From Klenkia soli (GTDB taxonomy: Bacteria > Actinomycetota > Actinomycetes > Mycobacteriales > Geodermatophilaceae), in contig NZ_FNIR01000006.1 of assembly GCF_900103975.1 (NCBI RefSeq), positions 1 to 64,000 on the forward strand: a stretch of DNA of 64,000 nt, read 5' to 3'. Positions within the stretch are counted from its first letter, which is position 1; the number at the start of each line of letters is the position of its first letter. The notes under the pieces are model-generated. The model worked only from the letters and a program-made list of their open reading frames with translations, was not told the origin of the DNA and did no database searches. A program made the position numbers and the translations under genes. Positions 1-64,000 of this stretch are shown here, piece by piece.

Positions 1-2
1 TG

Positions 3-410
3 GGCAACGAGGGCATGCCCCGCCGCTACGCCGACTACCTGCCCACGGACGGGTTCACCACGCTGAACACGATCTCCACCATCGGGTCCTTCATCCTCGG
101 GGCCTCCACCATCCCGTTCCTGTACAACGTGGTGAAGTCCTGGAAGTACGGGCAGCTCGCCCTGCGCGATGACCCCTGGGGCCACGGCAACTCCCTGGAA
201 TGGGCCACCTCCAGCCCCCCGCCGCGGCACAACTTCATCGAGATCCCCCGCATCCGCTCCGAACGCCCCGCCTTCGAGCTGCACTACCCCCACCTGCGCG
301 ACCGCCTCGAAGCCGAAGCCCACGCCGGCAAGAAGCACGGCCCCTACGCCAGCGAGATCCTCGACGGCACCGGCAAGCGTCAGGGCGCGACCGACCCCGA
401 CCCGTTCTGA
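3..410 (+). CDS. ctaD: Cytochrome c oxidase subunit I, C-terminal end (partial)
   Basis: Only the last 135 residues lie in the window; the reading frame is open from base 3 and runs in from outside. The product would be the catalytic subunit of the aa3 terminal oxidase in the cytoplasmic membrane. The visible part has the family's ending: [10 protein letters not shown] followed by one last membrane segment (around [14 protein letters not shown]) and then the conserved [16 protein letters not shown] stretch. The hydrophilic tail ends in DPF. The heme and copper ligands are upstream of the window and cannot be checked. A strong hairpin follows the stop. The family call is secure from these signature stretches. 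Confidence 0.95.
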
Positions 411-431
411 TCCGGGCAGCACCCCAGCACC

Positions 432-478
432 GCACGACGACGCCCCGCAGGCCACCGGCCCGCGGGGCGTCGTCGTGC
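432..478 (+). terminator. Strong hairpin terminator after ctaD
   Basis: A perfect 17-bp inverted repeat (432-448 with 462-478) encloses a 13-nt loop, 22 bases after the ctaD stop and 40 bases before serB. The stem is almost pure GC. There is no clear T-run, which is usual for terminators in GC-rich actinobacteria. Confidence 0.8.
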
Positions 479-517
479 CCGGGGTGTGTGCGGGACCGCA
501 CCGCGGCGTCGGGCACC

Positions 518-1759
518 ATGTCCGCCGTGACCGGCCCCGTGCAGGACGCCCCCGTGACCGATGTCCCGCACGCCGGGGCCCTGCTGACGATCACCGGGGC
601 CGACCGGCCGGGTGTGACCGCCCGGCTGTTCGCCGCCCTCGCCGAGCTGCCCGCCCTGGAGGTGGCCGACGTCGAGCAGGTGGTGGTGCACGGCCAGCTG
701 GTGCTCGGCGTCGTGGTCCACGAGCACGGCAGCACCGACGACGACGTCCTGGTCGCGCGGCTGGCACCGCTGGCCGCGCAGGTCGGCGCGGCCACCGGGG
801 TGCACGTCGAGGTGGAGCCGGCGGCCGGGGCCAGCGGACTGGCCGCCGACGGCGTGCGCCGGCACCACGTGATCGTGCTGGGCCGGCCGGTCCCGCCGGA
901 CGCCGTCGGCGGCGCCGCCCGGGCGATCGCCGACGTCGGCGGCAACATCGACGCCATCCGCCGGTTGTCCGACTACCCGGTGACCAGCTTCGAGCTCACG
1001 GTGTCCGGCGCCGAGGCCGCCGCGCTGCGGGCCGCCCTGGGCGCGGTCGCCGCGGCCACCGGCGCGGACATCGCCGTCGAGCAGGTCGGGCTGGCCCGGC
1101 GCAGCAAGCGGCTGATCGTGCTGGACGTCGACTCGACGCTGGTCCGCGGCGAGGTCATCGACGAGCTGGCGGCCCGGGCCGGTCGGGCGGCCGAGGTCGC
1201 CCGCATCACCGCCGCGGCGATGAACGGCGAGCTGGACTTCGAGCAGTCGTTGCGGGCCCGGGTGGCGGCCCTGGCGGGGCTCCCGGTCGGGGTGCTCGAC
1301 GAGGTGCGCGAGCACCTGGTCCTCACCCCGGGTGCCCGCACGTTGATCCGCACGCTGCAGCGGCTCGGGTTCCGCTGCGGGATCGTCTCCGGCGGGTTCA
1401 CGCAGATCACCGACCCGCTGGCGGCCTCGCTGGGGCTGGACTTCGCCGCGGCGAACACCCTGGAGGTCGCCGACGGCGTCCTCACCGGCGGCCTGGTCGG
1501 CGAGATCGTCGACCGCCCGGGCAAGGCCCGGGCGCTGGCCCGGTTCGCCGCGGAGCACGGCATCCCCCTGGACCAGACCGTGGCCGTCGGCGACGGCGCC
1601 AACGACCTGGACATGCTGACCACCGCCGGGCTGGGCATCGCGTTCAACGCCAAGCCCTTCGTGCGGGAGCAGGCGCACACCGCCCTGAACCAGCCCTACC
1701 TGGACGCCGTGCTGCAGGTGCTCGGGTTCACCCGCGACGAGGTCCTCGACGCCGGCTAG
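518..1759 (+). CDS. serB: Phosphoserine phosphatase with tandem ACT domains
   Basis: Catalyses the last step of serine synthesis, phosphoserine to serine, in the cytoplasm. The 413-residue length matches the actinobacterial SerB2 type. The first half shows two ACT-like regulatory units (ITGADRPGVTARLF near residue 25; a second from about 110). The catalytic HAD half starts near residue 200: LDVDSTL supplies the DxD nucleophile pair, followed by VSGGFTQIT, a conserved GKARAL lysine and GDGANDLDML with the metal-binding aspartates. The ATG at 518 is chosen because it begins the ACT region and lies past the upstream hairpin; a longer frame exists but crosses the terminator. It converges on pncA, sharing the bases CTAG at their stops. 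Confidence 0.95.
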   Translation: MSAVTGPVQDAPVTDVPHAGALLTITGADRPGVTARLFAALAELPALEVADVEQVVVHGQLVLGVVVHEHGSTDDDVLVARLAPLAAQVGAATGVHVEVEPAAGASGLAADGVRRHHVIVLGRPVPPDAVGGAARAIADVGGNIDAIRRLSDYPVTSFELTVSGAEAAALRAALGAVAAATGADIAVEQVGLARRSKRLIVLDVDSTLVRGEVIDELAARAGRAAEVARITAAAMNGELDFEQSLRARVAALAGLPVGVLDEVREHLVLTPGARTLIRTLQRLGFRCGIVSGGFTQITDPLAASLGLDFAAANTLEVADGVLTGGLVGEIVDRPGKARALARFAAEHGIPLDQTVAVGDGANDLDMLTTAGLGIAFNAKPFVREQAHTALNQPYLDAVLQVLGFTRDEVLDAG

Positions 1760-2334
1760 AAGTGCTGCGGTTCGCCCTCCAGGTGCACGCCTGCGGCGGC
1801 CAGCTGGTCGAGGGCGGTCCGGGTGGTCTGCTCGGCGACGCCGGCGGTGAGGGGGAGGAGGACGCGGGTGGTGAAACCGTTGTCCACGGCGTCGAGGGCG
1901 GTGGCGCGGACGCAGTGGTCGGTGGCGATGCCCACGACGTCGACCTCGTCGACGTCGTGCCGGCGGAGCCAGTCGGCCAGGCCGACGCCATCGGACGAAC
2001 CCTCGAAGCCCGAGTAGGCGGCGGCGTGCTCGCCCTTGTCGAAGACCGCCCGCAGGGTGCCGCGGTCGAGGTCGGGGTGCAGCTCCACGCCGGAGGTGCC
2101 GACGACGCAGTGCCGCGGCCAGGTGTCGGTGAAGTCCGGGGTGTCGGAGAAGTGGTCGCCGGGGTCGACGTGGTGGTCGCGGGTGGCGACGACGTGCGCG
2201 TACTCGCCGCGCTCGAGCCCCTGCCCGGCGTGGGCGGTGATGGCCCGGGCCACCGCGGCGCCGCCGGCCACGGCCAGGCTGCCGCCCTCGCAGAAGTCGT
2301 TCTGCACGTCCACCACGATCAGCGCCTTGGTCAC
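1756..2334 (-). CDS. pncA: Nicotinamidase
   Basis: Hydrolyses nicotinamide to nicotinate for NAD salvage. The 192-residue isochorismatase-fold protein shows the catalytic triad context: DVQNDF near the N-terminus (Asp), FDKGEHAAAYSGF (Lys) and GIATDHCVRATALDA (nucleophilic Cys). The metal-binding DHHVDPGDHF stretch is intact. The GTG at 2334 is taken as the start because it overlaps the pncB stop in a GTGA junction and gives the usual [14 protein letters not shown] beginning; an upstream ATG at 2379 would lie inside pncB. The product is the next enzyme's substrate supplier, so the pair is an NAD-salvage operon. Confidence 0.95.
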   Translation of the reverse strand: MTKALIVVDVQNDFCEGGSLAVAGGAAVARAITAHAGQGLERGEYAHVVATRDHHVDPGDHFSDTPDFTDTWPRHCVVGTSGVELHPDLDRGTLRAVFDKGEHAAAYSGFEGSSDGVGLADWLRRHDVDEVDVVGIATDHCVRATALDAVDNGFTTRVLLPLTAGVAEQTTRTALDQLAAAGVHLEGEPQHF

Positions 2335-3614
2335 GCGTCGACCGTATCGATCGCCGGCTCGCCCCGGGACAGCGACCACGCCTCGGGCGGCATCGTCGTC
2401 CGCACCTGCTCGTGGTGGTCGCGGGCGGCGCGCAGCCAGGCCACCGGGTCGAGGTCGGCGACGGGTCGGCCGGCCCGGACGAGGGGGACCAGCAGGTCGC
2501 GGTCGCCGTCCAGGCGGGCGACGTCGCCGGGCACGACCACCTCGGCGGTGGCGGTGCCGGCGGCGTCGTGCCGCCGGACGGCGGACTTGCGGCCGCCCAC
2601 CGACCGCTTGCCCTCGGCGGTCTTGGCCACCGGGACGCCGTCCCGCTCGACCAGCTTGTAGACCATGCCGGCGGTGGGGGAGCCCGAGCCGGTGACCAGG
2701 GAGGTGCCCACCCCGTAGCCGTCGACGGGGGCGGCGGCCAGGGCGGCGATGGCGTGCTCGTCGAGGTCGCTGGTGACCGTGACCCGGGTGCGGTGGGCGC
2801 CGAGGGAGTCCAGCAGCTCCCGGGCCTGCACCGCCAGCGAGCCCAGGTCACCGGAGTCCAGCCGGACCGCGCCCAGCTCGGGGCCGGCCACCTCGATCGC
2901 CGTGCGGATGCCCTGCAGCGTGTCGTAGGTGTCCACGAGCAGCGTCGTCCCGGTGCCCAGGGTGTCGACCTGGGCGCGGAAGGCGGCGGCCTCGTCGTCG
3001 TGCAGCAGGGTGAAGGCGTGCGCGCTGGTGCCCGCCGTGGGCACGCCGTAGCGGGCGCCGGCGGCCAGGTTGGAGGTCGAGCCGAACCCGACCAACCACG
3101 CCGCCCGCGCCGCGGCGACCGCGGCCTCCTCGTGGGTGCGGCGGGACCCCATCTCGATGCAGGGTCGACCCCCGGCGGCGCCGATCATCCGGGTGGCGGC
3201 CGAGGCGATCGCGCTGTCGTGGTTGAGGACCGACAGCACCAGCGTCTCCAGCAGCACCGCCTGGCCGAACGGTGCGCGCACGGTGAGCACGGGGGAGCCG
3301 GGGAAGTAGAACTCGCCCTCGGCGTAGCCGTCGACGTCCCCGGTGAACTCGACGTCGGCCAGCCAGGCCAGCAGGGTCGGGTCGGTGATGCCCTGGGCCC
3401 GCACGGCGGCCAGGTCGTCGTCCCCGAACCGGAAGTCGGCCAGCGCCTCCAGCAGCCGGCCCGTGCCGGCGAGCACGCCGTACCGCCGGCCGTGGGGGAG
3501 CCGGCGGGCGAACACCTCGAACACGCAGTCCCGGTCGGCGGTGCCGTCGGCGAGCGCGGCGGCCACCATGGTCAGCTCGTACCGGTCGGTCAGCAACACC
3601 GGGCTGGAGGACAT
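2331..3614 (-). CDS. pncB: Nicotinate phosphoribosyltransferase
   Basis: Converts nicotinate and PRPP to nicotinate mononucleotide, following PncA in the Preiss-Handler salvage route. The protein is 427 residues from the ATG at 3614 ([17 protein letters not shown]), which is the standard start of this family; the frame is open further upstream but crosses the divergent clpS promoter. Family marks include the STSN motif, [11 protein letters not shown] with the histidine that is phosphorylated, RLDSGDL and the [11 protein letters not shown] loop. It is the first gene of the pncB-pncA unit and diverges from clpS, the same arrangement as mycobacterial pncB1 and clpS. Confidence 0.95.
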
Positions 3615-3626
3615 GGGAGGGGAGCC

Positions 3627-3632
3627 TAGAGT
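3627..3632 (+). promoter_or_regulatory. -10 box of clpS (leaderless type)
   Basis: TAGAGT fits TANNNT and is followed after 7 nt by the GTG at 3640, so the transcript would begin at or near the start codon. Confidence 0.6.
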
Positions 3633-3639
3633 GGGCTGC

Positions 3640-3936
3640 GTGGCCGGACCGATGGCGCCCGAGCGGACGACCGAGACCACCACGGATGCCGAGCACGAGC
3701 TCGACCGCCCGTGGGTGACGGTGGTCTGGGACGACCCGGTCAACCTGATGACCTACGTGACCTTCGTGCTCCAGGACCTCTTCGGCTACGACGAGCAGAA
3801 GGCGACCACGCTCATGCTCCAGGTGCACCACGAGGGCAAGGCGGTCGTGAGCTCCGGCCCGCGCGAGAAGATGGAGCACGACACCAGCCGGCTGCACGCC
3901 TACGGCCTGTGGGCCACCTACCAGAAGGACTCATGA
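3640..3936 (+). CDS. clpS: ClpS, ATP-dependent Clp protease adaptor
   Basis: Delivers N-degron substrates to the ClpC/ClpA-ClpP protease. The ClpS core is plain: [21 protein letters not shown], then [17 protein letters not shown], ending in [11 protein letters not shown]. These hold the helix and the pocket residues that bind the substrate N-terminus. The GTG at 3640 gives 98 residues and is preferred because a TANNNT box ends 7 nt before it; an ATG at 3652 would remove four residues and is possible. The stop overlaps the DUF2017 start by ATGA, so the two are translated together, as in mycobacteria. Confidence 0.93.
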
Positions 3937-4412
3937 GGCCGTTCCGCCGGCAGGGCGACCACGTCGACGCCTGGCTGTCGCCCGCCGAGTGCCAGGTGCT
4001 CACGCTGCTGCTCGACCAGCTCGAGCAGGTGCTGGCCGACGACGCCCCCGGCGACACCGTCCGCGAGCGGCTGTTCCCGGCCGGCCACGCTTCCGACGCC
4101 GACATCGCCGCGGACTACCGCGACCTCACCGAGTCGTCGCTGCGCGAGGGCAAGACCGGCGACCTCGCGCTCGTCCGGGCCTCGGTGCCCGACGGCGGGG
4201 GCGTCCGGTTGGACGACGACCAGGCCCGCGCCTGGCTGCGCACGACCAACGACCTCCGGCTTGCCCTGGGCACCCGGATGGGCATCACGGCGCAGACCGG
4301 ACCGCCCGACCCCGACGACCCGTCGCAGGAGATGTCGGTCTACCAGTGGCTCACCGCGGTGCAGGGCTCGCTCGTCGACGCGTTCGTGGCCGGCGGGGCC
4401 CGCCGGACGTGA
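3933..4412 (+). CDS. DUF2017 family protein
   Basis: A 159-residue soluble protein of the DUF2017 family, whose function is not established. It begins [11 protein letters not shown] and is mostly helical, with an acidic middle, and ends with a conserved-looking [18 protein letters not shown] segment. The start ATG overlaps the clpS stop (ATGA), and this clpS-DUF2017 coupling is conserved across actinobacteria, which suggests a role near ClpS or the Clp protease; that link is inference from context. Its last 62 bases overlap the 3' end of a converging membrane gene. Confidence 0.85.
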
Positions 4413-4710
4413 GCACGACCAGGGCGGCGAGCAGCAGGTCCAGCACGAACGCCACGTAGACCAGGCTCGGCAGGTCGTGGAGGTCGCGGACCACGGCCCC
4501 GATCGTGGCGACCAGCACCAGGGCCGACAGCGCCAGGATCAGCAGCAGCCCCAGGGTGCGGCCGACGACCACGACCACGAACTCCGAGCGGCTGCCGCCG
4601 ACCGTGCGCAGGCTGCGCGGACCGCGCCGGGTGAGCCGGCGACCGCCGACCACCAGAGCGGGCAGCGCCACCAGCGCGACGACGACGGCCATCAGGACCT
4701 GGATCACCAC
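4351..4710 (-). CDS. Small integral membrane protein, unknown function
   Basis: About 119 residues from the GTG at 4710. Three hydrophobic segments are visible: VLMAVVVALVALPALVVGG at the N-terminus, GRTLGLLLILALSALVLVA in the middle and [17 protein letters not shown] near the end, with a basic tail (PRRPRTRRR). The N-terminal segment followed by RR suggests the N-terminus is outside or in a short hairpin. The start is uncertain: GTG at 4710 and 4707 are both open and the longer frame to 4815 has a low-complexity beginning. The 3' end runs 62 bases into DUF2017 on the other strand. I do not recognise the family. Confidence 0.55.
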   Translation of the reverse strand: MVIQVLMAVVVALVALPALVVGGRRLTRRGPRSLRTVGGSRSEFVVVVVGRTLGLLLILALSALVLVATIGAVVRDLHDLPSLVYVAFVLDLLLAALVVLTSGGPRRPRTRRRASPAPR

Positions 4711-4791
4711 GAGCGCACCACGATCCGGGACCGTACCGTCTGCGCGACCCCGGCCCCGGCCACCGTGTGCCGAGGAGGGGTGTGCGGGCCG

Positions 4792-4797
4792 TAGACT
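4792..4797 (+). promoter_or_regulatory. -10 box of mec (leaderless type)
   Basis: TAGACT, a good TANNNT box, is spaced 7 nt from the GTG start of mec at 4805. Confidence 0.65.
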
Positions 4798-4804
4798 GCC
4801 CGGC

Positions 4805-5278
4805 GTGCTGCGCATCGACCGGGCGTCCTACGACGCGATCGTCGCGCACGCCCGGCGTGACCACCCGGACGAGGCCTGCGGCGTCGTGGCCGGTCCCGAG
4901 GGCAGCGACCGCCCCGAGCGGTTCATCCCGATGCTGAACGCTGCGCGGTCGCCCACGTTCTACGAGTTCGACAGCGGTGACCTGCTGCGGCTGTACCGCG
5001 AGATGGACGACCGGGACGAGGTCCCCGTGGTCGTCTACCACTCCCACACCGCCACCGAGGCCCACCCCTCGCGCACCGACATCAGCTACGCGTCCGAGCC
5101 GTTCGCGCACTACGTGCTGGTCTCCACCCGCGAGCACGGCGACCAGACCGGGCTGGTCGGCGACGTCGTCGAGTTCCGCAGCTTCCGGATCGTCGACGGC
5201 GTCGTCACCGAGGAGGACGTCGACGTCGTCGAGTCCTACCTGTTCGGGCACTCGCCCACCACCGTCGTCTACGACTGA
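4805..5278 (+). CDS. mec: Mec-type JAMM metalloprotease (CysO-cysteine hydrolase)
   Basis: Releases cysteine from the CysO-cysteine adduct, the last step of the CysO-dependent cysteine pathway. The 157-residue MPN/JAB1 domain carries the zinc motif: a glutamate in HPDEACGVVAG and YHSHTATEAHPSRTDI, giving HxH and the distal aspartate. The GTG at 4805 follows a leaderless -10 box; the ORF is open upstream but nothing supports an earlier start. It leads a cluster with cysO and cysM in the same order as mycobacterial Rv1334-Rv1336. About 96 bases separate it from cysO. Confidence 0.9.
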   Translation: MLRIDRASYDAIVAHARRDHPDEACGVVAGPEGSDRPERFIPMLNAARSPTFYEFDSGDLLRLYREMDDRDEVPVVVYHSHTATEAHPSRTDISYASEPFAHYVLVSTREHGDQTGLVGDVVEFRSFRIVDGVVTEEDVDVVESYLFGHSPTTVVYD

Positions 5279-5318
5279 ACCGGAATGCCGGTCACGCGCT
5301 GACCGTTCGCTCCCGTAG

Positions 5319-7282
<1,964 letters not shown>

Positions 7283-7293
7283 CCTTCCCCCCG

Positions 7294-8100
7294 ATGGGGA
7301 CCGCACCGAGCGCCGACGCGCCCCTCGGGGTGTTCGACTCCGGGGTGGGCGGGTTGACCGTCGTCCGGGCGATCCTCGACCAGCTGCCGCACGAGGCGGT
7401 CCGGTACGTCGGGGACACCCGCAACGGGCCCTACGGACCGCTGCCCATCGCCGAGGTCCGCCGGCACTCCCTGGCCGTCATGGACGACCTGGTCGAGGCC
7501 GGCGTGAAGATGCTGGTGGTGGCCTGCAACTCGGCCAGCGCGGCCTGCCTGCGCGACGCCCGCGAGCGGTACGACGTCCCGGTGGTGGAGGTCGTGCTGC
7601 CGGCGGTCCGGCGCGCGACCGCCGCCACCCGCAGCGGCCGGGTCGGGGTCATCGGCACGACCGCCACGGTCACCTCCGGGGCCTACGCCGACGCATTCGC
7701 CGCCGCCCCGCACATCACGGTGACCAGCGCCGCCTGCCCGAGCTTCGTGGACTTCGTCGAGCGCGGGGTCACCAGCGGCCGTCAGCTGCTGGGGCTGGCG
7801 CAGTCCTACCTCGAGCCGCTGCTGGCCGCCGACGTCGACACCGTCGTGCTGGGCTGCACCCACTACCCGCTGCTGACCGGCGTGCTGTCGCTGGTGCTCG
7901 GCCCGGAGGTGACGCTGGTGTCCAGCGCCGAGGAGACCGCCCAGGACGTCTACCGGGTGCTCACCGGTGCCGACCTGCTCCGGCCCGACGACGCGCTGCC
8001 CCCGCGGCACGCCTTCCTGGCCACGGGCGACCCCGAGCCCTTCGCCCGGCTGGGCCGGCGGTTCCTCGGCCCGGTGGTCGACACCGTGGTGGCGGCATGA
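7294..8100 (+). CDS. murI: Glutamate racemase
   Basis: Makes D-glutamate for peptidoglycan. The 268-residue protein starts with the family's [13 protein letters not shown] stretch and carries both catalytic cysteines: [11 protein letters not shown] near residue 77 and [10 protein letters not shown] near residue 190. The ATG at 7294 follows a leaderless -10 box. Its stop overlaps the next gene's start (ATGA), giving a murI-MBL pair as in mycobacteria (Rv1338-Rv1339). Confidence 0.95.
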
Positions 8101-8837
8101 GGCTCACCGTCGTCGGCTGCTCCGGCTCGGGTCCGGGGCCCGACTCGCCCGCCTCCTGCTACCTCGTCGAGCACGAGGGCCACCGGTTGGTGCTGGACCT
8201 GGGCAGCGGGGCGTTCGGCACGCTGCAGAAGGTGCTGCCCCCGGACGACGTGGACGCCGTCCTGCTGTCCCACCTGCACGCCGACCACTGCCTGGACGTC
8301 GCCCCGTTCGTGGTCTGGCGCCGGTACTCGGGGCTGACCACCCGCGGGCCGGTTCCGCTGTACGCACCGGTGGGCGCCGACCGGCGGCTGCGGCTGGCCT
8401 ACGACCTGTCCGACGGGCCGATCGACGACGTCTTCGAGGTGTTCGGCATCGGCCCGGGGTCGTGGGAGCTCGGGCCCTTCCGGGTCGAGACGGCACGCAC
8501 CGCGCACCCGGTCGAGTGCTACGCCTTCCGGCTCACCGCAGGCGGCCGGTCGCTGGTCTACACCGGCGACACCGGGGTCTGCCCGGCGGTCGTCGAGCTG
8601 GCCCGCGGCGCCGACCTGCTGCTGGCCGAGGCGGCGCACCCCGACGTCCCCGGCCTGCCGCCGGATCTCCACCTCACCGGCCGCGAGGCCGGGGAGCACG
8701 CCCGGGATGCCGGGGTGGGCCGGTTGCTGCTCACCCACGTGCCCTCCTGGGTGGACCCGCAGGCCCAGCTGGCCGACGCCCGTGCGGTCTTCCCGGCGAC
8801 CGAGCTCGTCGGCCCGCTCGCGGTGTACGAGGTCTGA
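8097..8837 (+). CDS. MBL-fold phosphodiesterase, Rv1339-like
   Basis: A 246-residue metallo-beta-lactamase fold enzyme. The metal motif [10 protein letters not shown] (HxHxDH), YTGDTG (bridging aspartate) and LLTHVPSW (terminal histidine) are intact. It begins [20 protein letters not shown], typical of the group that includes Mycobacterium tuberculosis Rv1339, which has been reported as a cAMP phosphodiesterase. Position right after murI supports orthology. Whether this protein acts on cAMP or another phosphodiester is not shown by the sequence. It overlaps murI and touches the next start by one base. Confidence 0.88.
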
Positions 8838-9796
8838 TGGCGCCCGCCCGGGAGGAACGCGACGGCGTCACGTTCTCCTCGCTGGACGCCGAGGTCGGCG
8901 ACGGGCTCGGGGTGACCAAGCGGGCACTGCTCGACCACTACGACGCGTTCGCCGACCGACTGGTGCCGCTGCTGGCAGGCCGGCCGCTGACCATGGTCCG
9001 CATCCGGCCCGGCGCCGCGGCGTTCGTGCAGCGGGACATCCCCAAGGGCGCGCCCGACTGGGTGCGCACGGTGGCCACGTGGTCCGACCGCACGCGGCGC
9101 GAGGTGCACCAGGTGCTGGCCGAGGACCGCCGAACCCTGCTGTGGCTGGCCAACCAGCGGGCGGTCGAGCTGCACGTGCCGTTCTCGCCGGTGGTCGACG
9201 GCGCCTTCGCCGAGCCCACCGGGCTGGTCCTCGACCTCGACCCGCCCGAGGACGGCGACTTCGCGGCGGTGGTGGCGGTGGCCCGGTTGGCCCGCCGGGC
9301 GCTGGCCGACGCGGGGCTGGCCGCGGCGGTGAAGACCACCGGGTCCAGCGGGCTGCACCTCGTCGTCCCGGTGCACGGGTCCTCCCACGAGGACGTCGCC
9401 GCGGCCACCCGGGCGCTGGCCTCCCGGACCGCGGCCCTGGACCCTGCGCTGGCGACCGTGGAGTACGTGGTGGCCGAGCGCGGCGAGCGGGTGTTCGTGG
9501 ACTCCACCCGATCGGGTCGCGGCACGATCGCCGTCGCCTACTCACCCCGTGCCCGACCCGGCCTGCCGATCTCGGCGCCGGTCGGCTGGGACGACCTCGA
9601 CGGGGCCACCCCACGCGGGCTCACCGTCACCGATGCCGCCGACCGGATCTCCGGCGACCCGTGGGCGGATGCGCTGCCGGAGCCGCAGACGCTGCCGGCC
9701 GACCTGGTCGCCGAGGGCCACACCATCCCGGTCGCCCGGGTCGCCGCGATGCACGAGGGCAAGCGCCGCAAGAAGGCGGCCGAGGAGGGTCGGTGA
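8837..9796 (+). CDS. LigD-type polymerase (archaeo-eukaryotic primase domain), stand-alone
   Basis: A 319-residue single-domain protein of the LigD polymerase family used in bacterial end joining. The catalytic DLDPPED stretch gives the DxD metal site near residue 133, KTTGSSGLHLVVPV holds the conserved SGxGLH loop, and FVDSTRSGRGTIAVAYSPR carries the later conserved aspartate and arginines. There is no ligase or nuclease part, so it is the polymerase-only form; such paralogues are common in actinobacteria, usually alongside a Ku and ligase elsewhere. No ku gene lies in the window. The start ATG overlaps the previous stop (TGATG). Confidence 0.9.
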   Translation: MAPAREERDGVTFSSLDAEVGDGLGVTKRALLDHYDAFADRLVPLLAGRPLTMVRIRPGAAAFVQRDIPKGAPDWVRTVATWSDRTRREVHQVLAEDRRTLLWLANQRAVELHVPFSPVVDGAFAEPTGLVLDLDPPEDGDFAAVVAVARLARRALADAGLAAAVKTTGSSGLHLVVPVHGSSHEDVAAATRALASRTAALDPALATVEYVVAERGERVFVDSTRSGRGTIAVAYSPRARPGLPISAPVGWDDLDGATPRGLTVTDAADRISGDPWADALPEPQTLPADLVAEGHTIPVARVAAMHEGKRRKKAAEEGR

Positions 9797-10167
9797 GGCG
9801 GCTGCCCACGGCGGTGGCCGCTGCCCTGCTGGCCGTGCTGACCGCGGCGTTCCACCTCGCCGTCCTCGGGTGGGACACCGGGTACGACGTCGATGCGACG
9901 ACCGGCCAGGTCTCGGGGCCCTACGCGGTCTGGCAGGTGGTGCTGGTGGGGGTGCTCCTCCTGCTGCTGGGGCTGGCCGCGTCGTGGCGGGGCCCGGCGT
10001 GGTTGGTCGCCGTCGTCCCGGTGGTGTTCACGGTGGCCTGGTCGGTGTCCGCCGCGACCGCGCCGGACGGCGACGGGCTGTGGCCGGTGGGTGCCGTGCT
10101 GGTGGCGGTCGGCACCGGTGTCGGCGCGTGGGTGTGCCGGCGCCTGGTCGGGGCGCTCCGGCGCTGA
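9793..10167 (+). CDS. Membrane protein, unknown function
   Basis: About 124 residues starting at a GTG that overlaps the preceding stop. Four hydrophobic segments are visible: residues ~5-25, VWQVVLVGVLLLLLGLAA, WLVAVVPVVFTVAWSVSA and VGAVLVAVGTGVGAWV, with a short charged C-terminus (RRLVGALRR). No motif is recognisable. It is the last gene of the murI run, and its coupling with the polymerase looks like simple gene packing rather than a functional sign. Confidence 0.7.
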   Translation: MRRLPTAVAAALLAVLTAAFHLAVLGWDTGYDVDATTGQVSGPYAVWQVVLVGVLLLLLGLAASWRGPAWLVAVVPVVFTVAWSVSAATAPDGDGLWPVGAVLVAVGTGVGAWVCRRLVGALRR

Positions 10168-10305
10168 CCGGCCCGAGAACGCCTTCGCGGTGCTGGAGCG
10201 CTGAGCAGGCTTGACCGTGCGCAGGCGGCCGGTGACCGAACATGACCTGCTCAGCGGCCTGTTCACGGGCCCGGAAATGTCGTACCCCTCTGGTGGAGTG
10301 AGCCC

Positions 10306-12165
10306 ATGACGGTGACGGCGGAGCGGTTCTGGGTGGAGATCACCCCGCGCCGTGCCGCGTCCCGCGCGGAGGGTCCGACGGTGCTGCCGCGGCTGACCGG
10401 CCTGGCCGTCGCGGCAGGTCTGGAGGGTGCCGAGCTGGACGCCGAACTCGCGTCGGTGCACCGGCAGATGTCGGCGCTGGCGGCGTACCGGGCCGGTCTG
10501 GTGGAGCGCAAGGCCACCCAGGGGGCTCAGCACCCGTTGCCGTTCGCACCTGGTGCTCGCACCGACACCCGCCCGGACGCCGATGTCGATGACCCGTCGC
10601 TGCAGGCGGCGGATGACTTCCTGCCCGACGAGGTGGCCGTCCTGGTGAACATGTCGGTGGCCTCGGCCCGGTACCTCGTGGACGACGACCTGGCGCTTGT
10701 GCGGCAGTTCCCGGTGGTGTGGCATGCGTTGGCCGACGGCCGGATCGACGAGGCGCGGGCGAAGGTGGTCGTGAAGGCCCTGCGCTACCAGGCCGCCTCG
10801 TGGGGTGGGCCGGTCGACGACGCGGTGATCGACGCGATCGCCGCCCGCGGGGTGGAGTGGGCAGCGGCCGGGTGCCCACCCACCACGCTGAAGGAGCGGA
10901 TCGACGCCGCGCTGATCGCGGCCGATCCCGAGGCTGCTGACCGGCGGAAGACGCTGCGCAAGCGGGAGGCCGGGGTGCGGGTGCAGGGAACCGGCGACGG
11001 GCTGGCCGATCTGCGGGCGACGAACCTGGAGGCCGCCGACGCCAAGCTGGTGAAGGCCCAGCTGGGTGCGTTCGTGCGGAAGCTGAAGGCCGACGGGGAC
11101 ACCCGCCCGTCCGGGGAGATCGAGACCGAGCTGGTCGTCACGTTGCTGACCCGGCCGTGGGAGCAGCTGAACCCCGCGATCGCACACCTGACGGTCAACG
11201 CCGACCTGGCCGACCTGCTGGTCCCCGACCTCAGCGGCCTCATCGCTCAAGCCCACGCAGAAGCCCGCAGCGCCGCCGCCGGGGCCGGGGACGACCCCGG
11301 AACCAAGACCGAAGCCGACACCGACGACAAGGCCGATGCCGAGGCCAAGCCCGAGGCCAGCGCCGATGCCCCGGCCGAGACCGCGGTCGAGGCTGCCGGG
11401 GATGTCTCAACCGAGGGCGCGACTGCCGCCGACACCTCCGAGCTCAGGCGCCCTGAGGCGTCATCAGCGAGGACCGGTCCGCCCGACGACGGGACCGGTC
11501 CGCCCGACGACGGGATCGGTCTGCCCGGCGACGGGACCGGTCTGCCCGCCGGCGGGTTGCTGGCTGCCGGGGGTGCGCAGGTCGGGCACGTGGGCGGGCT
11601 GCCGGTCACCCCGACCGCGGTCCGGTCCCTGCTCACCTGGATCGACGCGTTGGGGCTCACCCACCCCGACGGCGGCGGTGAGCTCGCCTTCACCATCACC
11701 GGCCGGGGCGGTCGGCTGCTGGCCGTGGCCACCCCCGAGGAACTGACCGCCGCGGCCGAGGCCGGCCGCGGGGTCGGGCCACCGCCGGCGGCAACCGGGT
11801 ACACCCCGACCGCGGCGCAGTACCGGTACCTGCGCGCCCGTGACCGGGCGTGCCGGTTCCCCGGCTGCCGTCAGGTCGCCCGGGCCTGCGACGCCGACCA
11901 CGTCGTCCCCTACGACCACCACAACCCCACCGCGGGCGGGCCCACCTGTGTCCGGAACCTGGCCATGCTGTGCCGGCGACACCACCGCCTGAAGACCCAC
12001 TCCCCTGGCTGGCGGTTCGTCGTGGACGCCGACGGCACCCTGCGCGTCACCACCCCGGGCGGCACCACCCGCACGACCAGGCCACCGGCCATGGGCGAGG
12101 TCCTCGACCTCATCACCGAACCGGCACCGCTCCACGACCCCGCCGCCGACCCACCACCGTTCTGA
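10306..12165 (+). CDS. DUF222/HNH endonuclease family protein (13E12-like)
   Basis: 619 residues. The first ~290 residues are the DUF222 helical region (VLVNMSVASARYLVDDD, HALADGRIDEARAKVVVKAL). A low-complexity Ala/Glu/Asp stretch follows (about residues 315-390), then four copies of a 7-residue Pro/Asp/Gly unit. The C-terminus is an HNH nuclease: CRFPGCRQVARACDADHVVP, then NLAMLCRRHHRLKTH, giving the His and Cys residues of a zinc-finger HNH. Family members are abundant in actinobacteria and often multicopy; their role is not settled, and DNA cleavage has been assumed from the HNH. A GGTGGAG ribosome site precedes the ATG. No mobile-element ends flank it. Confidence 0.88.
   Translation: MTVTAERFWVEITPRRAASRAEGPTVLPRLTGLAVAAGLEGAELDAELASVHRQMSALAAYRAGLVERKATQGAQHPLPFAPGARTDTRPDADVDDPSLQAADDFLPDEVAVLVNMSVASARYLVDDDLALVRQFPVVWHALADGRIDEARAKVVVKALRYQAASWGGPVDDAVIDAIAARGVEWAAAGCPPTTLKERIDAALIAADPEAADRRKTLRKREAGVRVQGTGDGLADLRATNLEAADAKLVKAQLGAFVRKLKADGDTRPSGEIETELVVTLLTRPWEQLNPAIAHLTVNADLADLLVPDLSGLIAQAHAEARSAAAGAGDDPGTKTEADTDDKADAEAKPEASADAPAETAVEAAGDVSTEGATAADTSELRRPEASSARTGPPDDGTGPPDDGIGLPGDGTGLPAGGLLAAGGAQVGHVGGLPVTPTAVRSLLTWIDALGLTHPDGGGELAFTITGRGGRLLAVATPEELTAAAEAGRGVGPPPAATGYTPTAAQYRYLRARDRACRFPGCRQVARACDADHVVPYDHHNPTAGGPTCVRNLAMLCRRHHRLKTHSPGWRFVVDADGTLRVTTPGGTTRTTRPPAMGEVLDLITEPAPLHDPAADPPPF
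11473..11556 (+). repeat. Four tandem 21-bp units inside the DUF222-HNH gene
   Basis: The first two units are identical; the third and fourth differ at a few positions. They encode a flexible Gly/Pro/Asp linker (TGPPDDG type) between the DUF222 region and the HNH domain. Confidence 0.85.
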
Positions 12166-12195
12166 GGATCGGCATGCGGGTCGCGGCGAGCAGAC

Positions 12196-12234
12196 GGGCC
12201 GCGCCGGTCGACCGTGCGACGACCGGCGCGGCCC
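12196..12234. terminator. Bidirectional hairpin between the HNH gene and gnd
   Basis: A perfect 15-bp stem (12196-12210 with 12220-12234) with a 9-nt loop lies between two converging genes and can serve both. Confidence 0.8.
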
Positions 12235-12241
12235 GGCGGGA

Positions 12242-13678
12242 TCAGGCGTCGACCTCGCGGCGGTCCTCCGACCACATCGTGTGGAAGGAGCCCTCGGCGT
12301 CGACGCGCTTGTAGGAGTGCGAACCGAACCGGTCGCGCAGGCCCTGGATGAGCGCGGCGGGGGAGCGCTCGGCGCGCAGGCCGTCGTAGTAGGCCAGCGC
12401 GCTGGCGAAGCCCGGGGCCGGCACCCCGTGCCGGGCGGCGCCGGCCACGACCTGGCGCCAGCCCTCCTGGGCGTCGGCGACGGCGTCCCGGAAGTACTCG
12501 TTGGTCAGCAGGGTGGTGAGGTCGGGCTCGTCGGCGAAGACCTGCCGCACCCGGTCCAGGAAGGCGGCCCGGATGATGCAGCCGTCCCGCCAGATCGCGG
12601 CGAGCGCACCTCGGTCGACGTCCCAGCCGTGCTCCTCGGCGCCCTTCGCGATCTGGTCGAAGCCCTGCGAGTAGGCGACCACCTTCGCCGCGTACAGCGC
12701 CTGCCGCACGCTCTCGACGAACCCGTCGCGGTCGGCGACCTGGTCGTCCCAGTCGCGGCCCGGGCCCGGCAGCACCTTCTGCGCGGCGTGCCGCTGGTCC
12801 ACGTGCCCGGACAGCGCGCGGGCGAAGACGGCCTCGGCGATCCCGGACACCGGGGTGCCCAGGTCCAGCGCCGACTGCACGGTCCAGCGGCCGGTGCCCT
12901 TCTGCTCGGCCTCGTCCAGCACGACGTCCACGAACGGCTGGCCGGTCTTCTCGTCGGTGTGCCGCAGCACCTCGGCGGTGATCTCGATCAGGTAGGACTG
13001 CAGGTCGCCCTCGTTCCAGGTGGCGAACACGTCCCCGATCTCGGCCGGCGTCATGCCCAGCCCCTGGCGCAGCAGGTCATAGGCCTCGGCGATGAGCTGC
13101 ATGTCGGCGTACTCGATGCCGTTGTGCACCATCTTCACGAAGTGCCCGGCGCCGTCGGTGCCCACGTGCGTGCAGCACGGCTCGCCGTCCACGTGCGCGG
13201 AGATGTCCTCGAGCAGCGGACCGATGATCGCGTAGGCCTCGTCGGACCCACCGGGCATGATGCTGGGCCCCTCGAGCGCGCCCTCCTCGCCGCCGCTGAT
13301 GCCGCAGCCGACGAAGTGGATGCCCCGCCCGGAGAGGGCCTCGGTGCGGCGGATCGTGTCCGTGAACCGGGCGTTGCCGCCGTCCACCAGGACGTCGCCC
13401 TCGGCCAGCAGCGGGGCGATCTCGTCGATCACCGCGTCGGTGGGGTCGCCGGCCGCCACCATGACGATGATCTTCCGGGGCTGCTCGAGGGCGTCGACCA
13501 GCTCCTGCGGCGAGCCGACGGGCACGAAGTCGCCCTCGTCGCCGTGCGCCTCCAGCAGCGCATCGGTCTTCGCCTGCGTGCGGTTGTGCACCACGACCTG
13601 GTGCCCGTGCCGGGCCAGGTTGCGGGCGAGGTTGGCTCCCATGGTCGCGAGGCCGGTGACCCCGATCTGTCCACTCAT
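12242..13678 (-). CDS. gnd: 6-phosphogluconate dehydrogenase (decarboxylating)
   Basis: Oxidises 6-phosphogluconate to ribulose 5-phosphate in the pentose phosphate pathway. The 478-residue long-form enzyme begins MSGQIGVTGLATMGANLARN, a dinucleotide-binding loop; the HNRT that follows favours NADP. The substrate signature VDGGNARFTDT, FVGCGISGGEEGA and KMVHNGIEYADMQ (catalytic Lys and Asn) are all present, as is the C-terminal SALAYYDGLRAERSPAALIQGLRD. It is followed at its upstream side by bcp and shares no overlap. A gluconokinase near 52.8 kb would feed it. Confidence 0.96.
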   Translation of the reverse strand: MSGQIGVTGLATMGANLARNLARHGHQVVVHNRTQAKTDALLEAHGDEGDFVPVGSPQELVDALEQPRKIIVMVAAGDPTDAVIDEIAPLLAEGDVLVDGGNARFTDTIRRTEALSGRGIHFVGCGISGGEEGALEGPSIMPGGSDEAYAIIGPLLEDISAHVDGEPCCTHVGTDGAGHFVKMVHNGIEYADMQLIAEAYDLLRQGLGMTPAEIGDVFATWNEGDLQSYLIEITAEVLRHTDEKTGQPFVDVVLDEAEQKGTGRWTVQSALDLGTPVSGIAEAVFARALSGHVDQRHAAQKVLPGPGRDWDDQVADRDGFVESVRQALYAAKVVAYSQGFDQIAKGAEEHGWDVDRGALAAIWRDGCIIRAAFLDRVRQVFADEPDLTTLLTNEYFRDAVADAQEGWRQVVAGAARHGVPAPGFASALAYYDGLRAERSPAALIQGLRDRFGSHSYKRVDAEGSFHTMWSEDRREVDA

Positions 13679-13708
13679 GGGACAGGTTGTGCCCTACCGG
13701 TCGTCGGG

Positions 13709-14194
13709 CTAACCGAGACCCAGGTCGCGCCGCAGCTTGGCCACGTGGCCGGTGGCCTTGACGTTGTAGGCCGCCCGCTCCACCTTGCCCTCGGCGTCGA
13801 GCACGAAGGTCGACCGGATGACCCCGACGACCTCCTTGCCGTACAGCTTCTTCGGCCCGAACGCCCCGTAGGCGCCCAGCACCGCCTTGTCCTGGTCGGA
13901 GACCAGGGTGATCGACAGCGACTCCTGCTCGCGGAAGCGGCCGAGCTTGTCCGGCGCGTCCGGCGAGATGCCGATGATGTCCAGCCCGGCCTCGGCGAAC
14001 TCGCCGGCCGCGGCGGTGAAGTCGACCGCCTGGGTGGTGCACCCCGGGGTCAACGCCGCCGGGTAGCAGTAGACGACGACCCGGCGACCGCGGTACGAGC
14101 TCAGCGACACCGGGGTGCCGTCGGCGTCGGGCAGCGTGAAGTCCGGAGCCTGGTCACCGGGGGACAGGCGGGTCGCGGCGGCGCTCTCGGTCAT
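13709..14194 (-). CDS. bcp: Thiol peroxidase of the Bcp/PrxQ type
   Basis: Reduces hydrogen peroxide and organic peroxides using thioredoxin. The 161-residue peroxiredoxin has the DFTLPDADGTPVSLSSYRG opening, then PAALTPGCTTQAVDF, where the peroxidatic Cys sits in the TPGCT motif. There is no second Cys five residues on, so the resolving residue would have to come from elsewhere (one-Cys style). The GKEVVGVIRSTFVLD segment is typical. A CANNNT box 6 nt before the ATG may be its -10. It ends 30 bases from the gnd start. Confidence 0.92.
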   Translation of the reverse strand: MTESAAATRLSPGDQAPDFTLPDADGTPVSLSSYRGRRVVVYCYPAALTPGCTTQAVDFTAAAGEFAEAGLDIIGISPDAPDKLGRFREQESLSITLVSDQDKAVLGAYGAFGPKKLYGKEVVGVIRSTFVLDAEGKVERAAYNVKATGHVAKLRRDLGLG

Positions 14195-14235
14195 GCGGGC
14201 ATGGTGGCAGACCGGCCGACGGGACCCACGCGCGG

Positions 14236-14640
14236 TCAGCCCGGCAGGAAGCTGAACCGCACGTGCCGGGTCGGGTTGTCCCCGTTGGTGTCGACGAAGC
14301 AGATCCGCTGCCAGGTGCCCAGCGCCAGCCGGCCCTCGAGCACGGGGACGGTGGCGTGCGGCGGGACGAACGCCGGCAGCACGTGGTCCCGGCCGTGCCC
14401 GGGTGAGCCGTGCCGGTGCCGCCACCGACCGTCCGTGGGCAGCAGGACGTCCAGCTGCGCCAGGAGGTCGTCGTCGCTGCCGGCACCGGTCTCGATGATC
14501 GCGATGCCGGCGGTCGCGTGCGGCACGAACACCTGGAGCAGCCCGTCGCCCTCGGCGCGGACGAAGGCGGCGCACTCGTCGGTCAGGTCGACGACGACGG
14601 GCACCCCGCCGGTGCGCACCTGGCGCAGTTCCGATCGCAT
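14236..14640 (-). CDS. YjbQ-family (UPF0047) protein
   Basis: 134 residues of the YjbQ family, sometimes annotated as secondary thiamine-phosphate synthase because the Escherichia coli protein has weak activity of that sort. The family's conserved HATAGIAIIETGAG stretch, the GHGRDHVLPAF segment and the ending WQRICFVDTNGDNPTRHV are clear. The true physiological role is not known. A CACGAT box lies 6 nt upstream of the ATG, a weaker variant of the leaderless pattern seen elsewhere in this window. Confidence 0.88.
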   Translation of the reverse strand: MRSELRQVRTGGVPVVVDLTDECAAFVRAEGDGLLQVFVPHATAGIAIIETGAGSDDDLLAQLDVLLPTDGRWRHRHGSPGHGRDHVLPAFVPPHATVPVLEGRLALGTWQRICFVDTNGDNPTRHVRFSFLPG

Positions 14641-14658
14641 GGCCCCATCGTGCCCCGG

Positions 14659-15328
14659 CTACAGCGCGACGATCAGCTGCACCAGCCCGACCACCAGCCC
14701 GACGGTGCCCACGCCGAGCATCACGGCCTGCGGGACCAGGCTCTTGAACACCGACGCGATGCCGGCGAAGAACAGCGACAGCGCCAGGAACACGGTGGCG
14801 ACGTCGAACTGCCCGCCCTGCTCGTCGGCGGCCCGGGCCGCGGCGAACACGCTCTCGGACTGCTCGGTGAGGTCGTTGCCCTGCGCGTACTCCTCCAGCG
14901 CGTAGGGCGACCCGGCGTCGGTGTCGAAGGGGTCGGTGACCTCGTCGCCGGTCTGGTCGTACCAGTCGATGGTGGTCTGCAGGTTCTCGCTCATGAACTG
15001 GTCGCGGAAGACGTCGGCGGTCTCGGTGTCCCCGGTGACCAGGTAGCCCGCGTAGGTGAGGAACAGCCCGCGGTCGTAGTTGAACTGGCCGTTGGCGTCG
15101 CCGTAGACGTCGGCCGCCTGGCTGGTGAGGTTGTTGGCCTCGCTGTAGCCGGCGATGGCGTCGCCGCCCAGGGAGCCGCTCTCGTAGGCGGCGAACGCGG
15201 TGGCGGTGGCCGCCAGGCCCAGGACGAGGGCGGCGCCGAGCTCGAGGAACCGGTGCTTGCGCTCCGCCGGGGTCTCGGCGGTCTCGGGCGGGGGTCACGT
15301 CGTCGGTCTGGTCGGCGTGCTGGGACAT
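14659..15328 (-). pseudogene. Frameshifted three-pass membrane protein (single extra G)
   Basis: The gene reads [12 protein letters not shown] from the ATG at 15328, but then slips. A coherent protein continues in another frame as [15 protein letters not shown], a membrane segment ([17 protein letters not shown]), a soluble stretch (NNLTSQAADVYGDANGQFNYD), and two C-terminal membrane segments (VFLALSLFFAGIASVF and GVGTVGLVVGLVQLIVAL). The downstream frame has a stop right before its first residues and no start codon until 14994. Removing one G from the run of five at 15290-15294 joins the two parts into a 222-residue protein, and the total of 670 bases is 3n+1. The layout resembles DUF4337-type membrane proteins. 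It may be a sequencing error, a real mutation or a slippage site. Confidence 0.7.
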
Positions 15329-15476
15329 CGGTCGGTCGGCCTCGTTCTCGGCGCGGTGCGTCGGGCGGTCCGACGCGGGCGCGCGGACGGTAACCGGCTG
15401 GGTGGCCCGGGGGGCGCAGCCGGGCCATGGCTCGCGCACAGGGACGCCGCGGGGGACCGCTCCCGCCCCGGCCCAC

Positions 15477-15482
15477 TACCCT
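15477..15482 (+). promoter_or_regulatory. -10 box of rph (leaderless type)
   Basis: TACCCT lies 8 nt before the rph GTG. Confidence 0.6.
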
Positions 15483-15490
15483 CGTCCCAC

Positions 15491-16213
15491 GTGACCCGCC
15501 CCGACGGCCGTGCGGCCGACCAGCTCCGTCCGGTGACCATCACCCGCAACTGGCTCGACCACGCCGAGGGGTCGGTGCTGGTCGAGTTCGGCCGCACCCG
15601 CGTGCTGTGCGCCGCCAGCGTCACCGAGGGCGTGCCGCGCTGGCGCCGGGGGTCGGGCCTGGGCTGGGTGACCGCCGAGTACGCGATGCTGCCGCGGGCC
15701 ACCCACACCCGCAACGACCGCGAGTCGGTCAAGGGCAAGGTCGGCGGCCGCACGCACGAGATCAGCCGGCTCATCGGCCGCTCGCTGCGGGCGGCGATCG
15801 ACCTCTCCGCGCTCGGCGAGAACTCTATCGCGCTGGACTGCGACGTGCTGCAGGCCGACGGCGGCACCCGCACCGCGGCCATCACCGGCGCCTACGTGGC
15901 CCTGGCCGACGCCGTCGCCCACCTGGGCGAGCGCGGCAAGCTCGCGAAGAAGGAGCCGCTGGTGCAGTCGGTGGCCGCGGTGAGCGTGGGGGTGATCGAC
16001 GGCGAGCCCCGCCTGGACCTCGCCTACGAGGAGGACGTGCGGGCCGGCACCGACATGAACGTCGTCTGCACCGGGGACGGCGGGTTCGTCGAGGTGCAGG
16101 GGACGGCCGAGGGCGCGGTGTTCGACCGCGCGACGCTGGACCAGCTGCTCGACCTCGCCGTGGCCGGGTGCGCCGACCTGGCACGCGCCCAGGCGCAGGC
16201 GCTGGGCCGGTGA
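15491..16213 (+). CDS. rph: Ribonuclease PH
   Basis: Phosphorolytic exoribonuclease that trims tRNA 3' ends. The 240-residue protein starts [20 protein letters not shown], the family beginning, and shows the RNA and phosphate-binding stretch [13 protein letters not shown]-like ([16 protein letters not shown]), then [20 protein letters not shown] with the catalytic aspartate region. The GTG at 15491 follows a TACCCT box. It overlaps rdgB (GTGA), the same pair as in mycobacteria (Rv1340-Rv1341). Confidence 0.96.
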
Positions 16214-16815
16214 CCCAGCTCCTGCTGGCCACCCGCAACGCCGGCAAGCTCGCCGAGCTGCAGCGGCTGCTGGCCACCGCGGTCCCCGGGGTCGAGGTGC
16301 TCGGGCTGCGCGACGTCCCCGAGTACCCGGAGGCGCCCGAGACCGGCGCGACCTTCGAGGAGAACGCGCTGCTCAAGGCGCGGGAAGCGGTGCGGTACAC
16401 CGGCCTGCCCTCGGTCGCCGACGACTCCGGCATCGCCGTCGACGCCCTGAACGGCATGCCGGGGATCCTGTCCGCGCGCTGGTCGGGCCGGCACGGCGAC
16501 GACCCCGCCAACACGGCCCTGCTGCTCGGCCAGCTCGCCGACGTGCCCGACGACCGCCGCGGGGCGGGGTTCGTCTGCGCCGCGGCGCTCGTGCTGCCCG
16601 ACGGCACCGAGCGGGTGCTGCGCCGCGAGTGGCGCGGGGTCGTCGTCCACGAGCCGCGGGGGACCAACGGGTTCGGCTACGACCCGGTGTTCCTGCCCGA
16701 CGGTCTCGACCGCACCTCGGCCGAGCTCGACGCGGCCGAGAAGGACGCGGTCAGCCACCGCGGCCAGGCCTTCGCCGCCCTCCTGCCCGTCGTGCAGGAG
16801 CTGCTGGGCGGTTAG
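16210..16815 (+). CDS. rdgB: XTP/dITP diphosphatase (Ham1/RdgB)
   Basis: Hydrolyses non-canonical purine triphosphates to keep them out of DNA and RNA. At 201 residues it shows the full family pattern: [14 protein letters not shown] (nucleotide loop), [37 protein letters not shown], and [13 protein letters not shown] near the C-terminus, ending SHRGQAF. The GTG start overlaps the rph stop. Its own stop shares four bases (TTAG) with the converging membrane gene. Confidence 0.96.
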
Positions 16816-17405
16816 CGGTTCTCGGTCCAGGTGACGAAGGCGATCGCGGCGGTGACGAACACCGGCGGGAAGGCCAGCACCAGGAACGCCGCGAACACGC
16901 GGTCGCTGCGCCAGCGCACCCGCAGCCGCGAAGGCAGCGACGCCCGCTGCTGCTGCACCAGGGGGACCTGCGCGACGGCACCCTCCTCGCGGGCGCTCAA
17001 CGGGGTCGAGCGCACGGCCTGCCAGGCCTCGACCCGGGCCCACCCGGGGGCGAGCCCGCAGACCACGGCCGTGACCACGAGCACGAGCAGCACGGTCACG
17101 AGGTGACCGGGCTCGAGCACGACGACCCCGGCGGACGCGGCCCCGGCGGCGAAGCCGGCGATGGTGATCGCGCCGAGGGAGAAGACCAGCCCGAAGAGCA
17201 CGGCCGCCGAGACGCTCATGCCCAGCCAGAGCAGGTGCAGGTCGGTGCGGGTGAGCAGGCCGGTCACCAGCTCGACGACCAGCACCGCGACGGTGACCAG
17301 CAGCACCGAGCTCATCGGGATCCGGATCGGGTCGCGGGGGCCCTCCGCCACCGGTCCCGGCCGGCCCGCATCGGCGGTCGGCAGGTCGTCGACGACGGCG
17401 TTCAC
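16812..17405 (-). CDS. Membrane protein co-translated with the glycosyltransferase
   Basis: 197 residues from a GTG overlapping the glycosyltransferase stop (GTGA). The N-terminal ~30 residues are hydrophilic and Pro-rich. Three to four hydrophobic segments follow: SSVLLVTVAVLVVELVTGLL, LLWLGMSVSAAVLFGLVFSL with ITIAGFAAGAASAGVVVL, VTVLLVLVVTAVVCGL, and a last one AFLVLAFPPVFVTAAIAFV. Between them is a basic loop. No family is recognised. Overlap with the glycosyltransferase suggests it partners that enzyme in the membrane, perhaps in export of the polymer; this is inference. Confidence 0.75.
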   Translation of the reverse strand: MNAVVDDLPTADAGRPGPVAEGPRDPIRIPMSSVLLVTVAVLVVELVTGLLTRTDLHLLWLGMSVSAAVLFGLVFSLGAITIAGFAAGAASAGVVVLEPGHLVTVLLVLVVTAVVCGLAPGWARVEAWQAVRSTPLSAREEGAVAQVPLVQQQRASLPSRLRVRWRSDRVFAAFLVLAFPPVFVTAAIAFVTWTENR

Positions 17406-20158
17406 CGGCCGGCCCCGTCCGTGGTGCCGTCGACGGCCCAGGACAGCAGGCCACGACCGACCGGTTCGCCGGCCGGGGGCAGGGCGGCGTGCCGCGGTCC
17501 GCGTGCGACCCGGGTGCCCAGGTCGCCGGCCGCGACGGCCGGCACCGTGGGCAGCACCCGCACGACCGTCATCCCGGGCACCGGGGGACGGGTGTGCACC
17601 GCCCGAGCCGGGGTGGCCTCGTCGACCGCGGCCGTCTCGGCGGCGTCCCTGGTCGGGAGGAGGTCCGGCAGCGGGCCTGTCCGGCGGACCGGGCGGTCGA
17701 CCGGTGCGGGCACCGGGGGCAGCCGACGGACCGGGGGCCGGGTGGTCGGTCCGGGGTCGGTCGTCGGACCGGTCGGGGGCGGGACCACCGGCGGCACGGG
17801 CATCGCGGTGACCGGCGGCGCGACCACCCGGGGCACCGGGAGGGCAGCGGGGTGCACACCCGTCGGCGGGGCGACCCGGGGGACCGGACGAGGCGACACC
17901 CGCGTCGGGGCCAGCTCGGCGATCAGGTCGCGTTCGTCGAGCACCTCGAGCTCGGCCTGCAGCGCGGCGAGGTCGTCGAGGTCCAGGGGTGGCATCGGGT
18001 CCTCCGTGGGGTCGGGCTCGGGGGCGGGCAGCGGGTGGGGATCGGGCTGGTCGGACCGGACGGCGGCGCCGGCGAGCTCGGCCAGCGCCACGGCGGCGGG
18101 CACCCGCTGGTGGGTGGACGCGACCGGGGCGGGACCGGCCGGGGCGGCGGCGACGGCGGGGGAGGCCACGGCGGGGGAGGCCACGGCGGGGGAGGCCTCC
18201 GCCGGCCGGGTCAGCGCGGGGTCGTCGACCGGCTCGTCGTCCTGGGTGTGGCTGGTGAGCCCGTGCTGGGTCTTCTCCCAGTAGAAGGGCTTCGTGACCA
18301 GCTGCCAGGCCGCCTTGTAGGAGGCGATCGAGTGCAGCATCCAGTACAGCGGCGACAGCAGCGCGTACGCGACCAGGCCGTAGCTGCGCCGCTTGAAGCC
18401 GGCCAGCAGGCTGAGGTACACGATCAGGCCGTTGCCGATGAGCAGGTTGGCCAGGCTGACGTACTCCAGCCACGGCGGCAGCGCCGGGCTGAACTGGCGG
18501 GGGAAGGCCAGGTACAGGATGAACAGCACCCACAGGATCGGGGTCAGCAGGAACGTGGCCGGCGTGCCGCCGATGGTCAGCAGGAACCCGATCGTCTGCC
18601 GCAGGCCGATGGCCCGGACCAGCTTCAGCGGGTGCCGGCTGTGCACCAGGAACGTCTGCATGTAGCCCTTGATCCACCGGCTGCGCTGGCGGAGCCAGTT
18701 GCCGACGGCCATGTTGGCCTCTTCGTAGGTGGTCGAGTTGACCACCGCCACGCGGCCGCCGCGGGCCGAGGCGCGCACGCCCAGGTCGGCGTCCTCGGTG
18801 ACGTTGAAGGGGTCCCACCCACCGAGCTCGCGCAGCATGTCGGCCCGGAAGTGGTTGCTGGTGCCGCCCAGGGGGATCGGCAGCCGCATCGCGTCGAGGC
18901 CGGGCAGCGTGTAGTCGAACCACGACGAGTACTCGAGGGTGAACATGCGGGTGAGCAGGTTCTCCTCGGCGTTGAAGTAGTTCAGCGCAGCCTGCACGCA
19001 GACCAGGTCCTGACCGCCCTTGGCGAACGCGACGACGGACTTCTTGAGCTGGTCGGGGTCGGGGCGGTCCTCGGCGTCGTAGATGACCACCAGGTCACCG
19101 CGGGCGAAGGACAGCCCGACGTTGCACGCACGCGGCTTGGTCTTCGGCATCGAGTGCGGCACGACCAGGATGCGCACGATGTCCGGCGGGGCGGCGGCGA
19201 GGGCGGCCTGCAGGGTCTCCGGGTCGTCCTCCTCCAGCAGGAGCAGGATCTCCAGCTTCTCGCGGGGGTAGTCCAGCGACGACAGGTTGCGCATCAGCAG
19301 GCCGACGATCCCGGCCTCCTTGTAGACCGGGACCAGGATCGTGTAGTGCGGCAGCTCGGCGTCGGTGAGCGCCGCGACCTCCTCGTCGGTGACCTGCTCG
19401 ACGGTCTCCGAAGCGGTGCCCACGGTGCTGATCACCGCCTTCGCGCCGACCGCGAGGCCGATGGTGACGTTGATGATCCCGAGCAGGACGACGACCGTGG
19501 TGGGGAAGTCGAGCACCAGCCCGACGACCACGGCGACCGCGGCCACGACGGCGCTGGCCACCTGCGGCCAGGTGAAGACGGTGGAGGCGGACTCCTCGGG
19601 CCGGCGCTCGGCCAGCGAGGACACCGCCTCGTGCACGACCTCCTCGCGCCACACGGTGCGCAGGGCGCGCTGGACGTCCCAGTCGGTGGTGACCAGCTGG
19701 TGCACCCGGTGGATGCCGGTGCGCTCGCGGACCTCCTGCTCGATGTGCTCGTTGGGCCGGCCCGAGGACGCGACGACGACCTGCAGCTCGCCGTCGTCGG
19801 TGCGCTCGGTGCGCAGCGGGACCCACATCTCGCGGGCCAGCTGGGGGTAGGGGAAGAGCTGGGCGAGGTCGGGGTCGACCTCGACCGGGTCGACGAAGGC
19901 CATCTCGGTGCCCCACACGTCGGCGAGGGCGACGTAGAGCTGACGGCGGGTGATCCACTGCTTGGCCAGCAGCACCGAGCCCAGCGGCTCGCTGATCCGG
20001 CGGGCCTGGGCCAGGCCCTCGGTCAGCTGCTCGGGGGTGATGACGCCGGTCTCGAGGAGGACGTCACCCAGCCGTCGCTCGGCCACCGCGGGGCGTGCAC
20101 CGACGGCGGTCGGGTCCGGATGTCGCCCGACCGGGCTCTGCTGCAGGCCACTGGTCAC
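17402..20158 (-). CDS. Family 2 glycosyltransferase with GspE/MshEN-type N-terminal domain
   Basis: 918 residues from a GTG. Residues ~28-130 look like the GspE N-terminal (MshEN) fold: RLGDVLLETGVITPEQL, then PLGSVLLAKQWITRRQL. Two membrane segments follow (near VVAAVAVVVGLVLDF and VVVLLGIINVTIGLAVGA). The GT-A core is complete: ILVPVYKEA, YDAEDRPDPDQ (DxD), TEDADLGVRA (TED) and QRSRW (the QxxRW of processive synthases), then about four more membrane segments. The last ~260 residues are Pro/Ala-rich with an ASPAV triplet and look disordered. This resembles cellulose/hyaluronan-synthase-like enzymes. The N-terminal part could bind c-di-GMP, but the glutamine expected in the first motif is an alanine at the aligned position, so that is uncertain. 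Confidence 0.87.
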   Translation of the reverse strand: MTSGLQQSPVGRHPDPTAVGARPAVAERRLGDVLLETGVITPEQLTEGLAQARRISEPLGSVLLAKQWITRRQLYVALADVWGTEMAFVDPVEVDPDLAQLFPYPQLAREMWVPLRTERTDDGELQVVVASSGRPNEHIEQEVRERTGIHRVHQLVTTDWDVQRALRTVWREEVVHEAVSSLAERRPEESASTVFTWPQVASAVVAAVAVVVGLVLDFPTTVVVLLGIINVTIGLAVGAKAVISTVGTASETVEQVTDEEVAALTDAELPHYTILVPVYKEAGIVGLLMRNLSSLDYPREKLEILLLLEEDDPETLQAALAAAPPDIVRILVVPHSMPKTKPRACNVGLSFARGDLVVIYDAEDRPDPDQLKKSVVAFAKGGQDLVCVQAALNYFNAEENLLTRMFTLEYSSWFDYTLPGLDAMRLPIPLGGTSNHFRADMLRELGGWDPFNVTEDADLGVRASARGGRVAVVNSTTYEEANMAVGNWLRQRSRWIKGYMQTFLVHSRHPLKLVRAIGLRQTIGFLLTIGGTPATFLLTPILWVLFILYLAFPRQFSPALPPWLEYVSLANLLIGNGLIVYLSLLAGFKRRSYGLVAYALLSPLYWMLHSIASYKAAWQLVTKPFYWEKTQHGLTSHTQDDEPVDDPALTRPAEASPAVASPAVASPAVAAAPAGPAPVASTHQRVPAAVALAELAGAAVRSDQPDPHPLPAPEPDPTEDPMPPLDLDDLAALQAELEVLDERDLIAELAPTRVSPRPVPRVAPPTGVHPAALPVPRVVAPPVTAMPVPPVVPPPTGPTTDPGPTTRPPVRRLPPVPAPVDRPVRRTGPLPDLLPTRDAAETAAVDEATPARAVHTRPPVPGMTVVRVLPTVPAVAAGDLGTRVARGPRHAALPPAGEPVGRGLLSWAVDGTTDGAGR
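18155..18199 (-). repeat. Three 15-bp tandem units in the glycosyltransferase tail
   Basis: Two identical copies and one with a single base change. They encode ASPAV repeats in the Pro/Ala-rich C-terminal tail. Confidence 0.8.
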
Positions 20159-20240
20159 ACGAGGGCCTTCGGCAGCGCCGGCACCTCACCCGAGCGGGGT
20201 CACCCGGGTGTCACCCGGGTGGGTGAACCGCCCCGGCCCG

Positions 20241-20321
20241 TGCGGGAGAGGGGAGTCGAACCCCTACGCCCGAAGGCACCAGGACCTAAACCTGGCGTGG
20301 CTGCCGTTACACCACTCCCGC
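20241..20321 (-). tRNA. tRNA-Leu (anticodon TAG)
   Basis: Read on the minus strand it opens GCGGGAG and closes CTCCCGC plus A, a seven-pair acceptor stem. The anticodon arm is CCAGG-TTTAGGT-CCTGG with anticodon TAG, decoding CUA leucine. The T arm AGGGG-TTCGACT-CCCCT is standard, and an extended variable arm (TGCCTTCGGGCGTA) marks it as class II. The CCA is not encoded. Confidence 0.95.
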
Positions 20322-20330
20322 GCACCGGGG

Positions 20331-20336
20331 AGTCTA
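20331..20336 (-). promoter_or_regulatory. -10 box of tRNA-Leu
   Basis: TAGACT on the minus strand ends 9 nt before the mature tRNA 5' end, so the primary transcript would have almost no leader. Confidence 0.5.
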
Positions 20337-20375
20337 GGAGCGGTGGGTCCGCGGGCGACGTGGCAGGCTGTCGGC

Positions 20376-20606
20376 GTGCCACGCAGCCCCGAGCAGATCC
20401 AGCAGGAGATCGACGCCGCCCGCGAGTCCCTGGCGGCCACCCTCGACCAGCTGGTCTTCCGGGGCAGCCCGGGCCGGCTGTCGGAGCAGGCGAAGGCCCG
20501 GGTGCAGCACTGGATCACCACACCGGCCGGTCAGGCGACGCTGGCGGCCGCCGGGTTGTTCGTCACGTTCGTCGTCGTCCAGAAGGTCCGGCACCGCCAC
20601 CGCTAG
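20376..20606 (+). CDS. DUF3618 family small membrane protein
   Basis: 76 residues from the GTG at 20376: VPRSPEQIQQEIDAARESLAATLDQL, the start typical of DUF3618, and one C-terminal membrane segment (ATLAAAGLFVTFVVVQ) ending with basic KVRHRHR. The family's role is not known; members often sit with small phage-shock-like membrane proteins. A CAGGCT box lies 6 nt before the start, a weaker version of the leaderless signal. It stands between a tRNA and a DUF427 gene on the same strand. Confidence 0.8.
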   Translation: MPRSPEQIQQEIDAARESLAATLDQLVFRGSPGRLSEQAKARVQHWITTPAGQATLAAAGLFVTFVVVQKVRHRHR

Positions 20607-20624
20607 ACGCGCACACTGGGTCGG

Positions 20625-21122
20625 GTGATGCACCCGAAGCCCGACCCCGTCGGCCCCGGTCAGGAGTCCGTCTGGGACTACCCCCGCCCGCCCTCGGCCG
20701 ACGTCACCCCGCGCAGCGTCGAGGTGGTGCTCGGCGGTCAGGTGGTCGCCCGCACCACGCGCGCGGCCCGCGTCTGCGAGACCAGCCACCCCCCGGTGTT
20801 CTACGTCCCCCGCGAGGACGTCGCCGAGGGCGTCCTGCAGCGCGCCGAGGGTGCCAGCTGGTGCGAGTGGAAGGGCGTGGCCACCTACTGGGACGCCGTC
20901 GTCGACGGCGTCCGGCACCCGGCGGTCGGCTGGTCCTACGAGAACCCCACCGAGGGCTACCGGCACCTGCGCGGCGCCGTGGCGTTCTACCCCTCCAAGC
21001 TCGACCGGGCCACGGTCGACGGCGAGGTGGTGCGCGCCCAGGCCGGCGACTTCTACGGCGGCTGGATCACCGACGAGGTCGTGGGCCCGTTCAAGGGCGA
21101 GGCCGGCACACGCGGGTGGTAA
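20625..21122 (+). CDS. DUF427 family protein
   Basis: About 165 residues. The DUF427 domain is seen in the WDYPRPPSADVTPRSVEVVLGG opening, ARTTRAARVCETSHPPVFYV, CEWKGVATYWDAVVDG and AVGWSYENPTEGYRHL. The function of this single-domain beta-rich family is not established. GTG at 20625 and ATG at 20628 are both usable; the GTG is 7 nt after a CACACT box. It ends 31 bases before csoR but has no evident link to copper. Confidence 0.88.
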   Translation: MMHPKPDPVGPGQESVWDYPRPPSADVTPRSVEVVLGGQVVARTTRAARVCETSHPPVFYVPREDVAEGVLQRAEGASWCEWKGVATYWDAVVDGVRHPAVGWSYENPTEGYRHLRGAVAFYPSKLDRATVDGEVVRAQAGDFYGGWITDEVVGPFKGEAGTRGW

Positions 21123-21126
21123 CCCC

Positions 21127-21145
21127 TACCCCCTAGGGGTACCCT
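21127..21145 (+). promoter_or_regulatory. CsoR operator overlapping the csoR-copZ-copA -10 box
   Basis: The near-palindrome TACCCCCTAGGGGTA (21127-21141) has the form expected for a CsoR operator. It overlaps the -10 box TACCCT (21140-21145), which is 7 nt before the csoR ATG. Bound CsoR would block its own promoter until copper is present; binding is inferred. Confidence 0.75.
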
Positions 21146-21152
21146 CGAGGGC

Positions 21153-21446
21153 ATGGTCGGGTACGAGGGCAACAAGGAGCAGGTGCTCGCGCGGCTCAAG
21201 CGCGTCGAGGGCCAGGTGCGCGGCATCTCCCGCATGGTCGAGGAGGACGTGTACTGCATCGACGTCCTCACCCAGGTGTCCGCGGCGACCAAGGCGCTGC
21301 AGGCCGTCGCCCTGGGGCTGCTCGACGACCACCTGGGCCACTGCGTGCGGCACGCGGTCGCCAGCAGCGCCGACGACGACGGCGCGGCCGCCGACGCGAA
21401 GATCGCCGAGGCCTCGGCCGCCATCGCCCGGCTCGTCCGATCCTGA
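21153..21446 (+). CDS. csoR: Copper-sensing repressor CsoR
   Basis: A 97-residue four-helix repressor that releases DNA when it binds Cu(I). The Cys-His-Cys copper site of CsoR is intact as C35, H60 and C64 (VYCIDVL and DDHLGHCVRH). The opening LARLKRVEGQVRGISRMVEED is the DNA-binding helix of the DUF156 family. It heads a csoR-copZ-copA operon, and its likely operator lies on its own -10 box. The ATG is leaderless by the same pattern. Confidence 0.95.
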   Translation: MVGYEGNKEQVLARLKRVEGQVRGISRMVEEDVYCIDVLTQVSAATKALQAVALGLLDDHLGHCVRHAVASSADDDGAAADAKIAEASAAIARLVRS

Positions 21447-21456
21447 GGAGGACCCC

Positions 21457-21663
21457 GTGACCACGCTCGACTACACCGTCTCCGGCATGACCTGCCAGCA
21501 CTGCGTCGCCTCCGTCACCGAGGAGGTCTCCGAGGTCGCCGGCGTCACCGACGTCGACGTCGACCTCGGCAGCGGCGCCCTGCGGGTCACCGGCTCCGAC
21601 GTCGACCCCGCGCAGGTGCAGGCGGCCGTGGTGGAGGCCGGGTACTCCGCCACCCCGGCGTGA
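21457..21663 (+). CDS. copZ: Copper chaperone (heavy-metal-associated domain)
   Basis: 68 residues with the metal-binding motif GMTCQHC near the N-terminus, a single HMA ferredoxin-like fold that ferries Cu(I) to the CopA pump. The GTG at 21457 has a strong GAGGAGG ribosome site six bases upstream, a contrast with the leaderless csoR start. The end overlaps the copA start (GTGA), so chaperone and pump are coupled. Confidence 0.93.
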
Positions 21664-23870
21664 CCGCCCCCGCCGGCGCCGGCGAGGAGGTCCGGCTCGA
21701 CATCACCGGCATGACCTGCGCCAGCTGCGCGAACCGCATCGAGCGCAAGCTGAACAAGGTCGAGGGCGTGCAGGCCAGCGTCAACTACGCCACCGAGGCC
21801 GCCACCGTCCGGTACGACCCGACCGCCGTCGACACCGGCACGCTGCTGGCGGCCGTCGCCGCCGCCGGGTACTCCGCCAGCCTCCCGGCGCCCCCCGCCG
21901 AGGAGCCGGGCGACGAGCTCGACGAGCCCGTGGAGGACCGCGACCTGCGGCACCGGCTGGTCGTCTCCGCAGTGCTCGCCCTGCCCGTGCTGGTGCTGTC
22001 GATGGTGCCGCCGCTGCAGTTCGACGACTGGCAGTGGCTGGCGCTCACCCTGGCCAGCCCCGTGGCGGTCTGGGGCGCCTGGCCCTTCCACCGCGCGGCG
22101 GTGGTCAACGCCCGGCACGGTGCCAGCACGATGGACACGCTGGTCTCGATCGGCATCGTCGCGGCCTACCTGTGGTCGCTGTACGCGCTGTTCCTCGGCG
22201 GGGCCGGGGCGCCCGGCATGCGCATGGAGTTCCACCTGCTCGCCGACCAGGGGGCGGGCAGCGACGAGATCTACCTCGAGGTGGCCAGTGCGGTCACCGT
22301 GTTCCTGCTGGCCGGCCGGTACGCCGAGTCCCGGGCCAGGCGCCGGTCCGGTGCCGCCCTGCGTGCCCTGCTGGCCATGGGGGCCAAGGACGCCGCGGTG
22401 CTGCGGGACGGCGTCGAGGTGCGGGTGCCGGTGGACCAGCTCGCCGTGGGCGACAGGTTCGTCGTCCGGCCGGGGGAGAAGGTCGCCGCCGACGGCGTGG
22501 TGGTCTCGGGGTCCTCGGCGGTCGACGTCTCGATGCTCACCGGGGAGTCGGTGCCCGTCGAGGTCACCCCGGGTGACCGGGTGACCGGTGCGTCGGTCAA
22601 CGCCGGAGGTCGGCTGGTCGTCGAGGCCGACCGGGTGGGTGCGGCGACCACGCTGGCTGCGCTGGGCCGGTTGGTCACCGCCGCGCAGAGCGGCAAGGCC
22701 CCGGTGCAGCGGCTGGCCGACCGGGTGTCCGCCGTCTTCGTGCCGGTCGTGCTCGTGGTCGCCCTGGGCACGCTCGCCGGCTGGCTGCTGCTCACCGGCG
22801 ACGTGTCCGCCGCGTTCACCTCGGCGGTGGCCGTGCTGGTGATCGCCTGCCCGTGCGCGCTGGGCCTGGCCACCCCCACGGCGCTGCTGGTGGGCACCGG
22901 CCGCGGCGCCCAGCTCGGGATCGTCATCAAGGGCCCCGAGGTGCTCGAGTCCACCCGGGCGGTCGACACCGTCGTGCTGGACAAGACGGGCACCGTCACG
23001 ACCGGGCAGATGGCGCTGGTCGAGGTGGTCGGCGACCCCGGCACCCTGCGGCTGGCCGCCGCGGTCGAGTCGGCCTCCGAGCACCCGGTGGCCCGGGCCG
23101 TCGTGGCCGGTCACCCCGACCCGCTGCCCGCTGTCGAGGACTTCGCCGCCGAGGCCGGCTCGGGCGTGACCGGCACCGTCGAGGGCCACCGCGTGCGGGT
23201 GGGCCGCGCCGCCGACGTGCCCGACCGGTTCGCCGGCACGATCGCCGCCGCCGAGCTGGCGGGGCGGACCGCCGTCCTGGTCTCCGTCGACAGGGCCCCG
23301 TGCGGCGTGCTGGTCGTGGCCGACACGGTGCGCCCCTCGAGCGCCGGAGCGATCGCGGCCCTGCGCCGGCTGGGTCTGTCGCCGGTGCTGCTGACCGGCG
23401 ACAACGCCGGGGCCGCGGCCGCCGTCGCCCGGGAGGTGGGGCTGGACCCCGACGCCGGCGAGGTGGTGTCCGGGGTGCTCCCCGAGGGCAAGGTCGACGT
23501 CGTCCGTGACCTGCAGGCCCGTGGCCGGGTGGTGGCGATGGTCGGTGACGGCGTCAACGACGCCGCGGCCCTGGCCCTCGCCGACCTCGGCCTGGCGATG
23601 GGCACCGGCACCGACGTCGCCATCGAGGCCGGCGACGTGACGCTGGTGCGGGCCGACCTCGCGGCCGCCGCCGACGCCGTGCGGCTGTCCCGGCGCACGC
23701 TGGCCACCATCAAGGTCAACCTGGGCTGGGCGTTCGGCTACAACGTGGCGCTGATCCCGCTGGCCGCGCTGGGCTTCCTCAACCCGCTGCTGGCGGGGCT
23801 GGCCATGGCGGCGTCGTCGGTGCTCGTGGTGACCAACAGCCTCCGGCTGCGGCGGTTCACCCCGAGCTGA
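21660..23870 (+). CDS. copA: Copper-exporting P1B-type ATPase
   Basis: Pumps Cu(I) out of the cytoplasm. 736 residues: an N-terminal HMA domain (GMTCASC), two membrane helices, an actuator domain with the TGES loop ([10 protein letters not shown]), the CPC membrane site ([12 protein letters not shown]), the phosphorylation motif DKTGTVTTG, the SEHPVARAV His-Pro motif of the nucleotide domain and [10 protein letters not shown]. All eight expected membrane spans seem present, including the last two ([15 protein letters not shown] and [16 protein letters not shown]). The start GTG overlaps copZ. A hairpin follows the stop. Confidence 0.96.
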
Positions 23871-23878
23871 CAGGAGGA

Positions 23879-23912
23879 CGCACCCGCCCTCCGGGGGGAG
23901 AGGACGGGTGCG
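23879..23912. terminator. Hairpin terminator between copA and a converging TetR gene
   Basis: A 13-bp stem (23879-23891 with 23900-23912) with one mismatch and an 8-nt loop. It sits between convergent genes and can act in both directions. Confidence 0.7.
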
Positions 23913-23948
23913 CCCGGTCGGTGGGGCGGGGTCGTGGCCCCGCCGGGG

Positions 23949-24569
23949 TCAGGTCCGCGCGGCGGCGCGGGCCAGGGGGAGGACGACGGTCTGCAGGACC
24001 GACTCCACGTACTCGTCGTCCAGCGCTTCGCCGGTCAGCAGCCACCGCTGCACGACCAGGCCCGACGCGGCCTGGGCCACCGCGGAGTGCGCGGTGCCCG
24101 GCCCGACCTCGCCCCGGGCCTCGGCCTGCTCCCACACCGTGGCCAGCGCGGTGCGCCACTGCGCGAGCGGGCCCTGCCGGAACGCCTCGGCCAGGGCCGG
24201 CTGGTGGGGCAACGTGGACAGCAGCGAGTGGGACGCCGCTCCCGTCGGCCCGTTGATCGCCGCCACCAGCGAGCGCAGCAGCACGCGGAGGTCCTCGTCG
24301 AGGGCGCCGGTGTCCGGGGTGGGGGTCTCCTCCCGGTTCATCTCGGCGATGGTGTCGACGACGAGGTCGGACTTGGTGCGCCACCGCCGGTAGATGGTGG
24401 CCTTGCCCACCCCGGCCTCGGCCGCGACGGCATCCATCGTGAGCGCGTTGTAGCCGACCTCGGCCAGCAGGCGCAGGATCGCGGCGCGGATGACGCCGTC
24501 CCGGGAGGGGTCCCGGGGGCGGCCACCGCGGTTGGGGCGCCCGTCGGTTTCGAGCGTCGATGTTGCCAT
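23949..24569 (-). CDS. TetR-family regulator
   Basis: 206 residues. The N-terminal helix-turn-helix is typical: RDGVIRAAILRLLAEVGYNALTMDAVAAEAGVGKATIYRRW. The rest is a ligand-binding helical domain with a SLVVQRWLLTGEAL-type C-terminal. The start ATG at 24569 follows TAAAGT at 7 nt. The target is unknown; it is transcribed away from the EAL gene and toward copA, so either side or a distant locus could be regulated. A TGCCTGTTG direct repeat lies upstream and may hold its operator. Confidence 0.9.
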   Translation of the reverse strand: MATSTLETDGRPNRGGRPRDPSRDGVIRAAILRLLAEVGYNALTMDAVAAEAGVGKATIYRRWRTKSDLVVDTIAEMNREETPTPDTGALDEDLRVLLRSLVAAINGPTGAASHSLLSTLPHQPALAEAFRQGPLAQWRTALATVWEQAEARGEVGPGTAHSAVAQAASGLVVQRWLLTGEALDDEYVESVLQTVVLPLARAAART

Positions 24570-24576
24570 GACTACA

Positions 24577-24582
24577 ACTTTA
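24577..24582 (-). promoter_or_regulatory. -10 box of the TetR gene (leaderless type)
   Basis: TAAAGT on the minus strand, 7 nt before the ATG at 24569. A CAACAG direct repeat just upstream on the minus strand may be a binding site. Confidence 0.5.
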
Positions 24583-24740
24583 GACTGTTGCCTGTTGGGG
24601 ACGAGCAGGTTGTGCCCTAGGAATGCCATGTGCGTTCCGGTACCGCGACGGTGCGTAGGTGGTGCCGCGCGCCTGGCCCGCGCCGTCGCCGTCCTGGGTG
24701 ATGCTCGGTGCACGCGACCGGAGCCGGCGGAGGGGACCTG

Positions 24741-25802
24741 GTGGAGCACCCGTACTTCCCGCTGCCCGGTCGGCTGTCCCGGCTGCTGCTGGCCAGCCCG
24801 GTGGCCCACGTGCTGCCGCTCGTGGCCCGGGCGGCCACCGAGCTCGGGCTCAACGCCGAGGTGGTGCCCGGGCTGGTCGACGTCGTCGACGACAGCAGCC
24901 CGCTGGACGCGACCCGGTTCGACCGGCTCCTCGCCCGGCTGGCCCTGGACCTCAGCCCCGCCGAGACCGACGCGGTGCGGGTGGCGACCGACCCCGGGGA
25001 CGACGACGGCATCGCGTTCGCCGCCCAGCTGATGGCGGCCCCCACGCTGTCGGTCGAGCTGGCCCGCCGGGGGGTGACCGCCGAGGTCGGGGTGCTCGCC
25101 GAGGCCGAGCTGTACCCGGTCTACCAGCCGGTCGTGGACCTGGCCGACGGCCGCACCACCGGCTACGAGGCGCTGCTGCGGGGGCGGGTGGACGGTCGCG
25201 AGGTGGGTGGCGGCGACCTGTTCTTCCTCGCCGCGGCCGCGGGCTGGGCCGACCGGCTGGACCGCTTCGCCCGCGAGGCGGCCATCGCCGGTGCCGGACC
25301 CTGGCTGGGGGCCGCCGACCTGTTCGTCAACAGCAGCCCCGAGGCGGTCTACCGGCCGGAGGTGTGCCTGGCCGGCACCCAGCAGGCCGTCGCCGACGCC
25401 GGGCTGGCACCCGAGCAGCTGGTGTTCGAGGTCGTCGAGGCGCACGCGGCCCGCGACCGCGGCCACCTGCTGGCCGTGCTCGAGCACCACCGCGCGCAGG
25501 GGTGGCGGGTCGCGCTGGACGACGTCGGGGTCGGCTGGTCGAGCCTGGCGCTGGTGTCGGCGCTGCGCCCGGACGTGGTCAAGCTGGACAAGGCGCTGGT
25601 GAACCGGCTGGACAGCGCGGCTGCCCGAGCCGTGGTGGGCGGGCTGGTCGAGGTGGCCCACTCGCTGGGGGCGGTGGTCGTCGCCGAGGGCGTGGAGACC
25701 CAGGCCCGTGCCGACCAGGCCCGTCAGCTCGGCGTGGACCTCGGCCAGGGCTGGCTGTTCGGCCGCCCCGCCCGCGTCGCCCCCGAGCTGCTGGCCGGCT
25801 GA
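24741..25802 (+). CDS. EAL-domain c-di-GMP phosphodiesterase
   Basis: About 353 residues from the GTG at 24741, which has a GGAGGGG ribosome site; a GTG at 24708 is also open. The N-terminal ~115 residues are a helical region I do not recognise. The EAL domain then has its catalytic set: YEALLRG (EAL), FVNSSPEAVY (Asn), VFEVVEAH (Glu), ALDDVGVGWSS (two Asp; the usual DDFG is DDVG), KLDKALV (Lys), AEGVETQ (Glu) and LGQGWLFGRP (Gln). The active residues are all present, so it is probably a working phosphodiesterase that lowers c-di-GMP. There is no GGDEF partner in the window. Confidence 0.88.
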   Translation: MEHPYFPLPGRLSRLLLASPVAHVLPLVARAATELGLNAEVVPGLVDVVDDSSPLDATRFDRLLARLALDLSPAETDAVRVATDPGDDDGIAFAAQLMAAPTLSVELARRGVTAEVGVLAEAELYPVYQPVVDLADGRTTGYEALLRGRVDGREVGGGDLFFLAAAAGWADRLDRFAREAAIAGAGPWLGAADLFVNSSPEAVYRPEVCLAGTQQAVADAGLAPEQLVFEVVEAHAARDRGHLLAVLEHHRAQGWRVALDDVGVGWSSLALVSALRPDVVKLDKALVNRLDSAAARAVVGGLVEVAHSLGAVVVAEGVETQARADQARQLGVDLGQGWLFGRPARVAPELLAG

Positions 25803-25807
25803 CCCGG

Positions 25808-26401
25808 TCAGCCGGCCTGGTTCCAGCCGGTGAGGGCGGGGCGGTCGTGCTCGTGGCCCAGCGCGCCGAACGAGCCGGCGTGCAGGGCGAACAGCGCGCC
25901 CGCCTCGGGCGCCAGGCCCAGCCAGCGCGCGGTGAGGATGCGCAGCACGTGGCCGTGCGCCACCAGGGCGACGTCGCCGTCCTCGAGCCGGGGCCGCACC
26001 CCGGCCAGCACCCGGTCGCAGCGCTGCGCGACCTGGGCCAGCGTCTCGCCGGGGGTGTCGCCGGGCTCGGTGCCGTCGGTCCACAACGACCAGGTGCGAC
26101 CGAGCTCGGCCGAGATGTCGGGGGTGGTGCGGCCCTCCCACCGGCCGTAGTCGACCTCGACCAGGTCGGGGTCGACGGTGTCGGTGGGCAGCCCGGCCAG
26201 CTCCGCGGTGCGCCGGGCCCGTTCGCGGGGGCTGACCCGGACCTCGACGAACGTGCGGCCGGCCAGCGGACCGCGCAGCGCCCGGGCCTGGGTCTCGCCC
26301 TCGGGCAGCAGCGGCAGGTCGGTCACCCCGGTGTGCTGCCCGCTCAGGCTCCACTCCGTCTGCCCGTGCCGGACGACGACGATCTCACCGGTCGCGCTCA
26401 T
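25808..26401 (-). CDS. Histidine phosphatase superfamily protein
   Basis: 197 residues with the RHG catalytic motif at the start (VVVRHGQTEWSLSGQHTG) and the second histidine in VALVAHGHVLRIL. This is the phosphoglycerate-mutase-like histidine phosphatase fold. The substrate is not evident; the family includes phosphoglycerate phosphatases and broad-range sugar phosphatases. The start ATG overlaps the transporter stop (ATGA), so both are translated from one message. Confidence 0.88.
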   Translation of the reverse strand: MSATGEIVVVRHGQTEWSLSGQHTGVTDLPLLPEGETQARALRGPLAGRTFVEVRVSPRERARRTAELAGLPTDTVDPDLVEVDYGRWEGRTTPDISAELGRTWSLWTDGTEPGDTPGETLAQVAQRCDRVLAGVRPRLEDGDVALVAHGHVLRILTARWLGLAPEAGALFALHAGSFGALGHEHDRPALTGWNQAG

Positions 26402-27612
26402 GCCTGTGCGTTCCCCTCCCTCGGGCGGCCCCCGGCGGACGCCCCGCCGGCCACCGCCATCACCACGATCGCACCCAGCACCACGAGCATCGGCACGGTC
26501 CAGCCGCCCGACAGGTCGTGCGCGGCGCCCACGACCAGCGGTCCGGTCGCGGCGACGGCGTACCCGCCGCCCTGCACCATCGCCGAGGTGCGCCGGTTCT
26601 CCACCAGGTCGCGCGAGCGGGCCACGATCGCGATGAACACGATCGTCAGGCCGCCGCCCTGGGCCACCCCGGCCAGCGCGCACCACAGCGGCCACAGGCC
26701 CGGCGCGGCCAGCAGCCCGACCGGCAGGGTCGCCCAGGCGGCGGTCACGGCCAGCAGCACCGCCGACGGGCGGCGCCACCACGCCACCAGCGCCGGGACG
26801 GCGAAGGCCCCGGCGACGGCGAACACCTGGAACAGCGAGCTGCTCACCCCGGCGACGCTGCGGGTGAGGCCCTGCTCGTCGGCCAGCAGCGTGGGCAGCC
26901 AGGCGGTGACCCCGTAGTAGCTGAACGCCTGCGCGGCGAAGGCCAGGGTGAGACCCCAGACGGCCGGCTGACGCCACACCGGGCGGACGTCGGCGGCGGG
27001 CGGCGGGGGCGGGGGTGCCTCGCCCGCGCGGGCGGCCTGCCGGCGCAGCCCCGCCGTCCAGACCAGGCAGGCGACCCCGACCAGCAGGCCCCACGAGGCC
27101 AGCGCCCAGCGCCAGCCCACCAGGTCGGCCAGCGGGGCGGTGAGGGTGGTGGTCAGCGTGGCGCCGATGTTGAGCGCCGAGGTGTAGGCCGCGGTCACCA
27201 CGTGCGTGACGCCGGGGAAGTCGCGCCCGATGACGACGGGGACGACGACGTTGCCCACCGTGATCGCCAGGCCCAGCACCACCGTGCCGGCCAGCGCGGT
27301 GCGGACGTCGCCGACCGAGCGCAGCAGCGTGCCGGCCAGCACGCCCAGCATCGACACCAGCACCGCCCGGTGGGTGCCGGCGCGGGCGATGACCCACGAC
27401 GCCAGCGGGGCGGCCAGGCCGAACAGCAGCACCGGGATCGAGGTGAGCAGCCCGACCGTGCCGGCGCCGACCGCGAGGTCGCTGCGCAGCTCGCCGGTCA
27501 CCGGGGCCACCGCGATCAGCGGGCCGCGCAGGTTCAGCGCGACCAGCAGCACCCCGGCCAGCAGGAGGCCCGGCACCGCCGCGCGCGTCGTCGTCAGTCC
27601 CCCCGTGGCCAT
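26398..27612 (-). CDS. MFS transporter of the CynX/NimT type
   Basis: 404 residues with twelve predicted membrane segments. The N-terminal LNLRGPLIAVAPVTGEL and the loop between segments 6 and 7 (APPPPPPAADVRPVWRQ) match the CynX/NimT family of small-anion exporters, which includes cyanate and nitroimidazole transporters. The substrate is not determinable from this. It diverges from the acyl-CoA dehydrogenase gene and overlaps the histidine phosphatase, which it may help by context but with no clear link. Confidence 0.85.
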   Translation of the reverse strand: MATGGLTTTRAAVPGLLLAGVLLVALNLRGPLIAVAPVTGELRSDLAVGAGTVGLLTSIPVLLFGLAAPLASWVIARAGTHRAVLVSMLGVLAGTLLRSVGDVRTALAGTVVLGLAITVGNVVVPVVIGRDFPGVTHVVTAAYTSALNIGATLTTTLTAPLADLVGWRWALASWGLLVGVACLVWTAGLRRQAARAGEAPPPPPPAADVRPVWRQPAVWGLTLAFAAQAFSYYGVTAWLPTLLADEQGLTRSVAGVSSSLFQVFAVAGAFAVPALVAWWRRPSAVLLAVTAAWATLPVGLLAAPGLWPLWCALAGVAQGGGLTIVFIAIVARSRDLVENRRTSAMVQGGGYAVAATGPLVVGAAHDLSGGWTVPMLVVLGAIVVMAVAGGASAGGRPREGNAQA

Positions 27613-27674
27613 CGCCGGTCAGCTTCCTCCCCGCCCGGGAACGGGGGCCCGGCGGGCCTGATAGACCTGCGGGC

Positions 27675-28829
27675 ATGGACGCCGACGTCTTCACCCAGGT
27701 CCGCACCGCCGTCCGCGAGCTCGTCCGGGAGCGCGTGGTCCCCCTCGAGGAGCAGATCGAGGAGACCGACGCCGTCCCGGACGAGCTCCGCCGGGCCGCG
27801 GCCGACATGGGGCTGTTCGGCTACGCGCTGCCCGAGGAGTTCGGCGGCCTCGGCGTCACGATGAGCGAGGACGTGCAGCTGGCGTTCGAGTTCGGCTACA
27901 CCTCGCCGGCGTTCCGCTCGCTGTTCGGGACCAACAACGGCATCGCCGGCCAGGTCATCGCCCGGTTCGGCAGCGAGGAGCAGCAGAAGGCGTGGCTGCC
28001 CGGGCTGGCGGCCGGGGACCTGATCGGCTCGTTCGCGCTCACCGAGGCCGAGGCCGGCTCCGACCCCGCGGGCCTGCGGACGACGGCCCGCCGCGACGGG
28101 GACGACTGGGTCATCACCGGCGGGAAGCGCTACATCACCAACGCCCCGATCGCCGACCTGTTCGTCGTCTTCGCCCGCTCCGAGCCCGAGCAGACCGGCG
28201 GCCGGGGCATCTCCTCGTTCCTGGTGCCCGCCGCGACGCCGGGGGTGGCGGTGGGGCCGCACGACCGGAAGACCGGGCAGGCGGGTGCGTGGACCGCCGA
28301 GGTGTTCCTCGACGACGTCCGGGTGCCGGCCGACGCCCTGGTCGGTGAGGAGGGCCGTGGGTACAGCAAGGCGCTGACCGTGCTCTCGCGCGGTCGGTTG
28401 CACGTCGCGGCGCTGTGCGTCGGCATGGCCCAGCGGGTGCTCGACGAGTCGGTGGCCTACGCCGCGACCGCTCGCCAGGGCGGCGCCCCGATCGGCCGGT
28501 TCCAGCTGGTGCAGGCGATGATCGCGGACATGCACGCCGAGCTGCTGGCGGCCCGGGCGATGGTGGTCGACGTCGCGGCCCGGTACGACACCGGCGAGGA
28601 CACCTCGATCGGTCCGTCGGCGGCGAAGCTGTTCTGCTCGGAGATGGTCGGGCGGGCCACCGACCGGGCGGTGCAGGTGCACGGCGGCCTCGGCTACCTG
28701 CGGACGACGCCGGTCGAGCGCTTCTACCGCGACGCCCGGCTCTACCGGCTGTACGAGGGCACCAGCGAGGTGCAGCGGGTCATCGTCGGCTCCGGGCTCC
28801 TCCGCGCGGCCGGCATGGCTCGTGGCTGA
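27675..28829 (+). CDS. Acyl-CoA dehydrogenase
   Basis: 384-residue flavoprotein that oxidises acyl-CoA to 2-enoyl-CoA. The signature ALTEAEAGSDPAGLRTTA, the FAD-binding WVITGGKRYITNA, the AVQVHGGLGYLRTTPVERFYRD stretch and the C-terminal YEGTSEVQRVIVG with the catalytic glutamate are all present. The substrate chain length cannot be told. It overlaps the hotdog thioesterase by eight bases, so the two form an operon that could degrade or trim an acyl-CoA. Confidence 0.93.
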   Translation: MDADVFTQVRTAVRELVRERVVPLEEQIEETDAVPDELRRAAADMGLFGYALPEEFGGLGVTMSEDVQLAFEFGYTSPAFRSLFGTNNGIAGQVIARFGSEEQQKAWLPGLAAGDLIGSFALTEAEAGSDPAGLRTTARRDGDDWVITGGKRYITNAPIADLFVVFARSEPEQTGGRGISSFLVPAATPGVAVGPHDRKTGQAGAWTAEVFLDDVRVPADALVGEEGRGYSKALTVLSRGRLHVAALCVGMAQRVLDESVAYAATARQGGAPIGRFQLVQAMIADMHAELLAARAMVVDVAARYDTGEDTSIGPSAAKLFCSEMVGRATDRAVQVHGGLGYLRTTPVERFYRDARLYRLYEGTSEVQRVIVGSGLLRAAGMARG

Positions 28830-29499
28830 GCTCCTCAGCGGTGCCGCCCGGGAGGAGCGGCGCGACGCGGTGGGGGACCTCGGCGCCGCGATGCGCGAGC
28901 TGGTCGACGCCTGCGTGCGCACCGAGGTCGACGCCGCCGAGCTCGCCGCGGTGGCCGCCGGCGCCCGCGAACTGGCGGCCCGGCTGCGGGTCGGGGGCCG
29001 CGGGCTGCTCGACGTCGCCGCGGTGGACGACCCGGTGGCCGGCGAGCGCTGGTACTCACCCGTCTACGGGCCGGGCAGCCCGGTCGCGCCGCCGCTCACG
29101 GTCGAGGCCGAGGGTGGTGGACGGGTCACCGCCAGGGTGACGGTGCCCAAGGCGCACGAGGGCCCGCCGGGGCTCACCCACGGCGGCACCATCGCCACGC
29201 TGCTGGACCACGTGCTGGCCCGGGCGCTGCGGTCGGCCGGGCGTGGTGGGCTGACCGCGACCCTGACGGTGACCTACCGGCGCCCGGTGCGCCTGGGCGT
29301 CGAGCACCTGCTGGTCGCCGAGGTGGGCGAGCTGGACGGGCGACGCTCGACCGCCCGGGCCCGGATCGTCGCCGCCGACGACCCGGACACCGTGCTGGCC
29401 GAGGGCGAGGGCCTCTTCGTCGCGCTGCGCCCCGAGGCCGCGGCCAGCACGTTCGCCGGGGTCAGCCATGCGCCCGAGGCCTGGACCGCCCGACCCTAG
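28822..29499 (+). CDS. PaaI/YdiI-like hotdog thioesterase
   Basis: 225 residues from the GTG at 28822, overlapping the dehydrogenase. The first ~60 residues are helical and not typical of the fold. The hotdog core follows: HEGPPGLTHGGTIATLLDHVLARAL, with the PaaI-type HGG turn, and TATLTVTYRRPVRLGVEHLLVAEV. Such enzymes cleave acyl-CoA thioesters. The pairing with an acyl-CoA dehydrogenase suggests work on the same acyl-CoA pool. It converges on the epimerase gene, sharing CTAG at the stops. Confidence 0.85.
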   Translation: MAELLSGAAREERRDAVGDLGAAMRELVDACVRTEVDAAELAAVAAGARELAARLRVGGRGLLDVAAVDDPVAGERWYSPVYGPGSPVAPPLTVEAEGGGRVTARVTVPKAHEGPPGLTHGGTIATLLDHVLARALRSAGRGGLTATLTVTYRRPVRLGVEHLLVAEVGELDGRRSTARARIVAADDPDTVLAEGEGLFVALRPEAAASTFAGVSHAPEAWTARP

Positions 29500-30551
29500 G
29501 GGCGCAGTAGCGGGCCCTCGCCGCCGTCACCGCGGCCCAGCGCCGCCACGAAGTCGGCCAGCAGGCGGTCGCCGCGGTGCCGCGGGTGCCACCCGAGCAC
29601 CTGGCGGGCCCGGGTGGTGTCCAGCGCGGGGACGTCGAGGCCGAGGTCCAGCCAGCCGGGCTCGGTGGGCACCAGCCGGGCGTGGAAGGCCGCCGCCAGC
29701 CCGGCCCGCAGCACCGCCCGCGGGATCGGCACCCGTCGGCTGCCCAGCGCCGCCGCGAACCCGGCCGGGTCGAGCACCGGCTCGGCGGACAGGTTGAACG
29801 CGCCCCCGGCCCGCCGGTCGACGATCCGGAGCAGGGCGTCGGCGACGTCGTCGGCGTGCACGAACCCCAGGTGCAGGTCGTCGGGCAGGGGGAGCGGCAC
29901 CGAGCCGGCGACGGAGGCAGGCAGGGCCCGGGCGCCGCGCAGCAGCAGCGGCCCGAGGAAGTACCGGCCGATCTCGCTCGCGGCGTCGGGCTGCAGCACG
30001 AGCGTCGGCCGGACGACGGTCACCGCGGTGCCCGGGTGGGCGGCGGTGAACTCCTCGACGAGCCGCTCGACCTCGACCTTGTCGCGGCTGTACTGCGAGC
30101 TGGGCACGCCGGTGGTCGGCCAGTCCTCGTCGACCCGGTCGGCCGGGTTGCCCGGCGCGTAGCTGCCCAGCGAGGACATCACCACCACGTGGCCCACCCC
30201 GGCGTCGGCGGCGGCCTCGAGCACGCGGCGGGTGCCCCCGACGTTGATCTCGCGCAGCAGGTCGGGCTCGCGGCCGGGCTGCAGCGCCCAGGCCAGGTGC
30301 ACCAGCGTGGTGGCGCCGGCGAGGAACTCCCGCAGCGGGCCGGCGGACTCCACGGTCCCGAGGTCGGTGTGGGTCCAGAACACCGCGCCGTAGGGGGCGG
30401 TGTCCGGGGGCTGCCGACGGGCCAGGCCGCGGACCTGGTGCACGCCGGTCAGACCGAGCTGGCGGAGGAACGCCGTGCCGAGGTTGCCGGTGGCGCCGGT
30501 GACGGCGACGGTCTGGCCGTCGAGGTGGCCGGGTTCGGCAGATGTGGTCAC
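29496..30551 (-). CDS. NAD-dependent epimerase/dehydratase (extended SDR)
   Basis: 351 residues. The Rossmann loop GATGNLGTAFLRQL appears near residue 19, and YSRDKVEVERL holds the catalytic Tyr and Lys. The SSLGSYAPG region supplies the Ser. C-terminal residues fit an extended SDR. Substrate is probably a nucleotide sugar or a hydroxysteroid-type molecule; I cannot choose. The GTG start at 30551 lies 9 bases past the stop of the next gene, making a run of three minus-strand genes. Confidence 0.85.
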   Translation of the reverse strand: MTTSAEPGHLDGQTVAVTGATGNLGTAFLRQLGLTGVHQVRGLARRQPPDTAPYGAVFWTHTDLGTVESAGPLREFLAGATTLVHLAWALQPGREPDLLREINVGGTRRVLEAAADAGVGHVVVMSSLGSYAPGNPADRVDEDWPTTGVPSSQYSRDKVEVERLVEEFTAAHPGTAVTVVRPTLVLQPDAASEIGRYFLGPLLLRGARALPASVAGSVPLPLPDDLHLGFVHADDVADALLRIVDRRAGGAFNLSAEPVLDPAGFAAALGSRRVPIPRAVLRAGLAAAFHARLVPTEPGWLDLGLDVPALDTTRARQVLGWHPRHRGDRLLADFVAALGRGDGGEGPLLRP

Positions 30552-30560
30552 CTGGTCGCC

Positions 30561-31652
30561 CTACCCGGGCGGATCCAGGCTCACGCCGCCCGGGGCCAGC
30601 CCGCGCGCGGCGGCCATGGCCTCGGCCTGCTCCTCGACCGCAGCCTGCTCGACGGGGCGCCACCGGGTGATCGCGAGGGAGAGCCGGCCGCCCTTGGTCG
30701 TCGGCCGCCAGGTACCGGCGACCTCGCCGTCGACCAGCACGGCGCCCGGTCGGCCCAGCACCGGCCAGAGCTCCTTCACCGGCCGGTCGGGCACCAGCAG
30801 CTCGCGGTCCCGGACCTGCAGGTAGGGGTCGAAGGGGGCCAGCAGCCGCGTGGTGCGCACCCGGTCCGGGGGCTCCGCGCCCGGCAGCACCCAGCGCTGC
30901 TCGCCGTCGACCGTCACCGGCTCGGCGTCGGCCGGCCAGCGCCGCTCCACCTCCGCCACGGTGGAGTCGACGTAGGCCGCCACCTGCTTCGGGGTGGACG
31001 GCCCGAACAACCGGAGGTGGGCCCGGACGACGTCCAGCTGCTCGGGCACCGCGGCGGCCGGCCGCACACCGGTCTGCTCCAGGACCGGCGGCGACGTGCC
31101 CGGCCGCAGCACCAGCCCGGCGTGCAGCGCCGCCAGCCGGAAGGTCTGCTCGTAGGCGTGCACCGCGCCGCACGGCGTGCAGAACCGCAGGTAGGGCTCG
31201 GGCAGCCGGTGGCGCAGCGCGCCGGACATGTCGCCCTTGACGGTCGGCGCCGCGGCGACGTCGCGCATCTCGGCGGCGACGTGGTCGAGGGCGTCGAGGA
31301 CCGGGATGCCCGCGGCCCGCAGCGGCCGGGCGCCGTCGAAGATCCGCTTGGCGGCGTCGGCCTCCGACCACGGCCACGTGGCCGCCGCGACCCCCGCGAG
31401 GTCGGCGCGGCGGTAGGTGTGCGGGGCGCCGCGGAGCGTCCACGCGGTCACCAGGTCGTCGTCGGCCGGGTCGAGCAGGCCGCGGACCTGCAGCGCCCAG
31501 CGGCCGGCGCCGGCCGGCCCGGTCTCCTGCACGCCGAGGTCGAGCACCGCGGTGTCGGCCACGGTGCCGCCGGTGTCGCGGTCGAGCTGGTGGGCGCGCA
31601 CGCGGTGGGCCAGGACGTCGTCCCGGGTCCAGGTGGTCGTCCCGGTGGTCAT
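30561..31652 (-). CDS. AlkZ-like winged-helix protein (HTH_42)
   Basis: 363 residues of the winged-helix family that includes AlkZ DNA glycosylases. AlkZ proteins use a Gln-hydrophobic-Gln/Asp motif; here the N-terminal HRVRAHQLDRDTG gives Gln-Leu-Asp, the AlkX/YcaQ-type form. The C-terminal LFGPSTPKQVAAYV, LLAPFDPYLQVRDRELLVP and TWRPTTKGGRLSLAITRW stretches are family features. It may unhook DNA crosslinks, but that is inferred only from family membership. Its start overlaps the hydrolase stop (ATGA). Confidence 0.8.
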   Translation of the reverse strand: MTTGTTTWTRDDVLAHRVRAHQLDRDTGGTVADTAVLDLGVQETGPAGAGRWALQVRGLLDPADDDLVTAWTLRGAPHTYRRADLAGVAAATWPWSEADAAKRIFDGARPLRAAGIPVLDALDHVAAEMRDVAAAPTVKGDMSGALRHRLPEPYLRFCTPCGAVHAYEQTFRLAALHAGLVLRPGTSPPVLEQTGVRPAAAVPEQLDVVRAHLRLFGPSTPKQVAAYVDSTVAEVERRWPADAEPVTVDGEQRWVLPGAEPPDRVRTTRLLAPFDPYLQVRDRELLVPDRPVKELWPVLGRPGAVLVDGEVAGTWRPTTKGGRLSLAITRWRPVEQAAVEEQAEAMAAARGLAPGGVSLDPPG

Positions 31653-32488
31653 CCCCGCACGTGCTCGGCGACCAGCTCACCGAGCCGGGCGCCGGCGGTC
31701 TCGGGCACCCAGTGGGTGATGCCGGGGAGCACCTCGAGCCGGTAGTCGCCGGTGACGTAGGGCGCGGTGGCCTCGGTGCCGGCGCGACCGAGGAAGCCGT
31801 CGCGGTCGCTCCACACGTGCAGGGTGCGGACGGCGACCCGACCGACGGCGTCCTTCGCCCCCAGCGGGAGGGCCCGGTACCAGTTCAGCGCGGCGGTCAG
31901 GGCACCCGCGGGGCGCAGCCGGGTCACGGTCTCCTGCGCGTCGGGTCGCGGCAGGCCGGCCCGGGTCAGCAGGTCGGCCAGGAAGGCTCCGTTGCCGCGG
32001 GTGAGCAGCTTCTCGGGCACCACGGGCAGCTGGAAGAACGCCATGTAGGCCGACTTGACGCCCTGCGAGCTGGTCACGAAGGACGTCGTGAACGCGGCCG
32101 GGTGCGGCACGGAGACCGCGGTCAGGCTCGTGACGCGGTCGGGGTGCCAGGCGGCCAGCGCCCAGGCCACCATCGCGCCCCAGTCGTGCCCGACCACGTG
32201 CGCGCGCTCGAGACCGGCGGCGTCGAGCAGCGCGCGGACGTCGTCCACCAGCTCGCGCACCACGTAGGCGCGGCGCCCGGTGGGCCGGGCGCCGGGGGAG
32301 TAGCCCCGCTGGTCGGGGGCCAGCGTGCGCAGGCCGGCCTCGTGCAGCACGGGGACCACGTGGTCCCAGCTGCCGGCGTGCTGCGGGAACCCGTGCAGCA
32401 GGACGACCGGCTCGCCGTCGGCCGGGCCGGCGTCGCGCACGTCGAAGGTGAGACCGGAGCGGGTGAAGGAGTCCACGGGGTCCAGCAT
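31649..32488 (-). CDS. Alpha/beta hydrolase, epoxide hydrolase-like
   Basis: 279 residues. LLHGFPQHAGSWDHVVP gives the oxyanion HG; GHDWGAMVAWALA holds an aspartate nucleophile in place of Ser, a mark of epoxide hydrolases and haloalkane dehalogenases. The final histidine lies in LPGITHWVPE. The cap domain has the small, helical style of epoxide hydrolases. Substrate unknown. It overlaps the AlkZ-like gene and is the first of the three-gene minus-strand set. Confidence 0.87.
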   Translation of the reverse strand: MLDPVDSFTRSGLTFDVRDAGPADGEPVVLLHGFPQHAGSWDHVVPVLHEAGLRTLAPDQRGYSPGARPTGRRAYVVRELVDDVRALLDAAGLERAHVVGHDWGAMVAWALAAWHPDRVTSLTAVSVPHPAAFTTSFVTSSQGVKSAYMAFFQLPVVPEKLLTRGNGAFLADLLTRAGLPRPDAQETVTRLRPAGALTAALNWYRALPLGAKDAVGRVAVRTLHVWSDRDGFLGRAGTEATAPYVTGDYRLEVLPGITHWVPETAGARLGELVAEHVRG

Positions 32489-32559
32489 GCCGGGCGGTCG
32501 GAACAGATGCGTCCACCCGCATCCGGTTGAGCGCGGTCGGATCGGGCACCACCCTGCCC

Positions 32560-32955
32560 ATGCCGATCACACCCACGGGGTTCGCCCACGTCCGCCTCAC
32601 CGTCACCGACATCGCCCGCTCGAAGCAGTTCTACGACTCGGTCTTCGGTCTGCCCGTGGCCGTCGACGGCCGCGAGGGCGACCCGGAGTGGGCATTCGGC
32701 GGCGTGATCTACCAGATCGACGAGAAGACGCTGTGGGGCCTCCGACCGGTCGGCGACGACTCGTTCGACGAGGACCGCACCGGCCTGGACCACCTGTCCG
32801 TGTGGGTCGAGTCGAAGGAGGCGATCGACGCCGCTGCCGCGCACCTGGACTCGCTGGGGATCGCCCACGAGGAGGTCAAGGACATCGGAATCATGTACAT
32901 CCTCGAGTTCCGCGACCCCGACGGCGTCGCCCTCGAGCTGTCCGCCCCCAAGTAG
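32560..32955 (+). CDS. VOC-family (glyoxalase-like) protein
   Basis: 131 residues from the ATG at 32560. The vicinal-oxygen-chelate fold shows as [26 protein letters not shown] and, in the second half, [18 protein letters not shown], with a metal-site His and Glu at their usual places. It could be a dioxygenase-like, isomerase or resistance protein; small VOC proteins are hard to assign. An upstream TTG at 32527 would be an unlikely start. It diverges from the hydrolase gene by about 70 bases. Confidence 0.83.
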
Positions 32956-32985
32956 GCCGCGCCAGCAGCTCACCCCCGTCACTCG

Positions 32986-32991
32986 TAGGGT
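32986..32991 (+). promoter_or_regulatory. -10 box of ung (leaderless type)
   Basis: TAGGGT, 7 nt before the GTG at 32999. Confidence 0.6.
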
Positions 32992-32998
32992 GCCGGGG

Positions 32999-33721
32999 GT
33001 GGGCGCGCTGAGCGGGTTGGTCGAACGCGGGTTGATGGCGCCGGACTGGGCCGAGGCGCTGGCCCCGGTCGACGAGCGGATCGCCGCGATGGGGCAGTTC
33101 CTGCGCGACGAGGTGGCCGCGGGTCGGCCGTACCTGCCGCACGGCGACCACGTGTTCCGCGCCTTCCAGGCGCCGCTGGCCGACGTCCGGGTGCTGGTCG
33201 TGGGTCAGGACCCCTACCCGACGCCGGGCCACCCGATCGGGCTGAGCTTCGCCGTCGACCGGCACGTGCGCCCGATCCCGAAGTCGCTGGTGAACATCTA
33301 CAAGGAGCTGCACGACGACCTGGGCATCGAGCCCGCCCGGCACGGCGACCTCACGCCCTGGCGGGACCGCGGGGTCATGCTGCTCAACCGGTCGCTGACC
33401 GTGCAGCCCGGCACGCCGGCCTCGCACCGCGGCAAGGGGTGGGAGCACATCACCGCCCACGCCATCGCGGTCCTGGTCGAGCGGGCCGGCGCCGGTCAGC
33501 CCATGGCGGCGATCCTCTGGGGCAAGGACGCCCAGGGGCTGGAGCCGCACCTGGGCGGCGTCCCGTTCGTGGCGTCCCCGCACCCCTCGCCGCTCTCGGC
33601 CAGCCGCGGGTTCTTCGGCAGCAAGCCCTTCAGCCGGGTGAACGCGCTGCTGACGGAGCAGGGCGCCGAGCCGGTCGACTGGACCCTGCCGCCGGTGGAG
33701 CAGCTCCCGGCGGCCACCTGA
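32999..33721 (+). CDS. ung: Uracil-DNA glycosylase
   Basis: Removes uracil from DNA, the first step of base excision repair. The 240-residue family 1 enzyme has the catalytic [25 protein letters not shown] and the DNA-intercalating [18 protein letters not shown] at 32999 is chosen because a TANNNT box ends 7 nt before it; the frame is open for three more codons upstream. It is followed by a large hairpin, then converges with paaZ. Confidence 0.96.
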
Positions 33722-33739
33722 ACCCGTCACCTGAACCAT

Positions 33740-33798
33740 GCATGGGAGCCCATGCCCCCACCTGCGGGGTCCGTGGGTGGGTGCATGGGCTCCCATGC
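33740..33798. terminator. Large inverted repeat between ung and paaZ
   Basis: A 23-bp stem (33740-33762 with 33776-33798, one mismatch) and a 13-nt loop. The outer 16 bp are GCATGGGAGCCCATGC and its reverse complement, each arm itself nearly palindromic. It can terminate both converging genes, and may also be a repeated genomic element. Confidence 0.7.
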
Positions 33799-33814
33799 CG
33801 GGGTGGCCGGGGTG

Positions 33815-35881
<2,067 letters not shown>

Positions 35882-35907
35882 CGGTGCTCCTCGGGGTGCG
35901 GGGTGGG

Positions 35908-36276
35908 TCAGGGGAGGGGGCGGAAGCCGGCGCACACCGCGTGCACCCGGGCGATCCGGCCCCCGTCGTCCAGGTCGTAGTAGGCGCGCTGCTCGACCAG
36001 GTGCCGGCCGTCCTCGTTGCGCACGACGAGCCGGTAGTCGACCCGGTGCCGGTCGGCGACGTCGGCGGTCTCCACCGACACCACCTCCTCCACCACGTCG
36101 GTCGGCTCGAACCAGCGGTAGAGCACCTCGTGCACGGTGGCGCCGGCGGTCGAGGCCTCCCAGAACCGGCCCGGCGTCATCCCGCGGAACTCCACCGACG
36201 GGGAGAGGACGGCGAGCAACCGGTCGGTGTCCTTGGCCGCCAGCGCCGCGACGAACTCGGCTCCGGGGTCGGTCAC
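35908..36276 (-). CDS. NTF2/SnoaL-like protein of the paa cluster
   Basis: 122 residues from the GTG overlapping the TetR stop (GTGA). It looks like an NTF2-fold protein: VAALAAKDTDRLLAVLSPSVEFRGMTPGRFWEA and a C-terminal beta-rich EQRAYYDLDDGGRIARVHAVCAGF. Such proteins may be enzymes or binding proteins; no catalytic residues are clear. It is co-translated with the paa regulator and sits before paaZ, which suggests a role in phenylacetate metabolism, perhaps handling a CoA intermediate. That role is inference. Confidence 0.7.
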   Translation of the reverse strand: MTDPGAEFVAALAAKDTDRLLAVLSPSVEFRGMTPGRFWEASTAGATVHEVLYRWFEPTDVVEEVVSVETADVADRHRVDYRLVVRNEDGRHLVEQRAYYDLDDGGRIARVHAVCAGFRPLP

Positions 36277-36860
36277 GGCGCACGCAGCCCGGCGAACAGG
36301 GTGGTGACCAGCCCGTCGGCCAGGGCCTGGGCGCCGAGCCCACCGCCGGGGCGGTACCACTCGGTGAGGGAGTTGACCGTGCCGAACAGCAGCCGGCTGG
36401 TCAGCGCGGGGTCGACGTCCGGGCGCACGGACCCCTCGGCGACGCAGTCGCGCACCAGGTCGGTGACCACGCGGTCGAACTCGCGTCGGCGGGCCAGCGC
36501 GTGCGCCTCGACCGGCGAGTTCCCCCGCACCCGCAGCAGCAGCGTGACGAAGGGCAGCTCGGCGACGAGCACCCCGACCGACCCGCGGACGACGGCCTCC
36601 AGCCGGTCGATCGCCGGTCGCTCGTCCGCCGCGGGCAGGACGGCGAACAGCCCGTCCAGCGCCCGGTCCAGCGCCAGCTCCAGCAGCTCGACCTTCGAGC
36701 GCACGTGGTGGTAGATCGCGGACTTGGTGACCCCCAGCCGCTCGGCCAGGGTGTCCATCGACGTCGCCTCGTAGCCGCGCTCGATGAAGACCGCGACGGC
36801 GACGTCGAGCAGGGAGTCCAGCGAGTGGCCCGGGCGACCGCGCCGGACCGGGGCGGTCAC
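36273..36860 (-). CDS. TetR-family regulator of the phenylacetate cluster (PaaR-like)
   Basis: 195 residues from the GTG overlapping the paaK stop. The helix-turn-helix is LLDVAVAVFIERGYEATSMDTLAERLGVTKSAIYHHV. Two closely related palindromes of the TetR type lie in the paaK-paaA region (38213-38230 and 38975-38998), so this protein is the obvious candidate to bind both and repress the cluster until phenylacetyl-CoA forms. The link to the operators is inference from position. PaaR-like TetR repressors are known in other bacteria. Confidence 0.88.
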   Translation of the reverse strand: MTAPVRRGRPGHSLDSLLDVAVAVFIERGYEATSMDTLAERLGVTKSAIYHHVRSKVELLELALDRALDGLFAVLPAADERPAIDRLEAVVRGSVGVLVAELPFVTLLLRVRGNSPVEAHALARRREFDRVVTDLVRDCVAEGSVRPDVDPALTSRLLFGTVNSLTEWYRPGGGLGAQALADGLVTTLFAGLRAP

Positions 36861-38188
36861 CGCGCTCGCCGATCGGTCAGCCGCTGGAGCTTGCCCATCG
36901 AGCGGGGCAGGGTCTCGGGGTCGACGACGACCACCTCGACGCTGGTGCCGACGGTCTCCTTGAGGCCGACCTGCACCTCGGCTGCGGCGGGGGAGCGGCG
37001 CTCGGCCGGGCAGTCGGGGCGGGCCTCGACCGAGACGACCAGGTGGTCCATGCGGCCGCGGGTCGACAGCTCCAGCGCGAAGTGCGGCGACAGCCCCGCC
37101 GTGCGCAGCACGACCTCCTCGATCTGGGTCGGGAAGAGGTTCACCCCGCGCAGGATGATCATGTCGTCGGTGCGGCCGGTGACCTTCTGCATCCGCCGCA
37201 TGCCCGGCCGCGCGGTGCCGGGCAGCAGCCGGGTGAGGTCGCGGGTGCGGTACCGGATGATCGGCAGCGCCTCCTTGGTCAGCGAGGTGAACAGCAGCTC
37301 GCCCTCCTCGCCGTCGGGCAGCGGCTCGGCGGTCAGCGGGTCGACGACCTCGGGCAGGAAGTGGTCCTCCCAGACGTGCAGGCCGTCCTTGGTCTCCACG
37401 CACTCCTGGCTGACGCCGGGGCCCATGACCTCGCTCAGGCCGTAGATGTCGACCGCGTGGATGTCGAGCCGGTCCTCCATCTCGCGGCGCATCTGCTCGG
37501 TCCACGGCTCGGCGCCGAAGATGCCGATCTGCAGGGACGACGACCGGGGGTCGACGCCCTGCCGCTCGAACTCGTCGACCAGCGCGAGCATGTACGAGGG
37601 CGTGACCATGATGATCCGCGGGCCGAAGTCGCCGATCAGCTGCACCTGCCGCGGGGTCATGCCGCCCGAGATCGGGACGACGGTGCAGCCCAGCGCCTCG
37701 GCGCCGTAGTGCGCGCCCAGCCCGCCGGTGAACAGGCCGTAGCCGTAGGCGTTGTGCAGCATGTCGCCGCTGCGCCCGCCGGCGGCACGGATGGAGCGGG
37801 CCATGACGGTGGCCCAGGTGTCGACGTCCTTCCGGGTGTAGCCGACGACGGTGGGCTTGCCGGTGGTGCCGGAGCTGGCGTGCACCCGGGCGACCTGGTC
37901 CTTCGGCACGGCGAACATGCCGAACGGGTAGTTCTCGCGCAGGTCGGCCTTGCTCGTGGTGGGGAACTTCGCCAGGTCGGCGAGGGAGCGGCAGTCGTCG
38001 GGATGCACGCCGTGCGCGTCGAAGGCCCGGCGGTAGTGCGGCACGTTCTCGTAGGCGTGCCGCAGCGTCCACTGCAGGCGCTCGAGCTGCAGGGCGCGCA
38101 GCTCGTCGACCCCCATGCGCTCGGCGGGGTCCAGCAGGGCCGGGTCGGGGGCCTCGCCGAGGCGCTGCGGTGCGGACGTCGTCGTCAC
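36857..38188 (-). CDS. paaK: Phenylacetate-CoA ligase
   Basis: Activates phenylacetate to its CoA ester, entry to the pathway. 443 residues with the AMP-binding ARVHASSGTTGKPTVVGYT near residue 110, LSEVMGPGVSQEC and the C-terminal TGRTDDMIILRGVNLFPTQIEE. The start is taken as the GTG at 38188, which has a GGGAG ribosome site. The longer frame opening at 38233 would start inside the operator and encode it as protein, and is rejected. The stop overlaps the TetR gene start. Confidence 0.95.
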   Translation of the reverse strand: MTTTSAPQRLGEAPDPALLDPAERMGVDELRALQLERLQWTLRHAYENVPHYRRAFDAHGVHPDDCRSLADLAKFPTTSKADLRENYPFGMFAVPKDQVARVHASSGTTGKPTVVGYTRKDVDTWATVMARSIRAAGGRSGDMLHNAYGYGLFTGGLGAHYGAEALGCTVVPISGGMTPRQVQLIGDFGPRIIMVTPSYMLALVDEFERQGVDPRSSSLQIGIFGAEPWTEQMRREMEDRLDIHAVDIYGLSEVMGPGVSQECVETKDGLHVWEDHFLPEVVDPLTAEPLPDGEEGELLFTSLTKEALPIIRYRTRDLTRLLPGTARPGMRRMQKVTGRTDDMIILRGVNLFPTQIEEVVLRTAGLSPHFALELSTRGRMDHLVVSVEARPDCPAERRSPAAAEVQVGLKETVGTSVEVVVVDPETLPRSMGKLQRLTDRRAR

Positions 38189-38212
38189 GTGGACTCCCGG
38201 AGCTGCAGGATT

Positions 38213-38230
38213 ACTGACCGTTCGGTCAGT
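38213..38230. promoter_or_regulatory. TetR-type operator upstream of paaK
   Basis: A perfect palindrome, ACTGACCG-TT-CGGTCAGT, 24 bases before the paaK start. Its twin is in front of paaA (38975-38998). Confidence 0.8.
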
Positions 38231-38257
38231 CATGCAAGCGCTCCGGGAGGCCGGCTG

Positions 38258-38869
38258 TCAACCCGCGGTCATGTCCCCGGTGCCGGGGGTGCCCTCGACC
38301 AGGCCGTAGCGCAGCAGGACGCTGCCGGTGGGGGCCGCGACCGGGGGCTCGAGCAGGCGCAGGTTGGTGGGCACGGCGCCGTCGGCGAACACCTTCCGGC
38401 CCTGGCCGAGCATCAGCGGGTGCAGCCAGAGGTGCAGCTCGTCGAAGAGCTTCTCGCCCAGCAGGGTCTGCACCAGGCCGAGGCTGCCGACCACCTTGAC
38501 GACCTCGTGCCGCTCCCGGACCTCCCGGATCGCGGCGGGCAGGTCTGCGCCCAGCTGCGTCGACCCGGCCCAGGACAGGTCCGGCGTACCGCGCGAGGCC
38601 ACGTACTTGGGGACGGCGTTGAACAGCTCGGCGAAGGGGTCGGACTGGTGCGGCCAGTAGGCGGCGAAGATGTCGTAGGTCCGCCGGCCCAGCAGCAGCG
38701 CGTCGGTGCCCTCGTAGGAGGCCTGGACCTGGGCGCCTGCGACGTCGTCCATGAGCGGTGCCTGCCAGCCGCCGAAGGCGAACCCGTCCGACGGGTCCTC
38801 CTCCGGACCGCCGGGGCCCTGCCCGACGAGGTCGAGGGTGGCGAACAGCTCGAGGTGGATCTGGCCCAT
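38258..38869 (-). CDS. RibD C-terminal (dihydrofolate reductase-like) protein
   Basis: 203 residues from the ATG at 38869 ([18 protein letters not shown]), with a GAGGAG ribosome site; an ATG at 38914 gives 15 more unlikely residues. The fold is that of RibD C-terminal/[61 protein letters not shown]. It probably uses NADPH; the substrate is not known. It lies between the two paa operators, on the paaK strand but with its own ribosome site, so it may be an insert unrelated to phenylacetate. Confidence 0.82.
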
Positions 38870-38974
38870 GGGGTGCTCCTCGGTGGTGGGCGGGGTCGTC
38901 GAGGTGGAGACCACCGGGCCACCCGGAACTCATCGACGGCGGGGTTGTGCCGGCTGCGGATCCGGGGCACACTC

Positions 38975-38998
38975 ATTACCGACCGGATGGTCAGTAAT
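38975..38998. promoter_or_regulatory. TetR-type operator upstream of paaA
   Basis: ATTACCGACC-GGAT-GGTCAGTAAT, arms of ten bases with one mismatch, 22 bases before the paaA ATG. It matches the paaK operator at ACnGACCG...GGTCAGT, so one regulator can control both divergent units. Confidence 0.8.
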
Positions 38999-39020
38999 TG
39001 CACCGCTGGAGGTTCGCCGG

Positions 39021-39971
39021 ATGTCCGCACCCACCGTCGCCCGTCCCACCGAGGACGAGCTGCAGGCGCAGTTCGACGCCACCATCGCCGCCGATCACCG
39101 GATCGAGCCGCGCGACTGGATGCCCGAGGCCTACCGCAAGGGCCTGGTGCGGCAGATCGCCCAGCACGCGCACTCCGAGATCATCGGCATGCAGCCCGAG
39201 GGCGACTGGCTGCTGGCCGCCCCGTCGCTGCGCCGCAAGGCCGTGCTGCTCGCCAAGGTCCAGGACGAGGCCGGGCACGGCATGTACCTGTACTCGGCCG
39301 CCGAGACCCTGGGCGCCGACCGCGCCGACCTGACCGACAAGCTCATCGAGGGCCGGCAGAAGTACTCCTCGATCTTCAACTACCCCACGCTGACCTACGC
39401 CGACTGCGGCGTCATCGGCTGGCTGGTCGACGGCGCGGCGATCTGCAACCAGGTGCCGCTGTGCCGCTCGAGCTACGGGCCCTACGCCCGCGCGATGATC
39501 CGGGTCTGCAAGGAGGAGTCCTTCCACCAGCGGCAGGGCTACGAGCTGCTCATGACGATGATGCGCGGCACCGCCGAGCAGCGGGCGATGGTGCAGGACG
39601 CCGTCGACCGCTGGTGGTGGCCCTCGCTGATGATGTTCGGCCCGCCGGACGACGACAGCCCGAACTCGGCGCAGTCGATGGCCTGGGGCGTGAAGCGGCA
39701 CAGCAACGACGAGCTGCGCCAGCGCTACGTCGACATGTCGGTCCCGCAGGCGGAGGCGCTCGGCGTCACGCTGCCCGACCCCGAGCTGGCCCTCGACGAG
39801 GCCACGGGCCGCTACCGGTTCGGCGCCATCGACTGGGCCGAGTTCAAGCAGGTCATCTCGGGCAACGGGCCGTGCAACGAGGAGCGGATCACCCGCCGCC
39901 GCGCCGCCCGCGACGACAACGCCTGGGTGACCGAGGCGGCCACCGCCTACGCCGACAAGCACGCGTCGTGA
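39021..39971 (+). CDS. paaA: Phenylacetyl-CoA epoxidase subunit A
   Basis: Catalytic di-iron subunit of the multicomponent monooxygenase that makes the ring epoxide of phenylacetyl-CoA. 316 residues: [20 protein letters not shown] gives an ExxH iron motif, [14 protein letters not shown] the second, and [22 protein letters not shown] the family core. A GGAGG ribosome site eight bases before the ATG marks the start. It opens the paaABCDE operon, next to the paaA operator. The paaB start overlaps its stop. Confidence 0.96.
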
Positions 39972-40354
39972 GCGAGACGACCGCGGCGGAGACGACAGCG
40001 GAGGGCGGCCACGGCGCCGTCCCAACCGGGCCCGAGATCCCCAGCGGCGCCGAGCCGACGAGGGCGACCGCCCGCCGGGACTGGCCGCTCTACGAGTGCT
40101 TCGTCCGCGGCAAGCGCGGCCTCAACCACGTGCACGTCGGGTCGCTGCACGCCCCCGACGACGAGATGGCCGTGCACGCCGCCCGCGACCTGTTCACCCG
40201 CCGCAACGAGGGCGTGAGCATCTGGGTCGTGCGGGCCAGCGACATCACCGCGTCCAGCCCCGACGAGAAGGACCCGATGTTCGCCCCGGCGGGTGACAAG
40301 GTCTACCGCCACCCCACGTTCTACGAGATCCCCGAGAACGTCCCTCATATCTGA
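39968..40354 (+). CDS. paaB: Phenylacetyl-CoA epoxidase subunit B
   Basis: Small structural subunit of the epoxidase. 128 residues from the GTG overlapping paaA. The family core is [31 protein letters not shown], followed by [17 protein letters not shown] and a [16 protein letters not shown] ending. The first ~35 residues are a low-complexity tail longer than in the E. coli protein. It has no catalytic site of its own. Two palindromes lie between it and paaC. Confidence 0.95.
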
Positions 40355-40364
40355 AGCAGGGTGG

Positions 40365-40426
40365 CCGTCATGTGACGGTCACGCACCACTTTTCCCGAGT
40401 TCTGGTTCGTCAGCGTCATATGACGC
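40365..40426. promoter_or_regulatory. Two related palindromes between paaB and paaC
   Basis: CCGTCA-TG-TGACGG (40365-40378) and the perfect GCGTCATATGACGC (40413-40426) share the core GTCATNTGAC and have centres 48 bp apart. They fall in the one real gap of the paaABCDE run. They may be a second operator pair, RNA processing sites or an internal promoter control; no protein is assigned. Confidence 0.55.
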
Positions 40427-40447
40427 CCCCGAGGTGGAGTGAGAGCG

Positions 40448-41359
40448 ATGGCGCACGAGGAGACGGTGTACGACGCGTTGGACCACGCGCACGGGGGCGA
40501 GGGGCAGTGGGCCTTCGGCACGGGGTTCGACGACCCGCTGGCTGGGGTGGACACCACGATCCCCGACGGCGTGGACGCCGCCGACCTGGGCGCCTACTGC
40601 CTGATGCTCGGCGACGACGCCCTGGTGCTCTGCCAGCGGCTCACCGAGTGGGCCACCCGGGCGCCCGAGCTCGAGGAGGAGGTCGCGATCGCCAACTGCG
40701 GCCTGGACCTGCTCGGCCAGGCCCGGCTGCTGCTGGCCCGCGCGGGCACCTGCTGTGTGCTCGGCCGGTCCCGCGAGCACGCCACCGACTCCATCCCCGA
40801 CGAGGACGCGCTGGCCTACTTCCGCGACGTCGATGAGTTCGCCAACCACCACCTGGCCGAGGCCGACGGCGGGGACTTCGCGCAGACGATGGTCCGCCTG
40901 CTGGTCGCCAGCACGCACCGGCTCGCCCTCGTCGCGAAGCTGCGGGAGTCCCGCGACCCGGTGGTCAGCGCGATCGCGGCCAAGGGCGTGCCCGAGCTGA
41001 CCTACCACCGCGACCACGCCGCCCGCTGGGTGCTGCGGCTGGGCGACGGCACGCCCGAGTCGCACCGTCGCGCGCAGGTCGCCGTCGACGCCGTCTGGCC
41101 GTTGACCGCCGACCTGTTCACCGCCACCGACGTCGAGCTGCGGCTGGTCGCCCAGGGCGTCGCGGTGGACCCCGCGGACACCCGCGACGAGGTGCGCGAC
41201 GTCCTCACCATGGTCGTCGAGCGGGCCACCCTCACCGTGCCCGCGTGGCCGGCCGACCGGCCGAGCCCGGGCCGGGCGGGGGAGCACACGGACGAGCTGG
41301 CCCCGCTGCTGGCCACCCTGCAGGGGCTGGCCCGCGAGCACCCGGCGGCCACCTGGTGA
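40448..41359 (+). CDS. paaC: Phenylacetyl-CoA epoxidase subunit C
   Basis: Second ferritin-fold subunit, needed for the A-C heterodimer. 303 residues from the ATG at 40448, which has a GAGGTGGAG ribosome site; a GTG at 40439 would overlap that site. Features: LGDDALVLCQRLTEWATRAPELEEEVAIANCGLDLLGQAR and YFRDVDEFANHHLAE, then ELTYHRDHAARWVLRLGDG. It is the first gene after the paired palindromes and ends 7 bases before paaD. Confidence 0.94.
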   Translation: MAHEETVYDALDHAHGGEGQWAFGTGFDDPLAGVDTTIPDGVDAADLGAYCLMLGDDALVLCQRLTEWATRAPELEEEVAIANCGLDLLGQARLLLARAGTCCVLGRSREHATDSIPDEDALAYFRDVDEFANHHLAEADGGDFAQTMVRLLVASTHRLALVAKLRESRDPVVSAIAAKGVPELTYHRDHAARWVLRLGDGTPESHRRAQVAVDAVWPLTADLFTATDVELRLVAQGVAVDPADTRDEVRDVLTMVVERATLTVPAWPADRPSPGRAGEHTDELAPLLATLQGLAREHPAATW

Positions 41360-41366
41360 GCCGGCC

Positions 41367-41867
41367 GTGAGCACGCTGACCGACCCGCGGGCGGTCGCCG
41401 AGACCGTCACCGACCCCGAGCTGCCGATGCTGACCCTGGCCGACCTCGGGGTGCTGCGCGACGTGCGCACCGAGGACGACGGCACGGTGGTCGTCACCAT
41501 CACCCCCACCTACTCCGGCTGCCCGGCGATGGGCGTCATGCGCGCCGACCTGGTGCACGCGCTGCACCGGGCCGGGTTCGCCGACGTCGACGTCCGCACC
41601 GTGCTCTCGCCGCCCTGGTCGACGGACTGGATCAGCGACGAGGGCCGGGCCAAGCTCGCCGCGGGCGGCATCGCCCCGCCCGGCCGGGCCACCAAGCACA
41701 CCGGACCCATCCCGCTCAGCCTCGGGCGCACGATGCGCACCGCCACCTGCCCGGTGTGCGGCAGCGCCGACACCGAGGAGCTCAGCGAGTTCAGCGGCAC
41801 CGCCTGCAAGGCGCTGCGCCGCTGCCGCACCTGCCGCGAACCGTTCGAGCACGTCAAGGAGATCTAG
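41367..41867 (+). CDS. paaD: PaaD, assembly factor of the epoxidase
   Basis: 166 residues of the MIP18/DUF59 family with a C-terminal cysteine-rich part. The DUF59 core is VTDPELPMLTLADLGVLRDV and ITPTYSGCPAMGVMR (conserved Cys). The tail has CPVCGSADTEEL and CRTC, a likely metal or Fe-S site. PaaD is thought to help mature the iron-sulfur reductase PaaE. Start GTG at 41367. The stop overlaps paaE by one base. Confidence 0.93.
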   Translation: MSTLTDPRAVAETVTDPELPMLTLADLGVLRDVRTEDDGTVVVTITPTYSGCPAMGVMRADLVHALHRAGFADVDVRTVLSPPWSTDWISDEGRAKLAAGGIAPPGRATKHTGPIPLSLGRTMRTATCPVCGSADTEELSEFSGTACKALRRCRTCREPFEHVKEI

Positions 41868-42934
41868 TGGCGCGCACCCGTCCGACCTTCCACCCGCTGA
41901 CGGTGGCCCGGGTCGAGCAGCTCACCGACGACGCCGTGGCCGTCACCTTCGACGTGCCCGACGACCTCGCCGACGACTACGCCTTCGCCCCCGGCCAGGC
42001 GCTCACCCTGCGCCGGGTCGACGGCGACCGCGACGAGCGGCGCTCCTACTCGATCTGCGCGCCGACGGGTGCCGCCCCGAGGGTGGGCGTGCGCGAGGTG
42101 CCGGGCGGCTACTTCTCGGCCTGGCTGGTCAACGAGGTGCGTCCGGGCCAGACGATCGACGTCCTGCCCCCCTCGGGCACCTTCACCGCCGACCTCTCCA
42201 CCCCGGCCGACCACGTGTTCGTCGTCGCCGGCTCCGGGGTGACGCCGGTGCTCAGCCTGGCCGGCACGGTGCTGCGCGACGGCGAGTCCACCGTGACCGT
42301 GTTCTACGGCAACCGGCGCACCAACACCGTGATGTTCGCCGACGAGCTGGCCGACCTGAAGGACCGCTTCGGCGAGCGCCTGCAGCTGGTGCACGTGCTC
42401 TCCCGCGAGCCCCGCGACGCCGAGGTCACCAGCGGCCGGCTGGACGGCGAGCGGCTGCGCACCCTGGTCGAGGCGCTGGTCGACGTCCCCGAGGTCGAGC
42501 ACTGGTGGCTGTGCGGGCCGCACGGCATGGTCACCGACGCCCAGGAGCTGCTCGCCGAGCTGGGCGTGCCGCGCGATCGGGTGCACCAGGAGCTGTTCTT
42601 CGTCGACGACGCGCCACCCGAGCCGGTGCGCGGCGACGACCAGGCCGTCGACGGCCCCTCCAGCCAGGTGACCATCGTGCTCGACGGCCGCAGCACCACC
42701 CTGGCGCTGGCCCAGGGCGTGCCCGTGCTGGACAGCGCGCAGCAGATCCGCTCGGACCTGCCCTTCGCGTGCAAGGGCGGGGTCTGCGGCACCTGCCGGG
42801 CCAAGGTCACCGCCGGTGAGGTCGAGATGCGCCGCAACTACGCCCTGGACCCCGACGAGGTGGCCAAGGGCTACGTGCTCACCTGCCAGACGGTGCCGGT
42901 GTCCGCCGAGGTGACCGTCGACTTCGACGCCTAA
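41867..42934 (+). CDS. paaE: Phenylacetyl-CoA epoxidase reductase subunit E
   Basis: Transfers electrons from NADPH to the epoxidase. 355 residues: a flavin-binding reductase half (RRSYSICAPTGAAP, VFVVAGSGVTPVLSLAGTVL) and a C-terminal plant-type 2Fe-2S ferredoxin (FACKGGVCGTCRAKV, then YVLTCQTVP for the fourth Cys). The GTG at 41867 overlaps the paaD stop. It ends the operon; the idi promoter starts on its stop codon. Confidence 0.95.
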   Translation: MARTRPTFHPLTVARVEQLTDDAVAVTFDVPDDLADDYAFAPGQALTLRRVDGDRDERRSYSICAPTGAAPRVGVREVPGGYFSAWLVNEVRPGQTIDVLPPSGTFTADLSTPADHVFVVAGSGVTPVLSLAGTVLRDGESTVTVFYGNRRTNTVMFADELADLKDRFGERLQLVHVLSREPRDAEVTSGRLDGERLRTLVEALVDVPEVEHWWLCGPHGMVTDAQELLAELGVPRDRVHQELFFVDDAPPEPVRGDDQAVDGPSSQVTIVLDGRSTTLALAQGVPVLDSAQQIRSDLPFACKGGVCGTCRAKVTAGEVEMRRNYALDPDEVAKGYVLTCQTVPVSAEVTVDFDA

Positions 42935-42937
42935 CCT
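42932..42937 (+). promoter_or_regulatory. -10 box of idi (leaderless type), on the paaE stop
   Basis: TAACCT, whose TAA is the paaE stop codon, 7 nt before the idi GTG. Confidence 0.6.
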
Positions 42938-42944
42938 GGGCGCC

Positions 42945-43481
42945 GTGCCCGAAGAGCTGATCGTGCTGCTGGACGACGACGGCACCGAGATCGGCACGAT
43001 GCCCAAGCGGTTGGTCCACCACGGCGACACCCCCTTGCACCGCGCCTTCTCGGCGTACCTGTTCGACGCCGAGGGCCGGCTGCTGGTGACCCGCCGCGCG
43101 CTGGACAAGCAGACGTTCCCCGGCATGTGGACCAACACCGTCTGCGGCCACCCGGGGCCCGGCGAGCTCGACGCCGACGCGATCGCGCGCCGCGCCTCCG
43201 ACGAGCTGGGCCTGCAGGTCGCCGACCTGCGCCCGGCGCTCCCCGACTACCGCTACCGCGCCGAGCTGCTGGGCATCGTGGAGAACGAGATCTGCCCGGT
43301 GTACCTCGGCACCTTCCGCGGCCGGCCGGAGCCGGCCGCCGCCGAGGTGGCCGAGTGGGAGGTGCTGGACTGGGCCGGCTTCCGGGCCCGGCAGGCGGCC
43401 GAGGGCGACGCCTGGTCGCCGTGGTGCCGTGAGCAGGCCGACCTGATCGAGACGACGGGGCTGCTGGGCGCGCTGCGGTAG
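42945..43481 (+). CDS. idi: Isopentenyl-diphosphate delta-isomerase, type I
   Basis: Interconverts IPP and DMAPP for isoprenoid and carotenoid synthesis. 178 residues, type I Nudix fold. The catalytic Cys is in MWTNTVCGHPGPGE, the glutamate in LGIVENEICPVYLG, and Nudix helix residues in ARRASDELGLQ. The GTG at 42945 follows a -10 box placed on the paaE stop, so idi is a separate unit even though it looks like the operon's last gene. It ends next to the converging MEDS gene. Confidence 0.95.
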   Translation: MPEELIVLLDDDGTEIGTMPKRLVHHGDTPLHRAFSAYLFDAEGRLLVTRRALDKQTFPGMWTNTVCGHPGPGELDADAIARRASDELGLQVADLRPALPDYRYRAELLGIVENEICPVYLGTFRGRPEPAAAEVAEWEVLDWAGFRARQAAEGDAWSPWCREQADLIETTGLLGALR

Positions 43482-43482
43482 G

Positions 43483-44451
43483 TCAGCCGCGCGGGTCGAC
43501 GACCAGCCGGACGACGCAGCCGTCGCCGTTCTCCAACGGCGCGGTGGTCATGCGGTCGACCGCACGCCGGGCCAGCCACAGGCCCATGCCGCCGACCGAG
43601 AGGTCGTCGCCGTGGGCGGGGCCGTAGCCGGCCAGCGGCTCGTCGAAGCCCTGCCCGCGGTCGGCCACCACGCACAGCACCCGGCGCTCGGTCACCCACA
43701 ACCGGACGTCGACCGGCGGCACGCCGTGCTCGGCGGCGTTGGCCACGACCTCGTCGATGGCCAGCACCAGGTCCTCGGCCCCGGCGGGGTCGAGCGGTCC
43801 ACCGGCCAGGCTGCTGGTCAACGCCCGGCGCAGCTCGCGCATGCTGCCGACGTCCTCGACCTCCAGGGTGGGGCGGGTGGCCTCCAGCGGGTCGGCCTCG
43901 GGTGCCGACCACAGCGAGCGGAGGACCTCGGCCGGGTCGCGCCGGGTCGGGTTGAGCACGGGTCCGTCCGCGGCGAGCACCCACGGGTGGCAGGACATCG
44001 CCTGGTCGGCGGCGGCGCCCAGGGCACGGTCGTCCACGACGCAGTAGTGGTCGACCGCCCGGTCGGCGAGCACGTGGTTCAGCAGGGCCTCGGTCTGCAA
44101 CCAGGCCGGGACGCCGGCGCCGTGCACGCCGCTGCTGTCGGTGACCAGGTGCACCCGGGTACCGGTGAAGCGGTCCAGCAGCGCGGTGTAGCCGGCCAGG
44201 GCGTCGGGCGCCCGCCCGGAGAGGAGGGCCGGGTCGACGGTGTGCACGGCCTCGGCGGGAAGCCGTTGCCGCAGCGCGGTGCCCAGGCCGGAGGAGCAGG
44301 CGAGCACGACGGTGTCACCGGCCTCGAGCCCGGCGGTCAGCTCGGGCAGCAGCACCTCGGCGGAGCCGGGTCCGGGCACGCCGAACCGGGCCACGTGCAC
44401 GTAACCCTCCGCGCGCCGTGACCGCAGACCCCCGCTGCTGGTCGCCACCAT
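43483..44451 (-). CDS. MEDS-domain protein with HATPase_c (RsbW-like) C-terminus
   Basis: 322 residues. The N-terminal ~190 residues look like a MEDS sensory domain (FGVPGPGSAEVLLPEL, ALLDRFTGTRVHLVTDSSG), the DcmR-type fold that senses small molecules. The last ~130 residues are an anti-sigma-type histidine-kinase-like ATPase: LAIDEVVANAAEHGVPP (N box), VVADRGQGFDEPL (G1) and VGGMGLWLARRAVDRM (G2). Such proteins bind sigma factors or antagonists. The neighbouring phytochrome-PP2C is the natural phosphatase partner type, though nothing proves they meet. The start at 44451 is the ATG before MVATSSGGL. Confidence 0.82.
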   Translation of the reverse strand: MVATSSGGLRSRRAEGYVHVARFGVPGPGSAEVLLPELTAGLEAGDTVVLACSSGLGTALRQRLPAEAVHTVDPALLSGRAPDALAGYTALLDRFTGTRVHLVTDSSGVHGAGVPAWLQTEALLNHVLADRAVDHYCVVDDRALGAAADQAMSCHPWVLAADGPVLNPTRRDPAEVLRSLWSAPEADPLEATRPTLEVEDVGSMRELRRALTSSLAGGPLDPAGAEDLVLAIDEVVANAAEHGVPPVDVRLWVTERRVLCVVADRGQGFDEPLAGYGPAHGDDLSVGGMGLWLARRAVDRMTTAPLENGDGCVVRLVVDPRG

Positions 44452-44545
44452 CCCTGCATGCCCGCGATACCGGGGCGCAACCCTGGCCCGGGGTGATTCC
44501 CACCGCCGGGGGCATGTCGACGACGACCCCGGCGTTCGGGCCGGT

Positions 44546-45577
44546 GTGCATGCCGACGTGGTGGTCATCGGGGCGGGTCAGGCCGGGTTGTCCGCCGCCC
44601 ACCACCTGCAGCGGGCCGGCGCCGACTTCGTCGTGCTCGACGCCGACGCCGCGCCCGGTGGCGCCTGGCAGCACCGGTGGTCCTCGCTGCGCCTGGACCG
44701 GGCCAACGGGATCGCGGACCTGCCCGGGCTCCCGCTGACCGGGGACCCCGCCGAGCGGGCCTCGACCGCGATGGCCCGGTACTTCGCCGAGTACGAGGCG
44801 CACTTCGCCCTGCCGGTGCGCCGCCCGGTCGCCGTCCGGCGGGTCACCCGCACCGACGACGGCTTCGCCCTGGACACCGGTGAGGGGACCTGGACCACCC
44901 GCGGGCTGGTCAACGCCACGGGTACCTGGTCGCGGCCGTTCTGGCCGGCCTACCCGGGCCGCGGGACCTTCCGCGGTCGGCAGCTGCACGCGGCGCAGTT
45001 TCCCGAGGCGGCGGACTTCGCCGACCAGCACGTGCTGGTCGTGGGCGGCGGCATCTCGGCGCTGCAGCTGCTGGTGGAGGTCGCGGAGGTCACCCGCACG
45101 ACCTGGGTGACCCGACGTCCACCGGTCTGGCGCGACACCGACTTCGACCCCGACGCCGGCCGGGCGGCGGTCGCCCTGGTCGAGCAGCGCGTCCGGGCCG
45201 GCCTCCCCCCGGGCAGCGTCGTGTCGGTCACCGGGCTGCCGGTCACCGACGAGGTGCGCCGCGCGCGGGAGCGGGGTGTGCTCGACCGGTTGCCCGCGTT
45301 CGACCGGATGACCCCGACCGGCGTCGGCTGGGACGACCCGCGCCGTGAGCTGGACGTCGACGTCGTGCTGTGGGCGACCGGCTTCCGCGCCGCGCTGGAC
45401 CACCTCGCGCCGCTGCACCTGCGCGTGCCCGGTGGCGGCATCGTCGTGGACGGCACCCGGGTGGTCGCCGAGCCGCGCCTGCACCTGGTCGGCTACGGCC
45501 CCTCGGCCAGCACGATCGGTGCCAACCGGGCCGGCCGGACCGCCGTGCAGGAGCTGCTGGCCACGCTGGCGGGCTGA
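44546..45577 (+). CDS. Flavin-dependent monooxygenase-like oxidoreductase
   Basis: 343 residues with two Rossmann folds: VVVIGAGQAGLSAAHHL for FAD and VLVVGGGISALQLLVEV for NADPH. The FRGRQLHAAQFPEAADF stretch is of the FMO/CzcO style (FxGxxxH), and ATGTWSRPFWPAYPGR is the family's central Gly loop. At 343 residues it is shorter than Baeyer-Villiger enzymes, fitting the small FMO/putrescine or thiol-oxidoreductase type. Substrate unknown. It lies between the MEDS and phytochrome genes on the opposite strand, so a role in the circuit is not implied. Confidence 0.85.
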   Translation: MHADVVVIGAGQAGLSAAHHLQRAGADFVVLDADAAPGGAWQHRWSSLRLDRANGIADLPGLPLTGDPAERASTAMARYFAEYEAHFALPVRRPVAVRRVTRTDDGFALDTGEGTWTTRGLVNATGTWSRPFWPAYPGRGTFRGRQLHAAQFPEAADFADQHVLVVGGGISALQLLVEVAEVTRTTWVTRRPPVWRDTDFDPDAGRAAVALVEQRVRAGLPPGSVVSVTGLPVTDEVRRARERGVLDRLPAFDRMTPTGVGWDDPRRELDVDVVLWATGFRAALDHLAPLHLRVPGGGIVVDGTRVVAEPRLHLVGYGPSASTIGANRAGRTAVQELLATLAG

Positions 45578-45582
45578 GCGGC

Positions 45583-47973
45583 CTACCGGTCGGGGCGCGG
45601 GCGGTCCTGCCGGTGCAGCCGGACGGCGACCAGGGCGACGTCGTCCTCGGCCCGCTCGGGCAGGAACTCCTCGAGCAGGGTGTCGACCAGCTCGACGACC
45701 GGGGTGCCCACCATGCCGGGCAGCCGCTGCCGGAGCGCGTCGATGCCCTCGTCGAAGCCCTGGTCGCGGCGCTCGACGAGGCCGTCGGTGTACAGCAGCA
45801 CCGTGGAGCCGCGCGAGAGCGTGACCACGTGGTCGCGGCGGGTGGCACCCGGCAGGACGCCGAGCAGCAGGTCGGCCCGCCCGCCGCCGTCGAGCAGCTG
45901 CGTGGAGCCGTCGGGGTCCAGGACGACCGGCGGCGGGTGGCCGGCGTTGGACCAGCGCAGGCGGGTGATGCCCTGCTCGGCCTCCTCGGGGGTCTGCTCC
46001 AGCCGGGCGACCACCACCGAGGCGATGGCCCCCAGCTGCAGGCCCTCGACGGCGGCGTCGAGCCGGCTGAGGACGCCGGCGGGACCGTGGTCGCTGTCGT
46101 AGGCGATGCCGCGCAGCAGGCCGCGCAGCTGGCCCATCACCGCGGCGGCCTCGATGTCGTGGCCGGCGACGTCGCCGATGACCAGCACGGTGGCGCCGTC
46201 GGGCTGGGTGAAGGCGTCGTACCAGTCGCCGCCGACCTGGGCCTCGCGGGCGGCGGGGACGTAGCGGACGGCCATCTGCACGTGGTCGGGCTGCGGCGGC
46301 TCGGACAGCATGCTGCGCTGCAGCGTCACCGCGGTGCGGGCCACCCGGCGGGAGCGGGCGTACAGGGCCTCGAGCAGGTTGTGCCGCAGCTCGACCGCCT
46401 CGGCGACCTCGGCCGCCGTCCACGGCTCGGAGCGGCCCCGGACGGTCTCCTCCCAGCGGGCGAAGGACTTGCGCGGGCTGATCCGCACGTGGTCGCCCTC
46501 GGGCACGAGCTCGGCCTTGCGGTGGGGGTCGCCGCCCCAGTCGACCGTGCGGATCTTCTCCTGCCGGACCCACAGCACGTACTGGCCCTCGGGCAGCGGG
46601 ACGGCGAGGACGCCGCAGGCCACCTCGGTGGGCACACCCAGCGCGGGGGCGTCGGCGGTCAGGCAGTCGGTGGCGACGGCCTCGCGCGACTGGCCGGCAG
46701 CCCACTCGGCCACCGCCGCGCAGACCGCGGGGTCCAGCGGGGTCCCGCGGAGGGCGGAGTGGCCCTGCAGCTCGACCGCGACGGTGTCGGCGTCGACGAG
46801 GTCGAGCAGGTCGGGGGTGCCCAGCAGGGAGTCGGCCAGCGGCCGCTCCTCGTCGAGGGTCGCGGCGGTCAGCCAGGCCAGGGTGGAGCGGGCCCGCAGG
46901 GCGCGGCGGACCTCCTCCTCGGCGGCGCGGTCGACCAGGCGCAGCGACAGCGTGGAGGCCAGGAACTCGGCGGCGGCGCGGGTGGCGTAGGGCGGGGCGT
47001 GCGGGCCGGCGTAGTGGTGGCAGGCGATGAGGCCCCAGAGCTTGTCGTCGCGCAGCAGCGAGATCGACATGGAGGCGGCCACCCCCATGTTGCCGAGGTA
47101 CTCGACGTGGATGGGGGAGACGCTGCGCAGCGTGGAGTAGGTGAGGTCCAGCGGCTTGCCGGTGACCGGGTGGTCGACCGGGTGGATGAGGGCCGGTGCG
47201 TAGGGCACCTCGGAGATCAGCCGGATCCAGTTCTTCTCGTACAGCGCCCGGGCCTGCGCCGGGATGTCGGAGGCCGGGTAGTGCAGCCCGAGCAGGGTCT
47301 CCAATCCGCCGTGCTGGGCCTCGGCGACGACCTCGCCGTTGAACTCCTCGTCGTAGCGGTAGAGCATCACGCGGTCAAAGCCGGTGAGGCTGCGCACCGC
47401 CTCGACGGTGATGTCGTAGAGGTCCTGCAGCTCGGTCGCCCGGTTCAGCTCGGCGATGGTGCCGCGCACGGCCTGGTAGGTGTTCGGGAAGCTGAACGGC
47501 CGCGGGCCGAAGGCCGGTTCCAGCTCGATCACCAGGCTGCTGGCCAGCGGGCGGCCGGCGGCGTCCAGGGGCACCTCGGCCGAGTTCAGCTGCTGGTGGC
47601 CGGGCGCGCCGTGCACCGCGCGGTGCAGGATCGCGTCCACCGGCACGGGAGTGCCGTCGCGGTCCAGGGTCAGCTCGACCGGGTTGCGCTCGCGCAGGTC
47701 GCCGAAGGCGGCCGCGCTGCGGGCCACGGCCTGGGCGGGGACGGTGCCGAGCACCTCGGCCAGGGGGCGGCCCAGCGCCTGGGTCCAGGGGATGCCCACG
47801 ACGTCGAGGAGGTTCTCCGACACCTGCTCGACCAGGAGGTCCGGTTCGCTCACCGCGAGCAGCGCCCCGCGGGGCTGGATGCTGCCGGGGACGTGGATCG
47901 GCTCGCGCTCGCAGTTGGACAGGTCGACCGGCGTGCCGGGGGCCAACCACGGGCCGGGCTGGGTCTCCGTCAC
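45583..47973 (-). CDS. Bacteriophytochrome with PP2C (SpoIIE-type) phosphatase output
   Basis: 796 residues. PAS: C21 in LSNCEREPIHVPGSIQPRG is the biliverdin-binding cysteine of the bacterial type. GAF (about 155-330): YPASDIPAQARALY, SPIHVEYLGNMG and LIACHHYAG hold the conserved Asp and His residues around the chromophore. PHY (to about 520): VDWGGDP and SPRKSFARWEE give the WGG and PRxSF motifs of the tongue. A helical linker leads to PP2C: GGDWYDAF, GDVAGHDIEAAA, NAGHPPP, YTDGLVERR and EDDVALV, with the metal aspartates present. Unlike most bacteriophytochromes it has no histidine kinase. GTG start overlaps bphO (GTGA). Red/far-red control of a phosphatase is inferred. Confidence 0.93.
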   Translation of the reverse strand: MTETQPGPWLAPGTPVDLSNCEREPIHVPGSIQPRGALLAVSEPDLLVEQVSENLLDVVGIPWTQALGRPLAEVLGTVPAQAVARSAAAFGDLRERNPVELTLDRDGTPVPVDAILHRAVHGAPGHQQLNSAEVPLDAAGRPLASSLVIELEPAFGPRPFSFPNTYQAVRGTIAELNRATELQDLYDITVEAVRSLTGFDRVMLYRYDEEFNGEVVAEAQHGGLETLLGLHYPASDIPAQARALYEKNWIRLISEVPYAPALIHPVDHPVTGKPLDLTYSTLRSVSPIHVEYLGNMGVAASMSISLLRDDKLWGLIACHHYAGPHAPPYATRAAAEFLASTLSLRLVDRAAEEEVRRALRARSTLAWLTAATLDEERPLADSLLGTPDLLDLVDADTVAVELQGHSALRGTPLDPAVCAAVAEWAAGQSREAVATDCLTADAPALGVPTEVACGVLAVPLPEGQYVLWVRQEKIRTVDWGGDPHRKAELVPEGDHVRISPRKSFARWEETVRGRSEPWTAAEVAEAVELRHNLLEALYARSRRVARTAVTLQRSMLSEPPQPDHVQMAVRYVPAAREAQVGGDWYDAFTQPDGATVLVIGDVAGHDIEAAAVMGQLRGLLRGIAYDSDHGPAGVLSRLDAAVEGLQLGAIASVVVARLEQTPEEAEQGITRLRWSNAGHPPPVVLDPDGSTQLLDGGGRADLLLGVLPGATRRDHVVTLSRGSTVLLYTDGLVERRDQGFDEGIDALRQRLPGMVGTPVVELVDTLLEEFLPERAEDDVALVAVRLHRQDRPRPDR

Positions 47974-48635
47974 GCGGATGCATCTCCGGGGTCGGTCGGT
48001 CGGCCCGCGGCGCGCGACGCCGGCTGCTCGACGTCGGTGCACCACAGGGCCATCGTGGCGAAGGTACGGCGTGCGGCCGCCACGAGCGCGTCGGGATCGC
48101 CCCCGCGGGCCACGTGGTCCCGCACGCTGCGCCGGAAGGACGCCCACCGCGCCCCGGTCTGGTCGCCGTAGGGGCTGAAGGCCGACAACCGACCGACCCC
48201 GGCCAGGGCCGGCAGGGTGCCCAGGTGCCGGTCGATGAACACCCCGCCCAGCGTCGAGCCCTCGAGCACGTACATGGTGCCCAGCGCCTCGGCGGTGGAC
48301 GCCGGGGCGGGGAGGTGGGGGCCCGGGCCAGGGCCCGGTGGCGCGTCGAGGGCGTCGAGGTCGGCGGCGAAGAGGTCCGACCGCCGGCGCGCGGACCAGT
48401 CGACGTCCGCGGCGTCGTCCGGGCGGGCCGCGGCCCAGGCGTCGAGGCCGGCCTCGGCCGTCGTCCAGAAGGCGTGCATGCGGCCGAGGACGGCGATCAA
48501 CCGGGCCGGGGTGAGGCCCGGGTCGAGCAGGTCGAGGGTGTCCTCGAGCTGCTGGTGCTCGGTCGCGGTGGCGGTGCGCAGCTGGAGCATCACGTCCGGG
48601 GCGGGACGCGGGTGCTCGATCGGGTCCGCCGTCAT
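47970..48635 (-). CDS. bphO: Heme oxygenase (biliverdin-producing, BphO type)
   Basis: 221 residues of the bacterial heme oxygenase family. The TATATEHQQLEDTLDLL segment has the proximal heme histidine (H27), and LEGSTLGGVFIDRHL and FSPYGDQTGARWASFR are the distal helix features. It cleaves heme to biliverdin, iron and CO, and its place directly upstream of the phytochrome (GTGA overlap) shows it supplies the chromophore. It starts at an ATG that overlaps the PucR stop (ATGA), so the three genes are one translational chain. Confidence 0.95.
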   Translation of the reverse strand: MTADPIEHPRPAPDVMLQLRTATATEHQQLEDTLDLLDPGLTPARLIAVLGRMHAFWTTAEAGLDAWAAARPDDAADVDWSARRRSDLFAADLDALDAPPGPGPGPHLPAPASTAEALGTMYVLEGSTLGGVFIDRHLGTLPALAGVGRLSAFSPYGDQTGARWASFRRSVRDHVARGGDPDALVAAARRTFATMALWCTDVEQPASRAAGRPTDPGDASA

Positions 48636-49768
48636 CGCTCACCGATCCTAGTCGAGCCGGGCCCGGGTCCGGCCGCGAGCCGGGCCGACCGGAGAGCCAG
48701 GTGCAGGGCGAGCCGGTCGCCGCCGTCGGCCAGGTCCAGCCCGCCCAGCTCGGCGATCCGGCCCAGCCGGTAGTACAGCGTCTGCCGGTGCACGACCAGC
48801 TCGGCGGCCGCCCGCTGCGGGGACCCCGCGTGGTCCAGCCACACCTCGGCGGTGCGGCTGAGCACCGGGTCGGCCAGCAGCGCCGCCAGGGCGGGGTCGG
48901 GGCCGCCGAGCCGCACGACCTGCCGCCAGGCACCGAGCTCGGCCCACGAGGCCACCGGCGCCAGCCGTGGGTCGACCGCCGCCACCCGCGCGGCGTCGGA
49001 CGCCTCGCGCCACTGCCGGGGCAGCTCCCGGCACCCCACCGCCGGGCTGCCCACGCCGGCGGTGCTGCCGCGGGGGAGCCGGTGCAGGGCAGCGGCGGAC
49101 ACCGCGACCGCGGGCCGGTCGTCGCGCCGGTGCGGCAGGGGGAGGAGGACGGCGACCAGCGGACCGAGCACCGCGCTGATCGCCCCCGCGCCGGGCGGCT
49201 CCCAGCCGGGCGGGGGGCCGTCGCCGGACGGGCGCAGCGCGACGACGGCCACGGCGGTGCCCGCGCCCAGCCGGCCGGCCAACCGGTCGGCCGCGGCGTC
49301 GTCCCCGCCGAGCGCGGCCCGCAGGTCGCCGGAGACGTCGCCCGGGGCGGGCCGGCCGGCCAGCAGCTCACCGGCCCGGTCGGCCAGCGCGCAGGCCTGC
49401 GCGAGCCCGGGCGGGTCGGGGTCGGCCAGGTCGGTGCGGCCCTCGTCCAGCAGCCACAACCAGCCGTGCAGCCGTCCGCGGTGCCGCACGGGGAGGCACA
49501 GCCGGGTGAGGATCCCGGCCGCCGGGTCGGCCGGCGTGCGCAGCGGGCCGGTGGCCCGGTCGATGCCGAAGTCGGTGAACCACCGGCGGGTGTCCGCGGT
49601 CGACCCGCGGGTCAGGATCGACCGGGTGCGGACGGCGTCCAGCCCGGTCAGCACCTCGTCGCCCTGCGCGCAGAAGGCCAGCAGGGTGAACTCGGGGTCC
49701 TCCAGGGTCGCGGGGGCGCCGAGCAGCCGGGACACCTCGTCCACGAGGTCCTGGAGGTCGTCCCGCAT
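48632..49768 (-). CDS. PucR/CdaR-type transcriptional regulator
   Basis: 378 residues. The C-terminal helix-turn-helix of this family is VWLDHAGSPQRAAAELVVHRQTLYYRLGRIAEL. The N-terminal two-thirds is a ligand-sensing region (LVDEVSRLLGAPATLEDPEFTLLAF) of the GAF/PucR style. The ATG at 49768 follows a TACGAT box at 6 nt. It diverges from the proline catabolism operon, so it is a likely regulator of that operon (PucR-type PutR/PruR proteins do this elsewhere). Its stop is fused to the start of bphO, which links proline and light genes in one message. Confidence 0.88.
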   Translation of the reverse strand: MRDDLQDLVDEVSRLLGAPATLEDPEFTLLAFCAQGDEVLTGLDAVRTRSILTRGSTADTRRWFTDFGIDRATGPLRTPADPAAGILTRLCLPVRHRGRLHGWLWLLDEGRTDLADPDPPGLAQACALADRAGELLAGRPAPGDVSGDLRAALGGDDAAADRLAGRLGAGTAVAVVALRPSGDGPPPGWEPPGAGAISAVLGPLVAVLLPLPHRRDDRPAVAVSAAALHRLPRGSTAGVGSPAVGCRELPRQWREASDAARVAAVDPRLAPVASWAELGAWRQVVRLGGPDPALAALLADPVLSRTAEVWLDHAGSPQRAAAELVVHRQTLYYRLGRIAELGGLDLADGGDRLALHLALRSARLAAGPGPGSTRIGER

Positions 49769-49774
49769 CAGACG

Positions 49775-49780
49775 ATCGTA
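49775..49780 (-). promoter_or_regulatory. -10 box of the pucR-bphO-phytochrome operon (leaderless type)
   Basis: TACGAT on the minus strand, 6 nt before the ATG at 49768. Confidence 0.6.
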
Positions 49781-49865
49781 CGAAGGACTCCGGACAGCTG
49801 TCGCTGGTGACCGTGCGCACCTCACTCCTACGGTCGAGCCAGTCGCTGCTCCCCAGGAGGTCCCG

Positions 49866-50789
49866 GTGCTCGGTCAGGCCCTGCTCGTCGCGTCCCGCCG
49901 CCCCGGCCTGCGCAAGGTCGTCGTCGGCACACCGGTCACCCGGCGCGTGGTCGACCGCTTCGTCGCCGGCGAGGCCCTGCCCGACGCCCTCGCGGCGGTC
50001 GACGCGCTGCGCCGCGACGGCATCGCGGTCACCCTCGACCACCTCGGCGAGGACATCACCACCCGCGCGGAGGCGGTGGCCTCGCGCGACGCCTACCTGG
50101 CCCTGCTCGAGGGGCTGGCGCCGCAGCAGCTGGGCCGCGCCGCCGAGGTGTCGGTGAAGCTCTCCGCCTTCGGCCAGGCCCTCCCCGGCGGGCACGACCT
50201 GGCCCTGGAGCTGGTCCGCCCGGTGGCCGAGGCGGCGACCGCGGCCGGCACCACGGTCACCCTGGACATGGAGGACCACACCACGGTCGACTCCACCCTC
50301 GCCGTCCTCGCCGAGCTGCGCCGTGACCACCCGGGCACCGGCGCCGTCCTGCAGGCGGCCCTGCACCGCAGCGAGGCCGACGCCCGCGACCTCGCGGTCG
50401 CGGGCTCCCGGGTCCGGCTGGTCAAGGGCGCCTACGCAGAGCCCCGCACGGTCGCCTTCACCGACAAGGCCGAGGTCGACGCCGCCTACCGGCGCTGCCT
50501 GGAGGTGCTGCTCACCGGCGACGGCTACCCGATGGTCGGCACGCACGACCCCGCGATGATCGCCCTCGCGCTGGACCTGGTGCGCCGCACCGCCCGGTCG
50601 GCCGACAGCTACGAGTTCCAGCTGCTCTACGGCATCCGCACCGGCGAGCAGCAGCGGCTGGCCGCCGCCGGGTACACCGTGCGGGCCTACGTGCCCTACG
50701 GCGCCGACTGGTACGGCTACTTCATGCGCCGGCTGGCCGAGCGCCCCGCCAACGTCCAGTTCTTCCTCCGCTCCCTCGTGAAAGGCTGA
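49866..50789 (+). CDS. pruB: Proline dehydrogenase, monofunctional
   Basis: Oxidises proline to pyrroline-5-carboxylate in the TIM-barrel FAD fold. 307 residues from the GTG at 49866, with an AGGAGG ribosome site. Features: VTLDMEDHT (FAD site), RLVKGAYAEPR, and the C-terminal YGIRTGEQQRLAAAGYTVRAY then YGADWYGYFMRRLAERPAN with the substrate-binding arginines. TACGGT (49829-49834) is a possible -10 box for a short leader. It faces pucR with about 95 bases between, and is followed by pruA after seven bases. Confidence 0.93.
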   Translation: MLGQALLVASRRPGLRKVVVGTPVTRRVVDRFVAGEALPDALAAVDALRRDGIAVTLDHLGEDITTRAEAVASRDAYLALLEGLAPQQLGRAAEVSVKLSAFGQALPGGHDLALELVRPVAEAATAAGTTVTLDMEDHTTVDSTLAVLAELRRDHPGTGAVLQAALHRSEADARDLAVAGSRVRLVKGAYAEPRTVAFTDKAEVDAAYRRCLEVLLTGDGYPMVGTHDPAMIALALDLVRRTARSADSYEFQLLYGIRTGEQQRLAAAGYTVRAYVPYGADWYGYFMRRLAERPANVQFFLRSLVKG

Positions 50790-50796
50790 TCACCCC

Positions 50797-52418
<1,622 letters not shown>

Positions 52419-52422
<4 letters not shown>

Positions 52423-52497
52423 CCCTCCGGGTCACACCGCGGCCAACGGCCGTCCCCCGGCTGCGCTGAGCGCGTCCGGTCCCTCCTCGGGGAGGGA
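52419..52497. terminator. Two hairpins after pruA
   Basis: A 7-bp stem with a 3-nt loop (52419-52435) that includes the pruA stop codon, and a second hairpin, TCCCTCC with GGAGGGA around a 4-nt loop (52480-52497). The stretch between them shows no other feature. Both converging genes could use the second. Confidence 0.6.
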
Positions 52498-52524
52498 TCC
52501 TCGTCCCTCGGGCCCCTCCCGTCG

Positions 52525-53076
52525 TCAGGACGAGGTGCGGCTCGGGTCCCGCTCCTCGGCGAGCTCGGCCAGCAGGGCGTCCACCGTCTGCTGGGCCGAG
52601 CCCTCGCCCGAGTACGCGTGGCCGGGCTCGTCGTCGGCCAGCGGCTCGAGGGTGGCCAGCTGGCTGTCCAGGAGCGAGCCCGGCATGTAGTGGCCCTTCC
52701 GCTCCCGCAGGCGTTGCACCAGCACCTCGCGCGGGGTGTCGATGTGGGCGAACCACACCGAGGGGTGCCCGTCGCGCAGCAGGTCCCGGTACTCCCGCCG
52801 CAGCGCCGAGCAGGTGATCACCAGGTCGGTGCCGGCGGACTCGTGCTCGCCGATCCGACCGGCCACCGCCCGCAGCCAGGGCCAGCGGTCCTCGTCGGTG
52901 AGCGGGGTGCCCGAGCGCATCTTCTCGACGTTGGCCGCCGGGTGAAGGTCGTCGCCCTCCACGAAGTCGCAGCCCAACGCCTGCGCGATGCCCACCCCGA
53001 CGGTGGACTTGCCGGTGCCCGACACCCCCATCACGACGACGGAGACGGTGGTCGGCGGGGGAGCGGTGTCGGCCAT
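52525..53076 (-). CDS. gntK: Gluconokinase
   Basis: Phosphorylates gluconate to 6-phosphogluconate, the substrate of gnd in this window. 183 residues with the Walker A loop VVMGVSGTGKSTVG, EGDDLHPAANVEKMRSGTPL and ALRREYRDLLR, typical of the GntK type. The ATG at 53076 follows TACGGT at 6 nt. It stands alone and diverges from the MFS gene. A gluconate transporter is not next to it, so uptake must come from elsewhere. Confidence 0.93.
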   Translation of the reverse strand: MADTAPPPTTVSVVVMGVSGTGKSTVGVGIAQALGCDFVEGDDLHPAANVEKMRSGTPLTDEDRWPWLRAVAGRIGEHESAGTDLVITCSALRREYRDLLRDGHPSVWFAHIDTPREVLVQRLRERKGHYMPGSLLDSQLATLEPLADDEPGHAYSGEGSAQQTVDALLAELAEERDPSRTSS

Positions 53077-53082
53077 GCCCCG

Positions 53083-53088
53083 ACCGTA
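53083..53088 (-). promoter_or_regulatory. -10 box of gntK (leaderless type)
   Basis: TACGGT on the minus strand, 6 nt before the ATG. Confidence 0.6.
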
Positions 53089-53122
53089 GGTGACGCAGCC
53101 GGTCGGGCATGATCCGTGGACG

Positions 53123-54274
53123 GTGAGCAACGGGGCTGAGGGTCTGACGGGGTCGGTCTGGCGGTCGCCGGCGATCCGCGCCCTCGTCGCCGCCTCGGCC
53201 CTGGGCTTCACCAGCTTCGCCGTCACCCTGTCGGCCCTGCCCTCGTACGCGGTCGCCGGCGGTGCGGCGATCGGCTCCGCCGGCCTGGTCACGACGGTCT
53301 TCCTCGTCGTCACGGTGCTGACCCAGGCCGCCGTCCCCCGGTTGGTGGCGCGGTTCGGCCTCGGCCCCGTGCTGGGGGCCGGGCTGCTGGCCCTGGGGGC
53401 GCCGTCGCCGCTGTACCTGGTGGACGACGCGCTGGGCTGGCTCTGCCTGGTGTCCGTCGTGCGCGGGGCCGGGTTCGGCGTCCTCACGGTGCTGGGCTCG
53501 ACCATCGCCGCGCGGGCGGTCCCGGCCTCCCGGCGGGGGGAGGCGCTGGGTGTCTACGGGCTGGCCCTCGGGCTGCCCACCCTGCTGGCCACCCCGGCCG
53601 GCGTGGCCCTGACCCTCGCCGGCCACGTGGAGGTGGTCGTCGCCGTCGCGACGGCGCCGGTCCTGGGGCTGCTGGTGGTGCCGGCGCTCGTGCGGTCGGT
53701 GCCGGCGTCGGTGACCGCTGCGTCCGGCGGCTCCTCGCGCTCGGCCGCCCGGGCGGCCGCGGCGCCCTCGGCGGTCCTGCTGGTCGTGACGCTGGCCAGC
53801 GCCGGCCTGGTCACCTTCCTGCCGATCGCCCGTCCCGACGGGTCGGTCGCCACCCTGGCGCTGCTGGCCTTCGGCGTCGTCGCCGCGCTGACCCGGTGGG
53901 GCGGTGGCGTGCTCGCCGACCGGATGGGGGTGCGGGTGCTGCTGGTGCCGGCGCTGCTGGCGGCGACCACCGGGTTGCTGCTGCTGGGCATCGGGCTGTC
54001 GACGGACCTGCTGGTGGTGTTGGGTGCCGCGGTGTTCGGCGCCGGCTACGGCGGGACCCAGAACACGACCATCGTCGTCGCGATGGCCCGGGCCGGGGAC
54101 GAGGGGACGACGACGGCCAGCGCGGTGTGGAACGCCTCGTTCGACGGCGGGGTCGGCCTCGGGGCGCTGCTGGTGGGCGTGCTGGCGGCGGCCGTGGGGC
54201 TCTCGTGGAGCTACGCCGTGCTCGCCGTCGCGGTGGCGCTGGTGGTGCCGCTGGCGTTCCGGGTGACGCGCTAG
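53123..54274 (+). CDS. MFS transporter
   Basis: 383 residues from the GTG at 53123; the frame opens 33 bases earlier, but that part lies in the shared promoter region. Twelve membrane segments are likely. RSPAIRALVAASALGFTSFA begins the first, and GAGYGGTQNTTIVVAMARAGDEGTTTASAVWNASFDGG is a conserved mid-loop. Drug or sugar efflux is plausible but not shown. It converges on a small hypothetical gene, sharing CTAG. Confidence 0.83.
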   Translation: MSNGAEGLTGSVWRSPAIRALVAASALGFTSFAVTLSALPSYAVAGGAAIGSAGLVTTVFLVVTVLTQAAVPRLVARFGLGPVLGAGLLALGAPSPLYLVDDALGWLCLVSVVRGAGFGVLTVLGSTIAARAVPASRRGEALGVYGLALGLPTLLATPAGVALTLAGHVEVVVAVATAPVLGLLVVPALVRSVPASVTAASGGSSRSAARAAAAPSAVLLVVTLASAGLVTFLPIARPDGSVATLALLAFGVVAALTRWGGGVLADRMGVRVLLVPALLAATTGLLLLGIGLSTDLLVVLGAAVFGAGYGGTQNTTIVVAMARAGDEGTTTASAVWNASFDGGVGLGALLVGVLAAAVGLSWSYAVLAVAVALVVPLAFRVTR

Positions 54275-54621
54275 ACGGTGCCGGCCGCGGCCCGCGCGGC
54301 GGCGACGTCCAGCAGGCCGCTGACGAACACGGCCTCGCCGGCCAGAGCGGCCAGCCAGGCCCGCAGCGCTTCCGGGTCGCGGCGGGCGGCGTCCCGCAGG
54401 GCGGTGATCCGCATGTGCCGGCCGGTGGCCTGCGCCCGGTGCGCGGGGGACAGGGTGCGGGCACCGCTGCGGGAGATCGCGGTGAACGCGGCACCCAGGT
54501 AGGTCATGTCGGCCAACTCGGTGGTGCCGGCCAGCAGCCGGTCGGCGGCGACCTGGTCGCCGGCGGCCACCAGGGCCAGGTACTCGGCGGCGCGGCGGTG
54601 CCCGTCCTGGGCTGTGCTCAT
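54271..54621 (-). CDS. Hypothetical protein
   Basis: 116 residues, starting MSTAQDGHRRAAEYLALVAAGDQVAADRLLAG, then ADMTYLGAAFTAISRSGARTL. It is helical and alanine-rich with no recognised motif. It sits alone between an MFS gene and tRNA-Lys. The start ATG is clear and the codon bias matches its neighbours, so it is probably real. I cannot name a function. Confidence 0.6.
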   Translation of the reverse strand: MSTAQDGHRRAAEYLALVAAGDQVAADRLLAGTTELADMTYLGAAFTAISRSGARTLSPAHRAQATGRHMRITALRDAARRDPEALRAWLAALAGEAVFVSGLLDVAAARAAAGTV

Positions 54622-54652
54622 CTGGGCCCTCCCGGCGGTCCGGACAGCAGAA

Positions 54653-54678
54653 CGGCCCCGTCCGGGAGGACGGGGCCG
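54653..54678 (-). terminator. Hairpin terminator of tRNA-Lys
   Basis: A perfect 11-bp stem, 54653-54663 with 54668-54678, around a GGGA loop, lying just after the tRNA 3' end on the minus strand. A weak T-rich stretch (TTCTGCTG) follows on that strand. Confidence 0.75.
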
Positions 54679-54690
54679 AACTGGTGTGGG

Positions 54691-54763
<73 letters not shown>

Positions 54764-54792
54764 GGCGTCGCCGTGGACCAGCGACTCGGAGA

Positions 54793-54798
54793 AAGATA
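54793..54798 (-). promoter_or_regulatory. -10 box of tRNA-Lys
   Basis: TATCTT on the minus strand ends 29 nt before the mature 5' end, leaving a short leader for RNase P to remove. Confidence 0.45.
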
Positions 54799-54932
54799 CA
54801 CGGGCTCCCGGCCCCACGACGACCCGGGGTGGCGTGTCCTGCATGACAGCGAGTTGTCAGACCCAAGGTGGACACTGGGGTGACCGCCGGTCGCGATCCG
54901 CTGCGACCGGCAGTGGGGTGAGGGGAATCTTC

Positions 54933-56243
54933 GTGTCGTTGCAGTTCAACCGTCGTGCCGTCCTGGCGCTGGGGGCCACCGGGGTGCTCGTCGCGCTCGC
55001 CGGGTGCGGCCCGGAGGCCTCGGGAGGTGGCAGCGCGGCCGGCACCACCACCGCAGCAGCCGACCCCGCCGTCGTCTCGCTCTCCGTCGCCGACGGCGCC
55101 ACCGACGTCTCCCCGGCCACGCCGCTGCAGGCGACGGTCGTGGGCGGCACGGTCAAGCAGGTCTCGGTCACCGACGGGGCTGGCACCGTGGTCGCCGGCA
55201 CGCTGAGCGAGGTGGCCCCGACCGCGGCTGCGACCCCCGCCGCGTCGTCGTCCGCGCCGTCGTCCGCGCCGTCGTCCTCGGCCGGGTCGTCCTCGGCCGC
55301 TGCCTCGTCGTCGGCCCCGGCCGACGCCGGGGTCACCAGCCTGTGGACGCCGTCCACGCCGCTGGCCTACGGCACGACCTACACGGTCACCGCCACCGCC
55401 GAGAACGCCGACGGCGACAGCAGCGACGCCAGCGGGTCGTTCACCACCGTCACGCCGGGTTCGGTCTCCACGCCGTCCATCGGCCCGCTGGACGGCACCA
55501 CCGTCGGGGTCGGCATGCCGATCCGCGTCTACTTCGACCAGCCGGTCACCAACAAGGCCGAGGTCGAGCGCAACCTGGTGGTCACCAGCTCGACCCCCAC
55601 CGACGGGCGGTGGAGCTGGATCAGCGACTCCGAGGTGCACTTCCGGCCCTCCACCTACTGGCCGGCCAACACCCAGGTCACCGTCGACGCCAACCTGTAC
55701 GGCGTCGACCTGGGCGACGGCATCTGGGGCGAGAAGAACCGCTCGGTCTCCTTCTCCATCGGCGACAAGCACGTGTCGGTGGCCGACGCCGCCACGCACA
55801 CGCTCACGGTCTCCTCCGGCGACCAGGTCGTGCAGACCTACCCGATGAGCGCCGGCAGCAACGCGAACCCGACCCGCAACGGGGCGCACGTGGTGCTCGA
55901 GAAGTTCGCCGACATCACCATGGACTCCTCCACCTTCGGCCTGGCCGTCGACGCCCCCGGTGGGTACCGCACCGACGTCGAGTACGCGACGCGCATCTCC
56001 AACAACGGCGAGTTCGTGCACGCCGCCCCGTGGTCGGTGAACCAGCAGGGCTCCAGCAACGTGTCGCACGGGTGCATCAACCTGTCGACCGACCGGGCGC
56101 AGTGGTTCTACGACTTCAGCCAGCCCGGCGACGTCGTCGAGGTCGTCAACTCGGTCGGCCCGACGCTGTCCCGCGCCGACGGCGACATCTACGACTGGTC
56201 CATCCCGTGGGACCAGTGGGTGGCCGGCAGCGCGCTCGGCTGA
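54933..56243 (+). CDS. L,D-transpeptidase lipoprotein
   Basis: Makes 3-3 crosslinks in peptidoglycan, outside the membrane. 436 residues: a signal peptide with lipobox (RRAVLALGATGVLVALAGC, lipidated Cys near residue 26), a Ser/Ala-rich linker with SSAPSSAPSSSAG repeats, an Ig-like pair and a YkuD domain. The catalytic motif is SHGCINLS (His and Cys), after EFVHAAPWSVNQQG. The GTG at 54933 is favoured by GAGGGG upstream, but a GTG at 54918 would add five residues. Two hairpins follow. It stands between tRNA genes with its own 5' gap of about 170 bases. Confidence 0.9.
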   Translation: MSLQFNRRAVLALGATGVLVALAGCGPEASGGGSAAGTTTAAADPAVVSLSVADGATDVSPATPLQATVVGGTVKQVSVTDGAGTVVAGTLSEVAPTAAATPAASSSAPSSAPSSSAGSSSAAASSSAPADAGVTSLWTPSTPLAYGTTYTVTATAENADGDSSDASGSFTTVTPGSVSTPSIGPLDGTTVGVGMPIRVYFDQPVTNKAEVERNLVVTSSTPTDGRWSWISDSEVHFRPSTYWPANTQVTVDANLYGVDLGDGIWGEKNRSVSFSIGDKHVSVADAATHTLTVSSGDQVVQTYPMSAGSNANPTRNGAHVVLEKFADITMDSSTFGLAVDAPGGYRTDVEYATRISNNGEFVHAAPWSVNQQGSSNVSHGCINLSTDRAQWFYDFSQPGDVVEVVNSVGPTLSRADGDIYDWSIPWDQWVAGSALG

Positions 56244-56257
56244 CCCGCACCGTCATG

Positions 56258-56290
56258 ACGGGCCCCCGATCCACGGGATCGGGGGCCCGT
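56258..56290 (+). terminator. Hairpin terminator of the L,D-transpeptidase gene
   Basis: A perfect 15-bp stem (56258-56272 with 56276-56290) and a 3-nt loop, about 15 bases after the stop. There is no T-run. Confidence 0.75.
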
Positions 56291-56336
56291 CGTGCGTCCG
56301 GGACGTCGACCAGGTGGTGACCCCGGGACGCAGGAA

Positions 56337-56366
56337 CCCCCCTGGTCAGCGAGCTGACCAGGGGGG
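56337..56366 (-). terminator. Hairpin terminator of tRNA-His
   Basis: A 14-bp stem, 56337-56350 with 56353-56366, with a 2-nt top (four in practice), directly downstream of tRNA-His on the minus strand. Confidence 0.7.
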
Positions 56367-56373
56367 CGGGTGG

Positions 56374-56447
56374 GGTGAGTGACGGGACTTGAACCCGCGA
56401 CATCCAGGATCACAACCTGGCGCTCTACCAGCTGAGCTACACCCACC
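56374..56447 (-). tRNA. tRNA-His (anticodon GTG), with G-1
   Basis: Minus strand. The acceptor GTGGGTG pairs with CACTCAC; the anticodon arm is CCAGG-TTGTGAT-CCTGG with GTG. The extra 5' G at 56447 and the discriminator C match the histidine-specific G-1:C73 pair. CCA is not encoded. Length is 73 nt without G-1. Confidence 0.95.
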
Positions 56448-56474
56448 ATCGGCCCGCGGAACGGACCGGAGAGA

Positions 56475-56480
56475 AGAGTA
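56475..56480 (-). promoter_or_regulatory. -10 box of tRNA-His
   Basis: TACTCT on the minus strand, 27 nt before the G-1 base, the same distance class as for tRNA-Lys. Confidence 0.45.
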
Positions 56481-56489
56481 CCGGAGCGC

Positions 56490-57131
56490 TCAGCTGTCCT
56501 GCGGAGGGGCCAGCAGGGCCGCGTACGTGTCGGTCGCGGCGGTGGCCGCGGCCTGCGCCTGCTCCGTGCTCGGACCGGGCGCGGGGACGAAGACCGCACC
56601 CCGGTAGTAGGCCAGCTCGCGGATCGACTCCAGGATGTCGGCCAGCGCGCGGTGCGCCAGGCCCTTGGCCGGCTGGTTGAAGTACACCCGGGGGAACCAG
56701 CGGCGGGCCAGCTCCTTGATCGAGGAGACGTCGACCATGCGGTAGTGCAGGTGGTCGTCGAGGGTGGGCATGTCGCGCGCCAGGAAGCCGCGGTCGGTGC
56801 CGATCGAGTTGCCGCACAGCGGGGCGTTGCGCCGCTCGGGCACGAACCGCTTCACGTAGGCCAGCACCTGCTCCTCGGCCTCGGCCAGCGTGACCGTCGA
56901 GGCGCGCACCGCCTCGGTGAGCCCCGACTTGGCGTGCATGGCCACCACGACGTCGTCCATGCCGGCCAGGGCCTCGTCGTCGGCGTGGATGATGACGTCC
57001 AGACCCTCGTCGAGCACGTTCAGCTCGGAGTCGGTGACCACCACGGCGATCTCGACGAGCTTGTCCCTGGTCAGGTCCAGCCCGGTCATCTCGCAGTCGA
57101 TCCAGACCAGGTTGTGTCCGCTGCTCGCCAC
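56490..57131 (-). CDS. orn: Oligoribonuclease
   Basis: Degrades 2-5 nt RNA and pGpG, so it also finishes c-di-GMP turnover begun by the EAL enzyme in this window. 213 residues: [11 protein letters not shown] (DEDDh exonuclease I), [16 protein letters not shown] (II) and [14 protein letters not shown] (III). The GTG at 57131 is chosen because TACTGT lies 8 nt upstream and it gives the family's start. The longer frame upstream is only low-complexity sequence. Confidence 0.95.
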
Positions 57132-57139
57132 GGGTCGCG

Positions 57140-57145
57140 ACAGTA
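57140..57145 (-). promoter_or_regulatory. -10 box of orn (leaderless type)
   Basis: TACTGT on the minus strand, 8 nt before the GTG. Confidence 0.55.
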
Positions 57146-57256
57146 CGCACCACGTGCACCCGGCGTCCCGCCCGCCGCACCGCGGTGGCGCGGAGGGCTG
57201 ACCCACGGGCCCGGCGCCGATACGCTGCGGTCTCGCCTGCCGCAGGAGTGCATCCC

Positions 57257-58468
57257 ATGACCCTGGACACCCACCCGGTCACCCGACGCCCGGCCGACGG
57301 CCCCCGTCCGGCACCGGCCTCGGTGCGCGCCGCCGTCCGACACCCGGTGGCCGCGCTGCGCTGGCTCTGGGCCTACGCGATGACCCCCGGCGCCCCGGGC
57401 CGGCCGACCACGCAGCAGGAGCTGCGCTGGCTCTACGGCGGCTGGCTGCTGGCCTTCGCGCTGAAGATGCTCGGTTCGTCGTGGGACGTCTCGTGGCACT
57501 TCAAGTGGTTGCGCGACGACCTCGCCCCGCCGCACCTGCTGAACTCCGCGGGCACCGTGCTCGTCGTGGCCCTGGTCGTGGTGCACAGCTGCAGCGGGCG
57601 GGGGGTCGACCGGCGGGCGCTGCGCTGGATGCAGGTGGGCACCGCGACCTTCCTGGTCGCCGTCCCGGTGGACATCATGAACCACCGGATCAACGGGCTG
57701 GACATCACCAGCTGGAGCCCCAGCCACATGCTCCTCTACGTCGGCACCGGCATCATGCTCGCCGGCGCGATCCGCGGCTGGTGGCTGTACGCGGCACCGG
57801 GCCGGGCCCGCACCGTCGTCCACCTCGGGCTGTGGCTGTTCTTCCTGGAGAACATCCTGTTCCCCAACCAGCACCAGGAGTACGGCGTGCTGTCGTTGGC
57901 CGCCTACCGCGACGGGCACACCACCGCCGAGCCGCAGCTGCTGGACTTCGCCGCCGCGCAGGGGTCCTCGCCCACCAGCTTCATGCTGCCGGTGCCGCCG
58001 TGGGTGCACCCCGCGTGGTTGATCGGCGCCGGCCTGCTGGCCCTCGTGGTCGCCCGCAGGGTGGTCGGCCTCCGCTGGACGGCGACGTTGCTCACCGCCA
58101 CCTACCTCGGCTACCGGGCCGTGGTCTGGGGTCTGCTGGTCGCCACCGGCTTCCCGCCCTCGGTCCTGCCGGTGATGCTGCTGGCCGGGGCGGTGCTGGT
58201 CGACTGCGCGGTCACCTGGCGGGTGCCGGGCTGGCTGGCCGGGGTGCCGATCGCCGCTGCGGTGTTCCTCGCCGCCTTCCTGCAGGAGTTCGTCGCGGTG
58301 ATCCCGCCGTGGGAGTGGCAGGTCGCCCCCTTCGTCTGCATCGGCTTCGCCCTGCTGTGGGCCGCGGTCGACCGGGTCGGGCGCACCGACCGGTGGGCGC
58401 GCTGGCAGGTCGCGGTGGCCACGGACGAGCGGGCTGCGCCGGTCCCGGGCGGCGCGCCAGCACGGTGA
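57257..58468 (+). CDS. Polytopic membrane protein, unknown function
   Basis: 403 residues from the ATG at 57257 with a CAGGAG ribosome site. About eight to ten membrane segments are seen, after an N-terminal basic arm ([20 protein letters not shown]). A loop with [22 protein letters not shown] and [22 protein letters not shown] is conspicuous and rich in aromatic and charged residues, including several histidines. A metal- or heme-binding or hydrophobic-substrate role is possible. I recognise no named family. It precedes the repeat protein on the same strand by 57 bases. Confidence 0.75.
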
Positions 58469-58495
58469 GTCCCGACGGGGTTGCGGGGATGCCAG

Positions 58496-58501
58496 TACCG
58501 T
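58496..58501 (+). promoter_or_regulatory. -10 box of the repeat-protein gene
   Basis: TACCGT, 7 nt before the ATG of the mini-ORF at 58509. Confidence 0.6.
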
Positions 58502-58508
58502 CGACCCG

Positions 58509-58532
58509 ATGACCCAGGAGGCGCGGTGCTGA
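58509..58532 (+). CDS. Leaderless 7-codon upstream ORF (MTQEARC)
   Basis: ATG at exactly the leaderless distance from TACCGT opens a 7-codon frame ending TGA at 58532. It runs over the downstream GTG start (58526), and its sequence contains the AGGAGG ribosome site of the next gene. It may be a mere by-product of that site, or a short coupled leader peptide. Confidence 0.4.
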   Translation: MTQEARC

Positions 58533-60478
58533 CCCTCACGCCCTCGGGGCTGGAGACCGCCGCCGAACGCGCCTTCTTCGCCGAGCTGGGCAGCTGGGAC
58601 ACCGGTGGCTCGGTGCGCGGGGCGCTGGTCGCCTCCCTCGCCCTGTCCGACGGCCCGATGGACCGCCGGATCTGCGACGCCGTGGTGCTCGTGCCCGAGG
58701 GCATCGCGGTGGTCCGCGTGGTCGAGGTCGTCCGCCAGGCCGGCGTGGTCACCGTCCTCCCCGAGGGGTCCTGGACCATCGGTCCCGGCGCCGGTCCCGG
58801 CGACGTGCTGCGGTTGGCCGGCGGTGGGTCGACCCCGCTGGACGGCCTGATGCGGGCCGGCATGGAGGCCGCCGTCCGGCTGCGCCGGGCCGGGCTGGAG
58901 CCGGGCCGCATCGCCCGGCTCACCGTGCTGCACGGCGAGCTCACCGGCCTGGTCCCGGCCGACGGCGACCTCGGCGAGGGCGACCAGGTGGCACTGCTGG
59001 AGTCCCGCTCGTTGCTGCTGGGCATCGCCCGGGCCGGCCGGTACGCCGGCACCGACAACCCCCGCCTGTGGACGACGGCCGACGTCCGCGCCGCCCTCGA
59101 GGCGCTGGGCGTCGGCGGGCGCAGCCCCGCGGTCGAGGAGCTCAACGGCGAGGGGTTCCCCTACTCGCCCTACGTGCTGCGGCGCCGCGAGCTGCTGGCC
59201 CCCGCCACGCTGGCCAACCAGCCGGCCCTGCGCACCGCCGCGCCCACGGCCACCGGCACCCCGTCGGCCCAGGCCCCGCTCGTCGCCCCCGACTGGCCGG
59301 CCACCGGCCCCGGTTCCTCCGGCGCGCCGGTCGGGGGGCCGAACGGCCCGCTGGTCGACCCCGCGGCCGCGGCCGCACTGGCCGCCGCCGCGGCCGCCGC
59401 CGAGCCCGCGGCCCCGCCGGTCGGGCACCCCCGCACGGGCAACGACACGGTCGCGCTGACCGGGGGCCCGACGACCGGTGCCGCGCCGACCCACCAGCAG
59501 CCGACCCACCAGCAGCCGACCCACCAGCAGCCGACCCACCAGCAGCCGACCCACCAGCAGCCGACCCACCAGCAGCCGACCCACCAGCAGCCGACCCACC
59601 AGCAGCCGACCCACCAGCAGCCGACCCGCCAGCAGCCGACCCACCAGCAGCCGTTCCGCCACGAGCAGCCGGCCCAGCCGGAGTGGCACGAGACGCAGGC
59701 GATCGTGCCCCGCGGCGCGCCGCCCGCCGAGGTCGACGAGACCGGGGGCATCGGCGGCATCTTCGGCGACGACCCCGGCCCGCGGCGCCGCGACGAGCAC
59801 CTCCCGTCCTGGACGCCCGCGGCCGCCCCGGTGGCCCCTGCCCGCCCGCAGCGGTCCCGCCGCGGGCTGCTGGTCGTGCTGGCCGCCCTCGTGCTGGTCG
59901 TGGTGCTCGGCGTCGGCGGGTTCCTGCTGACCCGCGGCTCGGACGGCGAGGACGACGTCGTGCAGCCCCCTCCGACCTCCTCGGCCCCACCGACGTCGGC
60001 CGGCCCGACCACCCCCGCCGGGCTCCCGGTCGGCACCACGCAGGTGGCCGGCGACACCGAGTACACCCTCGAGGTGTCCGCCTACGACAGCAGCTGCCGG
60101 AGCCACGCCTACGGCGCCATCACCTCCTTCTTCACCACGACCGACTGCCTCGGGCTGTCCCGGTCGTTGTGGTCGGCCGACGTGGACGGCGTGCCCGCGG
60201 TCGTGTCGGTCTCCCGGGTGACCATGCCCGACGCGGCCCGCGCGCAGGCCCTGCTGTCGCTGACCGACGTGTCCGGCACCGGCAACGTGAGCGACCTGCT
60301 GCGCGAGGGCTCCCGCTACGACGGCGGCCCCGGGGCGCTCTCGGACGCGAAGTACCAGAGCGACCTGCAGGACGACGTCGCGATCATCGTCGAGACGTCG
60401 TGGGTCGACGCCGCCGGCGACCCGGCGGGCCTGCAGCAGCTGGCCGACGACGGGGTGCAGCTGACCCCGACCCGCTGA
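58526..60478 (+). CDS. Single-pass membrane protein with THQQP repeats
   Basis: 650 residues from the GTG at 58526 (AGGAGG four bases upstream). The N-terminal ~230 residues form a domain I do not recognise (LTPSGLETAAERAFFAELGSW; GDQVALLESRSLLLGIARAGRY). Then comes an Ala/Pro-rich stretch, eleven THQQP-type pentapeptides (residues ~322-376), a Pro-rich acidic segment, a basic patch and one membrane helix (GLLVVLAALVLVVVLGVGGFLL). The ~140-residue C-terminal part is outside and holds two cysteines (SSCRSHAYG, TTDCLGLSR), perhaps a disulfide. Cytoplasmic N-terminus and extracellular C-terminus fit the positive-inside rule. It could be a signalling or cell-envelope protein; no function is claimed. 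Confidence 0.8.
   Translation: MLTLTPSGLETAAERAFFAELGSWDTGGSVRGALVASLALSDGPMDRRICDAVVLVPEGIAVVRVVEVVRQAGVVTVLPEGSWTIGPGAGPGDVLRLAGGGSTPLDGLMRAGMEAAVRLRRAGLEPGRIARLTVLHGELTGLVPADGDLGEGDQVALLESRSLLLGIARAGRYAGTDNPRLWTTADVRAALEALGVGGRSPAVEELNGEGFPYSPYVLRRRELLAPATLANQPALRTAAPTATGTPSAQAPLVAPDWPATGPGSSGAPVGGPNGPLVDPAAAAALAAAAAAAEPAAPPVGHPRTGNDTVALTGGPTTGAAPTHQQPTHQQPTHQQPTHQQPTHQQPTHQQPTHQQPTHQQPTHQQPTRQQPTHQQPFRHEQPAQPEWHETQAIVPRGAPPAEVDETGGIGGIFGDDPGPRRRDEHLPSWTPAAAPVAPARPQRSRRGLLVVLAALVLVVVLGVGGFLLTRGSDGEDDVVQPPPTSSAPPTSAGPTTPAGLPVGTTQVAGDTEYTLEVSAYDSSCRSHAYGAITSFFTTTDCLGLSRSLWSADVDGVPAVVSVSRVTMPDAARAQALLSLTDVSGTGNVSDLLREGSRYDGGPGALSDAKYQSDLQDDVAIIVETSWVDAAGDPAGLQQLADDGVQLTPTR
59489..59653 (+). 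repeat. Eleven 15-bp tandem units (THQQP)
   Basis: Eleven copies of a 15-bp unit in phase, with nine THQQP, one TRQQP and a last THQQP. Copies are nearly identical at DNA level, so recent expansion or copy-number change is likely. Confidence 0.9.
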
Positions 60479-60510
60479 TCCCGGGCGGCCGCGGCGGCTC
60501 AGGCGGTGGC

Positions 60511-61107
60511 TCAGGCGGTGGCGGCGGCGAGGGCCATCGCGGTCAACCGGGCCTGCATCACCGGGCGGGACAACCGACCGCCGCTGTGCGGGGTCGAGTT
60601 GATCAGGCCGAAGAGGGCGTGCGCCCGGGCCCGGCAGTCGGCGGTGGAGGAGCCCGGCGACAACGCCGCCAGCACGCCCACCCAGTGCTCCACGTAGCGG
60701 CGCTGCAGCCGCCGGACCTGGCGCGCGTCGGCCTCGGCCAGGGCCCCCAGGTCGCGGTCCTGCACCGTGATCAGCGCCGGGTTGTCCAGCGCGAAGTCCA
60801 CCTGGAAGGCGATCAGGCCCGCCAGCTGGGCGGCCGGGTCGTCACCGGCGTCGGCCAGCACCTGCTCGGCCCCGGCCAGCAGCCGCTCGCTGATCCGCAG
60901 CAGCATCTCGGCCAGCATCGCGTCCTTGCCGGCGAAGTGCCGGTAGATGGCCGGGCCGGTGACCCCGACCGCCGCGCCGATGTCGTCGACCCCCACGCTG
61001 CGCGACCCGCGCTCGGCGAACAGCCGCGCGGCGGCCTGCAGGATCTGCTCGCGGCGCGAGGGGTGGGCGGCGTCGGCGTGCAACGCGCTGTCCGGCTCCG
61101 CGGTCAT
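60511..61107 (-). CDS. TetR-family regulator of the acyl-CoA carboxylase locus
   Basis: 198 residues from the ATG at 61107. The helix-turn-helix is ILQAAARLFAERGSRSVGVDDIGAAVGVTGPAIYRHF. Its ATG is 7 nt from a TAACAT box that lies inside a GTTAAC-type operator, and the same half-sites occur beside the accD -10 box, so self-repression and control of the carboxylase are expected. In many actinobacteria a TetR gene of this kind faces the methylcrotonyl-CoA carboxylase genes of leucine degradation. Confidence 0.92.
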   Translation of the reverse strand: MTAEPDSALHADAAHPSRREQILQAAARLFAERGSRSVGVDDIGAAVGVTGPAIYRHFAGKDAMLAEMLLRISERLLAGAEQVLADAGDDPAAQLAGLIAFQVDFALDNPALITVQDRDLGALAEADARQVRRLQRRYVEHWVGVLAALSPGSSTADCRARAHALFGLINSTPHSGGRLSRPVMQARLTAMALAAATA

Positions 61108-61114
61108 GCCCACG

Positions 61115-61170
61115 ATGTTAACCGTTGTTCACCGAACCCCTGGACCGCGGACGTGAACCGTGGTTAACCT
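61115..61170. promoter_or_regulatory. Paired operator and two divergent -10 boxes (tetR/accD)
   Basis: Box 1 is GTTAAC-CGTT-GTTCAC (61117-61132) and box 2 is GTGAAC-CGTG-GTTAAC (61153-61168), mirror images of each other with centres 36 bp apart. Box 1 covers the tetR -10 box TAACAT (61115-61120, minus). Box 2 covers the accD -10 box TAACCT (61165-61170, plus), six bases before the GTG at 61177. Confidence 0.8.
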
Positions 61171-61176
61171 GACGAC

Positions 61177-62790
61177 GTGGACGCACCGGTGCTCAGCAGT
61201 GCCCCGCCCCCCGACCCCGACCTCGCGAGGGGGTGGGCGGAGCGGCACCGAGCGCTGGCCGACGACCTGGCCGAGCAGCTGCGTGCGGTGTCCGTGGGCG
61301 GCGGCGAGCGTGCGCGCACGCGGCACACCGACCGCGGCAAGCTGCTGCCGCGCGACCGGGTCGACACCCTGCTCGACCCCGGCACCCCGTTCCTCGAGCT
61401 GTCGCCGCTGGCCGCCCACGGTCTCTACGACGGCGACGCCCCGGCCGCCGGCATCATCACCGGCATCGGCCGGGTGGCCGGCCGCGAGGTCGTGGTGGTG
61501 GCCAACGACGCCACGGTCAAGGGCGGCACCTACTACCCGATGACGGTGAAGAAGCACCTGCGGGCGCAGGAGGTGGCGCTGCAGAACGAGCTGCCGTGCC
61601 TCTACCTGGTCGACAGCGGCGGGGCGTTCCTGCCGCGGCAGGACGAGGTGTTCCCCGACCGCGACCACTTCGGCCGGATCTTCTACAACCAGGCCCAGCT
61701 GTCCCGGCGCGGCATCCCGCAGCTGGCCGCCGTCCTCGGGTCGTGCACCGCCGGCGGGGCCTACGTGCCGGCCATGAGCGACGAGGCCGTGATCGTCCGC
61801 GAGCAGGGCACGATCTTCCTCGGCGGCCCGCCGCTGGTGAAGGCCGCGACCGGTGAGGTCGTCACCGCCGAGGACCTCGGCGGGGGAGACCTGCACAGCC
61901 GGGTCAGCGGGGTCACCGACCACCTGGCCGAGGACGACCAGCACGCCCTGCAGATCCTCCGCCAGATCGTGGGCACCCTCGGTCCGGTCACGCCGGCGCC
62001 CTGGGACGTCGTCCCCACCGAGGAGCCGGCCTACCCGGTCGAGAGCCTCTACGACGTCGTCCCCCCGGACAGCCGCACGCCCTACGACGTCCGCGAGGTC
62101 ATCGCCCGGCTGGTCGACGGCAGCCGGTTCCACGAGTTCAAGGCCCTGTACGGGCAGACCCTGGTCACCGGGTTCGCCCGCATCCACGGCCACCCGGTCG
62201 GCATCGTGGCCAACAACGGCATCCTGTTCGGCGAGTCCGCGGTCAAGGGCGCGCACTTCGTCGAGCTGTGCGACAAGCGCAAGGTGCCGCTGCTGTTCCT
62301 GCAGAACATCAGCGGCTTCATGGTCGGCCGCGACTACGAGGCCGGCGGCATCGCCAAGCACGGCGCCAAGATGGTCACCGCGGTGGCCTGCGCCCGGGTG
62401 CCCAAGCTGACGGTGGTCATCGGCGGGTCGTTCGGCGCCGGCAACTACTCGATGTGCGGCCGGGCCTACTCGCCCCGGTTCCTGTGGACCTGGCCCAACG
62501 CCCGCATCTCGGTGATGGGCGGCGAGCAGGCCGCCGGCGTGCTCGCCACCGTCCGCCGCGACGGCCTGGAGGCCCGCGGCGAGGAGTGGTCGGCCGAGGA
62601 CGAGGAGGCCTTCAAGGCCCCGGTCCGCGCGCAGTACGAGGAGCAGGGCCACCCCTACTACGCGACGGCCCGGCTCTGGGACGACGGGGTCATCGACCCC
62701 GCCGACACCAGGACCGTGCTCGGTCTCGCGCTCTCGGCGTGCTCGCACGCCCCTCTCGAGGAGGTCGGCTATGGCGTCTTCCGGATGTGA
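61177..62790 (+). CDS. accD1: Acyl-CoA carboxylase beta subunit (methylcrotonyl-CoA carboxylase-like)
   Basis: Carboxyltransferase subunit, 537 residues from the leaderless GTG. Features: [79 protein letters not shown], and the C-terminal [35 protein letters not shown]. This sequence pattern belongs to the methylcrotonyl/AccD1 type, used in leucine breakdown. A TetR gene faces it. The biotin-bearing alpha subunit begins at 63604, after ferritin and a small gene. Confidence 0.9.
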
Positions 62791-62803
62791 GTCAGGCTCC
62801 GGC

Positions 62804-63331
62804 TCAGACGCCGGCGATGCGCGGTGCGGTGGGGTCGGCGCCCTCGCCGGCGGCCGCCTCCCGCTGCACGTAGTCCTCGATCTGCTCGACGTCGTGCGCG
62901 CTGCGCTTGGCGACGGCCAGCAGGTCGCTCATCTTGCTGACCTCCTCGACCTGCTCCTTGATGAACCACTGCATGAACTGGTCGGAGGCGAAGTCGTTCT
63001 CGCGCCGGGCGATCGCGGTGAGCTCGTTGATCTGCTCCGTGACGCGCTTCTCCTGCTCGAGGGCCAGGGCGACCGGCGCGACCACGTCGGTGAAGTCGTT
63101 GATCGGGGCCGGCAGGGCCGGGATGCGCACGTCGGCGTCGGCGTCGAGCAGGTAGCGCACCATCATCATCGCGTGGCTGCGCTCCTCGGCGGCCTGGTCG
63201 AAGAACAGCTGCGCGGTCTGCTGCATCGTCTGCTGGTCGTAGTAGACCGCGCAGGCGATGTACTGCTGGTGCGCGGCGAACTCGTTGCCGATCTGCACGT
63301 TGAGCTGGTTCACGAAGGCTTCGGCGGCCAC
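62804..63331 (-). CDS. Ferritin (non-heme)
   Basis: Iron-storage protein, 175 residues from the GTG at 63331, with a GAGGAG ribosome site. Ferroxidase residues are seen in LNVQIGNEFAAHQQYIAC (E, H) and QAAEERSHAMMMVRYLLD (E-x-x-H), then QFMQWFIKEQVEEVSKM, typical of the BfrB-like bacterial ferritin. It is transcribed against the carboxylase genes and separates beta from alpha. Its own regulation is probably by iron; no Fur/IdeR box was recognised. Confidence 0.93.
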   Translation of the reverse strand: MAAEAFVNQLNVQIGNEFAAHQQYIACAVYYDQQTMQQTAQLFFDQAAEERSHAMMMVRYLLDADADVRIPALPAPINDFTDVVAPVALALEQEKRVTEQINELTAIARRENDFASDQFMQWFIKEQVEEVSKMSDLLAVAKRSAHDVEQIEDYVQREAAAGEGADPTAPRIAGV

Positions 63332-63405
63332 GGGGTCTCCTCGGTGCGGCTGGACGTCGCAGGAACCGTACCGACCTGCCCCTACCGAACCCGGACAGGT
63401 ATGGC

Positions 63406-63411
63406 TAACCT
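63406..63411 (+). promoter_or_regulatory. -10 box of the cysteine-rich small gene (leaderless type)
   Basis: TAACCT, 6 nt before the GTG at 63418. Confidence 0.6.
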
Positions 63412-63417
63412 CAGTTC

Positions 63418-63579
63418 GTGGCCAAGCAGCGCATGCCGAAGAAGAAGTGCTGCGTCGACAAGCCGCGGTGCGGGCGCTGCCCGCTCCGCGCACTCGCCGA
63501 GGGCACGCTGCCGCCGGGGTACACCGTCAAGAAGCGCCGGCTGGTCAAGGCCGACAAGGTCCTGGGGCGCGCAGCCTGA
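63418..63579 (+). CDS. Small cysteine-rich basic protein
   Basis: A 53-residue protein, VAKQRMPKKKCCVDKPRC then GRCPLRALAEGTLPPGYTV and a basic end. It has four cysteines as CC...CxxC, a compact zinc- or thiol-type pattern, and many Lys/Arg. Its leaderless GTG is 6 nt after a TAACCT box, which argues that it is real. Short proteins with this KKCC...RCxRCP pattern are widespread in actinobacteria and have no known function. It lies 24 bases before the carboxylase alpha subunit. Confidence 0.7.
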   Translation: MAKQRMPKKKCCVDKPRCGRCPLRALAEGTLPPGYTVKKRRLVKADKVLGRAA

Positions 63580-63603
63580 CCTGCTGACGGCGGTGAGCGC
63601 CTG

Positions 63604-64000
63604 ATGTTCACCACCGTCCTGGTGGCCAACCGCGGCGAGATCGCGGTCCGGGTCATCCGCACCCTCCGCTCCATGGGCATCCGGTCCGTCGCGGTGCACA
63701 GCGACGCCGACGCCGGTGCGCTGCACACGCGGGTCGCCGACCTCGCCGTCCCCATCGGTCCGGCTCCGGCCGCGCAGAGCTACCTGTCGATCGAGCGGAT
63801 CGTGGCGGCCTGCCGGGCCACCGGTGCGCAGGCCGTGCACCCCGGCTACGGCTTCCTGTCCGAGAACGTCGAGTTCGCCCGGGCCCTGGAGGCCGCGGGC
63901 ATCACCTTCATCGGCCCCCCGGTGGCCGCCATCGAGGCGATGGGCGACAAGATCCGGGCCAAGGCGACCGTGCGCGCGGCCGGCGTCCCTGTCGTCCCCG
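63604..64000 (+). CDS. Biotin carboxylase/carrier alpha subunit, N-terminal end (partial)
   Basis: The frame runs off the window's end after 132 residues. It opens [31 protein letters not shown], the standard biotin carboxylase start (NRGEIA), and has [28 protein letters not shown] and [19 protein letters not shown], leading to the ATP-grasp region. With the beta subunit at 61177 it should form an acyl-CoA carboxylase, likely methylcrotonyl-CoA carboxylase, making this a leucine-degradation locus. The ATG at 63604 is the first in frame; no strong ribosome site is seen. Confidence 0.9.

Follow-up and report, generated by a model that had tools for sequence, protein, structure and literature searches.

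Background

In the bphO-bphP operons of other bacteria the heme oxygenase gene lies directly before the phytochrome gene, as it does in the Klenkia soli locus described here, and the encoded phytochromes mostly carry a histidine-kinase output, whereas the Klenkia protein (BphP) ends in a SpoIIE-type phosphatase. SpoIIE/PPM-type phosphatases are listed as a bacteriophytochrome effector class in a tree legend, which gives no function, partner or operon (PMC9587094), and the proteins listed there share with BphP a PAS-GAF-PHY sensor joined to a SpoIIE/PPM-type phosphatase. Phytochrome-SpoIIE fusions are already in print, and BphP adds one member to a known class. In the literature searched, whose scope stopped short of subscription journals and bioRxiv, we found no functional study of such fusions and no match for phytochromes in Geodermatophilaceae, for bacterial phytochromes with a phosphatase 2C output or for bacterial phytochromes with light-regulated serine phosphatases.

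Three described systems resemble the predicted pathway in part. According to PMC12143880, RsbU is coupled through coiled-coil linkers. In the general-stress phosphatases RsbU, RsbP and RsbZ, as is predicted for BphP, a helical linker connects a sensor to a PPM catalytic domain, and a STAS substrate is also to be expected for BphP; BphP differs in that its sensor is a phytochrome and that its model needs no activator such as RsbT. The phytochrome-activated diguanylate cyclases (PadC; PMC9587094) combine, as is predicted for BphP, a phytochrome, a helix and a dimeric output domain, but their output is GGDEF and their linkers come in several lengths, whereas the aligned BphP sequences share one length (85 of 86). 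The SigF switch of Mycobacterium smegmatis comprises RsbW kinases, STAS antagonists, SigF and an rsbW-sigF pair like that of the Klenkia genome; unlike the system proposed here, it includes no phytochrome in the available text of PMC7693655.

Organisation of the locus

The window, i.e. the whole stretch of DNA analysed, comprises 64,000 nt of K. soli (GCF_900103975.1, NZ_FNIR01000006.1, positions 1 to 64,000, forward strand). Its relevant features are as follows.

43483..44451, minus strand: RsbA-like MEDS + HATPase anti-sigma-type protein, possible partner (171.8 bits, family cut-off 210)
44546..45577, plus strand: ArsO-like flavin monooxygenase, convergent with BphP (337.9 of 425 bits)
45583..47973, minus strand: BphP (796 aa, PAS_2-GAF-PHY-SpoIIE), a bacteriophytochrome whose output is a SpoIIE/PPM-type phosphatase
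45616..46203, minus strand: SpoIIE/PPM phosphatase domain of BphP (PF07228, E 5e-40)
46312..46416, minus strand: predicted helix linking PHY to the phosphatase domain, residues 520-554 (structure model and alignment)
47911..47913, minus strand: Cys21 codon, predicted biliverdin attachment site (alignment)
47970..47973: GTGA overlap of heme oxygenase stop and BphP start
47970..48635, minus strand: heme oxygenase (HO, BphO-like), predicted biliverdin source
48632..48635: ATGA overlap of PucR stop and HO start
48632..49768, minus strand: PucR-family regulator, which most likely controls the divergent proline genes
49769..49865: 97-bp spacer separating the divergently transcribed PucR and proline dehydrogenase genes
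49866..50789, plus strand: proline dehydrogenase (PF01619, 2.1e-35)
50797..52422, plus strand: aldehyde dehydrogenase family, P5C dehydrogenase by position (PF00171, 3.8e-101)

The start of proline dehydrogenase was set at the GTG at 49866, with AGGAG (49855-49859) 6 bases upstream, while for the RsbA-like gene the profile scans ran from 44439, against the gene span given above. The head-to-tail order of PucR, HO and BphP with both overlaps, from which the sequence-only reading had started, is confirmed in the sequence, and every motif that it had named in BphP was found there. The ArsO-like monooxygenase probably lies outside the HO-BphP unit. The composition profile revealed no odd island in the window, and the scan for promoters and terminators returned 0 and 0, being uninformative at the G+C of this DNA. 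A ferritin-like gene lies at 62804-63331, some 14 kb from HO-BphP.

The phytochrome-phosphatase protein

BphP exhibits the PAS-GAF-PHY order, the Cys of the N-terminal segment, the DIP motif, the conserved His and the PRxSF tongue of bacteriophytochromes. The domain scan (E<=1e-3) matched only PHY, SpoIIE, PAS_2 and GAF, and at the same threshold it identified no HisKA/HATPase output of the kind present in histidine-kinase bacteriophytochromes. In an alignment of 86 rows, D236 and P238 of DIP, His289 and PRxSF are conserved, the Ile of DIP is replaced by Val in 5 rows, and Cys21 is aligned in 77, the other 9 encoding it upstream of the called start. The SpoIIE domain is complete (PF07228 covered from 1 to 191 of 192), and D583, D586, D601, D730, D777 and D778, among which we presume the metal-binding Asp residues of the SpoIIE/RsbU-type domain, are present in 86/86 rows.

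Residues 520-554 form one helix in the predicted structure, a monomer model of modest confidence (pLDDT 72, pTM 0.49), and the spacing from W518 to Q552 is 35 residues in 85/86 rows. In a control, however, 232 of all 706 windows of 35 residues were as length-constant as this linker, and its helical periodicity is weak (shuffle p 0.024). The idea that constant length strongly backs a fixed linker register was rejected in view of the control, and since such constancy is common to a third of the windows, we regard it as mild support.

The HO-BphP pair

The HO of the window has the HO-1/HmuO/PigA fold, while PF01126 gave no match to it at E<=1e-3. Weak PF01126 matches (20.1-35.1 bits) occur in 22 of 43 genomes and fall on the operonic HO wherever coordinates were compared; H27, nearly invariant in 21 aligned sequences, is the candidate proximal His. 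HO and BphP adjoin in 46 of the 52 named Geodermatophilaceae loci, with the exact 4-bp overlap, as called, in 38/46 (gene starts in relatives come from a home-made gene caller and are approximate). Five of the remaining 6 loci are without this HO and one (L092) is ended by a contig edge. In each of the five genomes without it a canonical HO is encoded at another site (matches of E 1e-56 to 1e-58), whereas a strong canonical match was found in none of the 45 searched genomes carrying it, the searches having covered all but L046 and L088 (L092 being represented by L094, of the same strain). The five form one clade on the tree and are therefore counted as one event. Thus HO and BphP, proposed as a linked unit from the window sequence, are a real two-gene unit, a conserved coupled pair.

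The HO family also serves iron acquisition, which would suit a role of this HO in heme-iron use or redox balance, with the phytochrome as a light-independent sensor of redox or biliverdin level, and the distant ferritin-like gene could be cited for it. We consider this very unlikely, given the conserved HO/BphP overlap and the retention of Cys21, D236/P238, His289 and PRxSF.

PucR and the proline genes

PucR-type regulators divergent from proline dehydrogenase are presumably those named PruC/PutR-like, a literature search for PruC having given nothing. The PucR-family protein of the window resembles them as an HTH_30 protein divergent from a ProDH-P5CDH pair, and differs in having two further genes behind it. 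Among the relatives, 40 loci contain PucR; 37 of these also contain proline dehydrogenase and the other 3 have PucR at a contig end, so that the two genes lie together in 37/37 loci where the contigs permit the check. Of 17 PucR homologues encoded elsewhere, in 16 other genomes, 12 adjoin proline genes and none has BphP or HO within about 1.5 kb on either side. Given this double association, the most plausible role of PucR is to regulate the proline dehydrogenase operon that diverges from it, and the gene is separable from the light unit.

The alternative is a functional three-gene operon, in which PucR would sense a metabolite or redox state and tune the light sensor, coupling proline use to light. 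The two overlaps in the window do suggest a shared transcript, PucR adjoins HO-BphP in most family loci, and the 4-bp PucR-HO overlap recurs, as called, in 4 of the 35 loci with both genes (L045, L047, L050, L080; in L046 the overlap is 13). Yet the called gap is at least 28 bp in 30/35, four of these reaching 1.2-1.4 kb, and 10 loci with sufficient flank keep HO-BphP without PucR; together with the proline associations above, this makes such an operon unlikely. HO-BphP may still share a transcript with the PucR gene ahead of it. PucR was rejected as a part of the light module, since it tracks the proline genes and its gap to HO is usually open, and on this point the sequence-only reading does not hold. 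Setting PucR apart keeps proline use from being tied to light by mistake.

STAS neighbours and the proposed partner switch

The target of the phosphatase was sought among the neighbours of BphP in related genomes (the best 80 of 243 relatives, and a wider sample of 394 genomes of one class). Outside the orthologue group of the window, a STAS gene lies at most 2 genes from BphP in 18 of 64 loci and is absent from these positions in 46; the 64 include L189, L190 and L192, whose match misses the phosphatase part. By slots, STAS occupies 18/248 at distance 1-2 and 0/363 at distance 5 or more (Fisher p 6e-8, in a test that ignores kinship among loci). This count was redone with an HMM built only from the STAS domains of the K. 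soli genome, because the first HMM had been seeded from BphP neighbours and was possibly circular. On a tree that leaves out L189, L190, L192 and 29 of the 53 family loci (including L092 and L096), the trait requires at least 8 changes, a count that does not separate gain from loss. Within the orthologue group, no STAS or RsbW gene is found within 2 genes (STAS in 0/210 slots, 53 loci), and the gene calls of the window, labels read by eye, list no STAS gene beside BphP.

The STAS antagonists and RsbW-like kinases that the sequence-only reading proposed to look for, and whose absence would have counted against it, are both encoded in the K. soli genome, as is a SigB/F-type sigma factor. The genome gives 7 STAS, 24 HATPase_c_2 and 13 SpoIIE matches, some below cut-offs, and several of the HATPase_c_2 frames are long enough for histidine kinases. 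The SigB/F/G-type sigma gene (297 bits, cut-off 234) directly follows an RsbW-like HATPase gene, which in turn is preceded, at about 2 kb, by a STAS gene. This SigF-type locus is on another contig (C12), away from BphP, and could be served by the 12 other SpoIIE matches (one below cut-off). Because linkage was found only in more distant homologues, we describe BphP as working like a SigB/SigF-type switch component and not as a proven member. The earlier proposal of a sigma-factor antagonist as the target gains support from the components in the genome and the STAS genes of distant loci, and none from the gene neighbourhood in the orthologue group.

Such composition of genes suggests a STAS/RsbW-type pathway as the most likely target of the phosphatase, and BphP probably tells a stress-type gene switch light from dark. 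In the explanation that, as a whole, we lean towards, with PucR left to proline, HO (judging from its fold) would open heme to biliverdin, which Cys21 of BphP is predicted from the motifs to attach. By analogy with RsbU and PadC, red/far-red photoconversion would refold the PHY tongue and move helix 520-554, which would set the dimerisation of two SpoIIE/PPM domains and hence their activity. The phosphatase, as the gene neighbourhoods of relatives suggest, would dephosphorylate a STAS antagonist at its serine, and this antagonist would then hold an RsbW-type kinase and free a SigB/F-type sigma factor, by analogy the final output. This gives a concrete, testable route from red/far-red light to a SigB/F-type stress response through a single protein in soil actinobacteria, with candidate substrates in the standalone STAS proteins of this genome, encoded on C12 (L212:6453-6854) and C22 (L004:1432-1812). 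A phytochrome that switched a serine phosphatase acting on STAS proteins would also be of use as an optogenetic component.

STAS proteins also act in non-sigma pathways. It is possible, if tentative, that the light-controlled phosphatase acts on a STAS protein with another output, e.g. through the MEDS-HATPase, a stressosome-like complex or a STAS-controlled enzyme. The RsbA-like gene, 1.1 kb downstream of BphP, would fit, and it occurs within the flanks in 18/52 named family loci; its score is nevertheless under the family cut-off, and the flanks of the Blastococcus/Geodermatophilus loci showed no such gene. Being confined to the Klenkia, Modestobacter and Goekera side, it was rejected as an obvious partner of BphP.

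A broader version of the favoured light-to-STAS route, which we regard as doubtful, sees phytochrome-SpoIIE proteins as widespread light-gated stress phosphatases of actinobacteria, with one fixed helix length that would convey the light signal to the phosphatase dimer, STAS/RsbW modules plugged in beside them several times and an exchangeable biliverdin supply (BphO-like HO, canonical HO, perhaps a mycobacterial ABM-fold enzyme). IsdG and MhuD carry characteristic Asn/His residues; the ABM-fold gene matches PF03992, but the expected Asn/His were not seen in it, so it was rejected as a heme-degrading enzyme and kept as a lead. The mycobacterial HO counts include L109, L112 and L123 from metagenome bins, where absence is weak evidence. 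If the ABM-fold enzyme of some mycobacteria does make biliverdin, it would be an unrecognised source of it. The STAS protein encoded near SigF in K. soli is the best match for 9 of the 22 STAS genes around BphP, and six of these nine belong to one mycobacterial clade.

The heme oxygenase-phytochrome pair and the PucR regulator

The genes lie as follows around the bacteriophytochrome (BphP), with overlaps joining PucR, HO and BphP:

43483-44451: RsbA-like MEDS-HATPase protein, downstream of BphP
downstream of BphP, convergent: ArsO-like flavin monooxygenase
45583-47973, minus strand: BphP, with PAS-GAF-PHY-SpoIIE domains
47970-48635, minus strand: BphO-like heme oxygenase (HO)
48632-49768, minus strand: PucR-family regulator
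49866-50789, divergent, upstream of PucR-HO-BphP: proline dehydrogenase
50797-52422, divergent, upstream: aldehyde dehydrogenase in the P5C dehydrogenase position

HO and BphP form a stable unit, being adjacent in 46 of the 52 named Geodermatophilaceae loci (L045-L096); five of the other six, all from Modestobacter, lack HO, and the sixth (L092) is cut. Gene calls in 38 of the 46 loci give an overlap of exactly 4 bp between the end of HO and the beginning of BphP; in five more an earlier BphP start is called, yet HO ends in (A/G)TGA, and in L082, L085 and L096 the junction differs. Outside the window's orthologue group, 10 of 64 loci (28 of the 64 are named and 36 come from the class sample, in which species may repeat) have related HO genes (families f20 and f31) no more than two genes away from BphP.

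In the Modestobacter clade HO has been exchanged rather than lost. All five genomes without operonic HO (BphP loci L052, L056, L058, L093, L095) carry a canonical HO elsewhere (L195-L197, L199, L200; PF01126 search, E 1e-56 to 1e-58), while a strong PF01126 match is missing from all 45 family genomes searched that have operonic HO. Weak matches (up to 35.1 bits) occur in 23 of these 45; in the three whose coordinates were checked (G406, plus G433 and G437 with their contigs taken as identical) the weak match is the operonic HO itself. Since the five loci form one clade in the tree, they count as one replacement event; the HO trait as a whole requires at least five changes on a quick tree of 86 rows.

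The sequence-only reading had placed PucR in the same operon; as a functional unit this holds for HO and BphP, but PucR most likely belongs with the proline genes and may only share a transcript with the pair. It is present in 40 of the 52 family loci, accompanied by proline dehydrogenase in 37 and located at a contig end in the other three. Ten loci with sufficient flank have HO-BphP without PucR (L062, L074-L078, L081, L082, L086, L088; L096, close to a contig end, is outside this count), in four (L065, L070, L072, L079) PucR stands beside proline dehydrogenase 1.2-1.4 kb away from HO, and in genome G028 the two groups are apart, contig 8 carrying HO-BphP and contig 5 carrying PucR with proline dehydrogenase. 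Searches at E<=1e-20 found PucR in 17 of 118 class genomes, including that of K. soli; the 16 others contain 17 homologues, with split matches counted once. Proline genes adjoin 12 of them, with 46-56% identity (L216-L224, L226/L234, L228/L233, L229/L235): proline dehydrogenase in 11 cases and aldehyde dehydrogenase in L221. They are absent beside the five more divergent homologues (L225, L227, L230, L231, L232; 33-44%), and in the flanks examined neither BphP nor HO accompanies any of the 17.

Distribution of the phytochrome-phosphatase

The BphP alignment matched 34 of 394 class genomes (12 of 138 genera) at E<=1e-100, with sensor-only matches in G039 and G285 and a partial one in G181. The family of the window's BphP is that of Geodermatophilaceae; among the best 80 of 243 relatives, its closest are from Klenkia and one Modestobacter (80-83% identity), in agreement with the tree. 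Loci L172, L183, L189 and L190 contain a pair of phytochrome-like genes near each other, the match spanning only the sensor part in the latter two.

In Mycolicibacterium/Mycobacterium, six loci (L099, L111, L113, L117, L120, L123) have an ABM-fold gene of about 100 aa (PF03992 in L099) directly after BphP, and no PF01126 match was found in any of these six genomes. Of the other 22 named genomes outside Geodermatophilaceae, 18 have a PF01126 match and four have neither. The ABM-fold gene may be an alternative source of biliverdin, or its position may be a coincidence within one clade.

Conserved residues and the linker

Invariant in 86 aligned rows are D236 and P238 of the DIP motif (Ile237 is Val in five rows), His289, P500, R501, S503 and F504 of PRxSF, and six phosphatase Asp residues; Cys21 is aligned in 77 rows, and in the remaining nine its codon lies ahead of the called start. 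BphP would be expected, by inference, to carry a chromophore and respond to light. In the predicted model helix 520-554 connects PHY to the phosphatase, and W518-Q552 comprises 35 residues in 85 of 86 rows (the outlier is 15 longer), which is mild evidence because 232 of 706 control windows are equally constant in length. PMC12143880 reports that in RsbU dimerisation of helical linkers switches this type of phosphatase on, and proposes the same for other sensors; PMC9587094 reports several linker lengths in phytochrome-cyclases. A comparable dimer switch may operate in BphP.

Partner-switch components

The sequence-only reading proposed that red/far-red light sets the phosphorylation of a sigma-factor antagonist. 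Both STAS and RsbW-like genes are present in the genome of the same strain (4.76 Mb, 25 contigs): Pfam identified 7 STAS, 24 HATPase_c_2 and 13 SpoIIE places, some below cut-offs. One sigma gene passed the SigB/F/G cut-off (297.2 bits vs 234.35). In its locus (L212) a HATPase_c_2 gene directly precedes it and overlaps it at its end; divergent from this HATPase_c_2 gene is another HATPase gene, which includes a weak STAS_2 match, and a 133-aa STAS gene lies about 2 kb away. With STAS, HATPase and sigma genes found, the genome has the components of a partner switch, which lie on a different contig from BphP; its other phosphatases compete for this role.

With an HMM built only from this genome's STAS domains, 18 of the 64 outside loci prove to have a STAS gene no more than two genes from BphP, and 10 of the 18 also have a HATPase gene within that distance; Pfam confirmed STAS or HATPase_c_2 in the example neighbours scanned. 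The STAS genes occupy 18 of 248 slots at distance 1-2, 4 of 232 at 3-4 and 0 of 363 at 5 or more (nearest vs farthest, Fisher p 6e-8, a test that ignores kinship among these related, non-independent loci). In the 53 orthologue-group loci the corresponding counts are 0 of 210, 0 of 202 and 1 of 561. The trait requires at least eight changes on the 86-row quick tree. Of 22 short STAS proteins, the 21 viewed at the expected position (all except that of L117) show a Ser there. One of the 18 loci, L176 (G390:C1:495400-509700), is a second, distant (40%) SpoIIE-type BphP from a Geodermatophilaceae genome, adjoined by STAS and HATPase genes. A STAS protein would be the candidate substrate of BphP, and a sigma factor its putative output.

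The phytochrome-SpoIIE class is already listed in PMC9587094, and no functional study of such fusions was found in the open-licence literature searched; within that scope, what the comparison of genomes indicates about STAS partners and an exchangeable HO is additional.

Of the 52 family loci, 18 have the RsbA-like MEDS-HATPase gene in the vicinity of BphP, all on the Klenkia, Modestobacter and Goekera side; the gene is absent from the flanks of Blastococcus and Geodermatophilus loci. Elsewhere in the window, 33815-42934 contains genes resembling a phenylacetate degradation cluster (labelled by reading translations), and 62804-63331 a ferritin-like gene (PF00210, 3.5e-35).
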